Shown: piece by piece, positions 1-64,000 of the stretch
How the letters are laid out: each line of letters opens with the position of its first letter
Position numbering within the stretch: position 1 is the stretch's first letter
Assembly (NCBI RefSeq): GCF_026340655.1
Contig: NZ_JAPEOZ010000001.1
Span: 7,688,001-7,752,000, forward strand
Direction: 5' to 3'
Source: Streptomyces sp. NBC_01275
Lineage (GTDB): Bacteria; Actinomycetota; Actinomycetes; Streptomycetales; Streptomycetaceae
Length of the DNA stretch: 64,000 nt
The notes under the pieces: generated by a model
Databases searched by the model: none
What the model was told of the DNA's origin: nothing
Seen by the model: the letters and a program-made list of their open reading frames with translations, nothing else
Translations under genes and position numbers: made by a program

Positions 1-2
1 TG

Positions 3-3000
3 CCCACCTTCGAGACCCGGCTCCTGCACCTCGAACAGCCCGACCCCCAGCAGTCCGCAGCCGCACGCCTGACGGTGGCCAAGGCCCTGGCCACCGGCCG
101 CGACCCGTACAACGTCTACGCGCTCGCCGCCGCCCACCTGGAGTTCGAGGGCCTGCTCGGGGCGGACACCCTGATCACCGGCACCGGCACGGTGGGCGGC
201 CGGAACCTCACCGGGTCGGACCTCGCCCGCCGGGTGAACCTGGACAAGTGGCTGGCGCCGTCCGCCACCCCCGAGGCCACGGACCCCGCCCTCGCGGACA
301 CGCCGTGGGGGTCGGCGCTGCTGGCCACCGCGGAGGCCCTGGGCAACGGGTGGCTGCGGATCCGGAAGCCGGGCGGGCCCTGGTACTACGTGCTGGAGGA
401 CGAGTACGTCGAACTGCTGGCCCGCGACCCCCGGATCTTCGGCACGCCGCTGCGCGTGCCGCTGGTGCTGGGGATACCTGAACTCGGCTGGTTCAACCCG
501 GACCTGGCGCCCAAGCTGATGGTCAGGCTGGGCCGCGAGATCATCTCCACGGACGACCTGCTCGACCTGCACAGCGACGACCCGGACGACCCGGACGTCC
601 CGTCCAGGATCGACACCACGCGGCGCGACGTCGCCCCGGTCTGGAACCGGCTGTCCCCCCGGGGCGGGGCGGGTCCGGGCGCGACCGGCGTTCCCCACGG
701 GTCGTCGGGCGCGGTGGGGGTCAGTACGGGTGCGGTGTCGGCGGGGGCGCCTGCGGCGGGCCTTCACCCCACCCCGCCCCTTCCCGAAACCGGGGAACTT
801 CGTCCCCCGGACCCCCTGGTACGCCCTTCGGGCGTGCCCTCAAACGCCGGGCAGGCTGAACTGTCAGTCCCGCCGCAGGCGCCCCCGCCTCCGCCCCCAC
901 CCGTACCCGCCATCACCGTCACCCCCCCGGCCGAGGACGGCACCCCCGCCACGCCCCCGGCCCGTACCGTGCCCGAAGCCCCCGGCAACCGGATCGACGA
1001 GGAGTTGGAGGCCCGCCGCCCGGCCCGGGTGGACCTCGGGATGCTGCCGCCGGGGGCCGGGCACGGGCCCAGTGTCTTCAGCGACGGGAGCCGGCTGCCC
1101 GGCTACCTGGACGGGCTGCTGCCGCTGCCCGTCGACCCGGTGGACGTGCTGCCGCTGACCGCCCTGACCGGAACCGGCACCGACGCGGAGGCCGTCACCG
1201 AGGCCGTCACCGAGACCCTCGCCGAGCTCGGCCCCGACCCCGACCCAGACCCCGAACCCGAACAGTTCGTCATCGGCTCGGAGAACGCCGTCCTGCGCGG
1301 CACCGAGCAGACGGCGGACACCATCCTCGCCCGGCTGGACGGGTCCCCGGACACCCGGCCCAACCAGCAGCCCGTACGGAAGCGCAGGCGCCGCCCCGGG
1401 GCGCCGGTCGGCACGCTGGACGAGCGGCTGCGCCAGGCGCTGAGGTCCGACCCCCGGCCCTTCTTCCAGCCCGAGGGCCACCGCTTCACGTACACCACCG
1501 AGTCGGGCCGGGTCCGCGTCCTGTACGTCAAGGCCCGCACATACGCGGACTGGGAGCGGTTCTCGGACGGCGAGAACGCGGCGGGCGCGACCAACGCGGT
1601 CAAGGTCGACAGCGCGCACCGCCTCGTCTCCACCACCGGCACCGCCGAGGTGGTCGCCGAGACGCGGCAGATCGGCCCCGGCATCCCGCTCGGCCCGCCG
1701 TCCTGGCCGGTCGCCCCGTTCGGCCGGGGCACCGGGCGGGTCGGCCGGCACCGGGGTGTCGTCTTCGTGGCCCACGACCAGGTGACGAGCCAGGCCGAGA
1801 CGCGGCACGCCGACGGCTCCCATCTGCACCTGGACGACGTGTACTTCGACATCCGGGTCGCCGACAACGAGCACGAGATCCCGGCCCGCCCGGGTGTCCT
1901 CGGCACCCGTTGGTGGGCCCGGCCCGCGCTGGAGCGACTCGCCGAGTACACCTCCGGGTTCGGGGTGCGCAAGGGTCTCGGGCTGCGCCTGCCGGACAGC
2001 CTGACCAGCGAGTGGACCAAGCCCCCGCTGCGGGCCCCCGCCGAGATGCGGCTGGGGCCCGGCTCGGACTACCGCCTCGTCCGCACCGAGGGCTTCGCCT
2101 CCGTCGAGCACGTCCACGCCTGGGCGGTGGGCCGGCTCGGCGTCGTGCCGGAATCCACCGCGCACACCGCGCTCGACAAGCTCTTCACCCCGGAGTCCAT
2201 GAAGCGGATGTCGGAGCGGCTGAGCAGGTCGATGGTGGTGAGCGAGCCGCTGCACACCGACGACAGGCACCGCACCCCGCTGGGCGCCTTCACCATCCGG
2301 GTCGAGCCCGGCAGGGCCGTACCCGCCAAGGAGAGCGACCGGGCCGCCATCTGGAACATCGGCCAGACGACGATCAAGAACGAGCGCAAGCAGACCAAGG
2401 CGTGGTTCAAGGAGGTGGCCTTTGCCGGCGGCCCCTCGATCACCGCCAACCCGCTGGCCTGGCTCGGCGACATCTTCGGCTGGGAGTCGGCCCGGCTGCG
2501 GGCCCAGTTCGGCCCCACCGCCCGTTACGGGCACACCTCGGGGCGCACCACGATGACCGGCGGCTCGGCCGCCGACAAGTCGATGGGCGCCGCGAAGGAG
2601 GTGCCCACCGTCGAGTACAAGGTCGAGAAGATCGTCTACGTGCAGAAGACGGGTGACCCCGAGCCGACACGGTTCGTGACGTGGAGCCTGGACCGGATGA
2701 CGGTCACCGAGGCGCGGCGGCTGGCCGGTTGGGACGACGGGACCGCCCTGCGCGGGGCGAGCGGCGCGGAGCCGTACGCCCCGGCCTTCCTGACCCAGGA
2801 CAACCCGCAGACGCTCGGGGGGAGCCGGGTGGAGCAGTTCCTTCACGCGGACGGGCGGTACACCAACCCGGTGCCGGTGCCGGTGCCGGTGCCGGTGCCG
2901 GTGGCGGTGGCGGTGGCGGAGACGGGGCCCGTCACCGACGTGCCTGCGACCGACGTGCCCGTCACCGACCCGCCTGCCATCGACCCGCCCGTCACCGACC

Positions 3001-6000
3001 CCGCCGACCCCGACGCGCCCAACCCGGCCAACCCGGCCAACCTCGACGTCCTGTTCCCCACCGACCCGCCCGCCCCTGCCCCTGCCCCCGCCCGGGAAGT
3101 CACCTTCCTGGACGCCGCCACCGACCAGGTCCTCACCACGCTGGCCGCCAAGTACCCGACCATGGTGGCCCGGTTCACCGACCTCGGCGACCCGAAGAAA
3201 TTCCGCAGCATCTCCGTCTACAACGCCGTCCTCCAGAACACCACCACCGTCATCAACGCCCTCACACACCACACCCTGGCCGGCAACCTCAAGGAGGCCG
3301 TCCCGCTGGGCCTCGACCTGGCCCTGCTGGAGCCGGGCCGGATCACCCACACGTACCGCCGCATCCGGCTGGACGTGGAACTGACCGGCCGCCGCTACGA
3401 GGGCACCCAGAACGACCTCGGCCTCACCCACACCGTCATCGGCACCAGCAGGGCGGACGGCTCCCGGCAGGCGACCCAGACCGCCGAGGCCGGCTTCGAG
3501 TTCACCCTCTCCTCCCGCAACACGGCCACCGACAGCGAGGGCCGCCCGGCCAACGCGGTCACCACGCAGGCCGGTTTCCAGGCGGGGAGGACGCGCCAGG
3601 ACAACACCGCGTACGGGATGACCGCCTCGTACGAGACCGAGCACGCGCGCCCGGCGCCCTCGCACCTCTTCTCCTACGACCTGCGGCTGACCGTCAGCTC
3701 CAACGGCTACTGGCGGTTCCGGGGGCTCCTCCGGGGCATCACGTTCGGCGTGCTGGGCACCGAACTCTTCGGGTTCTGGCCGCAGCCCCCCGTGGACCTG
3801 ATCGGCGGCACGGCCGGCGACCCGATCACCGGACGGGTGCTGCTCAGCGTCGCCGACGCCGAGATCCCGGACAAGGACCCGCACGCCGAGGGAGCAGTCA
3901 ACCCGTACCGGCCCACCGGACCGGCCGAGACCACCGTGCTGGACCCGGCCAGGGCCCGGCGGCTCACCACCGGCCTGCTCACCGACGAGGACCGGGAGGC
4001 GGGGCCGGGGCCCACCGACCCGGACCGGTCCCCGGGCCGGCTGCACGGCCAGCCCCACGAGACCCTCGCCGTGCTGCCCACCGGGGGCACCCCCGGCCTC
4101 CCGGACCTGGTGCTGCGGGACGCCTCCAAGGGCTTCGGCGACCGGCTGCTGCGCCGCGAGAACCCCAAGGGCGCCTGGCAGTTGACCCAGCCGGGGGCGC
4201 CCGCCCACGAAGCCTCCGTACGGCCCCACCGGCCGCAGTACCTGGCCGCCGAGTTCGACCAGGCCTCGGGCCCGATGGGCTCCCGGGTGACCGGCCTGTG
4301 GGGCAAGGGCCCGTACGTCGACTGGCTGGCGACCGTCGTCCACCAGGTGCGGGTCACCCGGCTGCGCGCACTGGGCCGACCGGTGCCGGTGGCGACCACC
4401 ACCGTGGTCAAGTCGTCGACGCAGGCCGGGGGTTCGTCGATCAGAACGCACTTCAAGCAGGTCGGCGGAACCTTCCTGTACGGCCACTCGCACCCCGAGG
4501 CGAGCGTGGGTACCTACGGCTTCGTGCTGCGGCCCTGGAAGCGCGCCCGGGGCCGGGCCGTCACCACCACCCGCTCGGTCACCTCGGGCCTGGGCCTGGT
4601 GATCGGCGGCATGCACGTCCTGACGTCCGGCGACGCCGCGCACGAAGTCGCCGCGTCGGTACGGACCACGGGCCTGCTGCGGTCGCTCGGCCGCTATATG
4701 CCGGGCGTGCCCTACGGCACCGCCGGCCGAAGGCAGTCGGTGCCGGGCGGCTGGCTGGGCTACCTGCCCGAGCGCGTCGCGCACCGGCTGGGCCTGCTCA
4801 ACGACCAGCTGGGCCCCGGACCCGAGTACGACCGCCGCCCGTGGCGCCAGCACGACTGGTTCCGGGCACGGCCGTTCGCCGCGTATCCGGTCAACACCCT
4901 CGACGCGTCGAAGGTGTTGGCGAACATCGACAAGCAACTCCGGAACCTGGGCATCGACGACCCGGGCCGGGAGAGCGTCCAGCACCTGCTGTCGGGCCGG
5001 ATCACCCGGGCGCTGCGCCGCGAACTCGGGGGCTCCGGCGCCTCCGTGCCGGTCCGCGTCGGCGGCCCCGGCTGGCGCACCATCCGGATCGGGGGCCGCT
5101 CGGTGCGGGTCCGCGCGGAGCTCGTACCGGACGAGGGCGGCCAGGAGTTCGTCGGCCTGTGGCCGGGCACCGAGACCGAGGACGGCCGGGTCGCCACCAC
5201 CGTCCTCACCACCGGCGTCAGCCAGAACCGGGGCAGCGACATCGGCACCCTCATCACCGAGAACGTCCACACCGGGAACGCGATCGCGCCGGCGGCCGGG
5301 CCGTCGTTCCAGGAGACCGGCTCGACGCGGCAGCAGGTGTCCGCGGAGCAGTCCGCGACGCACGCGAAGAACTGGCGGGCCGTCTCGAAGGGGCCGCACG
5401 CGGAGTTCCGGACGCGGTACCGGTTGCGGGTGACGCTGGAGGTGGGGACGAAGCGGGGGGAGGCGCCTGCGGGGCCGGTGCGGGCGGGGGCGCCTGCGGC
5501 GGGCCTTCACCCCACCCCGCCCCTTCCCGAAACCGGGGGACTTCGTCCCCCGGACCCCCCAGTACGCCCTACGGGCGTGCCCTCAAACGCCGGGCAGGCT
5601 GAAACGCCGAACCCCCGCCACCGCCTCCTCGTCGACGAGGAGATCGGCTCGATCACCGACCTCGTCCCGGTGAGCCTGATCCGCCCCGGCACCCTGCCGA
5701 GCACGGACACTGCCCCCGGCACGGGCGACACCGGCACGGACACGACCCCCGGCACGGGCACGGAGACCGGCACGGGCGACACCGGCACGAACACCGGCCC
5801 CGGCACGGACACGGACCCGGCCCCCGACCCCCTGCGCCCCCCGGAACCCACCCTCCCCGCCCCCCGCCTCACCGTCCTCACCGGTGAAGCCAACCCCCTG
5901 CGAGCCCAGGACCCCGCCGCCGCCCTCACCGCCTGGGCCGCCGTCCCCCACCCGGACGGCACCACCCGCCCCTTCCAGATACCGGCGAACGGCATCCTCG

Positions 6001-9000
6001 TCCGCGACGTCGTCGGCGACGACCGCGTCCGCGCCGCCTCCACCGTCGCGCTCGGCAAGGCGTACGACAACCGGCTGGCCGGCGCGGACGGCGAGCTGAC
6101 CGGCGACGAGCTGGGCCAGGCGCTCGTCCAGGCCATGCGCACCCCGCTCACCGCCGAGGGCACCGCCTCCGCCCAGGCGCTGGAGGACGCGTCGGGGCCG
6201 GGCCCGCTCAGCGCGTTCTTCCACGAGACCTCCCCCGCGTGGGGCGGCTACCGTATCGACGGCCTCACCGAGAACACCTTCACCGACCACGCCTCCTCCG
6301 CCGTCGCCCTCTACACCCGCCCCGACCTCACCGCGGCCACCCTGCTCGCGGTCGCCGACGACACGGGCCTCGAGGCGCCCGAGCAGTTCGTGTACAGCAC
6401 GGCCTCCGACGGCTCGCAGGGCACCACCCAGAACACCCTCATCGGCGGCACGCCCATCCTGCGGTCGGACGCCATCGGCGCGGCCAACCCGGTCGTCAAC
6501 GGCACCGGAGCCGACACCGCCGACGACGACGGCCAGGCGGTGGGCCAGGAGACCGCGTACCAGGAGAACATCAAGCCGGCGCGGAGCCGGGCCTTCCTCT
6601 TCGCCGTCCCGACCACCTGGCTGGCCGTCGCCGAGGTGGACCGGCAGTTCAAGGACGGCAAGGCCCCGACCTGGCTCCGGAACAACCTGGGCGGCACCCT
6701 CGGCCGCAAGCCCGAGGCGGGCGCCGTCGAGGCCGAGACCCTGGTCGTCGCGTGGATCCGCGAGGACATGGCCCGGAACCTCGGTCTGATCACCGACACC
6801 AACTTCCCCACCCGGGTCGGCGAGGCCTGGGACGAGGTCACGAAGGCGGCCACCACGTGGACGGAGGCGGACGCGGAGTACCTGGCGCTGCGCCGCGAGA
6901 TCCCCGAGCTGCGGGAGACCGCCGAACGGGCGGTCGCCACCATGGCGGTGGCCCGCAGGAGGCGCAGGGACGCGCAGCGGGCGCTGGGCACGGAGTACAC
7001 CGCGGCGGAACGCGCGTACGACCTGGCGGTGCGGGCCGCCGAAGCGGCGACGCCCGTGGAGGTGCCCGCCGCCGGCACCGTCACGGACCCTCCCGGCGGG
7101 TTCGCCGACCGGCTCCGGGCCGCCGCCGACCTGGTCACCCGGGCCCGTACGGAGCTCGGGGAGGCGCTGCTCCTCGAACTCCTCGTCACCTCCCCCGCCC
7201 CGGAGGGCGAGGACGGCCCGCTCGCCAAGGGCTTCGCCGACGCCGTCACCGCCGCCGAGGCCCGGGTCGACCGGGCCCGGAAGCAGCTGGTCCTGGCGAC
7301 CGAGGCGATCACCACCGTACGGCGGAACGAGCTCGCCCGGCTGCTCGTCCCGGCCGACCGGGCGCGCGCGGATCGGCGGGCAGCCGCCGACCAACGGATG
7401 CGCGAGGCCAAGGAGTCGGCCGACACGGCGGCCCGGGCGATGGCCACGGCCGCGTCGGCCCTGGCGACCCGGCTCCAGAAGACGGCGGCGCAGCGGGAGC
7501 GGGCCGAGACGGCGGCCGACGAGTTCCACCGGGTGCGGGGGGAGACGGACCGGCTGACGCGCTGGCACCAGCTCCCGGCGGACACGGGCACGGGCACGGA
7601 TGCGGATACGGGTACGGGCACCACGACCGGCACGGGCACGGGCACGGGCACCACGCCGGGCACCGGCACGGACACCACCGCCCCCGCCCCCGCCGTGACC
7701 GGTACGGACACCACCCCGGCCACGACCGGCACGGACACCGTCACCACCGCCCCCGCCGTGACCCGGGCCGGGCTGCCCGAACCCACGGTCACCCCGCATG
7801 TCGCGCCGACCCCCGACCCCGACACCGAGGCCGAGGCCCCCCGGGAACCGGTCTACAGCCGTGTCACCATCGACGTCGGCGACACCACCCGCCCCCTCGG
7901 CCTGACCGGCCCCGACGGCCGGACCCACCGCCTCATCGACGTCCACCGGGACGGCAACGGCTTCTTCCACGCCCTGGCCGAGGCCCGTGGCTACGGGGAG
8001 ACCGCCAAGGAGCTGCGCGAGGCCGTCGCCACCGAACTCGACGGGGTCCCCGACGACTCGCCGCTCCTCAAACGCGTCACCCCGGACCGGCCCGACACCT
8101 TCACCGCCGAGGAACTCGCCGCCGCAGGGCTCGACCTGGGCACCGACACCCCGCAGCGCCGCGAGTTCGACGCCCTGGGCGTCATCCCCGACTCGGCCGG
8201 CGACGCCCCCGAACGCACGCACCAGCCGCTGAGCCCCGCGCTGCGCAAGGCGCTGGCCGTCGCCCAGCTCCTCCGCCCGGCCGACGCCGAACGCGACCTG
8301 GGCTGGGACCACGGTGCGGCGGACCTGTGGCCCACGCTGGCGGCCCGGCTCCCCGTACCCGGCAACCCGGGCATCCGGATCGTGACGGAGGACGGACTCC
8401 ACCACGACCACGGCCCCGACCCGGACCAGCACCTCACCGCCGTCCCCCAGGTCGTCCTGCACCTGGCCGACAGCCATTACCAGGCGGTGCACCCCGTCCC
8501 GGAGCCCGAGGGCACGCCCGTCACACCGGCCCCGGCGACCCCGCCCGCGGAACCGGCCGAGCGGGGGCCGCTGCCGGCCCACACCCGACGGCCGTGGCTG
8601 CGGCCGGAGTCGACCGACACCGCACAGGACACGGCAGAGAGCACTGCAGAGGACACTGCTTCCGACAGCACCGCGCCCGCACCCGCACCCGTCTTCGACT
8701 CCGCCTCCGACCCGGCCCGGCTCACCGACCCCGACGGCCACACCTACCGGCTCGACGCGCCACCCGTGGACGGAAACCGCTTCTACGCCGCCGTGGCCAT
8801 GGCCATGAACGGGGCCGGGCTGCGGAGGCCCGACAACAGCGAGTACGCGCCCGAGGACCTGTCCCGGCCGTCCGACCGGCCGCTGCCCGACACGGCGCTG
8901 CTCGACCCCCGGGCCACCTTCAGCGCCGAGGAGCTGACGGAGGCCGGGATCGTGCTCACCGCTGCCGAGCGGCGGAGGTTCGAGCGCAGCGGCGGCCGGC

Positions 9001-12000
9001 TGCCCCTGCCCCTGACCCTGACCCGGGAGCACCAGGAGGCCCTCGTCCGGGCCCAGTTGGTCGCGGCCCGGCGGTGGGACGCTCCCACCGCCCTGCTCGC
9101 GGCGGAACGCCTCGCCCAGGATGCGGAGCTCCATCTGACCCTGGTGCACGAGAACGGCACGATCGACACGTTCGGTACGGCGCGCGGTACGGGCGCCGAC
9201 ACGGAGAACGCCGTGACGGTGTACGAGCGCGGCGACGAGTTCCTCGCGGCGCTGCCCGAGGGCACCCGCAACCCCAAGGGCCCGTACAACCACCGCACCA
9301 CCCCGGCCCCGACCCCGACCTCGACCCCGGCGGTCCTGCCGACGCCGCCCCCGGACGACACCCCGACCCCGGCCCCGGCCCCGGCACCAGCCCCGACCCC
9401 GGCCCCGGCACCAGCCGAGAACCCGTACGACGGCGACTCGGACGACACCGACCTGTACGACGACGACCGGCGCACCTACGACCGGCGCGACGCCGCCCCG
9501 TCCTACGGAGCGCTGCACGACAGCGACCCGTACACCCCCGCCTTCGCCGAGTTCGACGGCCTGCCCCGCCCGCGCGCCCTGTCCGACCCGGAGTCCGCTC
9601 CCGAGGTGCTGGACCGTGTCGGGCTGAAGGCGCTGGTGGACGACCTGGCGCTGGTGGTGCCGCCGGAAGGTGCGCCGGTGAGCCGGTGCCTGACGCTGCT
9701 GGGCAAGTTCCGGGACGCGCTGCTCCAGGGCCAGTGGGGCCGGATGGCCGTGCGGCACGCCTTCACGGCGGGCCGCCGCTCGGTGGACGACTCGGCGCTG
9801 CACATGGCCGGCGCGGCGTCCGGCCTGGTGGCGGGCCCCGGATGGGACCGGGTGGGCTCGTGGGACGCGGTGGCGGACGCGCTGCGGGACGTGGAGCGTG
9901 CGGGGCCGGGGTCGGTGGCGCTGGTGCTGGCGCGGCGGCCCGGGTCGGTGTCGGCGGAGCCGGGGCGGCGGCCGGAGGACGGGCTGGGGCACGCGTTCGC
10001 GGCGTACCACCTGCCGGACGGCGTGGTGTGGGTGGACGTGTCGCGGGACAAGGACCACCGGGTGCTGTCGGAGCCGCCGGAGATGACCCTGTTCGACGCG
10101 CGGGCGATGGTGATCGACCCGTCCGGGCAGGTGGTGACGGACCTGCTGCCGCCGTTCGCGGAGTCGTCGTCGACGGCGCACGCGCTGCTGGACGGGGCGG
10201 TGCGCGACGCGTACGCGGGCGTCGGCACCGGGGTCAAGTACCGCCATCCGACGCAGATCGAGGTCTCCGAGGGGCTGTTGCGGAGCCTCGGCACCCCGCC
10301 GGGGGAGCAGCCCGATCTGCGGAGGGCGGTGCTGGCGCGAGGGCCCGGGGTCAAGGTCGTCCTGGGCGAGGCGACGTTCCACTTCGACCCCGCCACCGGC
10401 GGGCTCGTCGACATCGCCTCGCCGTCGCTCGCGGGGTCGGGGTTCACGGAGGTCAGTTCGTACGTCCCGGAGGTCGTCGTCGATCCGGCGGCCTCGGTCC
10501 CGGGCGAGCCGCGGCAGTCCCTGGTGGAGGCGGAGGTCCGGCGGGGGCAGGTCCGTGACCGGCTGGCGCGCACGGTCGGGGAGGGCGCGACCTCGCTGGA
10601 GGACCTGCTGAGCGGTCTCCCGGACTGGGAGGTCACCGAGGCCGGCAAGGCGGCCACCGTCCATCCCCCCGCCCTGGACTACGACAACCTCTCCGCCACG
10701 CGTTTCTCGTCGGGGACCCCCGCGGTGGGCCGCGCGCTGGTCCTGAGCCAGGCCGTCGACGGGTCGCCGCACACGGACCTGCTTCCCCTGTTCATGGCGG
10801 GGAGGGAGTTCGGGGAGCGGGCCGTCGGCGAGTTCGTGGGCGCCATGAACCTCGGGCGCGGCGCGGTTCCGTCGGAACTCGTCCCGTTCCTGTCCGCCGT
10901 CCCCGATGTGGACGAGCTCTGGGGATACACCTGGACGGTGTTCAACCGGATCGGCGCCAAGCCGGTCAACGCCGCGCTCGCGCTGGCGCCCGAGAACTGG
11001 GTGCCGATCAGCAGCATGCAGCCGACGGCACCCCGGTCCGCGCTCGACGCCGTCAGGCGGGCGCTGAGGCCCGGCGAGCACGGCTCGCGGGCCTTCCTCG
11101 GCGCCAACCACGACAGGCTCAGCGCCATCGCCGAGGAGGTGCTGACAGATGTACTGGCGCGTCTGGCCCAGCTCCACCGGCCGGGCGGGGCCGTCTCGTA
11201 CCCGTTCGTCGACGACACGGTCGGCGACGATCCGACCCCGCGTGCGCAGCTGACCGCCGCGCTGACGGGGCACACTTCCGAGGGGAATCGGATCGGCCCG
11301 TACGAGTCGATCGGCGTCCCGGAACTCCCGGGCCTGGACACCGGCGGCGGGCGGCTGGCGGTCCCACTGATCGTGGACGTGCTGCCGGCGAACACGCTCG
11401 ACGGCACGAGAATCACCGAGGACCGGATCAAGCAGTCCGGCCAGGAGTTGGCGGATCTCGGCGAGGGGCTGTACGCGCGGGCGGTGGCGACCAGGGTGCC
11501 GCTGTCGCCCGAGGTGCTGCGCCGGTCGGTGGAGCGGATTCTGGCCGATCCGCTGGTCCAGCGGTTCGCCGGTCTCCTGGCGATGGCCGTCACCGGCGTG
11601 CCGCAGGTGGGTGATGCTCCACCCCTGCGGCTGCTGAACCTGGCGGACCAGCTGAAACTGGCCACGACGCTGGGCCGTCACGCCCTGGGGCACACCCGGT
11701 GGTCGACCGACCCCGATCCGGCGTACCGGCGGCTGGAGGCCCTGGTGCAGCGGGCGGACGAGCTGCTGGTGAACGGGTCCGTGCCGCTCGGTGCCGACCG
11801 CACGAGCTTCCAGCAGGCCGTCGAGAACGCGCGGCGGGGGCTGCGGCTCCTGCATACGGCACCGACGCCGGCGCCGGACGTGATCGAGTGGAAGCCCGAG
11901 ATCGCGGCTCTGGACGAGTCCATGGTCCCGGTGGACCGGTTGTGGCACGTCACCCACCGGAATGCGGCGGACGAGCCGGTGGGGGTGTCGTCGCGGCGCG

Positions 12001-15000
12001 ACGGGGAGTGGGTCGGGTCGTCGGGGACCTACGGCCTGCTGCCGGAGGTGACGCACCTCAGGGAGAAGCAGTGGGAGCCGTCGCCCGACGGCTCGGAGAT
12101 GTCCGCGGTGGAGACCTACCGGAAGGCGCCGTTCGACCAGGTGTTCCTGGTGGGTCTGGACGGGGACGGGACCTCGGCGGAGCTGCGGCCCCGGAACCAG
12201 GACGATCCGAGCGTGGCGTTCCGCTACGAGGGGGTGGTGGAGTACCTCTTCGCGCAGGTTCCGGCGCTGACGGCGGCGCCGCGTGACACGCACGTGGTGG
12301 TGCTGGGCGCGGACGTGGCGGGCCCGCACGCGTACGGCCGCGATCCGCTGGAGTGGCCGATCGCCGCCTGGGTGCTGGCCGAGAGGTGGGACCGGTGGTC
12401 GTGGGCGTCCGCCACGGGCATGGAGATCACGTTCGGCTCGCGTGTCGAGGAGCTGACGGACGAGGAGGTGGACGAGCACGGTGAGCGGCGGCCGGTGCCG
12501 ACGACCTCCCTTCGGCTGACGGACTTCGACTCGCTGGCCGGCGCCCGTCCGCTGCCGACGTCGGCACAGTTGGCCGAGTGGGCCGAGCGGCTGACCGGTG
12601 ACCGGCAACAGGCGGACGCCGTCAAGCGGTGGTGGTGGGCGGTCCGGCTGGTGTACGGGCCGATGCTGGAGGACGACAAGCCGGCGTTCGAGGCCCTGTT
12701 GCGGGGCTTCCAGGCGCTGGACCAGCGGCGGAAGGCCCTCCAGCCCGATGCGCCGCTGCCCCTGCTGACCTGGGATCGTCTGCGGGCCCTGGTCGACGCG
12801 CACTTCGGTCGGCTCGGGCAGGACACGCCACCGTTGTGGGAAGCGCTGCCGGAAGTGCTGGTGGCGGCCGCGGATGAGGTCGGTACGCCCCTGGACCTGC
12901 CGGGCCCCTTCGATCTGACGCCCCGGTATGTCGCCGTGCGGGCATGGGATTCGGCTCCGGCGCCCGTGGTGGCGGGTCAGGCGCCTGCCGCCGACGAACC
13001 GGGGGGTTCGCCGATGGTCCTGGCGGCGGACGACGACGCCGCGCCGGCGTTCCAGGTGCCGCCCGTACCCGCGTATCCCGAGCTGCCCGCGCCCGGCGGC
13101 GAGGACGCCGTCGACCCCACCGGAGCCGCTCCCGCCGACGACCTCCCCGACGACCTCGCCATCGACCTCGCCGACGCCTGGGACGAGCACACGCAGGCCT
13201 GGTCCACGCTCGCCGAGGCTGCGGCCGTGGAGCAGGCCGAAGGCGACACCATGCTGTTGGACGACTCCTGGGGCGGGGTCAAGTGGGCGCGTACGGAGCT
13301 GGAGAACACCGAGGCACGACTGTGGGCCCTGGGCGTTCCGCTGGACACCCTGGCGGCGGCGCGGGGTGTCGACGAGGCCGACGGGGCGGCCGAGGTGCCG
13401 ACCGTACCGAGGGACGCCGACCAGCGTCTGTGGATCGCGCGGGAGCTGACCGAGGCGGACCTGCCGCCCGGTCAGCCGCTGCCGGCCCCCGAGCCGGTGA
13501 TGCGCGACGACGAGCAGCTGTCGGAGCAGGGGTTGTCGCCGCTGGACCTGACCCGCGTGCTGATGACACGGTCCGGCGCCTGGACGGACGCGCTGAACGC
13601 GGCGGCGGCGAACGCGGCGCGGCGGCTGTGGGAATCGGCGTACGACGCCTTCCGGGGCGCGGCGCCCGCCCGTGCCGTGGAGACCGACCTCACCCGGGCC
13701 TGGACCACCGCCGTTTTCCTGGTGCTTCCCCGGGAGCCGCACGCGGTGCTGGCCGACTCCCGGTACGCCGGGAGCGACTTCCACCACGCAGTGCGCCGGG
13801 TCGCCGATCACCTTTTGGCGGGCGGACCGGACCCGGAGACCTCGCTGCGGTCGGCAGCGGGTCTCGCCGACGACCTCCGGCTCGGGCTGGGCCTCCGGGA
13901 GCGCTGGAACGTGCCCGCCACCGGGGCCGACGCGCCCGTTGCGCCGACCCCGGAGGCGACCGGGCTCGTCGGCGACTACGCGGCCCTGGGTCGGGCCCTG
14001 GGTCTGGACCTGGAGCTGGACGCCGCCCTGCGTCGGGACGCGGAGGAGGACCCGGGCCTGGACCTGAGGGTGCCTCTGGAGCTGTACCCGGAGCTGGCGG
14101 ACCTGGACCTGGACCCGGATCCGGACCTGGACATGGCGGACCTGAACCTGGACCCGGACCTGGACATGGCGGACCTGAACCTGGACCCGGATCCGGCGGA
14201 CCTGGCCCCGGACCCGGAGCCGGACATGGCCCCCCCGGCCTCGGACCTGAGCCCGGACGCGTTCGGGTCCCCCGGCGGCACGCCGGTCGACCCGCCACCG
14301 GCCGACCCACTTCCGGTGCGGCGGCTGATCGCGGTGCAGTTCATGCACGGAGACAGAAGGGAGCCGCTCCTGACGGCGAAGAACGACCTCGATGCCTTGG
14401 CGTTCGAGGTGGCGTCGGCCGGTCTGCGGGGTGCGCTGCCGAGGACTCTTGCCATCGGGTACGGCGCCAACGGATTCGACGAGGAGCGTGCGAGGCGCGT
14501 AACCGATCTGTTCACCGGCTTTCTGGGCGGTGCGCTGACCACTCTTCAGCAGGGTTTCGCCGACGATGTGTCACGGCTGCGCGCGGCGGACTTCACGATC
14601 GACGCGTCTCCGGGTGGCCCGAGCCCCTCCCCCGAGGTGGCCGGACTCGTGCCGCCGGAGGAGTCGGAGCCGCAGGGGGCGGTCGAGGTCATCTTCTCCG
14701 CGGATGCGGAGCCGCATCCGGTTCCGCGAAGGGCTGTGCCGCTTCGGGCTCTGCCGGCGCTGACCCCTGTGTCGTTGGTCGGCAACCGGGGACTGCCCCG
14801 GAAGAGGGACAGCACCCTCAAAGAGCTGGCGTTCGGGCTGGCGTTGGCCGGTCTGCGGAACCGGAAGGCGAAGGTCTCGCTGCCGCCGGCCGACATCACC
14901 GGGTACGGCACCGCAAAGGTTCACGGTGATGGTGGCAGGACGCGTGCGGAGCGCGTGTCCAAGGAGTTCAAGCGCCTTCTGGGCGATGCGCTGGACACTC

Positions 15001-18000
15001 TTCAGCAGGGTTTCGCCGACGATGTGCCACCGCTGCGCCCGGAGCACTTCACGATCTCCGAGCGGCCGGGGGGAGAGTGGCCCTCCATGGAGGCCGCCGC
15101 GCGTGCCGGCGTACCGCTCGCGACGTTGATAGACCAGGCGACGGTCGGGATCACCCTCGCCCCGGACGCGGCGGCGGTGGCGACGCTGGATGTACTGCGC
15201 GGGAGTGTCCGGGAGCTGCGTGACGGTCCGTTCGACCTGGACGCGGTGGCCCGTCGTGTTCTGCGGCTGCCGGAGGGCACGCCGGTGGACGAGGCCGCGC
15301 GGAGGAAGCTGCTGGAACTGGTGGGGGATGCCGAGGCGGCCGGGCCTGTGGAAAGTCTGGCGGCCTTGGAGGCGGCCTCGGCAGCGGCTGCCGAAAGGCT
15401 TCCCGGGGGCGGTACGGAGGCCCAGGCCGTCGGCACCCTGCCGCTGTCCGGTCCCGATGAGGTGGGCGCGGGCATGGACCTGCCGGACATGGACCCGGAA
15501 GACCCGGATTCGGACTCGGACCTGGACTCGGGCCTGGACTCGGACCCGGACCCGGACCCGGACTCGGACCCGGGCATGGACATGGACCTGGACCTGGACC
15601 TGGCGGACCTGGACCTGGACCCGGACCCGGCGGATCCGGACTCGGACCCGGACCCGGACCCGGACTCGGACCCGGACTCGGACCCGGACTCGGACTCGGA
15701 CCCGGACTCGGACTCGGACTCGGACTCGGACTCGGACTCGGACCTGGCCCCGGCCCCCCCGGGCCCGGACGCGTCCGGCTCTCCCGGCGGCTCGCCCGCC
15801 GCCCCGCTTCCGGCGCGGCGGCTGATCGCCGTGAAGTTCCAGAGAGTGCGGGAAGTCCGCGGGTTGCTGCTGGACCGGTCGAAGAGCGACCTCAAGGAGT
15901 TGGCGTTCGAGGTGGCGGCGGCCGGTCTGCGGGGGCAGCAGCCGGCGGTCCGTATCACCGGCTATGGCAAGAACCGTGCTGACACGGAGCGCACGACGAG
16001 TGTGTTCGAGGAATTCACCGGCCATCTGGCCGAGGCGCTGGACACGCTTCAGCAGGCTCTGGCCGGGAACGCGCCACGGCTGACCGTGGCGGACTTCGCG
16101 ATCTCCCGGAATGCGGGGGAGAACAACCCGCCCCGCGCCGATGTCGAACTGCTCCGCATGGCGCGTAAGACGCTGGCGCAGTCGGCGACGGTCGAGGTCA
16201 CCCTCTCCCCGGATCCGGCACCGGTCGATGCGCGCCTGCCCGGGTCGCTTCGGGCGCTGCCGGCGCTGATGCTGGCGAGGATCTCCCGTCTGCGCCTGAC
16301 GGATGAAGCGAGAAGTGACCTTGCGAGTCCGGCTTTCGCGGTGGCGTTGGCCGGTCTGCGGAACCAGAAGGCGAAGGTCTCGCTGCCGACGATCGACATC
16401 ACCGGTTACGGCACGGCTGCTGTGGGTGGTCCGGCGCGTGCGGCGAGTGTGTTCGAGGAATTCACCGCCCGTCTGACCACTGCGCTGAGGACTCTCCAGC
16501 GGGCTCTGCCCGAGGACGCGCCACGGCTGAACGTGGCCGACTTCGGGATCTTCCAGAAGGCGGGTGGCAGACACCCGTCCACTGCCGTGGCCGGATCGCT
16601 CCGTATGTCGCCCAAGCAGCTCTCGATGCACGCGACGGTCGGGATCACCCTCGCCAGGGACGCGGCGGCGGTGGCGACGCTGGATGTGCTGCGCCGGGAT
16701 GACGAGGTACTGCGTGGCGGCCCGTTCGATCTGGACGCGGTGGCCCGTCGTGTTCTGGGTCTGCCGGAGGACGCGCTGGTCGACGCGGACGTACGGGACA
16801 AGCTGTTCAGGCTGGTACGGACTGCCGAAGCGGCCGGGCCCGTGGAAAGTCTGGCGGCCTTGGAGGCATCCGCGGCAGAGGAGGCGGGGGCGGAGGAAAC
16901 GGTGGCGGAGACGTCGCCGGGAACCGGTGGGGCACCCTTGCCCAGGATCCTGCCCAAGCTCAGCAAGGCACAAGGCCAGGCCGCCGAACTCCTCGCCAAG
17001 GGGCTCGACAACAAGGCGATCGCCAAGGCAATGGGCATCAAGGTCAGTACCGCCAACACTCATATCTCGAAGGTGTACGAGAAATGGGACATCCATGGAA
17101 GTCGGACGGCCAGGAGCCAGGAAGTCGCCCTCCTGCTGGAGAGCCTGGATGGACGCCCCCGTTCGGGGAAAGCGGCGGCGAACTCCGGGAGGACATACTC
17201 GCCCGCAGACCTGTCCAAACTCAGCGATGCTGAATTGCGGGTCGCCGAACTCGCCGCCGCGGGACTGTCGAACAAGCAAATAAAAGATGAACTCGGCATA
17301 GAGATCAAGACCATCTCGAACCACCTCTGGAGCGCGTACGTCAAGTTGGACATCAACTCCCGCGAGGAACTCGCCTTCTTCTTCGACACCCCGGAGGGAC
17401 GTCCGGAGAGTTCCGCACCGGAGGGTGCGTCCGGGGCTGGGGCGATGGAGTGGGAGCCCGTGGAGACACCGGTGGCGGGGCCGTCGTCGGAGCGGCCGGT
17501 GACGCCGGGGCCGTCGATGCCCGGTCCGGAGGAGTCCGACCCGGAGGAGTCCGGGTCGGAGGAGTCCGACCCGGAGGAGTCCGGCCCGGAGGACGCTGCC
17601 GCGAGTCCGGCGTTCACCGCGCCGGTCGATCCGCCGACGGCCGCCCCGCTCCCGGCGCGTCGGCGGCTGGTCGCGGCGCAGTTCAGGCGGGACTACAAGA
17701 CGATGTTCCCGAAGGCGCAGAGGGACCTCAAGGAGTTGGCGTTCGAGGTGGCGGCGGCCGGTCTTCGAGGTGCGCGGCCGGAGGTCCGTATCACCTCTTA
17801 CGGCTACAGCAGCAGTGGTATGCGGCGTGCGCAGTCCACGTCCGACGTGTTCGCCGGCTATCTGGACGATGTGCTGACCACTTTTCAGCAGTGGCTGCCC
17901 GAGGACGTGCCGAGGCTGCACGCGGCGGACTTCATGATCCCCCCGGGGTGGAGTGGTCTCCGGCCCTCCACCGAACTCACCGATGTGCCACCCGCGGTGT

Positions 18001-21000
18001 CGGCACGGCAGGTGACGGTCGAGGTCGCCTTCCCCCCGGAAGCGGCGGCGGATCCGGTTGATCCGCGAAGGGCCGGGCCGCTTCGGGCGCTGTCGGGGCT
18101 GACCGGTGTGGAGTTCGACCCCGTCACGGACCGCGTGTCCGGGGAGGGACAGAACAGCCTTGAGGCAAAGGCGTTCGAGACGGCGTTGACCGGTCTGCGG
18201 AACTGGAACGCGAGGGTCGCACTCCCGACGATCCACATCACCGGGTACGGCGGCACAAAGCACGGCCATGACATGAGTCTGCTGCGTACGGAGCGTGCCA
18301 CCGGGGCTTTCATCCGCCGTCTGGACGACGCGCTGAATACTCTTCAGCAGGGTCTCCCCGAGGATGCGCCGCGGCTGCGCGCGGAGAACTTCACCGTCCA
18401 TGCGGAGCCGGGTGGTGACCGCCCGTCCGATGCCGCGGTCGCGCTCGCCGGTGTGCCGTACGAGGAGCTGATGCGGGGGGCTACGGTCGGCTTCACCCTC
18501 ACCCCGGAAGCGGCGGCGGTGGCGAGGCTGGATGTGCTGCGCGCGCGCGACGTCGAGCTGCGTGGTGGTCCGTTCGACCTGGCCGCGGTGGCCCGTCGTG
18601 TTCTGCGTCTGACGGACGGCACACCGATGGACGACGCCGCGCGGGGGATGCTCTTCGGGCTGGTGCGGGATGCCGGAGCGGCCGGGTGGGCGGGAAGTCC
18701 CACGGCCTGGGAGGCAGCTGTCGAATGGCTGCACGGGGGCGCGGCGGAAGACGATGCCGTGGCCGCCTTGTCACTGTCCGGTCCCGATCAGGTGGGTGCG
18801 GCGGAGCGGTCGCGGATGTTCGGGGCGCGGGCCAGGGCCGAGGAGGTCCTGGAGGCGGCCGGGGCGGACGAGGACGCGTTCGTCAGCCGACTGCTCCGTA
18901 TGGATCCGGGGATCGAGCCCGACTGGATGAGCCGCGAACAGGCACTGAAGCTGCTGACCCGGGCGATCCTGGTGGGGCGGGAGGTGTCCGGCCCGGGTGC
19001 GGCGGTCGTGTACGACCTGGAGGCGCGCGGAGCCTACGGGACCACTGCCGTGCACACGGTCCAGGACGGAGTCCCGGGGCGCGGACGTGACTTCGTGGGC
19101 GACCAGCCCCCGCTGGTGGATCTGGCACGGTTCCTTACCCCCGATGGTATGGAGTTCGCGCCGTGGCGGAACCCGGACCAGGACCAGGACCAGGACCAGG
19201 ACCAGGACCCGGGCCCGGGCCAGGTGGACACGCCGGCTCCCTACCCGGTGACCATCACGCTGGACGAGCGGGATCCGGACCGTCTCCGGCTGACCTTCGG
19301 GGATCTGACGGAGGACCTGTCGGTCGACGAGTTCCTGGCGCTGACGGCGAACGACCCCGCTCTGACGGGCCAGGACCCGAACACTCCCGTACTCCTGTTG
19401 TTCTCGGGACCGGGGCTCGGCACGGCGGAGCTGGCCACGCGGCTGGCGACGCGGCTGACCGGCCATCCTGTGTGGTGGACCCCTTTCCCCACGGTATGGT
19501 CCGACCCCGCCGACGGAGGTCTCCCCGTGCTCACCGTGCTCACCGTGCTCACCGGAGCGCCCGTCGGCGCGGAGATCTGGCAGAAGGCGGTTCCGGTCGA
19601 GCCGCGGTCCGTCCGGCATGCCCCGCTCCCGGTGCCACCACCGGCACCGGGCGGAAGGGGGCTCGGGGACGGCGTGCCCGCGGCAGAGGGGGCGGTGGCG
19701 GAGACGTCGTCGGGAACCGGTAGGGCGCCCTTGCCCGGAGAACTGCGCGAACTCAATGACACGGAGTACAGGATCGCCAGACTCGCCGCCCGGGGGCACA
19801 GCGGCAAGGCGATCTCCACAACCACGGGCTTTGAGCTCAGTACCGTGAAATGGCACCTCACCAACGTCTACCAAAAATTGGGCATCACCGCGGCGAAGGG
19901 GGCGCACAAGCGCCAGGAACTCGCCGCGCGGTTCGGGTTCCCGAGCAAGGCGTCGTCGGGACCCAGCAAGGCACCCTCGCCCGGAGACCTGTCCAAACTC
20001 ACCGAGGCACAGAAGCGCGTCGTCAAGCTCGCCCACCAGGGGTATGCGATCCCGGATATCGCCCGCATGCTCAAGATCAAGGCCAAGACGGTTGCCAACC
20101 ACCTCGCGACCGCGCGCAACAGGTTGGGGGTTCACGACGACCAGGGCTTCGCCCCCTTCTTCGACACCCCGGAGGGACCTCCGGGGGGACCTCCGGAGGG
20201 CTCCACGCCGGGCGATGCGTCCGACGCCGGAGCTGCGTCCGAGGCGCCTGCGCCCGGCGCTGAATCCGGAGCCCGATCCGGGGCGATGGAGTGGGAGCCG
20301 TCCGGGCGGCCGGCGCCCCGGGCGTCGTCGTCGGGGCAGGCGATGCCCGGTCCGAGGATGCCCGGCCTGGAGGGGGCTGCTCCACGGATCTTCATCGCGC
20401 CGGTCGAGCCGGTCGCGCCGGTCGCGCCGTTCGAGCCGCCACCGGCCGTTCGGCCCGAGGACAGGCCGCTGCGGCCACTCCGGGAGCTGACCCCCGTGGT
20501 GTTCTGGGCCCAGGGCACGGAGCATCTGCTCGGGGAGCCGCGGCAGACCGTCCGGGAACTGGCGTACGAAATGGCGCTGGCCGGTCTGCGGAACCGGCGG
20601 GCGGATGTCGCGCTCCCGCCCGCCCACATCACCGGGTACGGCACCGACGCCGAGGGCACCAAGCGGGCGCGGAACGCGCACCAGGAGTTCACCGGCCTCC
20701 TGGGCGAGGCGCTGGAGAAGCTTCAGCAGGACCTGCCCACAGGTGAACAGCCCCTGGACGTAGCGGACTTCACGATCACCCGGCAGCACTCCGAGTGGCC
20801 GTCCGAGGAGGCGGCCCGACTCGTCGGCGTGGAGCAGGCGGACCTGGCGCGGTGGGCGACGGTCGCGGTCGCCCTGCCCGGGGACGCGGCGGCGTTCCAG
20901 ACGCTGGACGTGCTGCGCGGTCGCGACCGGCGGTTCCGGAGCGGTCCGCTCCGGGTGGACGTGGTGGCCCGCCATGTCCTGGGTCTGCCGGCCGGCGCGC

Positions 21001-23816
21001 GGGTGGACGAAGCCGCACGTACGCGGCTGTTCGAGCTGGTCCGGGCGGCCGAGCAGGCCGGACGGGCGGGAAGCGTGGCGGAGCTGGGGGCGTACCGCCT
21101 CGAAGGGCTGGGCGCGACGGGGCGGGCCCGGCGCACCTGGTTCACGGTGGGGGGACACCGGATCGACGGTCTCAACTGGCTGGGTCCGGACGTCATGGAG
21201 GCCATCGGGGGCCTGGAACTGGACACCGCCGGAAGCGATGTCCTCGTACCGGCTTCGGACGGCTCGCTGACCGTCCTCGCCGGTCCCCGGCGGGCGACGC
21301 CGTGGCCGAAGGACAAGGATCTGTACGTCGTCGGGGGCGAGGAGCGGAACGGCAGGGTGGTGGTGCAGCTGGTGGACGGCACGACGGAGGACGTGGAACT
21401 GGAGGAGTTCGTCGAGCTGGTGGCGGCGGACCTGGCGCGGGCGCGTCTGAAGCCGGGCACCCTGGTCGTGCTGGCAGTCCCCTTCCTGGGCCGCCACCGC
21501 GAGCGGCTCCAGCGGCTCGCGGAGCGTTCCGGCCTGGAGTTGCGGGTGCACAGCGGCGAGGTGCGGGTCACCCGGCGGGCCGACGGGAACGGTAGGACCG
21601 GTAGGACCGGTGGGACCGGTGGGCTGAACACGACGGCCGGCATCGACACGGTCACCGGACGGCCGGGAGTCCCCAAGGGCGCCTGGGTCTCGATCCGGCC
21701 GGGCGAGGGGCCCGTTCTCGACGACCGCATGCCCGGCTGGTGGGCCGATGTGGTGTCCTTCCCCATCGTCGACGAGTCGACGGACGTGCTGATCGGCGAC
21801 GCCTCGTTCCCACCGAAGGAGTACGCGAACGGCTTCGAGGAGGACTATGGCGGCCGGGCGACGACGTTCGTCCACTACAACAGCGCCCTGGACAAGGTGA
21901 GCCCGGAGCGCCCGCTGCCGACTCCGGGCCCTGAGGACGAACCGCTCTCCGAGGAGACGGCGCACCGCGTGACCGCGCACGGCGGACCGGACTACGTCGA
22001 CCTGGTGGTACGGGACAGGGCCACCGGCCGCCTCCGCGTACGCAAAGTCCCCAAGAGGACGGTGGCCCGGTGGGCGGCGTGGAAGACGTCCCATCTGTCT
22101 GAGAAGCACTGGATCGACCTCGGCATCTGCTGGTCCGGGACCCCCAGGAACCGTGCCCTGCCGGCCCCCGACACCGCAAGCCCGGCCCTGACCGGTGTGT
22201 TCGTGCCCGATCCGCTGGCGGAGGTCGCGGTGGGGCAGGAGATCGCGAACCAGGCGCGGCGCTGGGTGCGTGCTCCCGAGGGCCCGCAGCGGATGGCCGC
22301 GCAGGACGGCAAGTACGTGCGGTACCTGGACACCGACGCCAGTGGGCGGTACCGGGTGTGGCTGCTGTTCCGGCCGGAGCCGCTGGACACCGAACTGGAC
22401 ACGCTGGCGCGGTCGGCCGGGCTGCACGTCGGGGACGGCCCACTGACCGAGAAGGAGCGGGCGCGGCTCCGGGCGCGGACTCTGCGTCTGGTGCGGGCGC
22501 TGAAGTCGGTGTTCGGCGTCCGGGTGCAGGACCGTTCCGACTTCGGGGAGCTGCTGTCCGGGGTGGCGGCGGTGGAGGAGATGTGGCGGGCCGACCCGGC
22601 GTTCGCGCAGGCGGGTCCGCTGACACTGGATCTGCTGGAACGGGTGGTGGCGGAACGTCCGGAGGCCGGCGGGTTCGGGCTGGACCAGGAGGTCGCCGTA
22701 CAGGTGCTGGCCGCCGCGGCGGCGGAGCGGGCCACCCGGCGCGCGGCCCAACTGCCCCCGGCCCGGATGAGCGAGTCCGAGTTCGTGACGCTGCCCAAGG
22801 CGGTGCTGGAGGCTGCCAAGTGGGTGAATACGGACGCCATGGTGGGCGAGACCGTCCACGCCCTGGGGCTCTCCGGTCCCCGTGCGGTGCGGAAGCCGGA
22901 GCGGTCACGGATGTTCTGGGCGCGGGTCAAGGCCGGGGAGGTGCTGGACGAGCCCGGTGCGAACCTGAACGAACTCGCCGTACGGGTGCTCCATCTGGGC
23001 TCGACCCTCCACGTCGACGAATGGGAACTCGACAACCTGCGGCTGCTGCTCACCCACGCGTTCGCGGCGGGGCGGGACGCCACCGACCCGGACGTGGCGG
23101 CCGCGTTCCACCTGGAGCGGAACGGGATCCTCGGGTCCACCGCCATCACCACGGTCACCTCGGTCATGACCGATACCGATACCGACATGACCGACGCCGA
23201 CGCCGACGCCGATACCGACATGACCGACGCCGACGCCGACGCCGACGCCGACACCGACACCGAGGCTGAGACCGAGGCTGAGGCTGAGACCGAGGTGAAA
23301 AAAGGGTACGGCCGTGACTTCACGGGTGCGGAGCGGAAGCCGGTGAACCTGGCGCAGATCCACACGTCCGCCGGCCTGGTGGAGGCGCCGTGGCCTCGGG
23401 TCCCGTATCCGGTGGGCGTCGTGGTGGACGAGGACAAGCCGGACCATGTCGTAGTGACCTTCGAAGGCTGGACGCTGCGCATCCCGGGCACCGAGTACCG
23501 GGAGGTGATGGGGAACGACCGCGCCCTGATGCGCCTTCACCCGGACGTTCCCCTCGCCCTCTACGGTCGGGGGCCCGGCATGGACGAGCTGGCGGAGTGG
23601 CTGGCGCTGTACCTGGGCCGTCCCGTGTGGTGGACCGATGTCCCGACGCACCTGTCCGAGCAGAGCGGGGACGGACGTACGGTGCTCACCGCGCAGCCCG
23701 GATCCGCTGCTGACGGAGGCTGGCAGGTGGCGCTGCCCGGCGCACCACACTTCGCCGAGGACGCCCCGCCCCACGTCCCGCGGCCGTGGCCCGGGCCTGC
23801 CGTGGCCGGAGGATGA
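3..23816 (+). CDS. Giant multidomain protein, T7SS-associated, 5' end missing
   Basis: The frame is open to the left edge (last internal start GTG at 75), so the N-terminus is missing; at least 7,937 residues are encoded. Residue numbers count from the GTG at 75. In order: Pro-rich linkers around 220-400 and 1800; beta-rich region 450-1790; a helical, coiled-coil-like stretch about 2270-2495 rich in Ala/Arg/Glu; OTU-like domain 1 (2596-2812) with DGNG at 2626-2629 and His2801; OTU-like domain 2 with DGNR at 2899-2902; papain-like domain 3176-3356 with Cys3205, His3306 and Asp3321; acidic Asp-Pro/Asp-Ser linkers; seven 'ITGYG' modules and four 'LDVLR...VARRVL' modules (about 4746-7000); four GerE-like helix-turn-helix motifs; a C-terminal region with Cys7352 in GICWSG. 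By eye these are the only two Cys. It resembles giant Streptomyces proteins that I recall being annotated as 'lonely Cys domain-containing'. A large secreted or surface effector of a T7SS locus is inferred; no WXG motif or signal is visible here. Confidence 0.9.
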   Translation, partial: PTFETRLLHLEQPDPQQSAAARLTVAKALATGRDPYNVYALAAAHLEFEGLLGADTLITGTGTVGGRNLTGSDLARRVNLDKWLAPSATPEATDPALADTPWGSALLATAEALGNGWLRIRKPGGPWYYVLEDEYVELLARDPRIFGTPLRVPLVLGIPELGWFNPDLAPKLMVRLGREIISTDDLLDLHSDDPDDPDVPSRIDTTRRDVAPVWNRLSPRGGAGPGATGVPHGSSGAVGVSTGAVSAGAPAAGLHPTPPLPETGELRPPDPLVRPSGVPSNAGQAELSVPPQAPPPPPPPVPAITVTPPAEDGTPATPPARTVPEAPGNRIDEELEARRPARVDLGMLPPGAGHGPSVFSDGSRLPGYLDGLLPLPVDPVDVLPLTALTGTGTDAEAVTEAVTETLAELGPDPDPDPEPEQFVIGSENAVLRGTEQTADTILARLDGSPDTRPNQQPVRKRRRRPGAPVGTLDERLRQALRSDPRPFFQPEGHRFTYTTESGRVRVLYVKARTYADWERFSDGENAAGATNAVKVDSAHRLVSTTGTAEVVAETRQIGPGIPLGPPSWPVAPFGRGTGRVGRHRGVVFVAHDQVTSQAETRHADGSHLHLDDVYFDIRVADNEHEIPARPGVLGTRWWARPALERLAEYTSGFGVRKGLGLRLPDSLTSEWTKPPLRAPAEMRLGPGSDYRLVRTEGFASVEHVHAWAVGRLGVVPESTAHTALDKLFTPESMKRMSERLSRSMVVSEPLHTDDRHRTPLGAFTIRVEPGRAVPAKESDRAAIWNIGQTTIKNERKQTKAWFKEVAFAGGPSITANPLAWLGDIFGWESARLRAQFGPTARYGHTSGRTTMTGGSAADKSMGAAKEVPTVEYKVEKIVYVQKTGDPEPTRFVTWSLDRMTVTEARRLAGWDDGTALRGASGAEPYAPAFLTQDNPQTLGGSRVEQFLHADGRYTNPVPVPVPVPVPVAVAVAETGPVTDVPATDVPVTDPPAIDPPVTDPADPDAPNPANPANLDVLFPTDPPAPAPAPAREVTFLDAATDQVLTTLAAKYPTMVARFTDLGDPKKFRSISVYNAVLQNTTTVINALTHHTLAGNLKEAVPLGLDLALLEPGRITHTYRRIRLDVELTGRRYEGTQNDLGLTHTVIGTSRADGSRQATQTAEAGFEFTLSSRNTATDSEGRPANAVTTQAGFQAGRTRQDNTAYGMTASYETEHARPAPSHLFSYDLRLTVSSNGYWRFRGLLRGITFGVLGTELFGFWPQPPVDLIGGTAGDPITGRVLLSVADAEIPDKDPHAEGAVNPYRPTGPAETTVLDPARARRLTTGLLTDEDREAGPGPTDPDRSPGRLHGQPHETLAVLPTGGTPGLPDLVLRDASKGFGDRLLRRENPKGAWQLTQPGAPAHEASVRPHRPQYLAAEFDQASGPMGSRVTGLWGKGPYVDWLATVVHQVRVTRLRALGRPVPVATTTVVKSSTQAGGSSIRTHFKQVGGTFLYGHSHPEASVGTYGFVLRPWKRARGRAVTTTRSVTSGLGLVIGGMHVLTSGDAAHEVAASVRTTGLLRSLGRYMPGVPYGTAGRRQSVPGGWLGYLPERVAHRLGLLNDQLGPGPEYDRRPWRQHDWFRARPFAAYPVNTLDASKVLANIDKQLRNLGIDDPGRESVQHLLSGRITRALRRELGGSGASVPVRVGGPGWRTIRIGGRSVRVRAELVPDEGGQEFVGLWPGTETEDGRVATTVLTTGVSQNRGSDIGTLITENVHTGNAIAPAAGPSFQETGSTRQQVSAEQSATHAKNWRAVSKGPHAEFRTRYRLRVTLEVGTKRGEAPAGPVRAGAPAAGLHPTPPLPETGGLRPPDPPVRPTGVPSNAGQAETPNPRHRLLVDEEIGSITDLVPVSLIRPGTLPSTDTAPGTGDTGTDTTPGTGTETGTGDTGTNTGPGTDTDPAPDPLRPPEPTLPAPRLTVLTGEANPLRAQDPAAALTAWAAVPHPDGTTRPFQIPANGILVRDVVGDDRVRAASTVALGKAYDNRLAGADGELTGDELGQALVQAMRTPLTAEGTASAQALEDASGPGPLSAFFHETSPAWGGYRIDGLTENTFTDHASSAVALYTRPDLTAATLLAVADDTGLEAPEQFVYSTASDGSQGTTQNTLIGGTPILRSDAIGAANPVVNGTGADTADDDGQAVGQETAYQENIKPARSRAFLFAVPTTWLAVAEVDRQFKDGKAPTWLRNNLGGTLGRKPEAGAVEAETLVVAWIREDMARNLGLITDTNFPTRVGEAWDEVTKAATTWTEADAEYLALRREIPELRETAERAVATMAVARRRRRDAQRALGTEYTAAERAYDLAVRAAEAATPVEVPAAGTVTDPPGGFADRLRAAADLVTRARTELGEALLLELLVTSPAPEGEDGPLAKGFADAVTAAEARVDRARKQLVLATEAITTVRRNELARLLVPADRARADRRAAADQRMREAKESADTAARAMATAASALATRLQKTAAQRERAETAADEFHRVRGETDRLTRWHQLPADTGTGTDADTGTGTTTGTGTGTGTTPGTGTDTTAPAPAVTGTDTTPATTGTDTVTTAPAVTRAGLPEPTVTPHVAPTPDPDTEAEAPREPVYSRVTIDVGDTTRPLGLTGPDGRTHRLIDVHRDGNGFFHALAEARGYGETAKELREAVATELDGVPDDSPLLKRVTPDRPDTFTAEELAAAGLDLGTDTPQRREFDALGVIPDSAGDAPERTHQPLSPALRKALAVAQLLRPADAERDLGWDHGAADLWPTLAARLPVPGNPGIRIVTEDGLHHDHGPDPDQHLTAVPQVVLHLADSHYQAVHPVPEPEGTPVTPAPATPPAEPAERGPLPAHTRRPWLRPESTDTAQDTAESTAEDTASDSTAPAPAPVFDSASDPARLTDPDGHTYRLDAPPVDGNRFYAAVAMAMNGAGLRRPDNSEYAPEDLSRPSDRPLPDTALLDPRATFSAEELTEAGIVLTAAERRRFERSGGRLPLPLTLTREHQEALVRAQLVAARRWDAPTALLAAERLAQDAELHLTLVHENGTIDTFGTARGTGADTENAVTVYERGDEFLAALPEGTRNPKGPYNHRTTPAPTPTSTPAVLPTPPPDDTPTPAPAPAPAPTPAPAPAENPYDGDSDDTDLYDDDRRTYDRRDAAPSYGALHDSDPYTPAFAEFDGLPRPRALSDPESAPEVLDRVGLKALVDDLALVVPPEGAPVSRCLTLLGKFRDALLQGQWGRMAVRHAFTAGRRSVDDSALHMAGAASGLVAGPGWDRVGSWDAVADALRDVERAGPGSVALVLARRPGSVSAEPGRRPEDGLGHAFAAYHLPDGVVWVDVSRDKDHRVLSEPPEMTLFDARAMVIDPSGQVVTDLLPPFAESSSTAHALLDGAVRDAYAGVGTGVKYRHPTQIEVSEGLLRSLGTPPGEQPDLRRAVLARGPGVKVVLGEATFHFDPATGGLVDIASPSLAGSGFTEVSSYVPEVVVDPAASVPGEPRQSLVEAEVRRGQVRDRLARTVGEGATSLEDLLSGLPDWEVTEAGKAATVHPPALDYDNLSATRFSSGTPAVGRALVLSQAVDGSPHTDLLPLFMAGREFGERAVGEFVGAMNLGRGAVPSELVPFLSAVPDVDELWGYTWTVFNRIGAKPVNAALALAPENWVPISSMQPTAPRSALDAVRRALRPGEHGSRAFLGANHDRLSAIAEEVLTDVLARLAQLHRPGGAVSYPFVDDTVGDDPTPRAQLTAALTGHTSEGNRIGPYESIGVPELPGLDTGGGRLAVPLIVDVLPANTLDGTRITEDRIKQSGQELADLGEGLYARAVATRVPLSPEVLRRSVERILADPLVQRFAGLLAMAVTGVPQVGDAPPLRLLNLADQLKLATTLGRHALGHTRWSTDPDPAYRRLEALVQRADELLVNGSVPLGADRTSFQQAVENARRGLRLLHTAPTPAPDVIEWKPEIAALDESMVPVDRLWHVTHRNAADEPVGVSSRRDGEWVGSSGTYGLLPEVTHLREKQWEPSPDGSEMSAVETYRKAPFDQVFLVGLDGDGTSAELRPRNQDDPSVAFRYEGVVEYLFAQVPALTAAPRDTHVVVLGADVAGPHAYGRDPLEWPIAAWVLAERWDRWSWASATGMEITFGSRVEELTDEEVDEHGERRPVPTTSLRLTDFDSLAGARPLPTSAQLAEWAERLTGDRQQADAVKRWWWAVRLVYGPMLEDDKPAFEALLRGFQALDQRRKALQPDAPLPLLTWDRLRALVDAHFGRLGQDTPPLWEALPEVLVAAADEVGTPLDLPGPFDLTPRYVAVRAWDSAPAPVVAGQAPAADEPGGSPMVLAADDDAAPAFQVPPVPAYPELPAPGGEDAVDPTGAAPADDLPDDLAIDLADAWDEHTQAWSTLAEAAAVEQAEGDTMLLDDSWGGVKWARTELENTEARLWALGVPLDTLAAARGVDEADGAAEVPTVPRDADQRLWIARELTEADLPPGQPLPAPEPVMRDDEQLSEQGLSPLDLTRVLMTRSGAWTDALNAAAANAARRLWESAYDAFRGAAPARAVETDLTRAWTTAVFLVLPREPHAVLADSRYAGSDFHHAVRRVADHLLAGGPDPETSLRSAAGLADDLRLGLGLRERWNVPATGADAPVAPTPEATGLVGDYAALGRALGLDLELDAALRRDAEEDPGLDLRVPLELYPELADLDLDPDPDLDMADLNLDPDLDMADLNLDPDPADLAPDPEPDMAPPASDLSPDAFGSPGGTPVDPPPADPLPVRRLIAVQFMHGDRREPLLTAKNDLDALAFEVASAGLRGALPRTLAIGYGANGFDEERARRVTDLFTGFLGGALTTLQQGFADDVSRLRAADFTIDASPGGPSPSPEVAGLVPPEESEPQGAVEVIFSADAEPHPVPRRAVPLRALPALTPVSLVGNRGLPRKRDSTLKELAFGLALAGLRNRKAKVSLPPADITGYGTAKVHGDGGRTRAERVSKEFKRLLGDALDTLQQGFADDVPPLRPEHFTISERPGGEWPSMEAAARAGVPLATLIDQATVGITLAPDAAAVATLDVLRGSVRELRDGPFDLDAVARRVLRLPEGTPVDEAARRKLLELVGDAEAAGPVESLAALEAASAAAAERLPGGGTEAQAVGTLPLSGPDEVGAGMDLPDMDPEDPDSDSDLDSGLDSDPDPDPDSDPGMDMDLDLDLADLDLDPDPADPDSDPDPDPDSDPDSDPDSDSDPDSDSDSDSDSDSDLAPAPPGPDASGSPGGSPAAPLPARRLIAVKFQRVREVRGLLLDRSKSDLKELAFEVAAAGLRGQQPAVRITGYGKNRADTERTTSVFEEFTGHLAEALDTLQQALAGNAPRLTVADFAISRNAGENNPPRADVELLRMARKTLAQSATVEVTLSPDPAPVDARLPGSLRALPALMLARISRLRLTDEARSDLASPAFAVALAGLRNQKAKVSLPTIDITGYGTAAVGGPARAASVFEEFTARLTTALRTLQRALPEDAPRLNVADFGIFQKAGGRHPSTAVAGSLRMSPKQLSMHATVGITLARDAAAVATLDVLRRDDEVLRGGPFDLDAVARRVLGLPEDALVDADVRDKLFRLVRTAEAAGPVESLAALEASAAEEAGAEETVAETSPGTGGAPLPRILPKLSKAQGQAAELLAKGLDNKAIAKAMGIKVSTANTHISKVYEKWDIHGSRTARSQEVALLLESLDGRPRSGKAAANSGRTYSPADLSKLSDAELRVAELAAAGLSNKQIKDELGIEIKTISNHLWSAYVKLDINSREELAFFFDTPEGRPESSAPEGASGAGAMEWEPVETPVAGPSSERPVTPGPSMPGPEESDPEESGSEESDPEESGPEDAAASPAFTAPVDPPTAAPLPARRRLVAAQFRRDYKTMFPKAQRDLKELAFEVAAAGLRGARPEVRITSYGYSSSGMRRAQSTSDVFAGYLDDVLTTFQQWLPEDVPRLHAADFMIPPGWSGLRPSTELTDVPPAVSARQVTVEVAFPPEAAADPVDPRRAGPLRALSGLTGVEFDPVTDRVSGEGQNSLEAKAFETALTGLRNWNARVALPTIHITGYGGTKHGHDMSLLRTERATGAFIRRLDDALNTLQQGLPEDAPRLRAENFTVHAEPGGDRPSDAAVALAGVPYEELMRGATVGFTLTPEAAAVARLDVLRARDVELRGGPFDLAAVARRVLRLTDGTPMDDAARGMLFGLVRDAGAAGWAGSPTAWEAAVEWLHGGAAEDDAVAALSLSGPDQVGAAERSRMFGARARAEEVLEAAGADEDAFVSRLLRMDPGIEPDWMSREQALKLLTRAILVGREVSGPGAAVVYDLEARGAYGTTAVHTVQDGVPGRGRDFVGDQPPLVDLARFLTPDGMEFAPWRNPDQDQDQDQDQDPGPGQVDTPAPYPVTITLDERDPDRLRLTFGDLTEDLSVDEFLALTANDPALTGQDPNTPVLLLFSGPGLGTAELATRLATRLTGHPVWWTPFPTVWSDPADGGLPVLTVLTVLTGAPVGAEIWQKAVPVEPRSVRHAPLPVPPPAPGGRGLGDGVPAAEGAVAETSSGTGRAPLPGELRELNDTEYRIARLAARGHSGKAISTTTGFELSTVKWHLTNVYQKLGITAAKGAHKRQELAARFGFPSKASSGPSKAPSPGDLSKLTEAQKRVVKLAHQGYAIPDIARMLKIKAKTVANHLATARNRLGVHDDQGFAPFFDTPEGPPGGPPEGSTPGDASDAGAASEAPAPGAESGARSGAMEWEPSGRPAPRASSSGQAMPGPRMPGLEGAAPRIFIAPVEPVAPVAPFEPPPAVRPEDRPLRPLRELTPVVFWAQGTEHLLGEPRQTVRELAYEMALAGLRNRRADVALPPAHITGYGTDAEGTKRARNAHQEFTGLLGEALEKLQQDLPTGEQPLDVADFTITRQHSEWPSEEAARLVGVEQADLARWATVAVALPGDAAAFQTLDVLRGRDRRFRSGPLRVDVVARHVLGLPAGARVDEAARTRLFELVRAAEQAGRAGSVAELGAYRLEGLGATGRARRTWFTVGGHRIDGLNWLGPDVMEAIGGLELDTAGSDVLVPASDGSLTVLAGPRRATPWPKDKDLYVVGGEERNGRVVVQLVDGTTEDVELEEFVELVAADLARARLKPGTLVVLAVPFLGRHRERLQRLAERSGLELRVHSGEVRVTRRADGNGRTGRTGGTGGLNTTAGIDTVTGRPGVPKGAWVSIRPGEGPVLDDRMPGWWADVVSFPIVDESTDVLIGDASFPPKEYANGFEEDYGGRATTFVHYNSALDKVSPERPLPTPGPEDEPLSEETAHRVTAHGGPDYVDLVVRDRATGRLRVRKVPKRTVARWAAWKTSHLSEKHWIDLGICWSGTPRNRALPAPDTASPALTGVFVPDPLAEVAVGQEIANQARRWVRAPEGPQRMAAQDGKYVRYLDTDASGRYRVWLLFRPEPLDTELDTLARSAGLHVGDGPLTEKERARLRARTLRLVRALKSVFGVRVQDRSDFGELLSGVAAVEEMWRADPAFAQAGPLTLDLLERVVAERPEAGGFGLDQEVAVQVLAAAAAERATRRAAQLPPARMSESEFVTLPKAVLEAAKWVNTDAMVGETVHALGLSGPRAVRKPERSRMFWARVKAGEVLDEPGANLNELAVRVLHLGSTLHVDEWELDNLRLLLTHAFAAGRDATDPDVAAAFHLERNGILGSTAITTVTSVMTDTDTDMTDADADADTDMTDADADADADTDTEAETEAEAETEVKKGYGRDFTGAERKPVNLAQIHTSAGLVEAPWPRVPYPVGVVVDEDKPDHVVVTFEGWTLRIPGTEYREVMGNDRALMRLHPDVPLALYGRGPGMDELAEWLALYLGRPVWWTDVPTHLSEQSGDGRTVLTAQPGSAADGGWQVALPGAPHFAEDAPPHVPRPWPGPAVAGG
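740..860 (+). repeat. Intergenic-type Streptomyces repeat inside CDS, copy 1
   Basis: A 121-bp segment that reappears at 5483-5603 with about four mismatches and in the same codon phase. It contains short inverted repeats such as CGCCCTTCGGGCG and a segment (CCCTTCCCGAAACCGGGG) that I recognise from repeats common between Streptomyces genes. Here it is translated as a Pro-rich linker ending GVPSNAGQAE. Confidence 0.85.
5483..5603 (+). repeat. Intergenic-type Streptomyces repeat inside CDS, copy 2
   Basis: Second copy of the 121-bp element at 740-860, same orientation and reading phase, again translated as a Pro-rich linker within the giant gene. It joins the beta-rich block to the Thr/Gly/Asp-rich linker that follows (5700-5830). 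Confidence 0.85.
14040..14260 (+). repeat. Acidic low-complexity repeat (Leu-Asp-Pro type)
   Basis: Inside the giant gene the codons GAC, CTG, CCG and ATG repeat to encode an acidic linker rich in DLDPD and DMADLN. It separates the helical middle of the protein from the first ITGYG module. Confidence 0.8.
15480..15750 (+). repeat. Asp-Ser/Asp-Pro simple-sequence tract
   Basis: About 270 bp built almost wholly from GGACTC, GGACCC and GGACCTG hexamer-like units encode a run of (Asp-Ser)n and (Asp-Pro)n, about 90 residues. It lies between the first and second A-A'-B module triplets. Length variation by slippage is expected for such DNA. Confidence 0.85.
23165..23300 (+). repeat. Asp-Ala/Glu-Ala simple-sequence tract near the C-terminus
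   Basis: Repeated GACGCC/GATACC/GAGGCT codons encode an acidic stretch (TDMTDADADAD, then EAETEAEAE) about 200 residues before the end of the giant protein, followed directly by a basic KKG. Confidence 0.8.
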
Positions 23817-23887
23817 CGTGCCGTGGCGTTCCCGACGGAAGCACAGCAGGCACAGCAGGCACATCGAGCACAGCGAACGAGGACAAG

Positions 23888-24538
23888 ATGAGTGAGTCCA
23901 ACGGCGAAGCCCCCGCCGCCCCGGTCGCCCCGGTCGACCACGCAGCCGGACCCGCGATCGACCCCGTACCGCCGGAGGACTTCGTCCGGGCCGCCAAGGC
24001 CGCGCCGAACCACTGGCTCTACCTGACCGACCCCACCTGGCGCGGTGAGGCCCCGCCGCCCGAGTGGGCGGTGGTCGGCCAGTGGCGCGCCGACGCCGAC
24101 GGCGAGATCGTCGAGTGGGTGGACAACGACGACTACCGGCCGTCGCCGGGCGCCCGGGGCTGGCCCGAGCCCACCGACGACGTGGACCGCGCCATCCAGC
24201 TCGCCACCACCGGCTACGGCCCGGCCTCGGACGTCACCGCCGCCCTGGCCGGGGCCGAGGTGTCGATGCTGGTCACGGCGGAGGGCGAGCCGGTACGCGC
24301 GTCGGCCCCCGACGGCACGGCGGTGGTCCCGGTCTACACCTCGCCGGGCCACCTCCACCGGACCGGGCCGCTGGGCTTCGAGCTGGTGCGGATCGCCGAC
24401 GTCCTCGACCGGATTCCCGAGGGGCACAGCCTGTGCCTCAACAGCTCGGCCGCGGTGAGCATGGTGCTGGCCATGGAAGGGCTGGCGGCGGCACTGGCGA
24501 AGCGGACGGACGGGAGCGAGCCGGCCACGACGCCCTGA
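23888..24538 (+). CDS. Type VII secretion-associated, SseB-like protein (paralogue 1)
   Basis: 216 residues. The N-terminal half carries the signature PEDFVRAAKAAPNHWLYLTD, then PPEWAVVGQWRADADGEIVEWVDN; the C-terminal half (about 95-205) is SseB-like, with QLATTGYGPASDV, VVPVYTSPGHLHR and CLNSSAAVSMVL. I recognise this arrangement as the family annotated 'type VII secretion system-associated protein' in Streptomyces. No signal peptide or membrane segment, so probably cytosolic; a chaperone or escort role for the giant product is inferred. The ATG at 23888 has GAGGA five bases upstream, lies 71 bp after the giant gene and is probably co-transcribed with it. The next gene is a clear paralogue. 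The exact molecular role is unknown. Confidence 0.85.
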   Translation: MSESNGEAPAAPVAPVDHAAGPAIDPVPPEDFVRAAKAAPNHWLYLTDPTWRGEAPPPEWAVVGQWRADADGEIVEWVDNDDYRPSPGARGWPEPTDDVDRAIQLATTGYGPASDVTAALAGAEVSMLVTAEGEPVRASAPDGTAVVPVYTSPGHLHRTGPLGFELVRIADVLDRIPEGHSLCLNSSAAVSMVLAMEGLAAALAKRTDGSEPATTP

Positions 24539-24600
24539 CCCCGATGCCCGGTTGGACCAGCGACGACCCGACGACCGACAGCCCGAGAACCCGAGGACCC

Positions 24601-25515
24601 ATGAGCGAGCCCACCACCGACACGCCGACCACCGACACGCCCACCACCGACACGCCGACCACCGACGCCGACGCGACCGCCGCCACCGCCACCGCCACCG
24701 CCACCGCCACTGATCCCGACGCCACCACCGCCATCGACCCGGCCCCGCCCGAGGAGTTCGTCAAGGCGGCCAAGCTCCTCCCCGACCACTGGCTCTACTA
24801 CGTCGACCCGACCTGGCGGGGCGAGGGTCAGCCGCCGGAGTGGGCGGTGGTCGGGCAGTGGCGCACCGACCTGGACGGCGAGATCATCGAGTGGCAGGAC
24901 AACGAGGCGTACAAGCCGTCCCCGGACGCACACGGCTGGCCCGAACCCCTGGACGTGATCGACGCGGCCATCCAACTGGCCACGACCGGCTACGCCCCCG
25001 CCGAGACCGTCACCCGCGAACTGGCCACCGCCGAACTGGCCGTCCTCGTCGCCCTCGACGGCACCCCGGTCTCCGCCGCGAAGCCCGATGGCACCGCCGT
25101 CATCCTGGCGTTCAGCTCCCCCGCCTTCCTGCACCGCTACGGCGAGCTGTCCTTCGAGCTGATCAAGACCCCCGACCTGCTGGACCGCCTGCCCGCCGAC
25201 CACAGCCTGTGCGTCAACCCGTCGGCGACGGTGAGCATGGTCGTCGACACGGACGCCCTCCGGGCAGCGGTGGCGGCAGCCGAAACGGAAGCCGAAGCGG
25301 AAGCCGCGACCGCAGCCACGTCGAGGGTGCCGACGGAGAGCGGCGCCCTCGCGAACGACCCGCCCACCTCGGCCGACGACGCCGCCACCGACTTCGACCT
25401 CGACCTCAGCGACTTCGACTTCGGCATAGCAGAGGACGACGTCCGGCCCCCTGCCGAGCCCGCCTCCGAGCCCCCCGCCGAGCCCGCCTCCGCACCGAGT
25501 GCATGGGGTAACTGA
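24601..25515 (+). CDS. Type VII secretion-associated, SseB-like protein (paralogue 2)
   Basis: 304 residues, paralogous over most of its length to the preceding product (PPEEFVKAAKLLPDHWLYYVD, PPEWAVVGQWRTDLDGEIIEW, QLATTGYAPAETV, CVNPSATVSMVV). It adds a Thr/Asp-Pro repeat at the N-terminus (TDTPT units) and an acidic, Ala/Pro-rich C-terminal tail of about 90 residues. The ATG at 24601 follows GAGGA; an open frame continues upstream but overlaps the previous gene and lacks the family signature. Like the upstream paralogue and the mini-ORF downstream, it begins MSE. Tandem duplication with divergent tails suggests the two copies serve different partners or act as a heteromer (inference). Confidence 0.85.
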   Translation: MSEPTTDTPTTDTPTTDTPTTDADATAATATATATATDPDATTAIDPAPPEEFVKAAKLLPDHWLYYVDPTWRGEGQPPEWAVVGQWRTDLDGEIIEWQDNEAYKPSPDAHGWPEPLDVIDAAIQLATTGYAPAETVTRELATAELAVLVALDGTPVSAAKPDGTAVILAFSSPAFLHRYGELSFELIKTPDLLDRLPADHSLCVNPSATVSMVVDTDALRAAVAAAETEAEAEAATAATSRVPTESGALANDPPTSADDAATDFDLDLSDFDFGIAEDDVRPPAEPASEPPAEPASAPSAWGN

Positions 25516-25808
25516 TCCACCGGACTGCCCCGCAGGACAGACGGCGACCACCGCCCTCGTGCAGCGCGGGCACGCGCGGCTCGGGAAAACCTTCCTGGCG
25601 CCTGATCCGTGATCAACCGGCGGCCACCGCCGAGGCGGGCAGAGTTGGGTGGCCCCAGGTGCAATCACACGCCGGTGCGCCGGTGCGCCGCCGCCCTGGC
25701 TCCCTAGGCTGCCGGTGTTCATGCCCGCCTGCCCCATCCGCCGGCGACGACACCGAGGCTCCCGTACCTCACAACACCTCCCGCAACCACCCAAGGTGAC
25801 GAGCCATC
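25516..25808 (+). other. 293-bp gap before the coupled mini-ORF
   Basis: No protein-like frame is visible. The gap contains short G+C-rich repeats (GCCGGTGCGCCGGTGCG near 25671) and could hold a secondary promoter for the next two genes, but I see no convincing -35/-10 pair and no clear terminator. Confidence 0.4.
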
Positions 25809-25856
25809 ATGAGTGAGACCGCAGCCTTGTCCCGGTTCCGGGCAGTGCGCCGGTGA
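25809..25856 (+). CDS. Possible leader peptide overlapping the next start
   Basis: A 15-codon ORF (MSETAALSRFRAVRR) starts at ATG 25809 with AAGGTGA about ten bases upstream. Its TGA stop overlaps the GTG start of the next gene (GTGA at 25853-25856), the usual arrangement for translational coupling. The next gene has no Shine-Dalgarno sequence of its own. The peptide also begins MSE like the two upstream proteins, so it could instead be the true N-terminus separated by a frameshift. Translation is not proven. Confidence 0.45.
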   Translation: MSETAALSRFRAVRR

Positions 25857-28800
25857 CCCGGAGCGGCCGCCGGTCGCGCTGGTTCGGCCAGGGCAGGGAG
25901 CGCCGCCGCGAGGTGCCCGCCGTACCCGGGGCGGAGTCGCCGCGAGCGGCCGGGCCGGGGGCCGGGGACGGGCTGCTGGTGGAGGAGTACGACGGCCTGC
26001 GGCTGCTGCGCACCCCCGACGACGACACGCTGGATCCCACCGACCTGGCCGACCTGGTGCGGGCGCTGGCCGGCGAGGCCGAGCACACCGTGACCGTCGT
26101 CGCCGGGGCGGGCGCGACGCGGGCCGCCGGGCTGTGGGCCCGGCTGAGCACGCTCCTCTCGGTGCTGCGCGACGACCGCGTGGATACGGTCCGGCTCGTC
26201 ATGTCCGGGACCGGGGGCGGCCGTCCGGACCGTCCGGCGCTGGCCCGCCGTCTCGCGGACGGCTGGAAGCTGACGGTGATCGCGCCGGACGGCCCCGTGT
26301 TCGTGGTGCCCGGTGGCACGCTCTTCGCGCACGGCAGCTGGTGGCGGTTCGCGCCGGGCGCCGAGCCGGACCGACTCGGCGCCCGCCAGCCGGCACCCGA
26401 CTGGCAGCCCGCCGTGGAGGCACTGCCCGCACGTACCGACGGCGGCTACCTGATCGATCCGATCCCGGCCGGTGTGCTGGCGCGCTCCGGGCAGGCGGCC
26501 GCCCCGCGTCCGGGAGACCTGTGCTACGCCGTCCCGGTGGATCCCCGGGGGCCGTTGGTGCTGCTGGGCATGCCGGAGGACGAGGACATCCTCGGCGGGG
26601 AAGTGAGCGATCTGCTGGGCGAACTGCCCACGGCAGTACGGTCCACCGTGCGGCTGGCTCCGGGCGGCCCACGGGACGTGCTGCGTACCGGGCAGGCGGT
26701 GGCCGAGCGGCTCGGCGCGGGAGTGGTGGTGTACACCGGGCTGCCGTTCCTCGGCCCCGGGGCCGGCGGCGGGGCCGCGCCGGTGCGGTCGGTGCTGGTG
26801 GGCGCCGACGGGGAGCCGAAGTGGCGGCCTTTCGTGGACTCGGTGATGTGCCTGCCCCCGGCGGAGGACGGCACCGTCCCCACGCCGCGGCTGCTGCGCT
26901 GGGAGTCGCCGGTGACCGGCGAGCAGACGGGGACGGGCGTCGTGCGGCTGTCGGAGCACTGGCAGGCGACGGTGACGCGGGCGGGGCTGTACATCTCCGG
27001 GACGGAGGGGGAACCCTCACCGGTGCACCAGCCGGTGGACGCCGAGAGCCCGACCATCGAGATCGGCCGCCCCGGGGAGGAACTCGACGCCTCGCTCTGG
27101 CCCGTGCTGTCCCGGGTGCTGACCTCGCTGTGGCCCGACGTCCGCCGCCGGGTACGGCTGTACATACGGGGCACCTGCCTCGACGGGGGCGTCGAACTCC
27201 GACGTATGGCGGCCGAACACGGCATCCGCGCCGTCCGCTTCACCGCCCCGCCTCTCCCGGCCCCGCGCCGGGCGGCGGGGGCGGCTCAGCCGGGCGGCCT
27301 GACGGCACCGGCAGGTGCCCAGCAGGGCCGGATGGCGGGGGCCCGACAAGGCGGCCCGGCGGCACCGGCGGCGGCCCGGCAGGGCGGCCCGTCCGCCTCG
27401 GTGGGTGCCCAGCACAGCGGCCAGGCCGCACCACCGGGGGATCCGCAGGGGACAGTGACACCGACCGGAGTTCCGCCCGCCCAGGCAGCGGCACAGGCAG
27501 AGGGCACGTCTGCCCGGGCGGCAGCACCGGCGGGTGCTCAGCACGCCGCGCCGGCACCGGCGGGGGATCCGTACGGCCGGACAACGGCATCGGCGGGGGA
27601 TCCGCACGGGACGCCGGCACCGGTGGGGGATCCGTACGGCCGGACAACGGCATCGGCGGGGGATCCGCACGGGACGCCGGCACCGGCGGGGGACCCGCAC
27701 GGCCGGACAACGGCGGCGGCCGGGAGTTCGCCTGCCCAGGCGGCGGCACCGACCGAGGAGCCGGCCCGGCTGCCCCAGGCCGGGGGGAATCCGGCCCAGC
27801 AGGCGGTACGGGCTGCCGCATCGGCCGAGGGCATGCCGTCCGGCATGGCTCCGGCCGCCCCAAGGGCAACGGCACCCGCCGCGCCCACCCCCGCCCGGCC
27901 GCCGTTCGCCGGTGCCGCGCGCCAGGTCCTTGCCGAACTCAGCGCAGCGGACGGGCCGTTGGCCGAGCCTGAACCTCCCGTGCGGCCGGCTGCCCCCGTA
28001 CCGCAGAGGCGTATCCCACAACAGGAGCACCCAGCACCCGACGGGCCGCTCCGCGCGGAGCGAAACCCCTCCCGCCCGACGCCGGGCACGCCGGAACGCC
28101 CGGAACGCCCGGAACGCCCGGAACGCACCGAGCCGCCGAAGCCGTCGGAGTCTCAGCTCCCGACGCCCGCTCCGCTCGGCGAACCCACCGCGCCTGACGG
28201 GCTGTTGGCCGGCATCGACCAGTCGGCACGACCCGCCGCCCCCGTAGCGGCGACGGACACCCGCAACCGCGCCGCCGCGCCGGCGCCGGGCGCTCCGGAG
28301 CACCCGGAGGCAGCGGAACCTCAACTCCCGCCCGTCCGGGTCACCACAACCACGCCGCAACCCTCCGAACCCTCCGAACCAACCGCAGCAGATGGGCCGT
28401 TGGCCGGCATCGGACAGGCGGCTCAACCCGCCGCCGCCCCCGTAGCGGCGACGGACACCCGCAACCGCGCCGCCGCGCCGGCGCCGGGCGCTCCGGAGCA
28501 CCCGGAGGCAGCGGAACCTCAACTCCCGCCCGTCCGGGTCACCACAACCACGCCGCAACCCTCCGAACCCTCCGAACCAACCGCAGCCGATGGGCCGTTG
28601 GCCGGCATCGGACAGGCGGCTCAACCCGCCGCCGCCCCCGTAGCGGCGACGGACACCCGCAACCGCGCCGCCGCGCCGGCGCCGGAGCGCGCCGAGGCGC
28701 CTGCGCCGCCGGTCGTACCGGGATCGTCCCCGGTGCGGCCGGAGGGGAGCGACCCGGCGGAAGCCCGGCGCGCGCCCGCCCCGAGCACCGCGACCACGCC

Positions 28801-29761
28801 GTCGCCCTCGGCAGGGGCCGGGGAGGCTCATCCGGCCTCCTCCCGTGGGCCGCACATGTCGCAGCCCACCGAGCTGCCCGAGCGCCAACGTCCGCCCACG
28901 GCCGGTGAGTTGCCGGAGCGGTCCCGGCTGCCCGCGCCCGAAGGGCCCACCGTCCCGTTCCACCCCGGGCACATCAGCACCGAGGACGAGCGGCGGGCGT
29001 TCCGGGAGCTGGCCGAGGACGTGTGGGAGCGGCACGGGGCTGCCGTGGCCCGGGCCCTCATCCGGATGCCCGCTCTGCGCGCCCAGGAGCAGGAGGCCGC
29101 CCGCGCCGATGTGATCGCGTTGCACATCTACCTGAACTCCCCGGACGGCCCGCTCTCCCCCGAAGCGGTCGTCCGGGGGCTGCGATCCGGTGACGAACGC
29201 CTCCTGCCCTACGTCGCCTGCCTCGCCTCGGCGCTCCGCCGTCTGCCCTCCTACCGGGGTGTCGCCGTGCACGGTGCCGGAGACGTGCCCCTCGACGGCC
29301 TGGTCGCCGGCGCCCTCCTGCGCGACCCGGCCCCGCTGGGCGCCGTACCCGTAGGGTTCGGCGGACCGCTTCCCGGTGGGCCGCAGTACGTCATCTGGTC
29401 CGCCACCGGGCGGCGGGTCCGCCAGCTGACCGACCGCCCGAGCAACGCAGCGGCCGTCGAACAGGTGCTGTTCGCGCCGGGCACCCGGCTGCGCGTGCTC
29501 GACCTACGGCGGTCCGGCCCGGCCCCGCTGATCATGCTCCGCGAGTTGCCGCCCGACGCCCAGGGCGCCCCGGGCGACCCCCTCCCGCAGCGTCCCGAAC
29601 TCGACGACGCCGACCGCGCCGTGCTCGCCCGGCTGGACGACACGCTGCGCGGCCGATCCCCCGCGCCCGGTGCCTTCGCCTGGCCGGGCCTGTGCCACGG
29701 GCCGATCGGCCCGGCGCACACCACCCCGCAGGCGCCCCGTACGGCGCCGCACGCCGACTGA
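25853..29761 (+). CDS. Large Ala/Pro-rich protein with C-terminal ART-like domain
   Basis: 1,302 residues from GTG 25853. Residues 1-460 are a globular alpha/beta region of unknown function (LLVEEYDGLRLLRTPDDD; later VRRRVRLYIRG). Residues 465-1030 are Ala/Pro/Gly-rich linker with 21- and 66-residue internal repeats. Residues 1040-1300 are globular: EDERRAFRELAEDVWERHG, YRGVAVHGAG, YVIWSATGRRVR, then EQVLFAPGTRLRVLDLR. The order Arg1135 - Ser1183 - Glu1203/Gln1204 followed by VLF-P matches the R-S-E layout of arginine-type ADP-ribosyltransferases, but Gln occupies the position just before VL where the catalytic Glu normally sits, so it is probably inactive (inference). No signal peptide. It lies 21 bp before the lectin gene in the same apparent operon. 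Confidence 0.8.
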   Translation: MTRSGRRSRWFGQGRERRREVPAVPGAESPRAAGPGAGDGLLVEEYDGLRLLRTPDDDTLDPTDLADLVRALAGEAEHTVTVVAGAGATRAAGLWARLSTLLSVLRDDRVDTVRLVMSGTGGGRPDRPALARRLADGWKLTVIAPDGPVFVVPGGTLFAHGSWWRFAPGAEPDRLGARQPAPDWQPAVEALPARTDGGYLIDPIPAGVLARSGQAAAPRPGDLCYAVPVDPRGPLVLLGMPEDEDILGGEVSDLLGELPTAVRSTVRLAPGGPRDVLRTGQAVAERLGAGVVVYTGLPFLGPGAGGGAAPVRSVLVGADGEPKWRPFVDSVMCLPPAEDGTVPTPRLLRWESPVTGEQTGTGVVRLSEHWQATVTRAGLYISGTEGEPSPVHQPVDAESPTIEIGRPGEELDASLWPVLSRVLTSLWPDVRRRVRLYIRGTCLDGGVELRRMAAEHGIRAVRFTAPPLPAPRRAAGAAQPGGLTAPAGAQQGRMAGARQGGPAAPAAARQGGPSASVGAQHSGQAAPPGDPQGTVTPTGVPPAQAAAQAEGTSARAAAPAGAQHAAPAPAGDPYGRTTASAGDPHGTPAPVGDPYGRTTASAGDPHGTPAPAGDPHGRTTAAAGSSPAQAAAPTEEPARLPQAGGNPAQQAVRAAASAEGMPSGMAPAAPRATAPAAPTPARPPFAGAARQVLAELSAADGPLAEPEPPVRPAAPVPQRRIPQQEHPAPDGPLRAERNPSRPTPGTPERPERPERPERTEPPKPSESQLPTPAPLGEPTAPDGLLAGIDQSARPAAPVAATDTRNRAAAPAPGAPEHPEAAEPQLPPVRVTTTTPQPSEPSEPTAADGPLAGIGQAAQPAAAPVAATDTRNRAAAPAPGAPEHPEAAEPQLPPVRVTTTTPQPSEPSEPTAADGPLAGIGQAAQPAAAPVAATDTRNRAAAPAPERAEAPAPPVVPGSSPVRPEGSDPAEARRAPAPSTATTPSPSAGAGEAHPASSRGPHMSQPTELPERQRPPTAGELPERSRLPAPEGPTVPFHPGHISTEDERRAFRELAEDVWERHGAAVARALIRMPALRAQEQEAARADVIALHIYLNSPDGPLSPEAVVRGLRSGDERLLPYVACLASALRRLPSYRGVAVHGAGDVPLDGLVAGALLRDPAPLGAVPVGFGGPLPGGPQYVIWSATGRRVRQLTDRPSNAAAVEQVLFAPGTRLRVLDLRRSGPAPLIMLRELPPDAQGAPGDPLPQRPELDDADRAVLARLDDTLRGRSPAPGAFAWPGLCHGPIGPAHTTPQAPRTAPHAD
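27559..27720 (+). repeat. 63-bp tandem repeat in linker
   Basis: A 63-bp unit (21 residues: GDPYGRTTASAGDPHGTPAP) repeats about two and a half times within the Ala/Pro-rich linker; landmark GTACGGCCGG or GCACGGCCGG occurs at 27571, 27634 and 27697. The sequence is in-frame and nearly identical, so it is recent. Confidence 0.85.
28241..28680 (+). repeat. 198-bp near-identical tandem repeat in linker
   Basis: The landmark CCCGTAGCGG recurs at 28241, 28439 and 28637, giving an exact 198-bp (66-residue) period. The two full units differ by about one base and a third is partial. It encodes APVAATDTRNRAAAPAPG and downstream Pro-rich sequence. It keeps the frame and is prone to recombination. Confidence 0.9.
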
Positions 29762-29782
29762 AGATCCGAGAACGGAGACGAC

Positions 29783-31084
29783 ATGCCTCGTCAGGAGCGC
29801 ACGGGACCCGGTGTCCCCGCGGTACGCCGTGCCATCGCGGTGCCCGCCGCACCGGGGGAGCCGGATGCGTCCCTCATGCCGCCGGAGGCCTCCGGTTCCC
29901 CTTCCGCCTCCTCGGAGGAGGCGTCCCGGGCGTCCGTTCCGGAAGGGACGTCCGGCAGTACTCCGGCTCCGTCGGGGGCCCGGTCCGGCGGCCCGGCGGG
30001 GGAGTCGTCCGAGTCGTCCCCCGGGGCCTCGGTCGGCCGGGAGCGCGGGCGGTCCGAGACGTCCGGGGCGGCGGCAGCCGCGTCGGCCGCCCCGGTCGGA
30101 TCAGTTGCCCCGACCGCAGCGACCGCATCGACCGCAGCCGCGGCATCGGCCTCCGACGACGACACGCAGGTCACCGCAAGCGTCGGGGCCGACGGCGACG
30201 ACGGTGAGCCGCCCTCCGGCCGCCCGGCCAAGGCCCTGCTGGCGGGCGCGGGCATCCTGGGCGCGCTGCTGCTCGCCGTACCGCTGCTCTTCATCGGCGG
30301 GGATGACGACGACCGGTCTGCCGAGCAGACCGAACCGGCCTCCGGTGTGGTGCTGCCGAAGGAGCTCCGACCGGGTGCGCCCACACCGGCCTACGGCACC
30401 GCGTCACCGACCGTGAGCCCCACTCCGACCACGAGCGCCGGCGGTGCGGGCTCCACGGACACGGGCCGGAACAAGCCGGGAAGCCAGAGCGAGAGCCCCG
30501 CCGCCACCGGGACGGAGAAGTCCACCTCCGCCTCCGGCACGACGACCACGGCGTCACGGACCCCGAGGGCGGCCTCGTCCCCCAAGGTGGTGGCGCAGCC
30601 CGCCGTCGACATCGCCAACAGCAAGAACGTCATGCTGAAGAACGCGAGCACGGGCATGTGCGCCGACCTGGGCGGCTCGGCCAAGGGGAAGCTCGGCGCC
30701 GGGGTGTTCCAGGAGTACTGCTACCGGGGCACCGTCGACAACCAGATGTGGGACTTCGAGGTGCGCTACAAGGGTGCGGGCGCGGACGGGGCGGACGTCT
30801 TCCAGATCCGCAACGTCAAGGACGGCCTGTGCATGGACCTCCCGGGAACCGGCGCGGTCGCCATGCGCACCCACGTCAGGGAGGGCACCTGCACCGGAAC
30901 CACCGCCGACAACCAGCTGTGGTGGCTGGAGAGCCGGGCCAACGGCCAGTACTGGATCCACAACAAGGCCAGCAACGGCATGTGCCTGGAGGTGTGGGGC
31001 GCCGACGGCTCCGGCGGCCCCGACACCCGGCTGGGCGTCTACCCGTGCAGCCCCACCGACGACCACGAGTGGATCGTCAACTGA
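29783..31084 (+). CDS. Membrane-anchored ricin-B-type lectin domain protein
   Basis: 433 residues. Residues 1-148 are a disordered Ser/Ala/Pro-rich cytosolic part; one transmembrane helix follows (AKALLAGAGILGALLLAVPL, about 150-170) with acidic residues (GGDDDD) outside; then a Ser/Thr/Pro-rich stalk (180-285); residues 290-433 form a beta-trefoil of ricin-B type with paired Cys (CADLGG...YCYRG, LCMDL, CTGTTADNQLWW, CLEVW...CSPTDDHEW). The Q-x-W-like repeats DNQMWDF and DNQLWWL support this. Probably type II topology with the lectin outside. ATG 29783 has a GGAG site. It is the last gene of the + strand T7SS-like series and ends at a strong hairpin. Binding of cell-wall or host glycans is inferred. 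Confidence 0.85.
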   Translation: MPRQERTGPGVPAVRRAIAVPAAPGEPDASLMPPEASGSPSASSEEASRASVPEGTSGSTPAPSGARSGGPAGESSESSPGASVGRERGRSETSGAAAAASAAPVGSVAPTAATASTAAAASASDDDTQVTASVGADGDDGEPPSGRPAKALLAGAGILGALLLAVPLLFIGGDDDDRSAEQTEPASGVVLPKELRPGAPTPAYGTASPTVSPTPTTSAGGAGSTDTGRNKPGSQSESPAATGTEKSTSASGTTTTASRTPRAASSPKVVAQPAVDIANSKNVMLKNASTGMCADLGGSAKGKLGAGVFQEYCYRGTVDNQMWDFEVRYKGAGADGADVFQIRNVKDGLCMDLPGTGAVAMRTHVREGTCTGTTADNQLWWLESRANGQYWIHNKASNGMCLEVWGADGSGGPDTRLGVYPCSPTDDHEWIVN

Positions 31085-31121
31085 CCTGGCGTGACCTCAC
31101 CTGAGCCCAACCGGTCCGAGT

Positions 31122-31153
31122 CGGCACACCGGGCAGGACATGCCGGTGTGCCG
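31122..31153. terminator. Bidirectional terminator hairpin
   Basis: Perfect 11-bp stem CGGCACACCGG / CCGGTGTGCCG with a 10-base loop, 37 bp after the lectin stop and abutting the stop of the convergent response-regulator gene. Suited to end both transcripts. Confidence 0.75.
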
Positions 31154-31155
31154 GG

Positions 31156-31797
31156 TCAGATCAGGCCGGAGCGTATGGCGTGGGCCACGGCGTGCGCGCG
31201 GTTGCGCAGTTCCAGACGCTTCATCAGACCGGACAGGATGTACTTGATGGTGCGCTCGGAGTACGAGAGCAGTTCCGCGATCTCCGACAGCTCCTTGCCG
31301 TCCGCGATCAGCCGCAGCACATCCGCCTCACGCGGTGTGACACCCGACGCCGTCAGGCCGTGCGGGGTGAGGACTTCGCGGTGGGTCCACTGGACCTGCT
31401 CCATGAGTGCGCCCTGCAGGGCCGGCGGAAAGCTGCCCCCGCCCTCCGCGACGGTGATCAGCGCCCGCACGAACGCGGCGGGGGTGAAGGAGTCCCGCCA
31501 CACCACGGCACGTACCCCCCGGTCCACGGCGGTGAAGATGTTGGTCTGCCACTGCCGGCCGACGACGAGCACGAAGCGTGACTCACGGCGGTCGGACAGC
31601 GCGGCGAGCACGTCCAGGGTGCCGGCGTCGGCGGAGTCCACCGCCACGACCGTCACGTCGGCCTCGCCGGTTCTGCTGGGCGGAACCTCGGTGATCCGCC
31701 GGTCGAACTGGAGATGGTTGGCCAGTCCGGCACGTATGACGGCATCGGGGGCGTGGATCGCCACCCGAACGGTGAGTGTGGGCGCCGACCGGGGCAT
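31156..31797 (-). CDS. NarL/FixJ-type LuxR-family response regulator
   Basis: 213 residues. N-terminal receiver-like fold (1-125): VRVAIHAPDAVIRAGLANHL, then VTVVAVDSADAG. The acidic pair expected at the start of a receiver is absent (HAPD instead), though an Asp lies near the usual phosphorylation site, so phosphorylation-independent activity is possible. C-terminal GerE HTH (about 150-213): VTPREADVLRLIADGKELSE, ERTIKYILSGLMKRL. ATG at 31797 has GGAGGG upstream. No histidine kinase gene is adjacent. Its position next to the T7SS-like operon suggests it could control that operon (inference). Confidence 0.85.
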   Translation of the reverse strand: MPRSAPTLTVRVAIHAPDAVIRAGLANHLQFDRRITEVPPSRTGEADVTVVAVDSADAGTLDVLAALSDRRESRFVLVVGRQWQTNIFTAVDRGVRAVVWRDSFTPAAFVRALITVAEGGGSFPPALQGALMEQVQWTHREVLTPHGLTASGVTPREADVLRLIADGKELSEIAELLSYSERTIKYILSGLMKRLELRNRAHAVAHAIRSGLI

Positions 31798-31864
31798 TCG
31801 CCCTCCACTGGGTACCAGAGTGACGGCACGACATCAGGCTTAGTGAAGGGCACGGATATCGCAC

Positions 31865-31879
31865 ATGTCACAGATGTCA
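31865..31879 (-). promoter_or_regulatory. Possible regulator site upstream of the response regulator
   Basis: The direct repeat ATGTCA-CAG-ATGTCA lies about 70 bp upstream of the response-regulator start within a 207-bp gap. Direct repeats with one-turn spacing suit a NarL-type dimer. No clear promoter boxes are visible. Confidence 0.35.
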
Positions 31880-32004
31880 TGGTTGGGGAGTCTGAGCAAC
31901 GGGAGGCCGATGCTGTCATGTTCCCGCCCCATGATCGGTAGGCAAATACCCCCCGTGCACCAAGGAATAGGGAAACCTGGCGCGAGTTCTGCCACCCGAC
32001 AGGC

Positions 32005-35000
32005 TCACCGCGCCGGCCAGGCCGGAGCACTGCTGGTCAGCACCGCAGTGGCCACCTCCGTACGGGACCGCAGTCCGGTACGGCTCAGCAGCCGCGTCAG
32101 CCGGTTGGCGACCGCGTCCTCGCTCACGCGCAGCACCGAGGCGATCCGGCGGTTGCTGAGGCCCTCCGTGATCAGAGTGGCGAGCAACTGCTCGTTCTCG
32201 ACGGTCACCTGCCGACGGCCCGGCACGGCCAGCCCGGCCTCGCGCATCGCCGTACGCGCATGGAATCGCCACAGTGCGGCACCGACCTCGCCGAACAGGT
32301 CGTACGCCTCGTACAGCAGTTCCTCGTAGCCGGTCCCCGAACGGGCGGCGGACATCAGGACGACCGCCGTCTCGAACGGCTGCTCACGCGCGCGGGCCAG
32401 CTCCACGGCGGCCGGCAACCACTCCCGTCCACCGCCAGGACCACCGGGGCCGCCCGCAGCCGCGACCCGCGCCGACGTCAACCACCACAACAACCGGGTC
32501 CGTTCGCCCCCGGTGCGCTCCGCGAGCGACTCCAGGTTCGCCAGCGCGTCGGCCGCCTCGGGGACCCGCCCGGCCTCCGCAAGGAGTTCGGCCAGGAGGG
32601 CCCACAACTCGTCGGTGCCGTAGGCATGTCCGCGCTCGCCCGCCACCGCCAGTGCGCGGCGCAGGATCCGCTCGGCCTCGCCCGTCTCGCCGAGGGCACG
32701 CAGCACCTCGGCCTCGGCCTGGTCCAGGAAGAGTTCCAGCGGCCCTTCCTGGAGGTTGCGCGCGCTGTCCAGCAGCCGTCGCGCACTGGTGGCGCGCCCC
32801 TTGGCCAGGAGCATGGCGGCCGTCCGGGCGGGGAGCAGATGGTGGCTCGGCGCCGGGTTGAACGCCTGCCGGTTCGCCAGCATCCAGCGCGCGACCGCCA
32901 GCGCCTCGTCCCAACGCCCTTGAAGGTGCAGCCACAGGAAGCGGGTGTACGGAGGCATCCACTCCGGCGACAGACCGCGGAAGGCCAGCAGTCGCGTCGC
33001 ACCGTGCAGATCCCGGGCGCCGAGAAGCTGATCGGCCGCGGCCATGCTGAGAGCGTGCTTGGAGTCGAGCGTCATGTCAGGCCCGTACGGAGCGCTCATC
33101 AGTTGCCGGAACCGCTCCGGTCGTCCGAGCACCCACTCGGCACAGACCCGGAACCACTCGGGGTTCCACTGCTCACGGGTGCCGGTCCGCCACATCGGCT
33201 CGGTCCGCGCCAGCAGATCACGCGCCTCGAGCCACCGCTCCGTGTTGCCGAGCGCCAGCGCCTGGCCCGTCAGGGCCGCTATCGGGGGCAGCGGCAGGTC
33301 CCGCCACCAGTGCGCGGAAGCCATCCGGGACACCTGCGCCCAGTCCTCCGAGGCGGCCGTCGACGCGACCAGCAGCAGGGCGACGTCCTGGAGCAGGTCA
33401 TCGGTGAGGCTGTCGGCGGGGTCGCGCAGGATCTCCTCACCCGTGGCCCGCGCGCGCGAGTAGTCGCCGACCACGTAGGCGGCCTTCGCGTACCGCAGCA
33501 GCATGTGCTCGCGCGCCCCAGGATCCTCGATCAGGTCGAGGGCCGCCCGCAGGTACCGCAGCAGGACCGGCCCCTGGACATCGGGAAGCAGCCGATCCGC
33601 GGTCCGTACCAGCTCGTCGACGGCCCGCCCCCGGTCGACCAGCACACCCGCGTCCGCGATCCGGTCGGCCGGATAGGTCACCGCATCGGCCTCCGCCAGC
33701 AGGCTGCCGCCGCCCGCCTCCGCGGGCAGGCGCTCGCCCCCGGCCCCTTCACCCCACAGCTCGGACACCGCCGCAGCCGACAGCCGCGCCCGCTCCAGCG
33801 GCCCGAGCCCTTCCCGGACGGTGTGTTCCACCAGAGGCAGGCAGAACATCCAGCCCCGGACGCCCCGACCACCGTCGCACGGCCCCTCCGAGCCGTCCGC
33901 GCCCTCCTCCGGCCGCGCCGGTTCCTTCAGTTCCGCCACGATCCCCGCGCGGCCGAGTGCACGCAGCGCGGCCCGTGTCTCCTCGGCGGACAGCCCGGTC
34001 ACCGCCGCCGTGCGGGTCAGCGCCGCCCGGCCCAGCGGCCACAGGATGCTCAGCGCCCCGGCCACCGTCCCGTACGGCTCACCGAGCGCCCGCAGTTCCG
34101 CGACGAGCGGGTGGTCGTCGGGCAGCAGCGGCACCGGAACGCGGACGCTCAGGAAGGCGTGGCCGTCGGCCACCCGGATCGCGCCCTCCCGTACCCACCC
34201 GGTCAGCAGGGCGTCGACCGCCGCCGGCACACCACGGCCGAACTGGTGCACCCGCCGCACCAGATCCGGCTGCGGAGTCGCCTGCAACCGCCCGGCCACC
34301 ATGGCGGCGACCTCCGGCTCACCGAGCCGCCGGAGCACGAGGGAGTACGAGGACAACTCGCCCGCCAGCCGCTCCACGGGCCGCCGACTCCCCGACCGGG
34401 CCGACGCGTTGCCGACCTCGGCCTCGACCCCGCCCTCGACCCCGCCCTCGACCTCGACCTCGACCTCGACCTCGCCCTCGACCCCGCCGTCGCCCCCGAC
34501 GCCTGTCCCGCCCTCGCACGCCGCTCCACGCTCGACGACGGTGACCAACAGTCGGACGTCCGGCGGAAGGAGACCGTCGCCGCCGTTTCCGCCCAGCAGG
34601 CCGAGGGAGTCGGCGTCGGCATGTTCGGCGTCCTCGATCACCACGACCGCCGGCCGTGCACCCCCTGCCCGCCCCGATGCGGCTGCCGCACCGAGCACCA
34701 GGCCCATCGCCACCGGATCCCCCGCCTCGACAGCGGCCAGCGCATCCGTGTCGGACCGCACCCTGCCTCGGCCACGCCCGGCCCCCGGCGCCCCGGCCCC
34801 CGGCACCCCAGGCCCGGGGCCGGGGCCGGGCCCGGCCGACCGCGCCATGGGCAGCGCCCGGACCAGACGCAACGCCAGCAACAGAGGGTGTTCCGTGTCC
34901 CCGGCCGCACAGGCCAGCGGCAGCACCGCGACCCCCTCCGCCCGGAGCCGCTCGCAGAGCGTGCGCACGAACGCGCTCCGCCCCACGCCCCGTTCACCCC

Positions 35001-35151
35001 GGACGACGACCAGACGCGGCCCGTCAGGATCCCTCAGCCGCGCCTGGACATCCCTCAACTCCTCATCCCGGCCGACCACTTGCTCGTACGAATGGTCCAG
35101 CCGGGCGGCAGTGCCGCCAGGGACCAACTCGGTGTTTCTCCGACCTGCCAC
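32005..35151 (-). CDS. LAL-type LuxR regulator with STAND ATPase domain
   Basis: 1,048 residues. N-terminal P-loop ATPase: QVVGRDEELRDVQARL, then Walker A GERGVGRSAF and a Walker-B-like VVVIEDAEHADADSL. A helical TPR-like middle (about 500-950) is followed by a C-terminal GerE HTH (ENEQLLATLITEGLSNRRIA, VANRLTRLLSRTGLRSR). Such LAL (MalT-like) regulators couple ATP and ligand binding to transcription activation; the ligand is unknown. An acidic Val/Glu/Gly tract (EVEVEVEVEGGVEGG) interrupts the ATPase domain near residue 230. GTG 35151 has AGGAGAG upstream. Transcribed away from a second LAL, sharing a 227-bp control region. Confidence 0.9.
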   Translation of the reverse strand: MAGRRNTELVPGGTAARLDHSYEQVVGRDEELRDVQARLRDPDGPRLVVVRGERGVGRSAFVRTLCERLRAEGVAVLPLACAAGDTEHPLLLALRLVRALPMARSAGPGPGPGPGVPGAGAPGAGRGRGRVRSDTDALAAVEAGDPVAMGLVLGAAAASGRAGGARPAVVVIEDAEHADADSLGLLGGNGGDGLLPPDVRLLVTVVERGAACEGGTGVGGDGGVEGEVEVEVEVEGGVEGGVEAEVGNASARSGSRRPVERLAGELSSYSLVLRRLGEPEVAAMVAGRLQATPQPDLVRRVHQFGRGVPAAVDALLTGWVREGAIRVADGHAFLSVRVPVPLLPDDHPLVAELRALGEPYGTVAGALSILWPLGRAALTRTAAVTGLSAEETRAALRALGRAGIVAELKEPARPEEGADGSEGPCDGGRGVRGWMFCLPLVEHTVREGLGPLERARLSAAAVSELWGEGAGGERLPAEAGGGSLLAEADAVTYPADRIADAGVLVDRGRAVDELVRTADRLLPDVQGPVLLRYLRAALDLIEDPGAREHMLLRYAKAAYVVGDYSRARATGEEILRDPADSLTDDLLQDVALLLVASTAASEDWAQVSRMASAHWWRDLPLPPIAALTGQALALGNTERWLEARDLLARTEPMWRTGTREQWNPEWFRVCAEWVLGRPERFRQLMSAPYGPDMTLDSKHALSMAAADQLLGARDLHGATRLLAFRGLSPEWMPPYTRFLWLHLQGRWDEALAVARWMLANRQAFNPAPSHHLLPARTAAMLLAKGRATSARRLLDSARNLQEGPLELFLDQAEAEVLRALGETGEAERILRRALAVAGERGHAYGTDELWALLAELLAEAGRVPEAADALANLESLAERTGGERTRLLWWLTSARVAAAGGPGGPGGGREWLPAAVELARAREQPFETAVVLMSAARSGTGYEELLYEAYDLFGEVGAALWRFHARTAMREAGLAVPGRRQVTVENEQLLATLITEGLSNRRIASVLRVSEDAVANRLTRLLSRTGLRSRTEVATAVLTSSAPAWPAR

Positions 35152-35181
35152 AGTCCGTGCTCTCCTAGTGCCGCGTAGGTT

Positions 35182-35225
35182 GCCTGGCAGGCCGATTCCC
35201 CGTCAGGGCAAACCCGGTCGACCGG
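35182..35225. promoter_or_regulatory. Palindromes between divergent LAL genes
   Basis: Two perfect inverted repeats lie in the 227-bp intergenic region: GCCTG-G-CAGGC at 35182-35192 and the 12-bp palindrome CCGGTCGACCGG at 35214-35225. They are candidate binding sites for one or both divergent regulators. Unproven. Confidence 0.4.
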
Positions 35226-35378
35226 ACCTTAAGGGCGACTGCAATTATTGCTGCGCCCGGTGCGTAAACGGCAGGGACCGCCACGCGATCCCCGCTGGTC
35301 GTGGGACGCCGTCGGAGATCGAACGGCGAGGCCCGGCTGTCCGGGCGAAGGAAGCGACGAACGAAGCGAGGAGTCGCC

Positions 35379-38300
35379 GTGCCGCCGAACCCCTTGCCCG
35401 TGGCGCACTCCGGTCCGATCGGCCGGGACACCGAGATCGCCGCGATCGCCCGTGTCCTGCGCGCCACCACCGAACCCAGCACCCTGCTCGTCACCGGCGG
35501 ACCCGGTTCCGGGAGGACCACGGTGCTGGAGGCGGCCCGGTCGGCGGCGGTGGGTGACGGTGTGCGCGTGCTGCGACTGCCCGTACCGGACGCCTTCGAG
35601 GGCTGGAGCACCGACGGGCCGCCGAACCCCGGTGAGCGGGACGAGCAAGGGGCGGCGGTCGCCGCCGGACCGCTCGCCGACGCGGTGTGCGGGCTCCTCG
35701 CGAAGATCCGTGACACCCGCCTTTCGGCCCGGTTGAACGCCGTACGCCGCGCCCGGTCACGACTGGCCGAAGACCGCCCCGCGCCCCACGCGGATCCCCA
35801 GGCCTCACCCGCCGCGCTCGCCGTCCTGGCCGCGCTGGGCGAAGCACTGACGACCGCCGCCCACCGATCCCCGCTCGCTCTGATCGGCGACGGCATGGAA
35901 CGGCTGCCGCCCGCGACGGTCGCCGCCCTCGCACTGCTGCTGCGGGTGTTCCGCCCGGCGGGCCTGCCGGTGGTACTGGCCGCCGGGCCACCGCACGCAC
36001 CTGGTCACCCGCCGACTCACCGCGAGGACAGCGGCACGCCCCTGCTTGCCGCGGTCGACCAAGTCCTCGACCTGCAGCCCCTGCATCCCCGAGCCGTGGC
36101 CGCACTCGTCGAGCGTCGCCTGGGCCGCCCTGTGGAACGGGAACTGGTCGAAGCGGTGACCCATGACCTCGGCACACTGGCGGGCAACCCCCAAGCCCTC
36201 CTGGCCCTCCTCGCCGACCTGGCGGACAGCGCCGCACTGCCGGAGGTGGACGGCCGACTGGGTCCCCCGCAGGCCCGTGGTGCTGTCACCCTCCCCTTAC
36301 CGGTCACCGCACACGCCGCCGACCTGATCCGTCTCAGCCTGATTCGACTCAGCCGGCAGGGACGCCTTCACCCCGGCGCCACGGTGACGGAAGCGGCAGC
36401 CACCCTGGCCCACCTCACCCACCGCGCCGACCTGTTCCTGCCCGACCTGCACCGCCTGACAGCCACCGGCACAGACACCGGCGCCTCGCACACCGGGACG
36501 CCGGCCCAGGCCACGGACGCCCTGTTCCGAAGCGGCGTACTCACCCTGGACCGCGACCGGGGCGAACGTATCGCCTTCGCGGTGCCCGCGCTGGCCACCG
36601 CACTGCTGACCCTGCCCAACCCCGGCCACCCCTCGCGCACGGTCCCCGCACTCCACGCGGCCGTGATACGACCACTGGTCGACCGCCTCGGCCCGGCCGC
36701 CGCAGGAACCGGCCACCCCCGGCTCGCCGACCACGTGACAGCCGCGGGCCAGGCCCTGGAGGACGCCACAGCCATCCCGCTGCTCCTCGCCGCCGCCCGC
36801 AAGGACACCCGCGCGGACCAGCCCCGCGCCTTGCGCGCCTACACATCGGCGCTCCGCCGCCTGCCCCCGGACGACCCCCGCACCCCTGCCGTACTGTGCC
36901 GGGCCGCCGCGCTGGGTCTGGCCCGCGCGGCCCACGCCGAGGTCCTGGAACTGGAGGAACCCCTGCGCGCGGCCCTGGAAACCGCTCCGGACGCCGCCCG
37001 GCCCGACCGGCACAGCGCCGAGGCCACCGCATCTCTGCACTTCACCGCGCAGGCCTGGACCCTGTCCGCCCTGCACGAGCACACCCTCCCGGCCGATCCC
37101 CCCGGCCACCGCGCGCTGACCGCCGAACTGCTCGCGGCGGCAAGCCGGTACGGAATCGGCCCGGAGGCTCCACCTGCCCCCTCTCCGACCGCGACACCGG
37201 CCCGCACCTCCGAAGCGTCGCTGCCCACCCCGGCCGAACTGCGCCTGCTGTCCGCAGCCACAGGCAACCGCACCCTGTGGAACCGCGCCCGCCGTGCCCT
37301 GCCCCCGGAGGCGCTGGACGGGGCGGGCGAACTCCGGCTGCGGGCAGCCGCATCGTACGGCGACCTGGCAGGCGGCCTCCGAGCGGTGCTCGGCGACCGC
37401 TACCGCGCCACGGGGAACAGCGCCGCCGCCCGCCACCACGCCATGGTCCTCGCCTACCACACGGGCGACTGGGACGCCGCCCTGTCCACAGCCCGACGCA
37501 TCGAGGCCCGAACCCGCGCCACGCACCCCGCCTCCACTGCCGGTCACCCGGCTGTGCGCGCCCTGGCAGCCGAAATCCACTGCTTCCGGGGCGACCTGGC
37601 ACGGGCCCGCAGCTGGCTGGAACTGATCCCCGACACGCTCGCCCACCCCTTGGCCGCCCGGGTCCGCCTGACGGTCCGCTCCTGGTCGGGACGCCCGGAC
37701 GAGGCCCTGGAGGGCGCCTGGCGGGATGTGGCACGGGCGCGGGAGGAGGCCGGCCTGGCAGCAGGCACGGAACGGCTCCTGCTGCGCATCCTGCGCTTCA
37801 CCCTGGACAACGGACCGCACAACGGTCCGAACGGCCGTCCGCACAACGGTCCGAACGGCCGTCCGCACAACGGTCCGGACGGCGGTCCCGGCGGCGGTCT
37901 CGACGTCGACCGGCCGGAGGCCCGACGCGTCGTACGGGAACTGGCGGCTCTGCACGACGAGACGGGCTCTCCCCTGGCGTACGAGGCGCTGCTTCTGGCG
38001 CGAGGCGTGGTGCACCGGGACGCGGAGAGCGCGCGAGCGGCCCACACGTCCGCGAGCGGGCGCGGCGACTTCCCACTGGCCCTGGAGTGCTCCCGCGTCC
38101 TGGCGGAACTCGACACCGACCCCAAGCCCTGGCTGGCCGACATCGCACGGGAGACGGCCCGGCTGGGCATAGCGGGCCCTGGCCGCACCCCGCTGTCCGG
38201 TACGGCTCAACGCAACGGCCTGCCAGGGCCCCGCCGCCCGGCCCGGCCGGGCCTGAGCGAGCAGGACGTACAACTGATCACGATGGTCGGTGAAGGCGCG

Positions 38301-38468
38301 ACCAACCGTCAGATCGCCGCCCGCCTGGCCTGCAGCGAGAAGACCGTGGAACAACGCCTCACCCGGCTCTTCCAGCGCACCGGCCGCCGCTCCCGCGTCG
38401 AACTGACGACAGCCTGGCTGGACGGCGCCCTGGTGCCCCGCGACGAAGAGGAGGAGGAGCGGACGTAG
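35379..38468 (+). CDS. LAL-type LuxR regulator with STAND ATPase domain
   Basis: 1,029 residues from GTG 35379, chosen because GAGGAG lies seven bases upstream; the frame stays open to an earlier GTG at 35301 that adds only a basic stretch. N-terminal P-loop ATPase: SGPIGRDTEIAAIARVL, Walker A TGGPGSGRTT; helical TPR-like middle; C-terminal GerE HTH (LSEQDVQLITMVGEGATNRQ, KTVEQRLTRLFQRTGRRSR). A hydrophilic 8-residue repeat (NGPNGRPH) interrupts the middle near residue 820. Divergent from the LAL at 32005-35151 and similar in architecture but not a close copy. Ligand and targets unknown. Confidence 0.9.
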   Translation: MPPNPLPVAHSGPIGRDTEIAAIARVLRATTEPSTLLVTGGPGSGRTTVLEAARSAAVGDGVRVLRLPVPDAFEGWSTDGPPNPGERDEQGAAVAAGPLADAVCGLLAKIRDTRLSARLNAVRRARSRLAEDRPAPHADPQASPAALAVLAALGEALTTAAHRSPLALIGDGMERLPPATVAALALLLRVFRPAGLPVVLAAGPPHAPGHPPTHREDSGTPLLAAVDQVLDLQPLHPRAVAALVERRLGRPVERELVEAVTHDLGTLAGNPQALLALLADLADSAALPEVDGRLGPPQARGAVTLPLPVTAHAADLIRLSLIRLSRQGRLHPGATVTEAAATLAHLTHRADLFLPDLHRLTATGTDTGASHTGTPAQATDALFRSGVLTLDRDRGERIAFAVPALATALLTLPNPGHPSRTVPALHAAVIRPLVDRLGPAAAGTGHPRLADHVTAAGQALEDATAIPLLLAAARKDTRADQPRALRAYTSALRRLPPDDPRTPAVLCRAAALGLARAAHAEVLELEEPLRAALETAPDAARPDRHSAEATASLHFTAQAWTLSALHEHTLPADPPGHRALTAELLAAASRYGIGPEAPPAPSPTATPARTSEASLPTPAELRLLSAATGNRTLWNRARRALPPEALDGAGELRLRAAASYGDLAGGLRAVLGDRYRATGNSAAARHHAMVLAYHTGDWDAALSTARRIEARTRATHPASTAGHPAVRALAAEIHCFRGDLARARSWLELIPDTLAHPLAARVRLTVRSWSGRPDEALEGAWRDVARAREEAGLAAGTERLLLRILRFTLDNGPHNGPNGRPHNGPNGRPHNGPDGGPGGGLDVDRPEARRVVRELAALHDETGSPLAYEALLLARGVVHRDAESARAAHTSASGRGDFPLALECSRVLAELDTDPKPWLADIARETARLGIAGPGRTPLSGTAQRNGLPGPRRPARPGLSEQDVQLITMVGEGATNRQIAARLACSEKTVEQRLTRLFQRTGRRSRVELTTAWLDGALVPRDEEEEERT
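37814..37885 (+). repeat. 24-bp tandem repeat within LAL gene
   Basis: A 24-bp unit (TCCGCACAACGGTCCGAACG plus GCCG) occurs three times with starts at 37814, 37838 and 37862, encoding an Asn/Gly/Pro-rich loop. In-frame, probably a surface loop between helical repeats. Confidence 0.8.
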
Positions 38469-38499
38469 GACCCGCCACCGGGCTGTCCGAACCCGGGCT

Positions 38500-38528
38500 G
38501 CCCGCACCGCTGAGCCGGATGTGCGGGC
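38500..38528. terminator. Possible bidirectional terminator
   Basis: Stem GCCCGCAC / GTGCGGGC (8 bp, 13-base loop) between the convergent LAL and corA genes. Confidence 0.5.
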
Positions 38529-38545
38529 GCTCGTGAGGCGATTGC

Positions 38546-39703
38546 TCAGAGCCAGTCCCGCCGCTTGAAGATGACGTACAAACTGGTGCAGACAACCGCC
38601 ATCAGTGCGATCGCGAAGGGGTATCCGAACCCCCAGCGCAGCTCCGGCATGTGGGTGAAGTTCATCCCGTAGATCGTCCCCACCAGCGTGGGCGCGAACA
38701 GGATCGCCGCCCACGACGAGATCTTCTTGATCTCCTCGTTCTGCTCGAACCCCGCCTCCGCCAACGCCCGCATCTCCGCGTTCTGTTGCTGGGTGACGAG
38801 GGTCGCGTTGACGGTGAGGATCTCGGTGAGGGCCTGGCGGAAGCCGTCGACGCGTTCGCTGGTGTGGGTGACGTGGTCGGCTACGTCGCGGAGGTAGCGC
38901 TGGAGTTCGTCGTCGGTGCCGTACTTGGAGAAGCCGGCCATCAGGGCGTGCAGCATGCCGACGAGGGGGCGGGTGGCGCGCTGGAACTCGACCATCTCGC
39001 GGGAGAGTTCGTAGATACGGCGGGATACCTCGGGGTCGCCGCGGAAGACCTCGGTCTCGATCTCGTCGACGTCGTTCTGGACGCCGGAGACGACGGGGAG
39101 GTAGCCGTCGACGACCGCGTCGAGGATGGCGTACAGGACCGCCTCCGGGCCGAGTCGCAGCAGCTCCGGCGTCTCCTCCATGCGGCGGCGGACCGCCGAG
39201 AGGTCGGGGGCCGCGCCGTGCCGGACCGTGATGACGAAGTCGGGTCCGACGAACACGTGCAGCTCGCCGAAGTCGATCTCCTCGGTGGCGTCGAGGTAGC
39301 GGGCGGCCCGCAGGACGACGAAGAGGGTCTCGCCGTAGCGTTCCAGCTTGGGCCGCTGGTGTGCCTCCTTCGCGTCCTCGACGGCGAGGGGGTGCAGGTC
39401 GAACTCCGCGGCCAGGGAGTGCAGTTCGTCCTCGGTGGGGCGGGCCAGGCCGATCCACGCCATGCCGGCCGGCTGCTCGCGCAGGGCCCGGAAGGTCTCG
39501 GCGAGGGTGGCGGTGGCCAGGACGCGGACGCCGTCGCGGTACAGCACCGCCTGGACGACGCTGCCGGGCTCGGACGGCTCGGGGGGCGGCGGCGGATCGG
39601 CGGGCGGCCGCGCCGGGCGGGAGGCGGGTGGCTGCGACGAGGGCGCGGCGCCCGGCAGGGCGCGACGCCAGGCGGACTTCCGGGGAGTACGGCGCTCGGG
39701 CAT
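38546..39703 (-). CDS. corA: CorA family magnesium/cobalt channel
   Basis: 385 residues from ATG 39703 (GAGAGG upstream; an earlier in-frame start would overlap the divergent glycosylase gene). A cytosolic N-domain carries a 50-residue Pro-rich lead-in, then the typical CorA core (AVEDAKEAHQRPKLERYGET; HVFVGPDFVITVRHG), a long helix (90 or more residues before the membrane), and two C-terminal membrane helices. The pore signature is intact: PTLVGTIYGMNFTHMPELRW contains YGMNF. It ends in the basic KRRDWL tail usual for CorA. Acts as a pentamer in the membrane for Mg2+ or Co2+ entry (family knowledge). Confidence 0.95.
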   Translation of the reverse strand: MPERRTPRKSAWRRALPGAAPSSQPPASRPARPPADPPPPPEPSEPGSVVQAVLYRDGVRVLATATLAETFRALREQPAGMAWIGLARPTEDELHSLAAEFDLHPLAVEDAKEAHQRPKLERYGETLFVVLRAARYLDATEEIDFGELHVFVGPDFVITVRHGAAPDLSAVRRRMEETPELLRLGPEAVLYAILDAVVDGYLPVVSGVQNDVDEIETEVFRGDPEVSRRIYELSREMVEFQRATRPLVGMLHALMAGFSKYGTDDELQRYLRDVADHVTHTSERVDGFRQALTEILTVNATLVTQQQNAEMRALAEAGFEQNEEIKKISSWAAILFAPTLVGTIYGMNFTHMPELRWGFGYPFAIALMAVVCTSLYVIFKRRDWL

Positions 39704-39917
39704 CGCGGCTGCCTCTCGGTCGAGACGGAGACGGAGACGGTCGAGTCGGTCGAGCCTACGGCTGCGTGATCTGCGTCCCGCGGAGGGAACGGCGTGATCA
39801 CGGAGCAGGATATACGGGGCGAACGGCATCGACGTGAGGCGCCGGGCGGCGGATTCGGCGGGCGTCGCGGACGGCAGCGGCCACCAGGTGTCCGCAAGCC
39901 CGGCTAGCTTGCCGTAC

Positions 39918-41024
39918 ATGACGAAGACGACGGCCGCCGCTCCTGTGCTCGGCACCCGCGCGCTCAATCGCGCGACCCTCGACCGGCAGCTGCTGCTGCG
40001 GCCCTCCGGGCTGTCGCCGAAGGCGGCGGTGGAGCACCTTCTGGGGCTTCAGGCGCAGAACGTCAAGCCGCCGTACTACGCGCTCGCCGCCCGTCTCGAC
40101 GGTTTCGTCCCCGAGGAGCTGTCGGCGCTGATGGCCGACCGTGAGGTCGTCCGGATCGTCACGATGCGCTCGACCATCCACACCCACACCGCGGACGACT
40201 GCCTCACGCTGCGGCCGCTGGTCCAGCCCGCCCGCGACCGTGAGCTGACGTACTTCCGCAAGGGCCTGGCCGGCGTCGACCTCGACCGGCTGGCCGCTCT
40301 CGCCCGCGACCTCGTCGAGGCCGGGCCGCGCACGATGAAGCAGCTGCGCGAGGCCCTCGCCGAGGAGTGGCCGGACGCCGACCCGCAGTCCCTGGCCGTC
40401 GCCGCCCGCTGCCGGCTGCCGCTGGTCCAGGTCACCCCGCGCGGACTGTGGGGCAGGAGCGGGCAGGTGGCGCTGACCACCGCCGAGCACTGGCTGGGCA
40501 GGCCCGCCGAGCCGGCCCCGACGCCCGACGCGGTCGTCCTGCGCTATCTCGCCGCCTTCGGACCGGCCTCCGTCAAGGACATGCAGACCTGGGCCGGACT
40601 GACCCGGCTGCGCCCGGTCTTCGAGCGGCTCCGGCCGCGGCTTCGCACCTACCGGGACGAGCACGGCGTCGAGCTCTTCGACCTCCCCGACGCTCCGCGC
40701 CCGGACCCGGACACCCCGGCCCCGCCCCGGTTCCTGCCCGAGTTCGACAACCTGCTCCTCTCCCACGCCGACCGCACCCGCGTGGTGCCCGAGGAGCACC
40801 GGGGCCGCAGCTGGCAGGGCAACCAGGCCTACTGCACCCTCCTGGTCGACGGCTTCCTCGCGGGCGTGTGGAGGCTGGAGCCGGACGCGCTCGTCGTCGA
40901 GCCCTTCGGCCGCCTCACCAGGGCCCGGCGGGAGGACGTGGCCGAGGAGGCGGCGCGGCTGCTGCGCACGATGCACCCGGGGCAGCCGTACGACATCCGG
41001 TTCGGGACCGTCGTGCGCACGTGA
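39918..41024 (+). CDS. AlkZ-like (HTH_42) winged-helix DNA glycosylase
   Basis: 368 residues. Matches the HTH_42 winged-helix family of DNA glycosylases: N-terminal HLLGLQAQNVKPPYYALAAR holds a Q-x-Q catalytic motif (QAQ), characteristic of AlkZ-type rather than YcaQ/AlkX-type (Q-x-D) enzymes. Also seen: VRIVTMRSTIHTHTADDC, RFLPEFDNLLLSHADR and RSWQGNQAYCTLLVDGFLAG. Family members remove bulky or cross-linked alkylated bases; in antibiotic clusters they give self-resistance. No biosynthetic cluster is adjacent, so this is probably a general-purpose copy. Divergent from corA; ends at strong hairpins. Confidence 0.85.
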   Translation: MTKTTAAAPVLGTRALNRATLDRQLLLRPSGLSPKAAVEHLLGLQAQNVKPPYYALAARLDGFVPEELSALMADREVVRIVTMRSTIHTHTADDCLTLRPLVQPARDRELTYFRKGLAGVDLDRLAALARDLVEAGPRTMKQLREALAEEWPDADPQSLAVAARCRLPLVQVTPRGLWGRSGQVALTTAEHWLGRPAEPAPTPDAVVLRYLAAFGPASVKDMQTWAGLTRLRPVFERLRPRLRTYRDEHGVELFDLPDAPRPDPDTPAPPRFLPEFDNLLLSHADRTRVVPEEHRGRSWQGNQAYCTLLVDGFLAGVWRLEPDALVVEPFGRLTRARREDVAEEAARLLRTMHPGQPYDIRFGTVVRT

Positions 41025-41048
41025 CGCCTCGTCGCGGGGCGTGGCGAG

Positions 41049-41077
41049 GGGCCCTCACCGGTGATCGGTGAGGGCCC
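41049..41077 (+). terminator. Terminator after the HTH_42 glycosylase
   Basis: Perfect 12-bp stem GGGCCCTCACCG / CGGTGAGGGCCC with a 5-base loop, 25 bp after the stop codon. Confidence 0.85.
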
Positions 41078-41092
41078 GGACGTTTGGATAGA

Positions 41093-41129
41093 GGGCGCTG
41101 CGGGCCGCTCGTGGAGGCTCGCAGCGCCC
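41093..41129. terminator. Second hairpin between convergent genes
   Basis: 10-bp stem GGGCGCTGCG / CGCAGCGCCC with a 17-base loop; lies between the glycosylase terminator and the trypsin stop and could end the trypsin transcript. Confidence 0.6.
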
Positions 41130-41182
41130 CCTGGTCATTCACCTGAGGGGTGCTCAGGAGTGCTTCTGGGGCGGCGCGGCGA

Positions 41183-41971
41183 CTATGAGTTCACCTGCGT
41201 CGTCACCAGGCTGGAGAAGGTGGTCAGCCGGGTGTAGACACCCGGGTAACCGGCCTCCGCGCAGCCCTCGCCCCAAGAAGTGATACCTGCCAGGACGCCC
41301 CCGATGAGCAGGGGACCGCCGCTGTCGCCCTGGCAGGTGTCTACGCCGCCGGATGTGTATCCGGCGCAAACCATGTCGGTCGCGACGAAGTCGGAACCGT
41401 AGGAGCTCTTGCAGCTGGTGTCGGACACGATCGGGACGGTCGCGGTCCGCAGCTGGTTGGAGGAGCTGCCGTTCTCCGAGGTGGTGCCCCAGCCGATGAT
41501 GCGGGCGGTGGTGCCGGCCGCGTACACGCTGGTCTGGGAGGAGGAGACGTACGACGCCGTGGTGTACGGCATCGAGGTCGCCAGAGTCAGGACGGCCACG
41601 TCGTCGCCGTTGGTGGCGTCGGTGTAGTCAGGGTTGATCCAGATCTTGCTGACCTTGCTGACCGTGCCGTTGGTGCCGTTCAGGTAGGTGCGGCCGCCGA
41701 CCACTCTGACGCTGGACGTGGTCTCGCCGACCATACAGTGGGCGGCCGTGACCACCTTGGTCGCCGAGACGAGGGTGCCGCCGCAGAACTGGTTCTGCGA
41801 GGCGTCCGTGATCTGCATCATGAACGGGTACGTGGTCGTCGTGGTCGTCGTGCCGCCGACGATCGGCTGGGGCGCTGCGACAGCGGTGGGGGCGCTGAGC
41901 AGAGCGGTCGCCGCCGCGGCGGCGGTCGCCGCGAGGACGGCGGCGGTCTTCTTGACGGTGAGGCCGAACAT
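41183..41971 (-). CDS. Secreted trypsin-like serine protease (S1A)
   Basis: 262 residues from ATG 41971 (GAGGAGA upstream). Signal peptide: MFGLTVKKTAAVLAATAAAA through TAVAA. A short propeptide APQP precedes the activated N-terminus IVGG, as in Streptomyces trypsin. Catalytic triad visible: His in TAAHC, Asp in GDDVAVL, Ser in GDSGGP. Asp six residues before the Ser (DTCQGDS) gives trypsin-type Lys/Arg specificity. Six Cys form the usual pairs. Unusual: a run of seven Thr directly after IVGG. Exported via Sec or Tat to the medium. A good promoter lies about 107-135 bp upstream of the start codon. Confidence 0.95.
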   Translation of the reverse strand: MFGLTVKKTAAVLAATAAAAATALLSAPTAVAAPQPIVGGTTTTTTTYPFMMQITDASQNQFCGGTLVSATKVVTAAHCMVGETTSSVRVVGGRTYLNGTNGTVSKVSKIWINPDYTDATNGDDVAVLTLATSMPYTTASYVSSSQTSVYAAGTTARIIGWGTTSENGSSSNQLRTATVPIVSDTSCKSSYGSDFVATDMVCAGYTSGGVDTCQGDSGGPLLIGGVLAGITSWGEGCAEAGYPGVYTRLTTFSSLVTTQVNS

Positions 41972-42077
41972 GGGTCTCCTCGCTGGGTGTTGCCGGTGGG
42001 GGGTCGCGCGGGTGTGGGGGTGTGCACGGGGGTCGCGGGACCGACCCCCGTGTGCCCGGGCGAGCGGCACGCCCCTT

Positions 42078-42106
42078 ACGCTAGGACCCGCGGGCCCTCC
42101 TCCCAA
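42078..42106 (-). promoter_or_regulatory. Promoter of the trypsin gene
   Basis: On the minus strand: -35 TTGGGA (42101-42106), 17-bp spacer, -10 TAGCGT (42078-42083). Close to the vegetative (HrdB-type) consensus and placed about 110 bp before the ATG. Confidence 0.65.
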
Positions 42107-42225
42107 TGAGGGAACCCCCTAGGGGAGTTGGGGCAGGGAAAACCCTCGGTCGCCCCAGGGAACCCACAGTCGCCTCTCAGACCCCGCTCAGCGGGCCCGC
42201 GCGGGGCGCGCGCCCCGCGGATTCC

Positions 42226-45042
42226 TCACTTCGCGTGACGTCCTGCGGCCAGTCGGACGATGTCCACCCGCGAACGGATCCCCAGCTTGCGGTAGACCCG
42301 GGTCAGGGTCGCCTCGACCGTCTTGACGCTGATGAACAGACGCGCGGCGATCTCCCGGTTGGTCGCGCCCTCCATCACCAGCGCGGCGACCTGACGCTCC
42401 ATCGCGGCCAGCCCCTCCAGCGCGTCGGCCGCGGGCGGCTGCGCGGCGACGGGCGCCGGACCCGCCGGATCCTCGGCCGCCGCCGCGTCCACCTGACGCA
42501 GCCACGGCAGCGCGCGGCACCGCCGGAACAGCCGCGCCGCCTCGTCGTACGAGGTCGGTCCCGGCCGGCGGGTGCGCAGCCGGGCCAGCGCGAAGGCCGC
42601 CCGGGCCTCCTCCAGGCCGTATCCCAGCTTGGCGAGCCGGTCCTGAACGGACGTCAGCCGGGCCAGCGCCGCCTCGTGGTCGCCGTGCGCCGCCCGCACC
42701 AGGGCCTCCGCCCGGTCCAGCACCGCCAGCACGCTCTCCCGGCCCAGCCTGAGCGCGTGCTCGCGGGTGACGTCGATGACGTCCTGCGCCTCGCCCGGCT
42801 CGCCGACCCGCACCAGCGCCTCGGCGAGGTCGCCCTGCCAGCGGCCGCGGGCCGGGTCGGTGATGCCCAGGCCCAGCTCCAGTTCCCGCACCCGGCGCAG
42901 CGAGGCGACCGAGCCCGCCGCGTCCCCGGCCACCAACTGGGCGTGCCCCAGTGCGGCCAGGGCCCGCGAGAGATACATCTGGTCGCCGTCCTCCCCGGCG
43001 TGGTCCGCGGCCTCCCGGGCCAGTGCCAGAGCCCGGTCCACGTCGCCGCCGGAGGCCTCCGCGAGGGAGGCGAGCATCGCGGAGGCGCCGAGACCGATAC
43101 CGGAGTCGCGGGCCAGCCGCAGGCTCTCGCGGGACAGGTCCAGGGCGCGCCCGCAGTGCCCGGAGCGCAGTTCGGTGTCGGCGAGGAAGCGTTGGAAGTG
43201 CACCTCGCTCTCGACCATGCCGCGCCGGCGCGCCTCGCGCAGCAGCGCCGTGATGGTGGAGCGGGCCTCGGGCAGCTGATCGCTCATCAGCAGCCAGCGG
43301 AACCGGGCCGCGCCGACGCCGTTGTGATGGCACGCCACATACGGGTCCTGAGGTTCCTTCAGGGCCCGCTTGATGGTGGCGGGGGCGTTCGGATGGCCCA
43401 TCAGGGTCTCGGTCGAGGCCTGGAAGGACAGCGCCATCAGTTCGGTGCGCCGGTCGCCGCCGCGCGCGGCCAGCTCCGCCGTGTGCGCGGCCTCCTGACG
43501 GGCCTCGGAGAAGTCGCCGTCGACGATCAGCTTGCGCCAGGCCAGCCGGTAGTGGACCAGGGCGAGCAGTCGCGGGTCGTCGCCGGCGTCGGCGAGGGCC
43601 TGCGGGAAGACGGCGTCGACCTCGCCGAGGGACTGCCCGGCGGCCTCGATCACCACCTCCCAGGCGCGGATCCGGTCGGCGGGCACGGTGGCCCGGGTCA
43701 GCACCTCGCGCGCGACGTCCCGGGCGAGGTCCACCTCGCCGGCCGTGATCGCGTCCTCGGCCGCCTGGAGCCGGCGCTCGTCGGGGGCGGGCGTGCCGTC
43801 CGGCGGGGTGTGCCGGGCGGCGAGCAGCCCGAGCGAGGCGGCGACCGAGGGGGCTCCCCGGTCCCGGGCCAGCGCGGCGGCCTCGGCGAGTCGGGCGGCC
43901 ACCTCCGGATCGGTGCCGGTGGTCGCCAGGGCGAGGTTGCGGGCCCGCTCGATCGGATCGGAGGCGGCCGTGGACAGCGCCGCGTGCGCGGCCCGACGCT
44001 CCTGCACGGGCGCCTCCGCGTACAGGGCCGCCGAGATCAGCGGATGCGCGAACCGTACGGCGGGGCCCTCGGGCTCGGTCGCCAGCAGCCCGAGCTCGGC
44101 GGCCTGGGCGGTCTCGGCCTCGGCGTTCTCCCGGCCGGCCGCGTGCAGCAGGGCCAGCGTGGGCCGGGCGCCCGCGCTGGCCACCAGCAGGGTGCGGCGG
44201 GCGTCGTCGGAGAGCAGGTCGAGCCGGCTGAGCACCAGGGCGCGCAGGGAGGTCGGCACGGGCAGCGGCTCGCCGGGGCGGGGCGGGGTCGGGTTCTCGC
44301 CCAGGGCGCGGCCCAGCTCCAGGGCGAACAGGGGGTTGCCGCCGCTGGTGCGGTGGATCTCCCGCATCGTCGAGCGGGGCAGGTCGGTGTAGCCGCGGTG
44401 GTCGAGCAGGGCAGAGACCTGGGCGCGGGAGAGCGGGTTCAGCCGGACGGCGAGGGTGTCGGGCGGGGACGCGCGTAGATGACGGTCGTACTCCTGGCCC
44501 TCCGTGCGCACCGCGCACAGCAGTTGGACGGGGGTGTCGCCGAGGCGGCGGGCGGCGAAGCCGAGGAGTTCGGCGCTGGCGGAGTCGAGCCACTGCAGGT
44601 CGTCGGCGACGAGCAGCACGGGGCGCTCGGCGGCCAGGGCGCGCAGCGCCGACAGCACGGCCAGACGCAGGGCGAGGCCGTCGCGTTGCAGAGTCGATTC
44701 GCCGCGGCCGGTGAGCGCCGACTCCAGGGCCGTGCGCTGGGCGGCGGGCAGCTTGTCCGAGATCTCGTCAAGGACCAGACCGAACAGATCGGCCAGGGCC
44801 AGGAACGGGAGGTGGGATTCGGACTCGGTCGCCGAGCAGCGCAAGACGGTGCGCGCCGGGTCGCCGTAATCCGCGGCCAATGCCCGCAGCACGGTCGACT
44901 TTCCTATTCCGGCGGGGCCGTGGAGCAGCACACTGCCGCCGCGCGCCAGCTGGTCGCGGGCCGACGTGAACAGCTCCTCCCTGCCGATGACCAGGTCGGG
45001 GCGGCATCTGGCAGGCTCCTTGAAGTCCCGTCGCACGGTCAC
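42226..45042 (-). CDS. LAL/AAA-type LuxR regulator
   Basis: 938 residues from GTG 45042, chosen for AGGAGGGG just upstream. P-loop ATPase: LVIGREELFTSARDQLARGG, Walker A GPAGIGKSTV, Walker-B-like PVLLVADDLQWLDSASAELL, then the conserved sensor segment. TPR-like alpha-helical middle. C-terminal GerE HTH: MERQVAALVMEGATNREIAA, KTVEATLTRVYRKLGIRSR. From memory, a LAL lies next to acyl-CoA synthetase genes in the equivalent S. coelicolor region. The gap to the next minus-strand gene is 225 bp and relatively AT-rich, so it probably has its own promoter. Confidence 0.9.
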   Translation of the reverse strand: MTVRRDFKEPARCRPDLVIGREELFTSARDQLARGGSVLLHGPAGIGKSTVLRALAADYGDPARTVLRCSATESESHLPFLALADLFGLVLDEISDKLPAAQRTALESALTGRGESTLQRDGLALRLAVLSALRALAAERPVLLVADDLQWLDSASAELLGFAARRLGDTPVQLLCAVRTEGQEYDRHLRASPPDTLAVRLNPLSRAQVSALLDHRGYTDLPRSTMREIHRTSGGNPLFALELGRALGENPTPPRPGEPLPVPTSLRALVLSRLDLLSDDARRTLLVASAGARPTLALLHAAGRENAEAETAQAAELGLLATEPEGPAVRFAHPLISAALYAEAPVQERRAAHAALSTAASDPIERARNLALATTGTDPEVAARLAEAAALARDRGAPSVAASLGLLAARHTPPDGTPAPDERRLQAAEDAITAGEVDLARDVAREVLTRATVPADRIRAWEVVIEAAGQSLGEVDAVFPQALADAGDDPRLLALVHYRLAWRKLIVDGDFSEARQEAAHTAELAARGGDRRTELMALSFQASTETLMGHPNAPATIKRALKEPQDPYVACHHNGVGAARFRWLLMSDQLPEARSTITALLREARRRGMVESEVHFQRFLADTELRSGHCGRALDLSRESLRLARDSGIGLGASAMLASLAEASGGDVDRALALAREAADHAGEDGDQMYLSRALAALGHAQLVAGDAAGSVASLRRVRELELGLGITDPARGRWQGDLAEALVRVGEPGEAQDVIDVTREHALRLGRESVLAVLDRAEALVRAAHGDHEAALARLTSVQDRLAKLGYGLEEARAAFALARLRTRRPGPTSYDEAARLFRRCRALPWLRQVDAAAAEDPAGPAPVAAQPPAADALEGLAAMERQVAALVMEGATNREIAARLFISVKTVEATLTRVYRKLGIRSRVDIVRLAAGRHAK

Positions 45043-45267
45043 CGCTCCCCTCCTAGTGTCGTGTCCGGGCCAAATTCTAGGCAACGTCCCTTTGAAATTC
45101 GGAGGGACGGCGAGGTGAGGCGCATAACAACGTGAAGCATAGGGAAATTCACTGCGGCGGCGGGTGAATGAGTGGTTGTCGTGGGGGACCCTCCCTGGCT
45201 TGATCCGATCGATGCCCGCGAGTGTGCGAGCACTCTTCCACGCCCCTGTTACGGAAGCAGTCCCGTG

Positions 45268-46128
45268 TCACGGAAGCAGTCCCGCTCGCCGGGCCGCGAC
45301 CACCGCCTCCCCCCGGGTGCGCGCCCCCAGCCGGCGCATCGCCGACCGCAGATACCCCTTGACCGTCTCCGGCCGCAGCCCCAGCCGCTCGGCCGCCGCC
45401 GCGTTCGTCGCCCCCGCCGCCACACACGCCAGCACGTCCAGCTCCCGCGGGGCGAGCCCGACCGGCCGCGGCGCGGGCCCCTGCGCCGGTTCCTGCCCGC
45501 TCCCCGGGGTCAGCAGCCCGCAGGCGTCGAGGAGCTCGGCGCGCACGGCCGGGTCGGCGATCCGCGGGGCCAGGGCGCGCAGGGCCGTGTGGGCCTCCCG
45601 CACCTGCTCCCACCGCGCGTCGTCCGCGGCCTGCGGCGGGACGGAAGCGGGCCGGACCGCCGTCAGCAGGTCGCACGCCTCGTCCAGGATCACCAGCGCC
45701 TGCTCCACGTCCCGCGCCGCCGCCACGGCCGCGTCCAGCGTGCGGTCGCCCAGCGGCTGGGCCGTGCGCAGCGCGCCGTACAGCACCCCGCGCACCCGGC
45801 GGCGGACCACCACCGGGATCGCCAGGACCGAGCGCAGGCCCTCCTGGGCGACGGCCGCGTCGTACTCGTGGCTGATCTGCCGGGAAAGGGAGTAGTCGGT
45901 CACGGCGCACGGGCGGCCCAGCGCGACCGCCTTGCCGCCGAGCCCGTTGCCCGAGGTCACCGCGAGTCCGCTGAGCGCGAGCGTGGTCGCGCCGCTGAAC
46001 TCGCTGATCCGCATCCGCCGACGGCCCGGCTCCACCAGACCGCCGAACGCGACCGGCAGCTGCGTCGTCCGTCGCAGCCGCGCCAGCGCGCCGCGAATCT
46101 CCACCGTTCCGGCCGGGTCTGCCGCCAC
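45268..46128 (-). CDS. GAF-domain LuxR-family regulator
   Basis: 286 residues from GTG 46128. Residues about 15-160 form a GAF-like sensor (FGGLVEPGRRRMRISEF, GLGGKAVALGRPCAVTDY, VLAIPVVVRRRVRGVLYGAL). C-terminal GerE HTH: LAPRELDVLACVAAGATNAA, RPETVKGYLRSAMRRLGART. Divergent from the two acyl-CoA ligase genes across a 179-bp promoter region, which makes it the most likely local regulator of them. GAF-LuxR proteins of this layout often control aromatic or fatty-acid catabolism in actinobacteria; the ligand here is unknown. Confidence 0.88.
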   Translation of the reverse strand: MAADPAGTVEIRGALARLRRTTQLPVAFGGLVEPGRRRMRISEFSGATTLALSGLAVTSGNGLGGKAVALGRPCAVTDYSLSRQISHEYDAAVAQEGLRSVLAIPVVVRRRVRGVLYGALRTAQPLGDRTLDAAVAAARDVEQALVILDEACDLLTAVRPASVPPQAADDARWEQVREAHTALRALAPRIADPAVRAELLDACGLLTPGSGQEPAQGPAPRPVGLAPRELDVLACVAAGATNAAAAERLGLRPETVKGYLRSAMRRLGARTRGEAVVAARRAGLLP

Positions 46129-46307
46129 GTCCTCGCCCCTTCCGGGTGGCTTGGGTGCCGCACACCCCCGTTCGGGGGTAGTGAGACCTGCATCACGGAT
46201 TACACGATGTCAGAGAGCCGCCCGGCAATGGTCCGGCATCACGGGAGTGAGTCACAGGGGTCGGGACGCCCCGGAGGCGAACGACCGATGAGCATGAAGG
46301 AGTACAG

Positions 46308-47987
46308 ATGACGACGGCGACGACGGCGACGGAGCTCTTCCGCAGCGCGCGCGACTTCCTGCTGGCCCATCGCGAGGACTACGCGGGCGCCTACGAGGGC
46401 TTCGCCTGGCCCCGCCCGCCCGCCTTCAACTGGGCCCTCGACTGGTTCGACGTCATCGCGGAGGGCAACGACCGCATCGCCCTGCACATCGTCGAGGAGG
46501 ACGGCTCCGAGGTCCGGCTGTCCTTCGCGGAGCTGTCCGAGCGGTCGGACCGGGTCGCCAACCTGCTGCGCGAGCGCGGGGTCGGCGCGGAAGACCGCAT
46601 CCTCGTCATGCTCGGCAACCAGACCGAGCTGTGGGAGACCGCGCTGGCCGCGATGAAGCTGCGCGCCGTCGTCATCCCGGCCACCCCGCTGCTCGGCCCC
46701 GCCGACCTGCGCGACCGCGTCGAGCGCGGCCGGGTCCGGCATGTGATCGTGCGGGCCGAGGACGCGGCCAAGTTCGACGACGTGCCCGGCGACTACACGC
46801 GCACCGCCGTCGGCGGCCTCCCGGAGGGCTGGCAGCGGTACGAGGACGCCTACGTCGCCCCCGCCGAGTTCCTGCCCGACGGCCCCACCCTGGCCGACGA
46901 CCCGCTGATGCTCTACTTCACCTCGGGCACCACAGCCCGCCCCAAGCTGGTCGAGCACACCCACACCTCGTACCCCATCGGCCATCTGGCGACCCTGTAC
47001 TGGATCGGCCTCCAACCCGGCGACGTGCACCTCAACATCTCCTCGCCGGGCTGGGCCAAGCACGCCTGGTCCAACCTCTTCGCGCCGTGGAACGCCGAGG
47101 CGACCGTCTTCATCCACAACTACACGCGCTTCGACCCGGCCCGGCTGATGGCGGAGATGGACCGCGCGGGCGTGACCACGTTCTGCGCCCCGCCCACCGT
47201 CTGGCGCATGCTCATCCAGGCCGACCTCACCCAGCTGCGCACCCCGCCCCGCGAGGCCGTGGCCGCCGGCGAGCCGCTCAACCCCGAGGTCATCGAGCAG
47301 GTCCGGCGCGCCTGGGGCGTCACCATCCGGGACGGCTTCGGCCAGACGGAGACCGCCGTGCAGATCGCCAACAGCCCCGGACAGGAGCTGAAGACCGGCT
47401 CCATGGGCAGGCCGAGCCCCGGCTACCGGGTGGAGCTCCTGGACCCGGTGTCGGGCGCGCCCGGCGCGGACGAGGGCGAGATCGCGCTCGACCTGTCGGC
47501 GGGCCCGGTCGGCCTGATGACCGGTTACCACGGCGATCCCGACCGCACGGCGGAGGCGATGGCCGGCGGCTACTACCGGACCGGCGACATCGGCGCACGG
47601 GACGAAAGCGGCTATATCACCTATATCGGGCGCAGTGACGACGTCTTCAAGGCCTCCGACTACAAGATCAGCCCCTTCGAGCTGGAGAGCGCGCTGCTGG
47701 AGCACGAGGCGGTGGCCGAGGCGGCCGTCGTGCCGGCCCCGGACGAGCTGCGCCTGGCCGTGCCCAAGGCGTACGTCGTCCTGGCCGAGGGCTGGGAGCC
47801 CGGTCCCGACACCGCGAAGGTGCTGTTCGAGCACTCCCGCCAGGTCCTCGCCCCCTACAAGCGCGTTCGCCGCCTGGAGTTCGCCCCGCTGCCCAAGACC
47901 GTAAGCGGCAAGATCCGGCGCATCGAACTGCGCGAGGCGACGGCGGCGGGCTCGGCGCAGGAGTACCGCGAGGAGGACTTCCGGTGA
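46308..47987 (+). CDS. AMP-forming acyl-CoA synthetase (medium-chain/benzoate type)
   Basis: 559 residues. ANL-superfamily adenylating enzyme: AMP-binding P-loop [27 protein letters not shown] (A5-like), [20 protein letters not shown] (A7/A8), [18 protein letters not shown] and C-terminal [14 protein letters not shown] with the catalytic Lys. The P-loop variant TSGTTARPK and the N-terminus ([20 protein letters not shown]) are typical of acetyl/medium-chain acyl or benzoate-type ligases. Activates a carboxylate with ATP and CoA. AAGGAG precedes the ATG. Its stop overlaps the next ligase by 4 bp, so the pair is translated together; exact substrate unknown. Confidence 0.9.
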
Positions 47988-49669
47988 GCGGGACGGTGAG
48001 CGAGGCGGGGAGCGGGCCGGCGGGTCGGCCGACGAGCGGACTGTCGTATGCGCACGGGACGAGCGGGACCGCTCTGCTCGGGGACACCATCGGCGCGAAC
48101 CTCGACCGGGCCGTGGCCGCCTGGCCGGACCGCGAGGCACTCGTCGACGTGCCGTCCGGGCGGCGTTGGACGTACGCCCAATTCGTGGCGGACGTCGACC
48201 GGTTGGCGTGCGCCCTGCTCGTGAGCGGGGTCGCCAAGGGCGACCGGGTGGGCATCTGGGCGGTCAACTGCGCCGAGTGGGTGCTCGTGCAGTACGCCAC
48301 CGCCCGGATCGGCGCGATCATGGTGAACATCAACCCGGCGTACCGCACCCACGAGGTCGAGTACGTCCTCAACCAGGCCGGGGTCTCGGTCCTGTTCGCG
48401 TCCCTCGCCCACAAGACGAGCGACTACCGGGCGATGGTCGACCAGGTGCGCGGCAGGTGTCCGCACCTGCGCGAGACCGTGTACATCGCCGATCCGAGCT
48501 GGGACGCGCTGATCGAGCGCGGGACTCCTGAATCCGGGACCCCCGAATCCGGGACCCCCGACCTGCGGGAGGAACTGTCGGTCCGTGCGGGCGAGTTGTC
48601 CTGCGACGACCCGATCAACATCCAGTACACCTCGGGCACGACGGGCTTCCCCAAGGGGGCCACCCTCTCCCACCACAACATCCTCAACAACGGCTACTTC
48701 GTGGGCGAGGCGATCGCCTACGGCGAGCAGGACCGGATCTGCGTCCCGGTGCCCTTCTACCACTGCTTCGGCATGGTGATGGGCAACCTGGCGGCCACCT
48801 CCCACGGCGCCTGCATCGTGATCCCGGCCTCCTCCTTCGATCCGAAGGCCACGCTGGAGGCGGTCCAGCAGGAGCGCTGCACGTCCCTGTACGGCGTCCC
48901 GACCATGTTCATCGCGGAGTTGAACCTGCCCGACTTCGCGACCTACGACCTCTCCTCCCTGCGCACCGGCATCATGGCGGGCTCGCCCTGCCCGGTGGAG
49001 GTGATGAAACGGGTGGTCGCCGAGATGAACATGGCCGAGGTGTCGATCTGTTACGGCATGACGGAGACCTCGCCCGTCTCCACCCAGACCCGCCGCGACG
49101 ACGACCTGGAACACCGCACCGGCACGGTGGGCCGCGTCCTGCCGCACATCGAGGTCAAGGTCGTCGACCCGGCGCACGGTGTGACCCAGCCACGGGGCGT
49201 GGCGGGCGAGTTGTGCACCCGCGGCTACAGCGTGATGCTCGGCTACTGGAACGAGCCCGAGAAGACCGCCGAGGCCGTCGACGCCGGACGCTGGATGCAC
49301 ACCGGCGACCTGGCGGTGATGCGCGAGGACGGCTACGTAGAGATCGTCGGCCGCATCAAGGACATGATCATCCGGGGCGGGGAGAACGTCTACCCGCGCG
49401 AGATCGAGGAGTTCCTCTACGGCCACCCCAAGATCCAGGACGTCCAGGTCGTCGGCGTCCCGCACGAGAGGTACGGCGAGGAGGTCCTCGCCTGTGTGAT
49501 CCCGCGCGAGGCGACGGACCCGCCGACGCTGGAGGAGCTGCGCGCCTACTGTGCGGGGCGTCTGGCGCACTACAAGATCCCGAGTCGGCTCCAGGTGCTG
49601 GACGCCTTCCCGATGACCGTGTCCGGGAAGGTGCGGAAGATCGAGCTGCGGGAGAAGTACGCCTTGTAG
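47984..49669 (+). CDS. Long-chain fatty-acyl-CoA synthetase (FadD-like)
   Basis: 561 residues from GTG 47984, which overlaps the previous stop (GTGA). ANL signatures: [70 protein letters not shown] and [12 protein letters not shown] with the catalytic Lys. The sequence fits the fatty-acid CoA ligase branch. A short insertion ([13 protein letters not shown]) near residue 180 is a small tandem duplication. Feeds acyl-CoA into beta-oxidation (family knowledge). Ends 11 bp before the convergent zinc-ribbon gene. Confidence 0.9.
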
Positions 49670-49680
49670 AGCCCGTCGGC

Positions 49681-50463
49681 TCAGCCGCCCCGGGCGGCGA
49701 GGCGGTCCGCCACCGCGTTGACCGGCTGGGGCGCGCCCGTGAGGTCCAGGACGAACAGCGGGACGCGCAGTCGGTCGGCGCCGGCACGGGCGTCGTCGGC
49801 GTACCCGGCGAGGGAGAAGTACACGCAGTCCGAGGACTCCGTCATGGCGGTCAGCCACAGACACTCCACGTCCCGCAGCGAGGCCGGACGCACGCTCGGG
49901 TCCACCTGCGCCAGCAGTCCGCGGGCGGCGAGACCGATGCCGGAGGTGGGCCGCCGGTCGGCCCGCCGGATGCCCCGGTAACCCAGCCAGCCCAGATAGA
50001 GCGCGGTGGCCGTGACCGCGTCGCGAGCGGTATGGATCGCGACGGACCGGAAGACGCGACGCTCGGGTGCGGGTGCGGGTGCGGGTGCGGGTGCGGGTGC
50101 GGGTGCGGATCGGGGCGTGGGGGTCGGTGGCGCGGTCGTCTCCGGGGCCTGTTCCCGCTCCGCGGGTGGGTCGGCAGGGGAGCGGGCGGACGAGTCCGCG
50201 GGCCCCTCGGCCACCGGTACGCGCAGGACCGTCCCGCAGGGGCAGCCCAGTTCCGGGTGGGGCCACTGGTCGCGGCGGCCGCAGGCCGTGCAGCGCAGGG
50301 CGATCCACTCCTCGTCCCAGGCGCGGTGGGCCACGGCCGTGGGCGCCGTCCGTCGGTCGACCGCCGGGGTGACGGGGGCGCCGCAGACGCACGGATACGA
50401 GGGCACGGTGTAGAGGCGCTCGCGCCGGCAGGCCGGGCAGCGCACCGGCACGCTCTCGGACAT
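49681..50463 (-). CDS. Zinc-ribbon protein with Mrr-like C-terminal fold
   Basis: 260 residues from ATG 50463 (AAGGAGG upstream). N-terminus has two Cys-rich ribbons: CPAC...CVC (residues 9-27) and CTAC...CPC (about 58-76), likely binding Zn2+. An Ala-Pro linker follows (repeated GCACCC codons at about 50,067-50,105). The C-terminal 120 residues contain LFVLDLTGAP and VYFSLAGYADDARAGADRLR, which resemble the last strand/helix part of Mrr-type restriction-endonuclease folds, but the E-x-K position is not convincing (VECLWL), so catalysis is doubtful. Often found beside gcl in Streptomyces, as I recall. Function unknown. Confidence 0.75.
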   Translation of the reverse strand: MSESVPVRCPACRRERLYTVPSYPCVCGAPVTPAVDRRTAPTAVAHRAWDEEWIALRCTACGRRDQWPHPELGCPCGTVLRVPVAEGPADSSARSPADPPAEREQAPETTAPPTPTPRSAPAPAPAPAPAPAPERRVFRSVAIHTARDAVTATALYLGWLGYRGIRRADRRPTSGIGLAARGLLAQVDPSVRPASLRDVECLWLTAMTESSDCVYFSLAGYADDARAGADRLRVPLFVLDLTGAPQPVNAVADRLAARGG

Positions 50464-50542
50464 GGCCCCATCGTCCTCCTTCGACCCCTGCTTGTCCTTC
50501 TCTTGACGACTCTTGACGACCTTCGCGCGCCCACCTACATTG

Positions 50543-50579
50543 CTTCCAGATAGCAGAAAACAATTTCCACAATACGGAA
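50543..50579 (+). promoter_or_regulatory. Two-part operator of gcl
   Basis: A 37-bp segment made of CTTCCAGATAGCAGAAAAC followed by AAT and the imperfect palindrome TTCCACAATACGGAA. It matches, ungapped and in the same orientation relative to the gene, the segment upstream of hyi (55707-55743) at about 31 of 37 positions. Probably the binding site of the regulator of glyoxylate genes; an IclR-type AllR is the likely candidate from known biology. Confidence 0.75.
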
Positions 50580-50655
50580 GTGCTCGCCGCGGGGCGCGAC
50601 GGGAGTACGCATCCGACAGCTGAAGCAGCTCAAGCAGTCGAAGCAGGAGTACTCG

Positions 50656-52440
50656 ATGGCTCGAATGACCGCTGCCCGTGCGGCAGTTGAGATCCTCAGG
50701 CGTGAGGGCGTCACCGCCGCGTTCGGTGTCCCCGGCGCGGCGATCAATCCCTTCTACGCGGCGCTCAAGGCCTCCGGCGGCATCGCTCACACCCTCGCCC
50801 GGCATGTCGAGGGCGCCTCGCACATGGCCGAGGGCTACACCCGCACCCGTCCCGGCAACATCGGCGTCTGCATCGGCACGTCCGGCCCGGCCGGCACCGA
50901 CATGATCACCGGGCTGTACTCCGCCCTCGGCGACTCGATCCCGATCCTGTGCATCACGGGCCAGGCACCGACCGCCGTGATCCACAAGGAGGACTTCCAG
51001 GCCGTCGACATCGCCTCGATCGCCGCGCCGGTGACCAAGATGGCGGTCACCGTCCTGGAGGCGGCCCAGGTCCCCGGCGTCTTCCAGCAGGCCTTCCACC
51101 TGATGCGCTCCGGGCGGCCGGGCCCGGTGCTGATCGACCTGCCGGTCGACGTCCAGCAGACGGAGATCGAGTTCGACCCGGACGCCTACGAGCCGCTGCC
51201 GGTCTACAAGCCGACCGCGAGCCGGGCCCAGATCGACAAGGCGCTCGGGCTGCTGAACGCGTCCGAGCGGCCGTTGATCGTCGCGGGCGGCGGGGTCATC
51301 GGCGCCGACGCCTGCGAACTCCTCGTGGAGTTCGCCGAGGTGACCGGCATCCCGGTCATCCCGACCCTGATGGGCTGGGGCGCGATCCCCGACGACCACG
51401 AACTGAACGCCGGCATGGTCGGCCTGCAGACCTCGCACCGCTACGGCAACGCGACCTTCCTGGAGTCCGACTGCGTCCTCGGCATCGGCAACCGCTGGGC
51501 CAACCGCCACACCGGCCGCGTCGACGTCTACACGAAGGGCCGCACCTTCGTCCACGTCGACGTCGAGCCCACCCAGATCGGCAGGATCTTCGCCCCGGAC
51601 TACGGCATCGCCTCCGACGCGAAGGCCGCCCTGGAGCTCTTCGTGGAGGCGGCACGGGAGGCGAAGGCGGCCGGCCGGCTGCCCGACCGCTCCGACTGGG
51701 CCGCCGCCGCGCAGGAGAAGAAGGCCACCCTTCAGCGCCGTACGCACTTCGACGACATCCCGATCAAGCCGCAGCGCGTCTACGAGGAGATGAACAAGGC
51801 CTTCGGCCCTCACACCCGGTACGTCACCACGATCGGCCTCTCGCAGATCGCCGGCGCCCAGATGCTGCACGTCTACCGCCCGCGCCACTGGATCAACTGC
51901 GGCCAGGCGGGCCCCCTGGGCTGGACCGTCCCGGCGGCGCTCGGCGTCGCGAAGGCCGACCCCGAGGCGCAGGTCGTGGCCCTCTCCGGGGACTACGACT
52001 TCCAGTTCATGATCGAGGAGCTGGCGGTCGGCGCGCAGCACAAGATCCCGTACGTCCACGTCCTCGTCAACAACTCCTATCTGGGCCTGATCCGGCAGGC
52101 GCAGCGGGCGTTCGACATCGACTTCCAGGTGAATCTGGAGTTCGAGAACATCAACTCGCCCGAGCTGGGCGTCTACGGCGTCGACCACGTCAAGGTCGTC
52201 GAGGGCCTCGGCTGCAAGGCGATCCGGGTCACCGACCCGGGTGAGCTGGGCGCCGCCTTCGAGCAGGCCAAGAAGCTCGCCGCCGAGTTCCAGGTGCCGG
52301 TCGTCGTCGAGGCGATCCTGGAACGCGTCACCGACATCTCGATGAGCGGCACCAACGACATCGGCAACGTCGTCGAGTTCGAGGAGATCGCCACCGAGCC
52401 GGAGCACGCTCCGACGTCGATCAGACCGCTGAAGGTCTGA
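50656..52440 (+). CDS. gcl: Glyoxylate carboligase (tartronate-semialdehyde synthase)
   Basis: 594 residues. ThDP/FAD enzyme that condenses two glyoxylates to tartronate semialdehyde and CO2. N-terminal pyrimidine domain with Val51 (HVEGASHM) where other ThDP enzymes have Glu, the hallmark of Gcl. The ThDP/Mg2+ motif is [15 protein letters not shown]...[10 protein letters not shown] near 445-480. The length and ends match E. coli Gcl closely. Upstream lies the two-part operator. Downstream, the stop is within a 19-bp tandem repeat followed by a terminator. Works with GlxR and Hyi encoded at 53.9-55.7 kb. Confidence 0.97.
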
Positions 52441-52516
52441 CGGACCGCGGAGGGTCTGACGGACCGCGGAGGGTCTGACGGACCGCGGAGGGTCTGACGG
52501 ACCGCGGAGGGTCTGA
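52438..52516 (+). repeat. 19-bp tandem repeat spanning the gcl stop
   Basis: The unit CGGACCGCGGAGGGTCTGA is repeated four times from 52441; the TGA of gcl is the end of a partial fifth unit. Each unit repeats TCTGA in a different frame. It lies just before the terminator. Confidence 0.9.
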
Positions 52517-52536
52517 CGCCCTCCGCACCGAACAAG

Positions 52537-52563
52537 GGCGGCCCATCCGGAAGATGGGCCGCC
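52537..52563 (+). terminator. gcl terminator
   Basis: 11-bp stem GGCGGCCCATC / GATGGGCCGCC with a 5-base loop, about 97 bp after gcl and before the convergent gene. Confidence 0.85.
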
Positions 52564-52587
52564 GCTGTGCGTGCCGCCCGCGTGCGC

Positions 52588-53280
52588 TCAGTCCGTGCTG
52601 CTGCTCCCGCCGCAGGAGACGTAGTCGCGTCCGCCCGTGCCGCCGCCGCGGGGAGCGCGTCGGTGGAATCCCTTGTCCGCCACCTCGGCCCGGGCGGTCA
52701 GCCCGGCTCGCAGGGCGAAGCGCGGCAGGAGGACGTTCAGGGCCCGGTCGTCGTGGAGCGCCACGGCCATCAGCGTGTCGGCCGCGGACAGTCCCTTGCG
52801 GCCGGCGGGGAGGGGATGCTCGGCGGACAGCGCCACAAGCCCGTTCCGGGCGGTGCGCGTCCGGTGCGGCGGAAGCGCGCGCAGCAGCCCGGCGGCCGAA
52901 AGCCCGGCCCGCACCTCGGCGAGCGCCTTCCGTACGTCGGGATCCTTGAGGACCTGCTCCAGACCGGCAGGTCGGCGCAGGGCCGTGCGCACGGCCTCCG
53001 CGAGCTGCGGAAGAGGCGACAGGGATGCAGGGGACGCAGGGGGAACGGGAGACGCAGGGGGTACCGGAGACGCAGCGGACTCAGGAGGCGTCACCGGTGG
53101 TGAGGCCTGCCCGGCACCCTCGGTGGACGCCTCCGAGGTCCGCAACGTGCCGGGCCGGCCCGCTTCGACGTGTCCGCGCAGATGCAGGTCCGCGACGGCC
53201 ACCGTGACGGCGGCGCGCGCCCCGGCGCGCAGCAGTGCGACCTCGTGCGGCTGGAGCCGGAACACCTTGTCGTCACGCAT
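52588..53280 (-). CDS. TIGR04222-like protein lacking membrane helices
   Basis: 230 residues from ATG 53280 (G-rich stretch upstream). The layout LLRAGARAAVTVAVADLHLR, a Pro/Ala linker, LPQLAEAVRTALRR, VRKALAEVRAGLSAAGLL and the C-terminal SCGGSSSTD resembles the soluble part of TIGR04222-type actinobacterial membrane proteins, but no transmembrane segment is seen. The Pro/Ala linker contains short PVPPAS repeats. Convergent with gcl; function unknown. Confidence 0.6.
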   Translation of the reverse strand: MRDDKVFRLQPHEVALLRAGARAAVTVAVADLHLRGHVEAGRPGTLRTSEASTEGAGQASPPVTPPESAASPVPPASPVPPASPASLSPLPQLAEAVRTALRRPAGLEQVLKDPDVRKALAEVRAGLSAAGLLRALPPHRTRTARNGLVALSAEHPLPAGRKGLSAADTLMAVALHDDRALNVLLPRFALRAGLTARAEVADKGFHRRAPRGGGTGGRDYVSCGGSSSTD

Positions 53281-53401
53281 GGCAACCCCCCCGGTGGGCG
53301 AGGCCCGCGGCCCCCGTGCCGACGGGCTCCTGTGACCTCAATGTGCCCCGCTGGAAGGGGAGTTGAAGCGCGCCGAGCCATGTTCAGAGCTTGATTTGAG
53401 G

Positions 53402-53641
53402 TTAGTGTCCTTCGTGCTGCTCCGACAGGCCCGGCCAGTCCTCCGGGCCGCCGCCCTGCCACTCGATGAGGTCGCTCACCTCCACCTCGATCCGGTCCAG
53501 GTCGGCCAGGCGCAGGATCTCGACGACGTCGTCGAGATGCGAGGCGACCCCGAGCACGGCGTCTCCCGAGGTGACCCGCCGTGACCCGTCGAGCGCCGGG
53601 GCGTGGACCACGATGTGCGGATAGTGCGTCGGATTGCCCAT
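53402..53641 (-). CDS. Conserved small hypothetical protein
   Basis: 79 residues from ATG 53641, supported by GGAGG about ten bases upstream; upstream extension is low-complexity and not protein-like. Sequence begins MGNPTHYPHIVVHAPALDG and ends EDWPGLSEQHEGH. The regular beta-alpha-beta pattern (DAVLGVASHLDDVVEILRLA, DRIEVEVSDLIEW) suggests a small folded domain. It lies between the TIGR04222-like gene and glxR on the same strand. No function assigned. Confidence 0.65.
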   Translation of the reverse strand: MGNPTHYPHIVVHAPALDGSRRVTSGDAVLGVASHLDDVVEILRLADLDRIEVEVSDLIEWQGGGPEDWPGLSEQHEGH

Positions 53642-53679
53642 GCCCTCAGCCTCCGGCGGGCGGCGCGGATCCGCACGCC

Positions 53680-53735
53680 GGGAGTGCCCGGGAGCGCCCG
53701 GGAGTGTTGGGGAACGCCCGGGAGTACAGGGCAGG
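53680..53735. repeat. Short CCCGGGAG direct repeats upstream of small ORF
   Basis: CCCGGGAG or close variants recur four times (about 53689-53730) in the 271-bp gap between glxR and the small gene. The rest of the gap shows no coding frame or clear promoter. Confidence 0.6.
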
Positions 53736-53912
53736 GACCGCGGCGGGTGCGACGGAGTCGGAGCCTCTTCCCTCGGGTCGGGAACGGGCTCCGGTCCTTC
53801 ACCACCGCACTGGCTCGCACACCGCCGCGGGGTCGGTGTCCGGGCGGCGCCGGCGCCTGGGCGCGACAGGACAGATGTCAACGCCGGAGCCGCCCGGAGT
53901 CTGGGGGGCGTG

Positions 53913-54806
53913 TCAGACCTGGGCGCCGGAGAGTCGCTCCACGGCCCGCAGCAGCGCCGAGTGGTCCAGCCCGCCGTCGCCCTGCGCCCGTAGGCTGGCG
54001 ACCAGTTGGGCGACCACCGCGCCGACGGGCAGCGCCGCGCCGACGGTGCGGGCGGCGTCCGTGACGATGCCCATGTCCTTGTGGTGCAGATCGATCCGGA
54101 AGCCCGGCTTGAAGTCGCGCCGCAGGAAGTTGTCCTTCTTCCGCGCCAGGACCGTCGATCCGGCCAGCCCGCCGCCCAGCACGTCGAGCGCGGCCTTCAG
54201 GTCCACGCCCGACTTCTCCAGGAAGACCACGGCCTCGGCGCACGCCTGGATGTTCACGGCGACGATCAGCTGGTTGGCGGCCTTCACCGTCTGGCCCGAG
54301 CCGTGCGGACCGCACAGCACGATGGTCCTGCCGAGCGCCTCGAAGAGGGGCATCGCCTCGTCGAAGTCCGTCTGCTCGCCGCCGACCATGATCGACAGCA
54401 CGGCCTCGACGGCCCCGGCCTCGCCGCCGGACACCGGGGCGTCCAGCACCCGGATGCCCTTGGCCGCGGCGGCCTTCCCCAGGTCGATCGAGGTCTGCGG
54501 GGTGATCGAGGACATGTCGATCAGCAGGGCGCCGGACCGCGCGTTCTCCAGGACGCCCTCGGGACCGTAGGCGATGGCCTCGACCTGCGGGGACGCGGGG
54601 ACCATCGTGATCACGACGTCGGCGTCCCGGACGGCCTCGGCGAGGGAGCCGGCCGCGGTGCCGCCGGCGGCGGTCAGCCGGTCGAGCTTGTCCTGCTCCA
54701 GGGTGTGGCCGGTGACGTCGTACCCCGCCTTGATCAGGTTCTCGGACATGGGGGAGCCCATGATGCCGAGGCCGATCCAGGCGACCTTGGGGAGGGTGGT
54801 TGTCAT
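53913..54806 (-). CDS. glxR: Tartronate semialdehyde reductase
   Basis: 297 residues. Beta-hydroxyacid dehydrogenase family. Rossmann motif WIGLGIMGSPMSENLIKAGY at the N-terminus, the substrate-binding DAPVSGGEAGAVEA, and the catalytic Lys in GSGQTVKAANQLIV are intact. Reduces tartronate semialdehyde made by Gcl to D-glycerate with NAD(P)H. 46 bp after hyi and on the same strand, so probably one hyi-glxR transcript from the operator at 55707-55743. Confidence 0.95.
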   Translation of the reverse strand: MTTTLPKVAWIGLGIMGSPMSENLIKAGYDVTGHTLEQDKLDRLTAAGGTAAGSLAEAVRDADVVITMVPASPQVEAIAYGPEGVLENARSGALLIDMSSITPQTSIDLGKAAAAKGIRVLDAPVSGGEAGAVEAVLSIMVGGEQTDFDEAMPLFEALGRTIVLCGPHGSGQTVKAANQLIVAVNIQACAEAVVFLEKSGVDLKAALDVLGGGLAGSTVLARKKDNFLRRDFKPGFRIDLHHKDMGIVTDAARTVGAALPVGAVVAQLVASLRAQGDGGLDHSALLRAVERLSGAQV

Positions 54807-54852
54807 GGGGTGCCTCTCTGCTCTGCTGCTGTGCTACGTCTGCGGGGACCGC

Positions 54853-55680
54853 TCAGCGGGCGGCTCGGGCCTCGCGCGGGAGCCAGCCGAAGGACTCGGC
54901 GCCGGGCTTGTACTCCAGGCCCACCCAGCCCTCGTAGCCCGCCTTCCTCAGCTGGCCGAGGAGCTCGGCCAAGGGGAGCGCGCCGGTGCCGGGTGCGCCG
55001 CGGCCGGGGTTGTCGGCGATCTGCACATGACCGGTCTTCGACGCGTACCGCTCGATCGTCGACGGCAGGTCCTCGCCGTTCATGGACAGGTGGTACAGGT
55101 CCATCAGGAACTTCGCGTTGCCGAGCCCGGTCGCGTCGTTGATCCTGTCCACGACGTCGACGGCGGCCGGCGCCGACACCAGCGGGTAGCGCGGCGACTC
55201 GGGCCGGTTCAGGGCCTCGATCAGCAGGATCGCGCCGATCCGGTCCGCGGCGCGGGCGGCGAGCACCAGGTTCTCCAGCGCCAGCGCGTCCTGCGCGGCC
55301 GGGTCGACGCCGTCCACGCGGTTGCCGTAGAGGGCGTTGAGCGCCCGGCAGCCCAGGGACTGGGCGAAGTCGGCGGCCACGTCGATGTTGGCGCGGAACC
55401 GCTCCGACTCCACGCCGGGCAGCGACAGGGCGCCGCGGTCCGGGCCGGGGAGCTGTCCGGCGTAGAAGTTCAGGCCCGTGAGCTGTACGCCCGCGTCCTC
55501 GATCGCCCGCTTCAGGGCGTCGAGCTCGGACCGCACGGGGGTGGGGGAGTCGACCCAGGGCCACCACAGCTCGACCGCGGTGAAGCCGGCCGCGGCGGCG
55601 GCCGCGGGGCGCTCCAGGAGCGGGAGTTCCGTGAAGAGGATCGACAGGTTGACGTTGAAGCGCTGCTCTGCGAATCCCAT
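54853..55680 (-). CDS. hyi: Hydroxypyruvate isomerase
   Basis: 275 residues. TIM-barrel of the xylose isomerase-like AP-endonuclease-2 group. Metal and substrate residues are visible: Glu in LIEALNRPESP, Asp/His in MDLYHLSMNGEDL, His in GHVQIADNPGR and Glu in GLEYKPG. Interconverts hydroxypyruvate and tartronate semialdehyde. First gene of the hyi-glxR unit; GGGAG lies before the ATG and the 37-bp two-part operator begins 27 bp upstream. Confidence 0.93.
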   Translation of the reverse strand: MGFAEQRFNVNLSILFTELPLLERPAAAAAAGFTAVELWWPWVDSPTPVRSELDALKRAIEDAGVQLTGLNFYAGQLPGPDRGALSLPGVESERFRANIDVAADFAQSLGCRALNALYGNRVDGVDPAAQDALALENLVLAARAADRIGAILLIEALNRPESPRYPLVSAPAAVDVVDRINDATGLGNAKFLMDLYHLSMNGEDLPSTIERYASKTGHVQIADNPGRGAPGTGALPLAELLGQLRKAGYEGWVGLEYKPGAESFGWLPREARAAR

Positions 55681-55706
55681 GGGACCTGCGCTCCCTTCGC
55701 GATGAA

Positions 55707-55743
55707 TTCCGTAATGTGGAAGTTGCTTTCTGCCTACTGGAAG
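55707..55743 (-). promoter_or_regulatory. Two-part operator of hyi-glxR
   Basis: Read on the minus strand: CTTCCAGTAGGCAGAAAGC, then AAC and TTCCACATTACGGAA. This is the same ungapped 37-bp arrangement as upstream of gcl. It also lies 71 bp before the divergent 82-residue gene and could affect it. Confidence 0.75.
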
Positions 55744-55813
55744 ATTGTCGCTGTGTGTAGAAGCTTGTCAAGAGGGCCCGGCGGAAAGCGGCGGCGCGCG
55801 TTAGGTTGAGCGC

Positions 55814-56062
55814 GTGCGATTGAAAGTGGAGTTCACGACCGAGCCCTTCGACCTCGACGAGGCGCCCGCGCATGCGCTGGTCGCCCGTGAGGTCATCGAG
55901 GCGGCCGACCTGGACGCGGTGGACGTCGGACCGTTCGGCAACACCGCGGAGGGCGGCGTCGACGCGGTGCTCGCCGCCGTGGACGCCCTGCTGCGCAAGT
56001 CCCTCGGCGCGGGCGCCACCCGGATCTCGCTCCAGGTCAACGTCCTCGGGGAGGGTGAGTGA
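55814..56062 (+). CDS. MTH1187/YqgV-type thiamine-binding-like protein
   Basis: 82 residues from GTG 55814. Resembles the small ferredoxin-like MTH1187/YqgV family (thiamine-binding): start MRLKVEFTTEPFDLDEAP, middle DVGPFGNTAEGGVDAVLAAV, end GATRISLQVNVL. A thiamine link would fit neighbouring ThDP-dependent Gcl but is only inference. Its TGA overlaps the next GTG by 4 bp. Confidence 0.65.
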   Translation: MRLKVEFTTEPFDLDEAPAHALVAREVIEAADLDAVDVGPFGNTAEGGVDAVLAAVDALLRKSLGAGATRISLQVNVLGEGE

Positions 56063-56427
56063 GCGGCGCCGGCGACGAGCCCTTCATCGCGGCCGTGAAG
56101 CCGCTGGTCGACGCGATGGGCGGCGAGATGGTCCCGCCCGACGAGGCCGGCCCGGATGATGTGGTGCTCGCCTGGGAGGGCGTCGACGCCGTCGCCGTAC
56201 GCCTGCCGCAGCTCGCCGACTCCCTCGACCACATCCTCGCCGCCATGGAGCGCAAGAAGGGCAGGCCTCTGGCCGACCTGGACCGCAAGGCCAAGCAGGA
56301 GGTCGTGCGGATACTCGAGGCGCGCGGCGCCTTCTCCGTACGGCACGGCGTGGAGACCGTGGCGAGCGCGCTCGGGGTGAGCCGCTTCACGGTCTACAAC
56401 TACCTCAACCGCGAGAAGGGGGCCTGA
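56059..56427 (+). CDS. Small HTH_22 (YheO-type) DNA-binding protein
   Basis: 122 residues from GTG 56059, overlapping the previous stop (GTGA). N-terminus unknown; residues about 75-118 form a YheO/DauR-type C-terminal HTH: ILEARGAFSVRHGVETVASA, LGVSRFTVYNYLNRE. Translationally coupled to the thiamine-binding-like protein, suggesting one sensing unit. It lies between hyi-glxR and the uricase operon, so it is a candidate local regulator. Confidence 0.8.
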   Translation: MSGAGDEPFIAAVKPLVDAMGGEMVPPDEAGPDDVVLAWEGVDAVAVRLPQLADSLDHILAAMERKKGRPLADLDRKAKQEVVRILEARGAFSVRHGVETVASALGVSRFTVYNYLNREKGA

Positions 56428-56498
56428 CGGGTCCTCCTGGGCCCCTGACGGGTTCCTTGGTGATCCCTTAGGGGCAGGGTTTCGTTTACCCGGAATTT

Positions 56499-56539
56499 TC
56501 AACAAAGTGTTGACGCGGTGTCGTGGGGAGGCGTTAGCT
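56499..56539 (+). promoter_or_regulatory. Promoter and operator of the uricase operon
   Basis: The -35 box TTGACG (56510-56515), an 18-bp spacer and -10 TTAGCT (56534-56539) precede the operon. The perfect inverted repeat TCAACA-AAG-TGTTGA (56499-56513) covers the -35 box, the usual position for a repressor operator. It differs from the gcl/hyi operator. Confidence 0.65.
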
Positions 56540-56588
56540 GGCTGCAGCCCGTCTCGTACGAAGGCCGTTCGCGGCCACGGAGGCTCCC

Positions 56589-57104
56589 GTGACTTCGACA
56601 TCCACGCCCCCGGGCCTCGCCCGGTTCAACGACCTCGAGGAGTCCGTGGCCCGCGCCGCGCTCCACGAGGCGTGCGCCTCCACGGCCTGGGCGAACAGGC
56701 TGCTCAAGGCTCGCCCCTACGCCACCGCCGACGAGCTGTACACCGCCAGTGACGCGGCCATGACCGAGCTGACCGCCGCGGACCTCGCGGAGGCGATGGC
56801 CGGACACCCGCCGATCGGCCGCCCCAAGCCCGGCGACCCGACCTCGGCCCGCGAACAGCGCGGCATGGCCGACGCCTCCGAGGAGCTGAAGGCGCGGATG
56901 CTCGAACTGAACCTGGCCTACCAGGAGAAGTTCGGCCACGTCTTCCTGATCTGCGCCACCGGCCGCACCGGCGAGCAGATGCGCGACGCGGTCGAGGAGC
57001 GCATCGGCAACCCGCCGGAGAAGGAACGGGAGATCGTCCGCACGGAGCTGGGCAAGATCAACCGCATCCGTCTCGGCAACCTCGTGGAGGACGATCAGGC
57101 ATGA
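56589..57104 (+). CDS. OHCU decarboxylase
   Basis: 171 residues from GTG 56589 (CGGAGG upstream). 2-Oxo-4-hydroxy-4-carboxy-5-ureidoimidazoline decarboxylase; converts OHCU to S-allantoin, the last step of uricolysis. Family features: HPPIGRP with the catalytic His, LNLAYQEKFGHVFLICATGR and C-terminal ELGKINRIRLGNLV. First gene of the urate operon; its stop overlaps the HIU hydrolase start (ATGA). Confidence 0.93.
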   Translation: MTSTSTPPGLARFNDLEESVARAALHEACASTAWANRLLKARPYATADELYTASDAAMTELTAADLAEAMAGHPPIGRPKPGDPTSAREQRGMADASEELKARMLELNLAYQEKFGHVFLICATGRTGEQMRDAVEERIGNPPEKEREIVRTELGKINRIRLGNLVEDDQA

Positions 57105-57505
57105 GCACCGACACCACCGCCTCCGTGTCCACCCACATCCTGGACACCAGCGTCGGCCGTCCCGCCGCGGGCGTCGCCGTCCGCCTCGCCGCCCGCGATG
57201 GGCGCGACGGCGACTGGCGGGCGCTCGGCGGCTCCGCGACCGACTCGGACGGCCGGTGCAAGGACCTCCCGGCCCTGCCGGCGGGGACCACCCACGTACG
57301 GCTCGACTTCGAGGTCGAGCGGTACTTCGAGGATTCCGCGAAGAAGCAAGCCGATACGCAGCAGGACGCCCCCGCGAATCGGGACAGCGGCGCCCCGGTG
57401 TTCTTCCCGGAGGTGGCGATCACGTTCGCCGTCGTGCCGGGCGAGCACTACCACGTACCGCTGCTGCTCAACCCGTTCGGCTACTCCGTATACCGAGGGA
57501 GCTAG
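57101..57505 (+). CDS. 5-Hydroxyisourate hydrolase
   Basis: 134 residues. Transthyretin-like HIU hydrolase: N-terminal STHILDTSVGRPAAGVAVRL, the His-bearing GEHYHVPLLLNPFGYSVY and the C-terminal YRGS signature. Hydrolyses 5-hydroxyisourate to OHCU. A hydrophilic insertion (KKQADTQQDAPANRDSG) lies before the last strands. Overlaps upstream gene by 4 bp and is 7 bp from uricase. Confidence 0.95.
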   Translation: MSTDTTASVSTHILDTSVGRPAAGVAVRLAARDGRDGDWRALGGSATDSDGRCKDLPALPAGTTHVRLDFEVERYFEDSAKKQADTQQDAPANRDSGAPVFFPEVAITFAVVPGEHYHVPLLLNPFGYSVYRGS

Positions 57506-57512
57506 CAGACAC

Positions 57513-58409
57513 ATGCCCACGTATCTCGGCCAGAACCAGTACGGCAAAGCGGAGAACCGCGTCGTGCGGATCACGCGGGACGGCGCCGTCCACCACATCA
57601 AGGACCTCAACGTCTCCGTGTCGCTGAGCGGCGACATGGACGAGGTCCACCTCTCCGGCTCCAACGCCAACGTCCTGCCGACGGACACCACCAAGAACAC
57701 CGTGTACGCCTTCGCCAAGGAGCACGGCATAGAGTCCGCCGAACAGTTCGGCATCCACCTCGCCCGCCACTTCGTCACCTCGCAGGAGCCGATCAAGTCG
57801 GCCCGCATACGCATCGAGGAGTACGGCTGGGAGCGGATCGAGACTCCGGGCGAGGGCGAGCACTCCTTCGTCCGCCGCGGCCAGGAGACCCGCGTCGCCC
57901 AGATCACCTACGACGGCTCGTCCTGGGAGGTCGTCTCCGGCCTCAAGGACCTGACCGTCATGAACTCGACGAACTCCGAGTTCTGGGGCTACGTCAAGGA
58001 CGAGTACACGACCCTCCCCGAGGCGTACGACCGCATCCTGGCGACCGAGGTGTCCAGCCGCTGGCGCTTCAACTGGTCCGACGACGCGCAGGAGACGCCG
58101 GACTGGGAGGAGTCGTACGCGCAGGTCAAGCAGCAGCTGCTGCTGGCCTTCGCCGAGACGTACTCCCTCTCGCTGCAGCAGACCCTCTACCAGATGGGCT
58201 CGCGGATCATCGAACACCGCGACGAGATCGACGAGATCCGCTTCTCGCTCCCCAACAAGCACCACTTCCTGGTGGATCTGAAGCCCTTCGGGCTGAAGAA
58301 CGACAATGAGGTGTACTTCGCCGCCGACCGGCCGTACGGCCTGATCGAGGCGACCGTCCTGCGCGACGGCTGCGAGGCGAGGATCCCGGTCGACCTCACC
58401 AACCTCTGA
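57513..58409 (+). CDS. Urate oxidase (uricase)
   Basis: 298 residues from ATG 57513, the first start after the HIU hydrolase stop; the frame is open further upstream only as an overlap. Cofactor-free uricase: NQYGKAENRVVRI with the catalytic Lys, LPTDTTKNTVYAFAK with the catalytic Thr, NSTNSEFWGYVKDEYTTLPE, SLPNKHHFLVDL with the His. Oxidises urate to 5-hydroxyisourate. The C-terminus lacks the eukaryotic SKL signal, as expected. Third gene of the operon. Confidence 0.97.
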   Translation: MPTYLGQNQYGKAENRVVRITRDGAVHHIKDLNVSVSLSGDMDEVHLSGSNANVLPTDTTKNTVYAFAKEHGIESAEQFGIHLARHFVTSQEPIKSARIRIEEYGWERIETPGEGEHSFVRRGQETRVAQITYDGSSWEVVSGLKDLTVMNSTNSEFWGYVKDEYTTLPEAYDRILATEVSSRWRFNWSDDAQETPDWEESYAQVKQQLLLAFAETYSLSLQQTLYQMGSRIIEHRDEIDEIRFSLPNKHHFLVDLKPFGLKNDNEVYFAADRPYGLIEATVLRDGCEARIPVDLTNL

Positions 58410-58464
58410 CGAGGCCAGGGCAGTCGAGACAGACGCAGAGACGGAAATAGAGGACGGACGAACG

Positions 58465-59838
58465 ATGGTTCAGCGCATCGTCATCGAGAACTGCGCGATC
58501 GCGACCGTGGACGCAGCCGACACCGAACACCCCGACGGGTATGTGGTCGTCGCGGACAACCGCATCGAGTCGCTCGGCCCGGGCCAGGCCCCCGAGGGCC
58601 TGCAGGACGTGGTCCGGCGCATCGACGCGAGCGGACACCTGGTCACCCCCGGCCTGGTCAACACCCACCACCACTTCTACCAGTGGATCACCCGGGGCCT
58701 GGCCACCGACCACAACCTCTTCGACTGGCTCGTCGCGCTCTACCCGACCTGGGCGCGCATCGACGAGCCGATGGTCCGCGCGGCCGCCCAGGGCTCCCTC
58801 GCGATGATGGCCCGCGGCGGCGTCACCACCGCCATGGACCACCACTACGTCTTCCCCAAGGGCTCCGGCGACCTGTCCGGCGCGATCATCGGCGCCGCCC
58901 GTGACATGGGCGTCCGCTTCACCCTCGCCCGCGGTTCCATGGACCGCAGCGAGAAGGACGGCGGCCTGCCTCCGGACTTCGCCGTCGAGACCCTGGACGG
59001 CGCGCTCGCCGCCACCGAGGAGACCGTCAGGCAGCACCACGACGCCTCCTTCGACGCGATGACCCAGATCGCCGTCGCCCCGTGTTCGCCCTTCTCCGTC
59101 TCCACCGAACTGCTGCGCCAGGGGGCCGAGTTGGCCCGTCGGCTCGGTGTGCGCCTGCACACCCACGGCTCGGAGACGGTCGAGGAGGAGCAGTTCTGCA
59201 AGGAACTGTTCGGCATGGGCCCGACCGACTACTTCGAGTCCACCGGCTGGCTCGGCGAGGACGTGTGGATGGCGCACTGCGTCCACATGAACGACTCCGA
59301 CATCGCCGCCTTCGCGCGGACGAGGACGGGGGTCGCCCACTGTCCGTCGTCCAACGCCCGGCTGGCCGCCGGCATCGCCCGCGTCCCCGACATGCTCGCC
59401 GCCGGCGTCCCCGTCGGCCTCGGCGTCGACGGCACCGCCTCCAACGAGTCCGGCGAACTGCACACCGAGCTGCGCAACGCGCTTCTGGTCAACCGCCTCG
59501 GGGCGCACCGCGAGGCCGCCCTGAACGCCCGTCAGGCGCTGCGCCTGGGCACCTACGGCGGCGCCCAGGTCCTCGGCCGCGCCCGCGAGATCGGCTCCCT
59601 GGAGCCCGGCAAGCTCGCCGACCTGGTGCTGTGGAAGCTGGACACCCTCGCCCACGCCTCCATCGCCGACCCGGTCACCGCGCTGGTCTTCGGCGCGGCG
59701 GCCCCGGTCACCGCCTCCTTCGTGAACGGCCGTCAGATCGTGGAGAACGGCCGCCTGTTGCACGCCGACGAGGACGCGATCGCCCGCTCCACGCGCGAGG
59801 AGGCGCGGCGACTGGCGCGGATCGCCGCGCAGGGCTGA
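58465..59838 (+). CDS. 8-Oxoguanine deaminase
   Basis: 457 residues. Amidohydrolase of the cytosine-deaminase-like group: HxH metal motif in PGLVNTHHHFYQ, His in LHTHGSE and AHCVHMND, Asp in GLGVDGTASNES. Deaminates 8-oxoguanine to urate, supplying uricase next to it; guanine deaminase is the alternative but the sequence pattern favours 8-oxoguanine deaminase. 55 bp after uricase; ends at a perfect hairpin. Confidence 0.85.
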   Translation: MVQRIVIENCAIATVDAADTEHPDGYVVVADNRIESLGPGQAPEGLQDVVRRIDASGHLVTPGLVNTHHHFYQWITRGLATDHNLFDWLVALYPTWARIDEPMVRAAAQGSLAMMARGGVTTAMDHHYVFPKGSGDLSGAIIGAARDMGVRFTLARGSMDRSEKDGGLPPDFAVETLDGALAATEETVRQHHDASFDAMTQIAVAPCSPFSVSTELLRQGAELARRLGVRLHTHGSETVEEEQFCKELFGMGPTDYFESTGWLGEDVWMAHCVHMNDSDIAAFARTRTGVAHCPSSNARLAAGIARVPDMLAAGVPVGLGVDGTASNESGELHTELRNALLVNRLGAHREAALNARQALRLGTYGGAQVLGRAREIGSLEPGKLADLVLWKLDTLAHASIADPVTALVFGAAAPVTASFVNGRQIVENGRLLHADEDAIARSTREEARRLARIAAQG

Positions 59839-59888
59839 GCGGAGTGCGGCGCAGGGCCGACCCGTGCAGGGCCGACCCGTTGAAGACT

Positions 59889-59916
59889 CCGGCCGAGGGG
59901 GACGGCCCTCGGCCGG
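59889..59916 (+). terminator. Purine operon terminator
   Basis: Perfect 11-bp stem CCGGCCGAGGG / CCCTCGGCCGG with a 6-base loop, about 50 bp after the 8-oxoguanine deaminase stop. A short direct repeat (GCAGGGCCGACCCGT, twice) precedes it. Confidence 0.8.
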
Positions 59917-60005
59917 GAGCCGTGGACCCGGTGGGCTCACGGCGGCTGTGACCGGGGCGCGCGGGGACGCGCGCCCCGGAACGGTCACCGCCCGCCCCCG
60001 GGACC

Positions 60006-60095
60006 TATGGGGATCTACGGGCCGATGGGGATCTACGGGCCGATGGGGACCTACGGGCCGATGGGGACCTACGGGTTGATGGGGATCTACAGGTC
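60006..60095. repeat. 18-bp tandem repeat spanning the thioesterase stop
   Basis: About five units of an 18-bp repeat (GATGGGGATCTACGGGCC and variants). On the minus strand each unit carries TAG in the thioesterase reading frame, so the stop codon is repeated in-frame several times. Confidence 0.9.
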
Positions 60096-60509
60096 GAACA
60101 GGGCCGGATCCGACGCCAGTTCCCTGAAGCAGTCCCGCGGATTCGCCACCAACCGCCGCTTCTCCAGGTCCAGCAGACCGCCGACCGACGTGAGTTCGGC
60201 GGCGACCGTGCCGTCCGCCTTGCTGATGGTCTGCTGGATCCGGAACGTCTTGCCGTCGCCCCACTCGAAGGAGCACGTCACGTCGATCTCGTCCCCGGCG
60301 AGCAGTTCGCGCCGGTAGCGGATGGTCGTCTCCAGACCGACCGGGCCCACACCCCTGTCCCGCAGTCCGGACTGGGTGATGCCCGCCGCCTGCAACCACG
60401 ACCAGCGGGCGTGCTCCGCGTAGTTGATGTACACGCTCTGGTTGACGTGACCCTGTACGTCGGTCTCGTACCCGCGGACGGTGATCCGGACGGAGAACGG
60501 CTCGCTCAC
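60087..60509 (-). CDS. 4HBT hot-dog acyl-CoA thioesterase
   Basis: 140 residues from GTG 60509 (GGGGGAAG upstream); an ATG at 60590 in the same frame would add an Arg/Glu-rich stretch not typical of the family. Hot-dog fold: VRGYETDVQGHVNQSVYINY with the catalytic Asp, then YAEHARWSWLQAAGI and the ETTIRYRRELLAGDEI strand. Hydrolyses acyl-CoA thioesters (4-hydroxybenzoyl-CoA thioesterase family). Ends inside an 18-bp tandem repeat that repeats its stop codon in-frame. Confidence 0.85.
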   Translation of the reverse strand: MSEPFSVRITVRGYETDVQGHVNQSVYINYAEHARWSWLQAAGITQSGLRDRGVGPVGLETTIRYRRELLAGDEIDVTCSFEWGDGKTFRIQQTISKADGTVAAELTSVGGLLDLEKRRLVANPRDCFRELASDPALFDL

Positions 60510-60603
60510 TGCTTCCCCCACTGCTTCCTCTTCTTCTCGCCTGCTCGTCTTCATGCCCGCTGGTCTTCCCGCCTGTTCATCGACGGGCATCTTGGCACGT
60601 CCG

Positions 60604-61278
60604 TCAGACCCGGCGGGGGGACGCCAGCAGATAGCGCGCCCTCGTCCGGGGCTCGGTGTGCTCGCCGGCCTGCCAGCCCGCCTTCTCCAGGGTCGCCGCG
60701 CAGGCCCGCAGCGTCGCGTCGTCCGGTCCGTGCACGGCGACCGCCTCGGGCTGCGGGGTCGCGCGCACCCGGTAGCCGTCGGCGCCGTCCGGACCGGCGG
60801 GGCGGTGGCCGGCCGCCTCCAGGGCGAGGGCGGCGGCCCGCACCAGATGCGCGCGCTCCCAGCCGCAGGGCCGGTCCGTACTGCCGTCCGGGTTGGTCAT
60901 CCGGCGCAGCTCCAGCAGCCCCTGCCAGGCGCTGTGCACCTCACGCACCCGGGAGGGGCCGTCGTCGGCCTTCTCCTCGCCCCCGACCCGCGCGGCGAAC
61001 ACACCGGTGTCCGCGCTCGCCTTCGGGGACCCAGGGGCCGCCTCGGACGCGACGGGATCAGCTTCCCGTACCCGATCCGGCACTTGATCCGGTATCCGAT
61101 CCCGTACTCGATGCCCGGCCGGGGTCAGAAAGCAGTCGTGCGGCGGGCGTGGGTGGCGGAAGGCGAGCCCCCGCTTCACCAGGGCCGCGAGCTGCGTCTC
61201 CGTACCCCGCAGCCGCCCGGTGACGGGATCGGCGGCGTCGATCACCCGCAGCTGCGCGGCGCTCGGCGGTGCTGTCAC
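60604..61278 (-). CDS. Conserved hypothetical, winged-helix-like N-terminus
   Basis: 224 residues from GTG 61278. The first 60 residues (AAQLRVIDAADPVTGRLRGT, LAALVKRGLAFRHPRP) look like a small winged helix. A linker follows with short repeats (IPDQVPDRVREADPV), then a region with WQGLLELRRMTN and LVRAAALALEAAGHRP, and a C-terminal half with VRATPQPEAVAVHGPDD. I do not recognise a family. It lies between thioesterase and phosphatase genes on the same strand. Confidence 0.7.
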   Translation of the reverse strand: MTAPPSAAQLRVIDAADPVTGRLRGTETQLAALVKRGLAFRHPRPPHDCFLTPAGHRVRDRIPDQVPDRVREADPVASEAAPGSPKASADTGVFAARVGGEEKADDGPSRVREVHSAWQGLLELRRMTNPDGSTDRPCGWERAHLVRAAALALEAAGHRPAGPDGADGYRVRATPQPEAVAVHGPDDATLRACAATLEKAGWQAGEHTEPRTRARYLLASPRRV

Positions 61279-61320
61279 GACGTACCCCCTCCCGTGGCCG
61301 TGCCGTCTCCTCGCAGTTCT

Positions 61321-61344
61321 CGAAGGCTACGACGAAGGCTACGA
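61321..61344. repeat. 12-bp direct repeat spanning the phosphatase stop
   Basis: CGAAGGCTACGA occurs twice in tandem. On the minus strand it holds the phosphatase TAG stop and a second in-frame TAG 12 bases on. Confidence 0.85.
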
Positions 61345-61938
61345 CGGGGGACTGACATTCCAGCCGGCGATCACCGGCCGCCCGTGCTCGGTGCCCAGCC
61401 GGCCCAGCGTCCCCGTCGCCAGCTGGAACAGCGCCCCCGCCGACGGGGGCAGTCCGAGCCGCCGTGCGGTGAGCACCCGCAGGAAGTGTCCGTGCGCCAC
61501 CAGCACGACCGCGTCCTCGGTGTCGGCGAGCGCCGCGTCCGCCTCGGCCAGCACCCGGTCGGCGCGCTCCCCGACCTGCTCCGGCGTCTCCCCGGGGTGG
61601 TCCGGCGGTCCGGGCGCGACCCCGTCCGTGAACAGGAACCAGCCGGGCCGGGTGCGCTGGATGTCGACCGTGGTCACGCCCTCGTACCCGCCGTAGTCCC
61701 ACTCCCGCAGGTCGGGGTCGATGCGGACGTCGTGCAGCCCGATCAGCTCGGCCGTCTCGCGCGCCCGCCTCAGCGGGCTGACGAACGCGGCCGCGATCCG
61801 GAGCGGGCGGATCAACGGCGCCAGCCGCCGCGCCTCGTCCCGGCCGTGCTCGGTGAGCGGGACGTCCGTCGATCCGGTGTGCCGCCCGGAACGGGACCAT
61901 TCGGTCTCACCGTGCCGGACGAGGAAGAGATCACCCAT
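61339..61938 (-). CDS. Histidine phosphatase family protein
   Basis: 199 residues from ATG 61938 (an in-frame GTG at 61944 adds two residues). Phosphoglycerate-mutase-like fold: FLVRHGETEWSRSGRHTGST with the phospho-accepting His, SPLRRARETAEL with Arg, LREWDYGGYEG with Glu, VLVAHGHFLRVL with the second His. Histidine phosphatase acting on a small phospho-metabolite; substrate unknown. Broad-specificity phosphatases of this type are common next to housekeeping genes. Confidence 0.9.
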   Translation of the reverse strand: MGDLFLVRHGETEWSRSGRHTGSTDVPLTEHGRDEARRLAPLIRPLRIAAAFVSPLRRARETAELIGLHDVRIDPDLREWDYGGYEGVTTVDIQRTRPGWFLFTDGVAPGPPDHPGETPEQVGERADRVLAEADAALADTEDAVVLVAHGHFLRVLTARRLGLPPSAGALFQLATGTLGRLGTEHGRPVIAGWNVSPPS

Positions 61939-61957
61939 GGGCACAGGCTAGGAGCAG

Positions 61958-63166
61958 CTACTGCCGATAGCCGCTCAAGAACCGCCCGATCCGCCCGATC
62001 GCCGCCTCCAGGTCGTCCGCGTGCGGGAGGGTGAGGATGCGGAAGTGGTCGGGGGTGGGCCAGTTGAAGCCGGTGCCCTGGACGACCTGGATCTTCTCCC
62101 TCAGCAGCAGGTCCAGGACGAACTTCTCGTCGTCGTGGATCTTGTGCACCTTGGGGTCCAGACGCGGGAACGCGTACAGCGAGCCCTTCGGCTTCACGCA
62201 CGACACGCCGGGGATCTCGTTGAGCTTCTCCCAGGCCACGGTGCGCTGCTCGTGCAGGCGTCCGCCCGGGGCGGTGAGGTCGTAGATGGACTGGCGGCCG
62301 CCGAGCGCGGCCTGGATGGCGTACTGGGCGGGCGCGTTGGCGCACAGCCGCATGGAGGCCAGCATGGTCAGGCCCTCCAGGTAGTTCTTCGCGTGCTGCT
62401 TCGGGCCGGTGACCACCAGCCAGCCCGAGCGGAAGCCAGCCACCCGGTATGTCTTCGACAGGCCGCAGAAGGTCAGGACCACCAGGTCGGGGGCGAGCGC
62501 GGCGACCGAGTGGTGCACGGCGTCGTCGTACAGGATCTGGTCGTAGATCTCGTCGGCGAAGACCATCAGGCCGTGCCGGCGGGCGAGGTCGAGGATGCCC
62601 TCGAGGATCTCCTTGGGGTAGACCGCGCCGGTGGGGTTGTTCGGATTGATGATCACCACCGCTTTCGTGCGGTCCGTGATCTTCGACGCCATGTCGTCCA
62701 GGTCCGGGTACCAGTCGGCCTGCTCGTCGCAGAGATAGTGGACCGCCTTGCCGCCCGCGAGGGTCGTGACGGCCGTCCAGAGCGGGAAGTCGGGGGCCGG
62801 GATCAGGACCTCGTCGCCGTCCTCGACCAGGGCCTGTACGGCCATCGAGATCAGCTCGGAGATGCCGTTGCCGAGGAATACGTCGTCGACGCCGACCTCC
62901 AGGCCCAGCGTCTGGTAGCGCCCCGCGACGGCCCGGCGGGCGGAGAGGACACCGCGCGAGTCCGTGTAGCCGTGCGCCTGCGGGAGCATCCGGATCATGT
63001 CCTGGAGGATCTCCTCCGGCGCCTCGAAACCGAAGAGCGCGGGGTTGCCGGTGTTCAGCCGCAGGACGCTGTGGCCCGCCGCCTCCAGTGCGTCGGCGTG
63101 CTCGATCACCGGGCCGCGGATCTCGTAACAGACCTCGCTGAGCTTGTTGGACTGCCGGAACTCCAT
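61958..63166 (-). CDS. alaA: PLP-dependent aminotransferase (AlaA-like)
   Basis: 402 residues. Fold-type I aminotransferase: NTGNPALFGFEAPEEIL, GNGISELISMAVQAL, IINPNNPTGAVYPKEIL, VFADEIYDQILYDD, then FCGLSKTYRVAGFRSGW with the PLP Lys; conserved Arg in NWPTPDHFRILTLP. Pattern and length match AlaA (glutamate-pyruvate aminotransferase) of enterobacteria and Streptomyces homologues. Makes alanine from pyruvate and glutamate. Divergent from the HxlR regulator; the two palindromes upstream may control it. Confidence 0.85.
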   Translation of the reverse strand: MEFRQSNKLSEVCYEIRGPVIEHADALEAAGHSVLRLNTGNPALFGFEAPEEILQDMIRMLPQAHGYTDSRGVLSARRAVAGRYQTLGLEVGVDDVFLGNGISELISMAVQALVEDGDEVLIPAPDFPLWTAVTTLAGGKAVHYLCDEQADWYPDLDDMASKITDRTKAVVIINPNNPTGAVYPKEILEGILDLARRHGLMVFADEIYDQILYDDAVHHSVAALAPDLVVLTFCGLSKTYRVAGFRSGWLVVTGPKQHAKNYLEGLTMLASMRLCANAPAQYAIQAALGGRQSIYDLTAPGGRLHEQRTVAWEKLNEIPGVSCVKPKGSLYAFPRLDPKVHKIHDDEKFVLDLLLREKIQVVQGTGFNWPTPDHFRILTLPHADDLEAAIGRIGRFLSGYRQ

Positions 63167-63195
63167 GCGCGCTCGCCCTCCGGTTCGTTGTGTTG

Positions 63196-63231
63196 CTTGG
63201 TTTTACCAAGTTCGAGCTTGGAAAGTCCAAC
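63196..63231. promoter_or_regulatory. Paired palindromic operators
   Basis: Two related palindromes lie 21 bp apart (start to start): CTTGG-TTTTA-CCAAG at 63196-63210 and CTTGG-AAAGT-CCAAC at 63217-63231 (inner TTGGA-AAG-TCCAA is perfect). They sit between alaA and the HxlR-type gene, two helical turns apart. Confidence 0.7.
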
Positions 63232-63252
63232 GACATGTCTAGACTGCGTCAC

Positions 63253-63879
63253 ATGTCACCTCGCCGAAGCTACGACCAGTACTGTTCCGCCGCCCGCGCG
63301 CTCGACGTCGTCGGCGACCGCTGGACCCTGCTGATCGTCCGGGAGCTGCTCGCCGGCCCGCGCCGTTACACGGACCTGCACGCCGACCTGCCGGGCGTGA
63401 GCACGGACGTGCTCGCCGGGCGGCTGAAGGACATGGAACGCGACGGGCTCACCACCCGCCGCCGACTGCCCCCGCCGGGCGCGGCCTACGTCTACGAACT
63501 CACCGGACGCGGACGGGAGTTGCTGCCGGTGATCCAGGCGCTGGGGGAGTGGGGGCAAGCCGAGCTCGGCGAGCGGCGGCCCACCGACGCCCTGCGCGCA
63601 CACTGGTTCGCCCTGCCCGTGCTGCGCGCGCTGGACGGCGAGGGGCTGGTCGAAGTCCGGCTGGAGGAAGGCGACTTCCATGTGTACGTCGGTGCGGCGG
63701 ACGGCCCCCTGTACGGCGACGGGCCCGCTCCCCGGGAGCCCGACGCGCGGCTCGTCCTGGACGCCGGGACCGGCACGGCCGTGGCGCAGGGGAAGTTGAG
63801 CGTGCCGGACGCGGTGCGCGCCGGGCGGATCGACGTCAGCGGCGACGGGACGCTCGCGAAGGCGCTGCGGGAGGCGTGA
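63253..63879 (+). CDS. HxlR-family transcriptional regulator
   Basis: 208 residues from ATG 63253; another ATG at 63235 in the same frame is possible and no strong Shine-Dalgarno sequence decides. N-terminal winged helix of HxlR type (YDQYCSAARALDVVGDRWTL, LIVRELLAGPRRYTDLHADL, LKDMERDGLTTRR), then a C-terminal SCP2-like or ligand-binding part (VEVRLEEGDFHVYVGAADGP). Probably binds the paired palindromes just upstream and controls itself and alaA (inference). A terminator follows. Confidence 0.88.
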   Translation: MSPRRSYDQYCSAARALDVVGDRWTLLIVRELLAGPRRYTDLHADLPGVSTDVLAGRLKDMERDGLTTRRRLPPPGAAYVYELTGRGRELLPVIQALGEWGQAELGERRPTDALRAHWFALPVLRALDGEGLVEVRLEEGDFHVYVGAADGPLYGDGPAPREPDARLVLDAGTGTAVAQGKLSVPDAVRAGRIDVSGDGTLAKALREA

Positions 63880-63888
63880 GGGCAAGGC

Positions 63889-63920
63889 GAAGGCCCACCG
63901 CGGTGTCGTGGTGGGCCTTC
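63889..63920 (+). terminator. Terminator after the HxlR gene
   Basis: Perfect 11-bp stem GAAGGCCCACC / GGTGGGCCTTC with a 10-base loop, ten bases after the stop codon. The remaining 80 bases to the window end show nothing further. Confidence 0.85.
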
Positions 63921-64000
63921 TGACGGAGCATCAATGCGGGACGGCGGCCTTGGGTCGTCAGGCGCCCGGGGGGACCTGACGGGGACGGCCCGACCCTCGG

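Follow-up and report, generated by a model that had tools for sequence, protein, structure and literature searches.

LuxR-type HTH modules have almost certainly been gained by a 'lonely Cys' giant protein encoded at a T7SS locus of a Streptomyces-type genome. The analysis covered a window of 64,000 nucleotides, which is the whole stretch of DNA under study. The profile search gave four PF00196 (GerE/LuxR) matches above the Pfam cut-off of 23.5 bits, all in one shared frame, that of the giant gene. The earlier note had placed GerE/LuxR-type HTHs at four segments; the matches (29.1-46.2 bits) agreed with it in position, the GerE profile check passed the cut-off at every segment (4/4), and the quoted HTH peptides and the common FFDTPEG tails were present in the sequence. 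In addition, when the C-terminal 3,938 aa of the giant were scanned with hmmscan, GerE was returned at 2.1e-34 in 4 stretches. A chance match or a wrong frame was ruled out by this value and the four same-frame matches above the cut-off.

The HTHs lie in two pairs, HTH1a with HTH1b (pair 1) and HTH2a with HTH2b (pair 2). Structure prediction, which the note had also proposed, gave the anticipated result for pair 1: the AlphaFold2 model consisted of two four-helix LuxR-type folds and superposed on the DNA-bound NarL and LiaR structures. The HTHs of the giant are predicted to adopt this four-helix fold, as modelled for pair 1. The features are listed in Table 1.

Table 1. Features along the giant gene, in window coordinates
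Feature	Position	Strand	Evidence
Giant lonely-Cys gene, C-terminal 7,937 codons	3..23816	+	Open frame and lonely_Cys profile
Unit A: two OmpA-like domains and start of lonely-Cys module	14250..15390, approximate	+	Self-comparison, repeats D2-D7
Unit B: two OmpA-like domains and lonely-Cys module start, directly 5' of pair 1	15800..16881, approximate	+	Self-comparison, repeats
HTH1a, LuxR/GerE-type	16959..17102	+	PF00196, 36.5 bits
HTH1b, LuxR/GerE-type	17217..17378	+	PF00196, 46.2 bits
FFDTPEG...AMEWEP tail, first copy, after HTH1b	17379..17532	+	Repeats D10, D11
Unit C: two OmpA-like domains	17600..18570	+	Self-comparison, repeats, Foldseek
C-terminal part of lonely-Cys module without His/Cys core	18738..19721	+	Self-comparison
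HTH2a, LuxR/GerE-type	19752..19889	+	PF00196, 29.1 bits
HTH2b, LuxR/GerE-type	19995..20147	+	PF00196, 34.8 bits
FFDTPEG...AMEWEP tail, second copy, after HTH2b	20148..20373	+	Repeats D10, D11
Unit D: one OmpA-like domain, then complete lonely-Cys module	20457..23813	+	NF012197 best stretch, motifs

The giant gene and its locus

The giant, previously taken for a protein of ~8,000 residues, is actually 14,805 aa long, because the gene (14,805 codons) begins outside the window, 20.6 kb upstream (ATG at G000:C1:7667399). The NF012197 lonely_Cys profile (cut-off 200 bits) scored 920 bits on the last 3,938 aa and 2140 and 472 bits on upstream pieces. Judged by these scores above the cut-off, the protein is one of the 'lonely Cys' giants. 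The His-Gly motif was hit eight times in the giant, and six of the eight hits precede a Cys, by 58 residues (five) or 50 (one); the whole giant has only 10 Cys residues. The order of an active-site His and then Cys is the signature of clan CD (caspase-like) peptidases. In the lonely-Cys module of unit D, the His-Gly lies near 21975 and the Cys codon at 22128. The partial module before HTH2a, which resembled giant residues 4870-5180, 2633-2942 and others in self-comparison, has no Cys codon. For unit C, the model m5621eb84d8a5 (18060-18728) had OmpA-like domains as its top Foldseek matches, with a best E of only 3.8e-3 (probability 1.00, TM 0.31/0.51, 5.6 A for the best match), and OmpA-like domains had no Pfam match in the C-terminal 3,938 aa. 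For a toxin domain, Pfam gave Gln_amidase matches of 22.3 and 22.9 bits, both below the cut-off of 24.1.

The N-terminus of the giant matched PF25547 WXG100_2 with 30.7 bits (cut-off 27), and the T7SS genes for a subtilase (mycosin-like), EccB, EccD and an EccC-like FtsK ATPase adjoin the giant gene. The giant thus combines a WXG100-like N-terminus with a T7SS locus, as a T7SS substrate does, and it is probably exported. The two-pair arrangement of HTHs inside such a T7SS-locus giant, as described earlier, was supported by the profile matches and the neighbouring genes. The HTHs sit 12,500 residues beyond the export-type N-terminus, amid OmpA-like modules, and the last of them (HTH2b) ends ~1,220 residues short of the C-terminus. 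Like the LuxR/LAL and NarL/FixJ regulators (PF00196), the giant has the HTH fold and the profile match. Unlike them, it has four HTHs in internal positions, and Pfam found neither a receiver nor a sensor or STAND ATPase domain in it. The giant was therefore rejected as a LAL or NarL-type transcription factor, having no STAND ATPase or receiver and no C-terminal HTH.

HTHs in related giants

HTHs in a lonely-Cys giant are a real domain capture, so far found in one genome only. The OmpA-like/lonely-Cys module was present in 32 genomes, from 391 others of the genus and 393 of the family (overlapping draws, few candidates scored per genome), and no module match in the 32 extended into the HTH part. 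No GerE domain was recognised in the parts read of these 32 other genomes, with one frame each; 12 of the frames were open at the end of the stretch or contig, 8 of them C-terminally, where the HTHs of the present genome (G000) lie. Among these 8, the G389 and G122 frames lacked 1,897 and 1,679 residues; in the G594 frame, masking covered almost half the residues (4,918 X of 10,643). A narrower GerE model gave HTH1a and HTH2a of G000 no more than 12.1 and 14.4 bits and could thus overlook diverged HTHs; the 86-domain GerE model found all four (24.5-41.6 bits). No second giant was obtained with the HTH-pair query in 198 other genomes of the genus (17 candidates scored per genome), or with pair 2 and its flanks against 99 relatives. 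Of the scans of named genomes, one gave no locus and another at least four; of the four listed, three lay on already-read contigs (G211, G029, G580), and none of the four had GerE (best 6.9 bits).

The protein search with the HTH region, among proteins of ~4,350-13,850 aa, found none at E <= 0.001 among 1,291 candidates, and the search with a longer region found three giants among the 628 candidates with most words in common. These lonely Cys giants were P0006 (5,670 aa, Streptomyces sp. KY75, named 'protein of unknown function'), P0007 (Streptomyces sp. NPDC057418) and P0008 (Streptomyces sp. NEAU-S77), the last two bearing the lonely Cys name. They possessed 37-43% identity with the region surrounding the HTHs (best local alignment) and differed from the giant in this study in having no GerE domain by the local model. 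Searches of open PMC returned no literature on the lonely Cys domain, on LuxR HTHs in polymorphic toxins or on giant Streptomyces T7SS genes.

Duplication and origin of the HTH pairs

Pair 1 and pair 2 showed 43% identity, and the linker and tail were common to both (repeats D10 and D11 for the tail). On sequence grounds, each pair is a copy of the other, and the HTH fold apparently survived the duplication. In neutral-drift simulations run to the observed divergence, the observed GerE score was kept in 0/300 in each of 8 settings. The simulated copies fell to medians of -1.7 to 2.3 bits, compared with 35.0-52.6 bits for the real HTHs under the model of 86 free domains; the free GerE domains themselves scored 50.9-98.0 bits, which is inflated because the same 86 trained the model. 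The NG86 dN/dS, crude at this GC bias, was 1.02 between the HTH pairs and 1.14-1.29 for the flanking units. A ratio of ~1 therefore indicates no purifying selection at the average site.

The GC3 was 0.79 and 0.84 in the two HTH pairs, 0.82 in the OmpA-like units B and C, and 0.916 in the gene. The AT-richer codons noticed earlier near 17275 are present, but the lower GC is not peculiar to the HTHs, since units B and C are similar. This low GC3 common to the flanking units, the dN/dS of ~1 and the lack of a recognised GerE in the parts read of the 32 other frames would fit recent recombination debris, unselected and without function. Such an origin is improbable, because neutral copies lost in simulation the score that the real copies retain.

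The whole genome has 91 GerE (PF00196) matches. Ranking and tree building used 90 in-genome domains, namely the four HTHs and 86 of the 87 non-giant matches, with the weakest, below the cut-off, left out. Capture from the nearby LAL genes, as suggested in the earlier note, did not hold: for no giant HTH did any of the window's five regulators rank above 26th of 90. The best-placed neighbours ranked 34, 19, 26 and 40 of 90 for HTH1a, HTH1b, HTH2a and HTH2b, respectively, where 19 and 40 belonged to an upstream LAL outside the window. By these ranks the neighbouring LAL genes were ruled out as the best origin, and the comparison showed that the giant HTHs have closer relatives in the genome than the LAL and response-regulator genes next to them. 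The best non-giant match of HTH1b was L169 (G000:C1:8606348, 625-aa frame), with 47.5 bits. In the tree, the four giant HTHs grouped together (support 86/90, not starred), and the smallest well-supported set with them had 23 rows, including 3 of the window's own regulators; the tree, of 58 columns, does not single out the HTH donor.

LuxR domains are normally intracellular regulators, and five LuxR-type genes lie within ~30 kb downstream of the giant gene. Both would suit a giant that acts before export, with HTH pairs binding the producer's DNA (e.g., the T7SS locus) and coupling synthesis or export to transcription. This role has little probability, given the place of the HTHs far past the export-type N-terminus among OmpA-like modules and the closer relatives found away from the neighbouring regulators.

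Possible DNA binding and roles of the HTH pairs

The reading preferred here joins HTH capture with export, wall holding, cleavage and nucleic-acid binding, and as a whole it is given a probability of about 0.4. One HTH, with its nearest relatives among LAL-like regulators elsewhere in the genome, would have entered the giant gene and doubled into a pair, which would have been copied again as its OmpA-like/lonely-Cys module duplicated. The giant, once exported, would be anchored at cell walls by the OmpA-like domains and cleaved by the caspase-like lonely-Cys modules. The HTH pairs, retained as folded nucleic-acid-binding modules of probably changed or low specificity, may hold extracellular DNA, or target-cell DNA once the giant is processed. 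The four GerE matches, the predicted fold of pair 1, the 43% identity of the pair copies, the grouping of the four HTHs in the tree, the loss under neutral drift, and WXG100_2 with the T7SS genes argue for this reading. We infer export, processing, wall binding and DNA contact with less certainty than the identity of the HTHs.

The residues L2, L12, G16, I22, T32 and H36 were identical in 4/4 HTHs, and position 43 was K/K/K/R. Column 5 is Arg in 77% of the 86 free LuxR domains and A/A/T/A in the giant HTHs, and column 29 is Ser in 76% of the genome's free LuxR domains and K/E/E/K in the giant HTHs. Moreover, recognition-helix residues vary between the copies. Overall the giant is acidic, with a mean charge of -1.75 per 50 aa. 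HTH2b had a charge of +7, which 1.3% of the giant's 50-aa windows equalled, and pair 2 was within the top 2% of 155-aa windows. The charges of HTH1a (+4, a basicity reached by 7.7% of windows), HTH2a (+3, 12.8%), HTH1b (0, 38.5%) and pair 1 overall (13.6%) were not exceptional. These unexceptional charges, the Arg and Ser lost in 4/4, the differing recognition helices and the dN/dS of ~1 count against the preferred reading; the six identical residues, the K/R at position 43 and the basic HTH2b and pair 2 count for it. Charge alone does not decide DNA binding.

The lost Arg and Ser and the dN/dS would also be expected if the LuxR fold, having given up DNA binding, now served between the OmpA-like units as a stable helical spacer or for protein-protein contacts. 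The lower scores of the HTHs than of the free domains (inflated as they are) and the wall-binding OmpA-like domains that best match the neighbours in structure point the same way. Such reuse is quite possible, though short of even odds, as T32, H36 and K/R43 are retained in 4/4 HTHs, pair 2 is strongly basic, and the tandem pairs recall the dimer as which LuxR HTHs usually bind DNA. Should the HTHs bind DNA, they would give a T7SS giant a DNA-binding part that is not an enzyme, or would tie extracellular DNA to the wall; should they not, the giant would clearly exemplify the conversion of a regulatory fold into a building block.

A secreted, self-processing vehicle taking LuxR-type DNA-binding pairs into neighbouring cells, as a non-enzymatic effector on target transcription or the chromosome, is doubtful. 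Giant actinobacterial polymorphic toxins have been reported, such as SACTE_5178 with 13,652 aa, and T7SS was named among the export routes of caspase-domain toxins (Zhang et al. 2012, PMC3482391). The giant in this study resembles them, in the accessible part of that paper, in size and in its six His-Gly...Cys motifs compared with their repeated caspase-like domains. The 'Tox-HTH' described there has other signature residues (RxxY, R, [ST]). The same part names peptidase, ADP-ribosyltransferase and MCF1-SHE domains and does not mention LuxR, whereas the giant here carries LuxR HTHs, a very common regulatory fold of this genome that sits, twice doubled, in a protein apparently made for export.

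GerE domains and their setting in the giant protein

A PF00196 profile search of the 10.4 Mb genome, in which the best 150 of 173 candidates were scored, gave at least 91 GerE matches. Four of them shared a single open frame of 14,860 codons and each scored above the curated cut-off, which bore out the earlier note's reading of four GerE/LuxR-type HTHs in the giant, arranged as two pairs. In addition, a profile scan of its last 3,938 residues returned GerE at 2.1e-34 in four stretches. Once the window (C1:7688001–7752000, C1 being the source contig) was joined with the contiguous upstream stretches, the gene ran from an ATG at C1:7667399 to window 23816 and encoded 14,805 residues, not the roughly 8,000 supposed in that note.

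Tandem units (A–D), defined by self-comparison, and HTH domains of the giant (window positions; HTHs on the plus strand)
Feature	Position	Content	PF00196 (bits)
Unit A	14.2–15.4 kb	two OmpA-like, lonely-Cys start	
Unit B	15.8–16.9 kb	two OmpA-like, lonely-Cys start, as unit A	
HTH1a	16959–17102		36.5
HTH1b	17217–17378		46.2
Unit C	17.6–19.7 kb	two OmpA-like, lonely-Cys C-terminal part	
HTH2a	19752–19889		29.1
HTH2b	19995–20147		34.8
Unit D	after HTH pair 2	one OmpA-like, full lonely-Cys module	

The order along the giant was thus units A and B, pair 1, unit C, pair 2 and unit D. When a predicted model of window 18060–18728 (pLDDT 82) was compared by Foldseek, the top matches were OmpA-like structures, but weak ones (E 3.8e-3, probability 1.00, TM 0.31/0.51). 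Furthermore, WXG100_2 matched the N-terminus and lonely_Cys the upstream and C-terminal parts; the profile search gave no lonely_Cys match in window 75–11999. Genes for a mycosin-like subtilase, EccD, EccB and a YbaB-family protein were located upstream, and that for an EccC-like FtsK/SpoIIIE ATPase nearby on the opposite strand. The whole protein contained only 10 Cys. A His-Gly...Cys motif was repeated six times, with Cys 50–58 residues after His-Gly, a pattern which we take to be that of clan CD peptidases. Caspase-like repeats are described in giant Streptomyces toxins by Zhang et al. (2012, PMC3482391). Judged from sequence, the six motifs would fit such repeats.

Origin and distribution of the HTH pairs

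The two pairs shared 43% identity (E 4e-28; 40% across 153 aligned residues in a second alignment), and their linkers and FFDTPEG...AMEWEP tails were common to both. In a ranking that took in 86 of the genome's 87 remaining GerE matches, HTH1b and HTH2b were reciprocal best matches. HTH1a matched HTH2a (34.1 bits) and HTH1b (33.6 bits) best, and HTH2a matched HTH1b (36.3 bits), with a free GerE domain, L142, near at 35.8. A tree of the in-genome domains grouped the four HTHs with a support of 86/90, not starred and from few columns. Capture from the nearby LAL genes, as the earlier note had suggested, was rejected as the best origin: in this ranking the neighbouring regulators' HTHs came far lower. 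The free domain nearest to HTH1b, L169, formed the C-terminal end of a 625-residue protein with a P-loop-like start, which we call LAL-like by its sequence. Regulators of about 600–650 residues, whose C-terminal HTH is the nearest to HTH1b outside the giant, occurred in several Streptomyces genomes (L035:712-2586, i.e. G000:C1:8604712-8606586 in the source genome, and several of the stretches L006–L034). We infer that a single HTH would have been captured from a LAL-like source, doubled into a pair, and then duplicated as a pair along with its module.

The named relatives of the giant gene were Streptomyces in every case (three proteins, at least four loci). The module was present in 19 of 391 other genomes of the genus and in 13 more among 393 other genomes of the family, in open frames of 1,325–17,018 residues, and no match in these genomes extended into the HTH part of the query. 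One frame from each of the 32 genomes (321,199 residues, partly masked) was scanned with two GerE models from which the HTHs of the giant had been left out; outside the source genome the maximum was 5.7 bits. As a control, the 86-domain model found all four HTHs in the source genome at 24.5–41.6 bits (narrower model, 12.1–40.8). The absence applies to the stretches read, because 12 of the 32 frames were open at one end (eight of these C-terminally), 1,897 and 1,679 residues were missing from the C-terminal ends in genomes G389 and G122, and the G594 frame was close to half masked. The three database giants, and four loci among the matches listed from named genomes, showed no GerE domain. HTH identity and capture by this lineage are given a probability of about 95%.

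Selection and possible function

The NG86 dN/dS was 1.02 between the pairs and 1.14–1.29 for the flanking units; therefore, the region evolves fast, and its average site is without visible constraint. Simulated drift of one copy to the other's amino acid identity gave median GerE scores of −1.7 to 2.3 bits (maximum 24.7), against 35.0–52.6 for the real copies, and the observed score was reached in 0 of 300 simulations in each of eight settings. The simulation presumes a simple mutation model and a common ancestor of the copies, the latter indicated by the shared linkers and tails. We read this as a fold maintained while its surface changes fast.

The kept function may be nucleic-acid binding, a tentative proposal of somewhat less than even odds. 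The fold, the retention of T32, H36 and K/R43 in all four HTHs, and the strongly basic HTH2b and pair 2 in an otherwise acidic protein argue for it. The slightly less probable account is that the fold was reused as a structural or protein-binding module. Against DNA binding, the column 5 Arg and column 29 Ser (77% and 76% of 86 free domains) were substituted in all four, and the column 49 Arg (97%) was aligned in HTH1b only, although an Arg follows one residue later in HTH1a. Moreover, the recognition-helix residues varied between the four; Lys at column 34, which presumably contacts bases in NarL and DosR, was found in HTH2a only; and the charge of HTH1a, HTH1b and HTH2a was unexceptional. 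The HTH finding merits follow-up, mainly for the simplicity of the test.

Further features of the giant gene and its neighbourhood

HTH1b (window 17205–17429) also gave a weak match to PDB chains of IcmE/DotG (24.5 bits, E 0.00028), possibly by convergence. Two matches to the Gln_amidase papain-fold toxin (PF15644; 22.3 and 22.9 bits, window 9831–10043 and L002:15380-15499) fell below the cut-off of 24.1 bits. Long Asp-rich runs separated modules (window 15475–15773 and about 14100–14210), the longer matching NCBIfam Sdr/Clf adhesin models far under their cut-offs.

A GC-rich repeat was present in the linkers of the gene in five almost identical copies (window 727–860 and 5470–5603; G000:C1:7670174, 7680098 and 7683085), four of them in a common reading phase. 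Strong folding was predicted without a shuffle control, and certain copies ranked among the lowest-GC3 stretches. The 22-base core had five exact sites in the genome, all on the coding strand of the giant gene; with up to three mismatches, 15 further sites appeared, one also inside this gene on the opposite strand. In addition, window 31159–46128 held a LuxR-type regulator cluster of one GerE-alone, one GAF-GerE and three AAA_16-plus-GerE (LAL-like) proteins, one of the last with GerE slightly below the cut-off in hmmscan.
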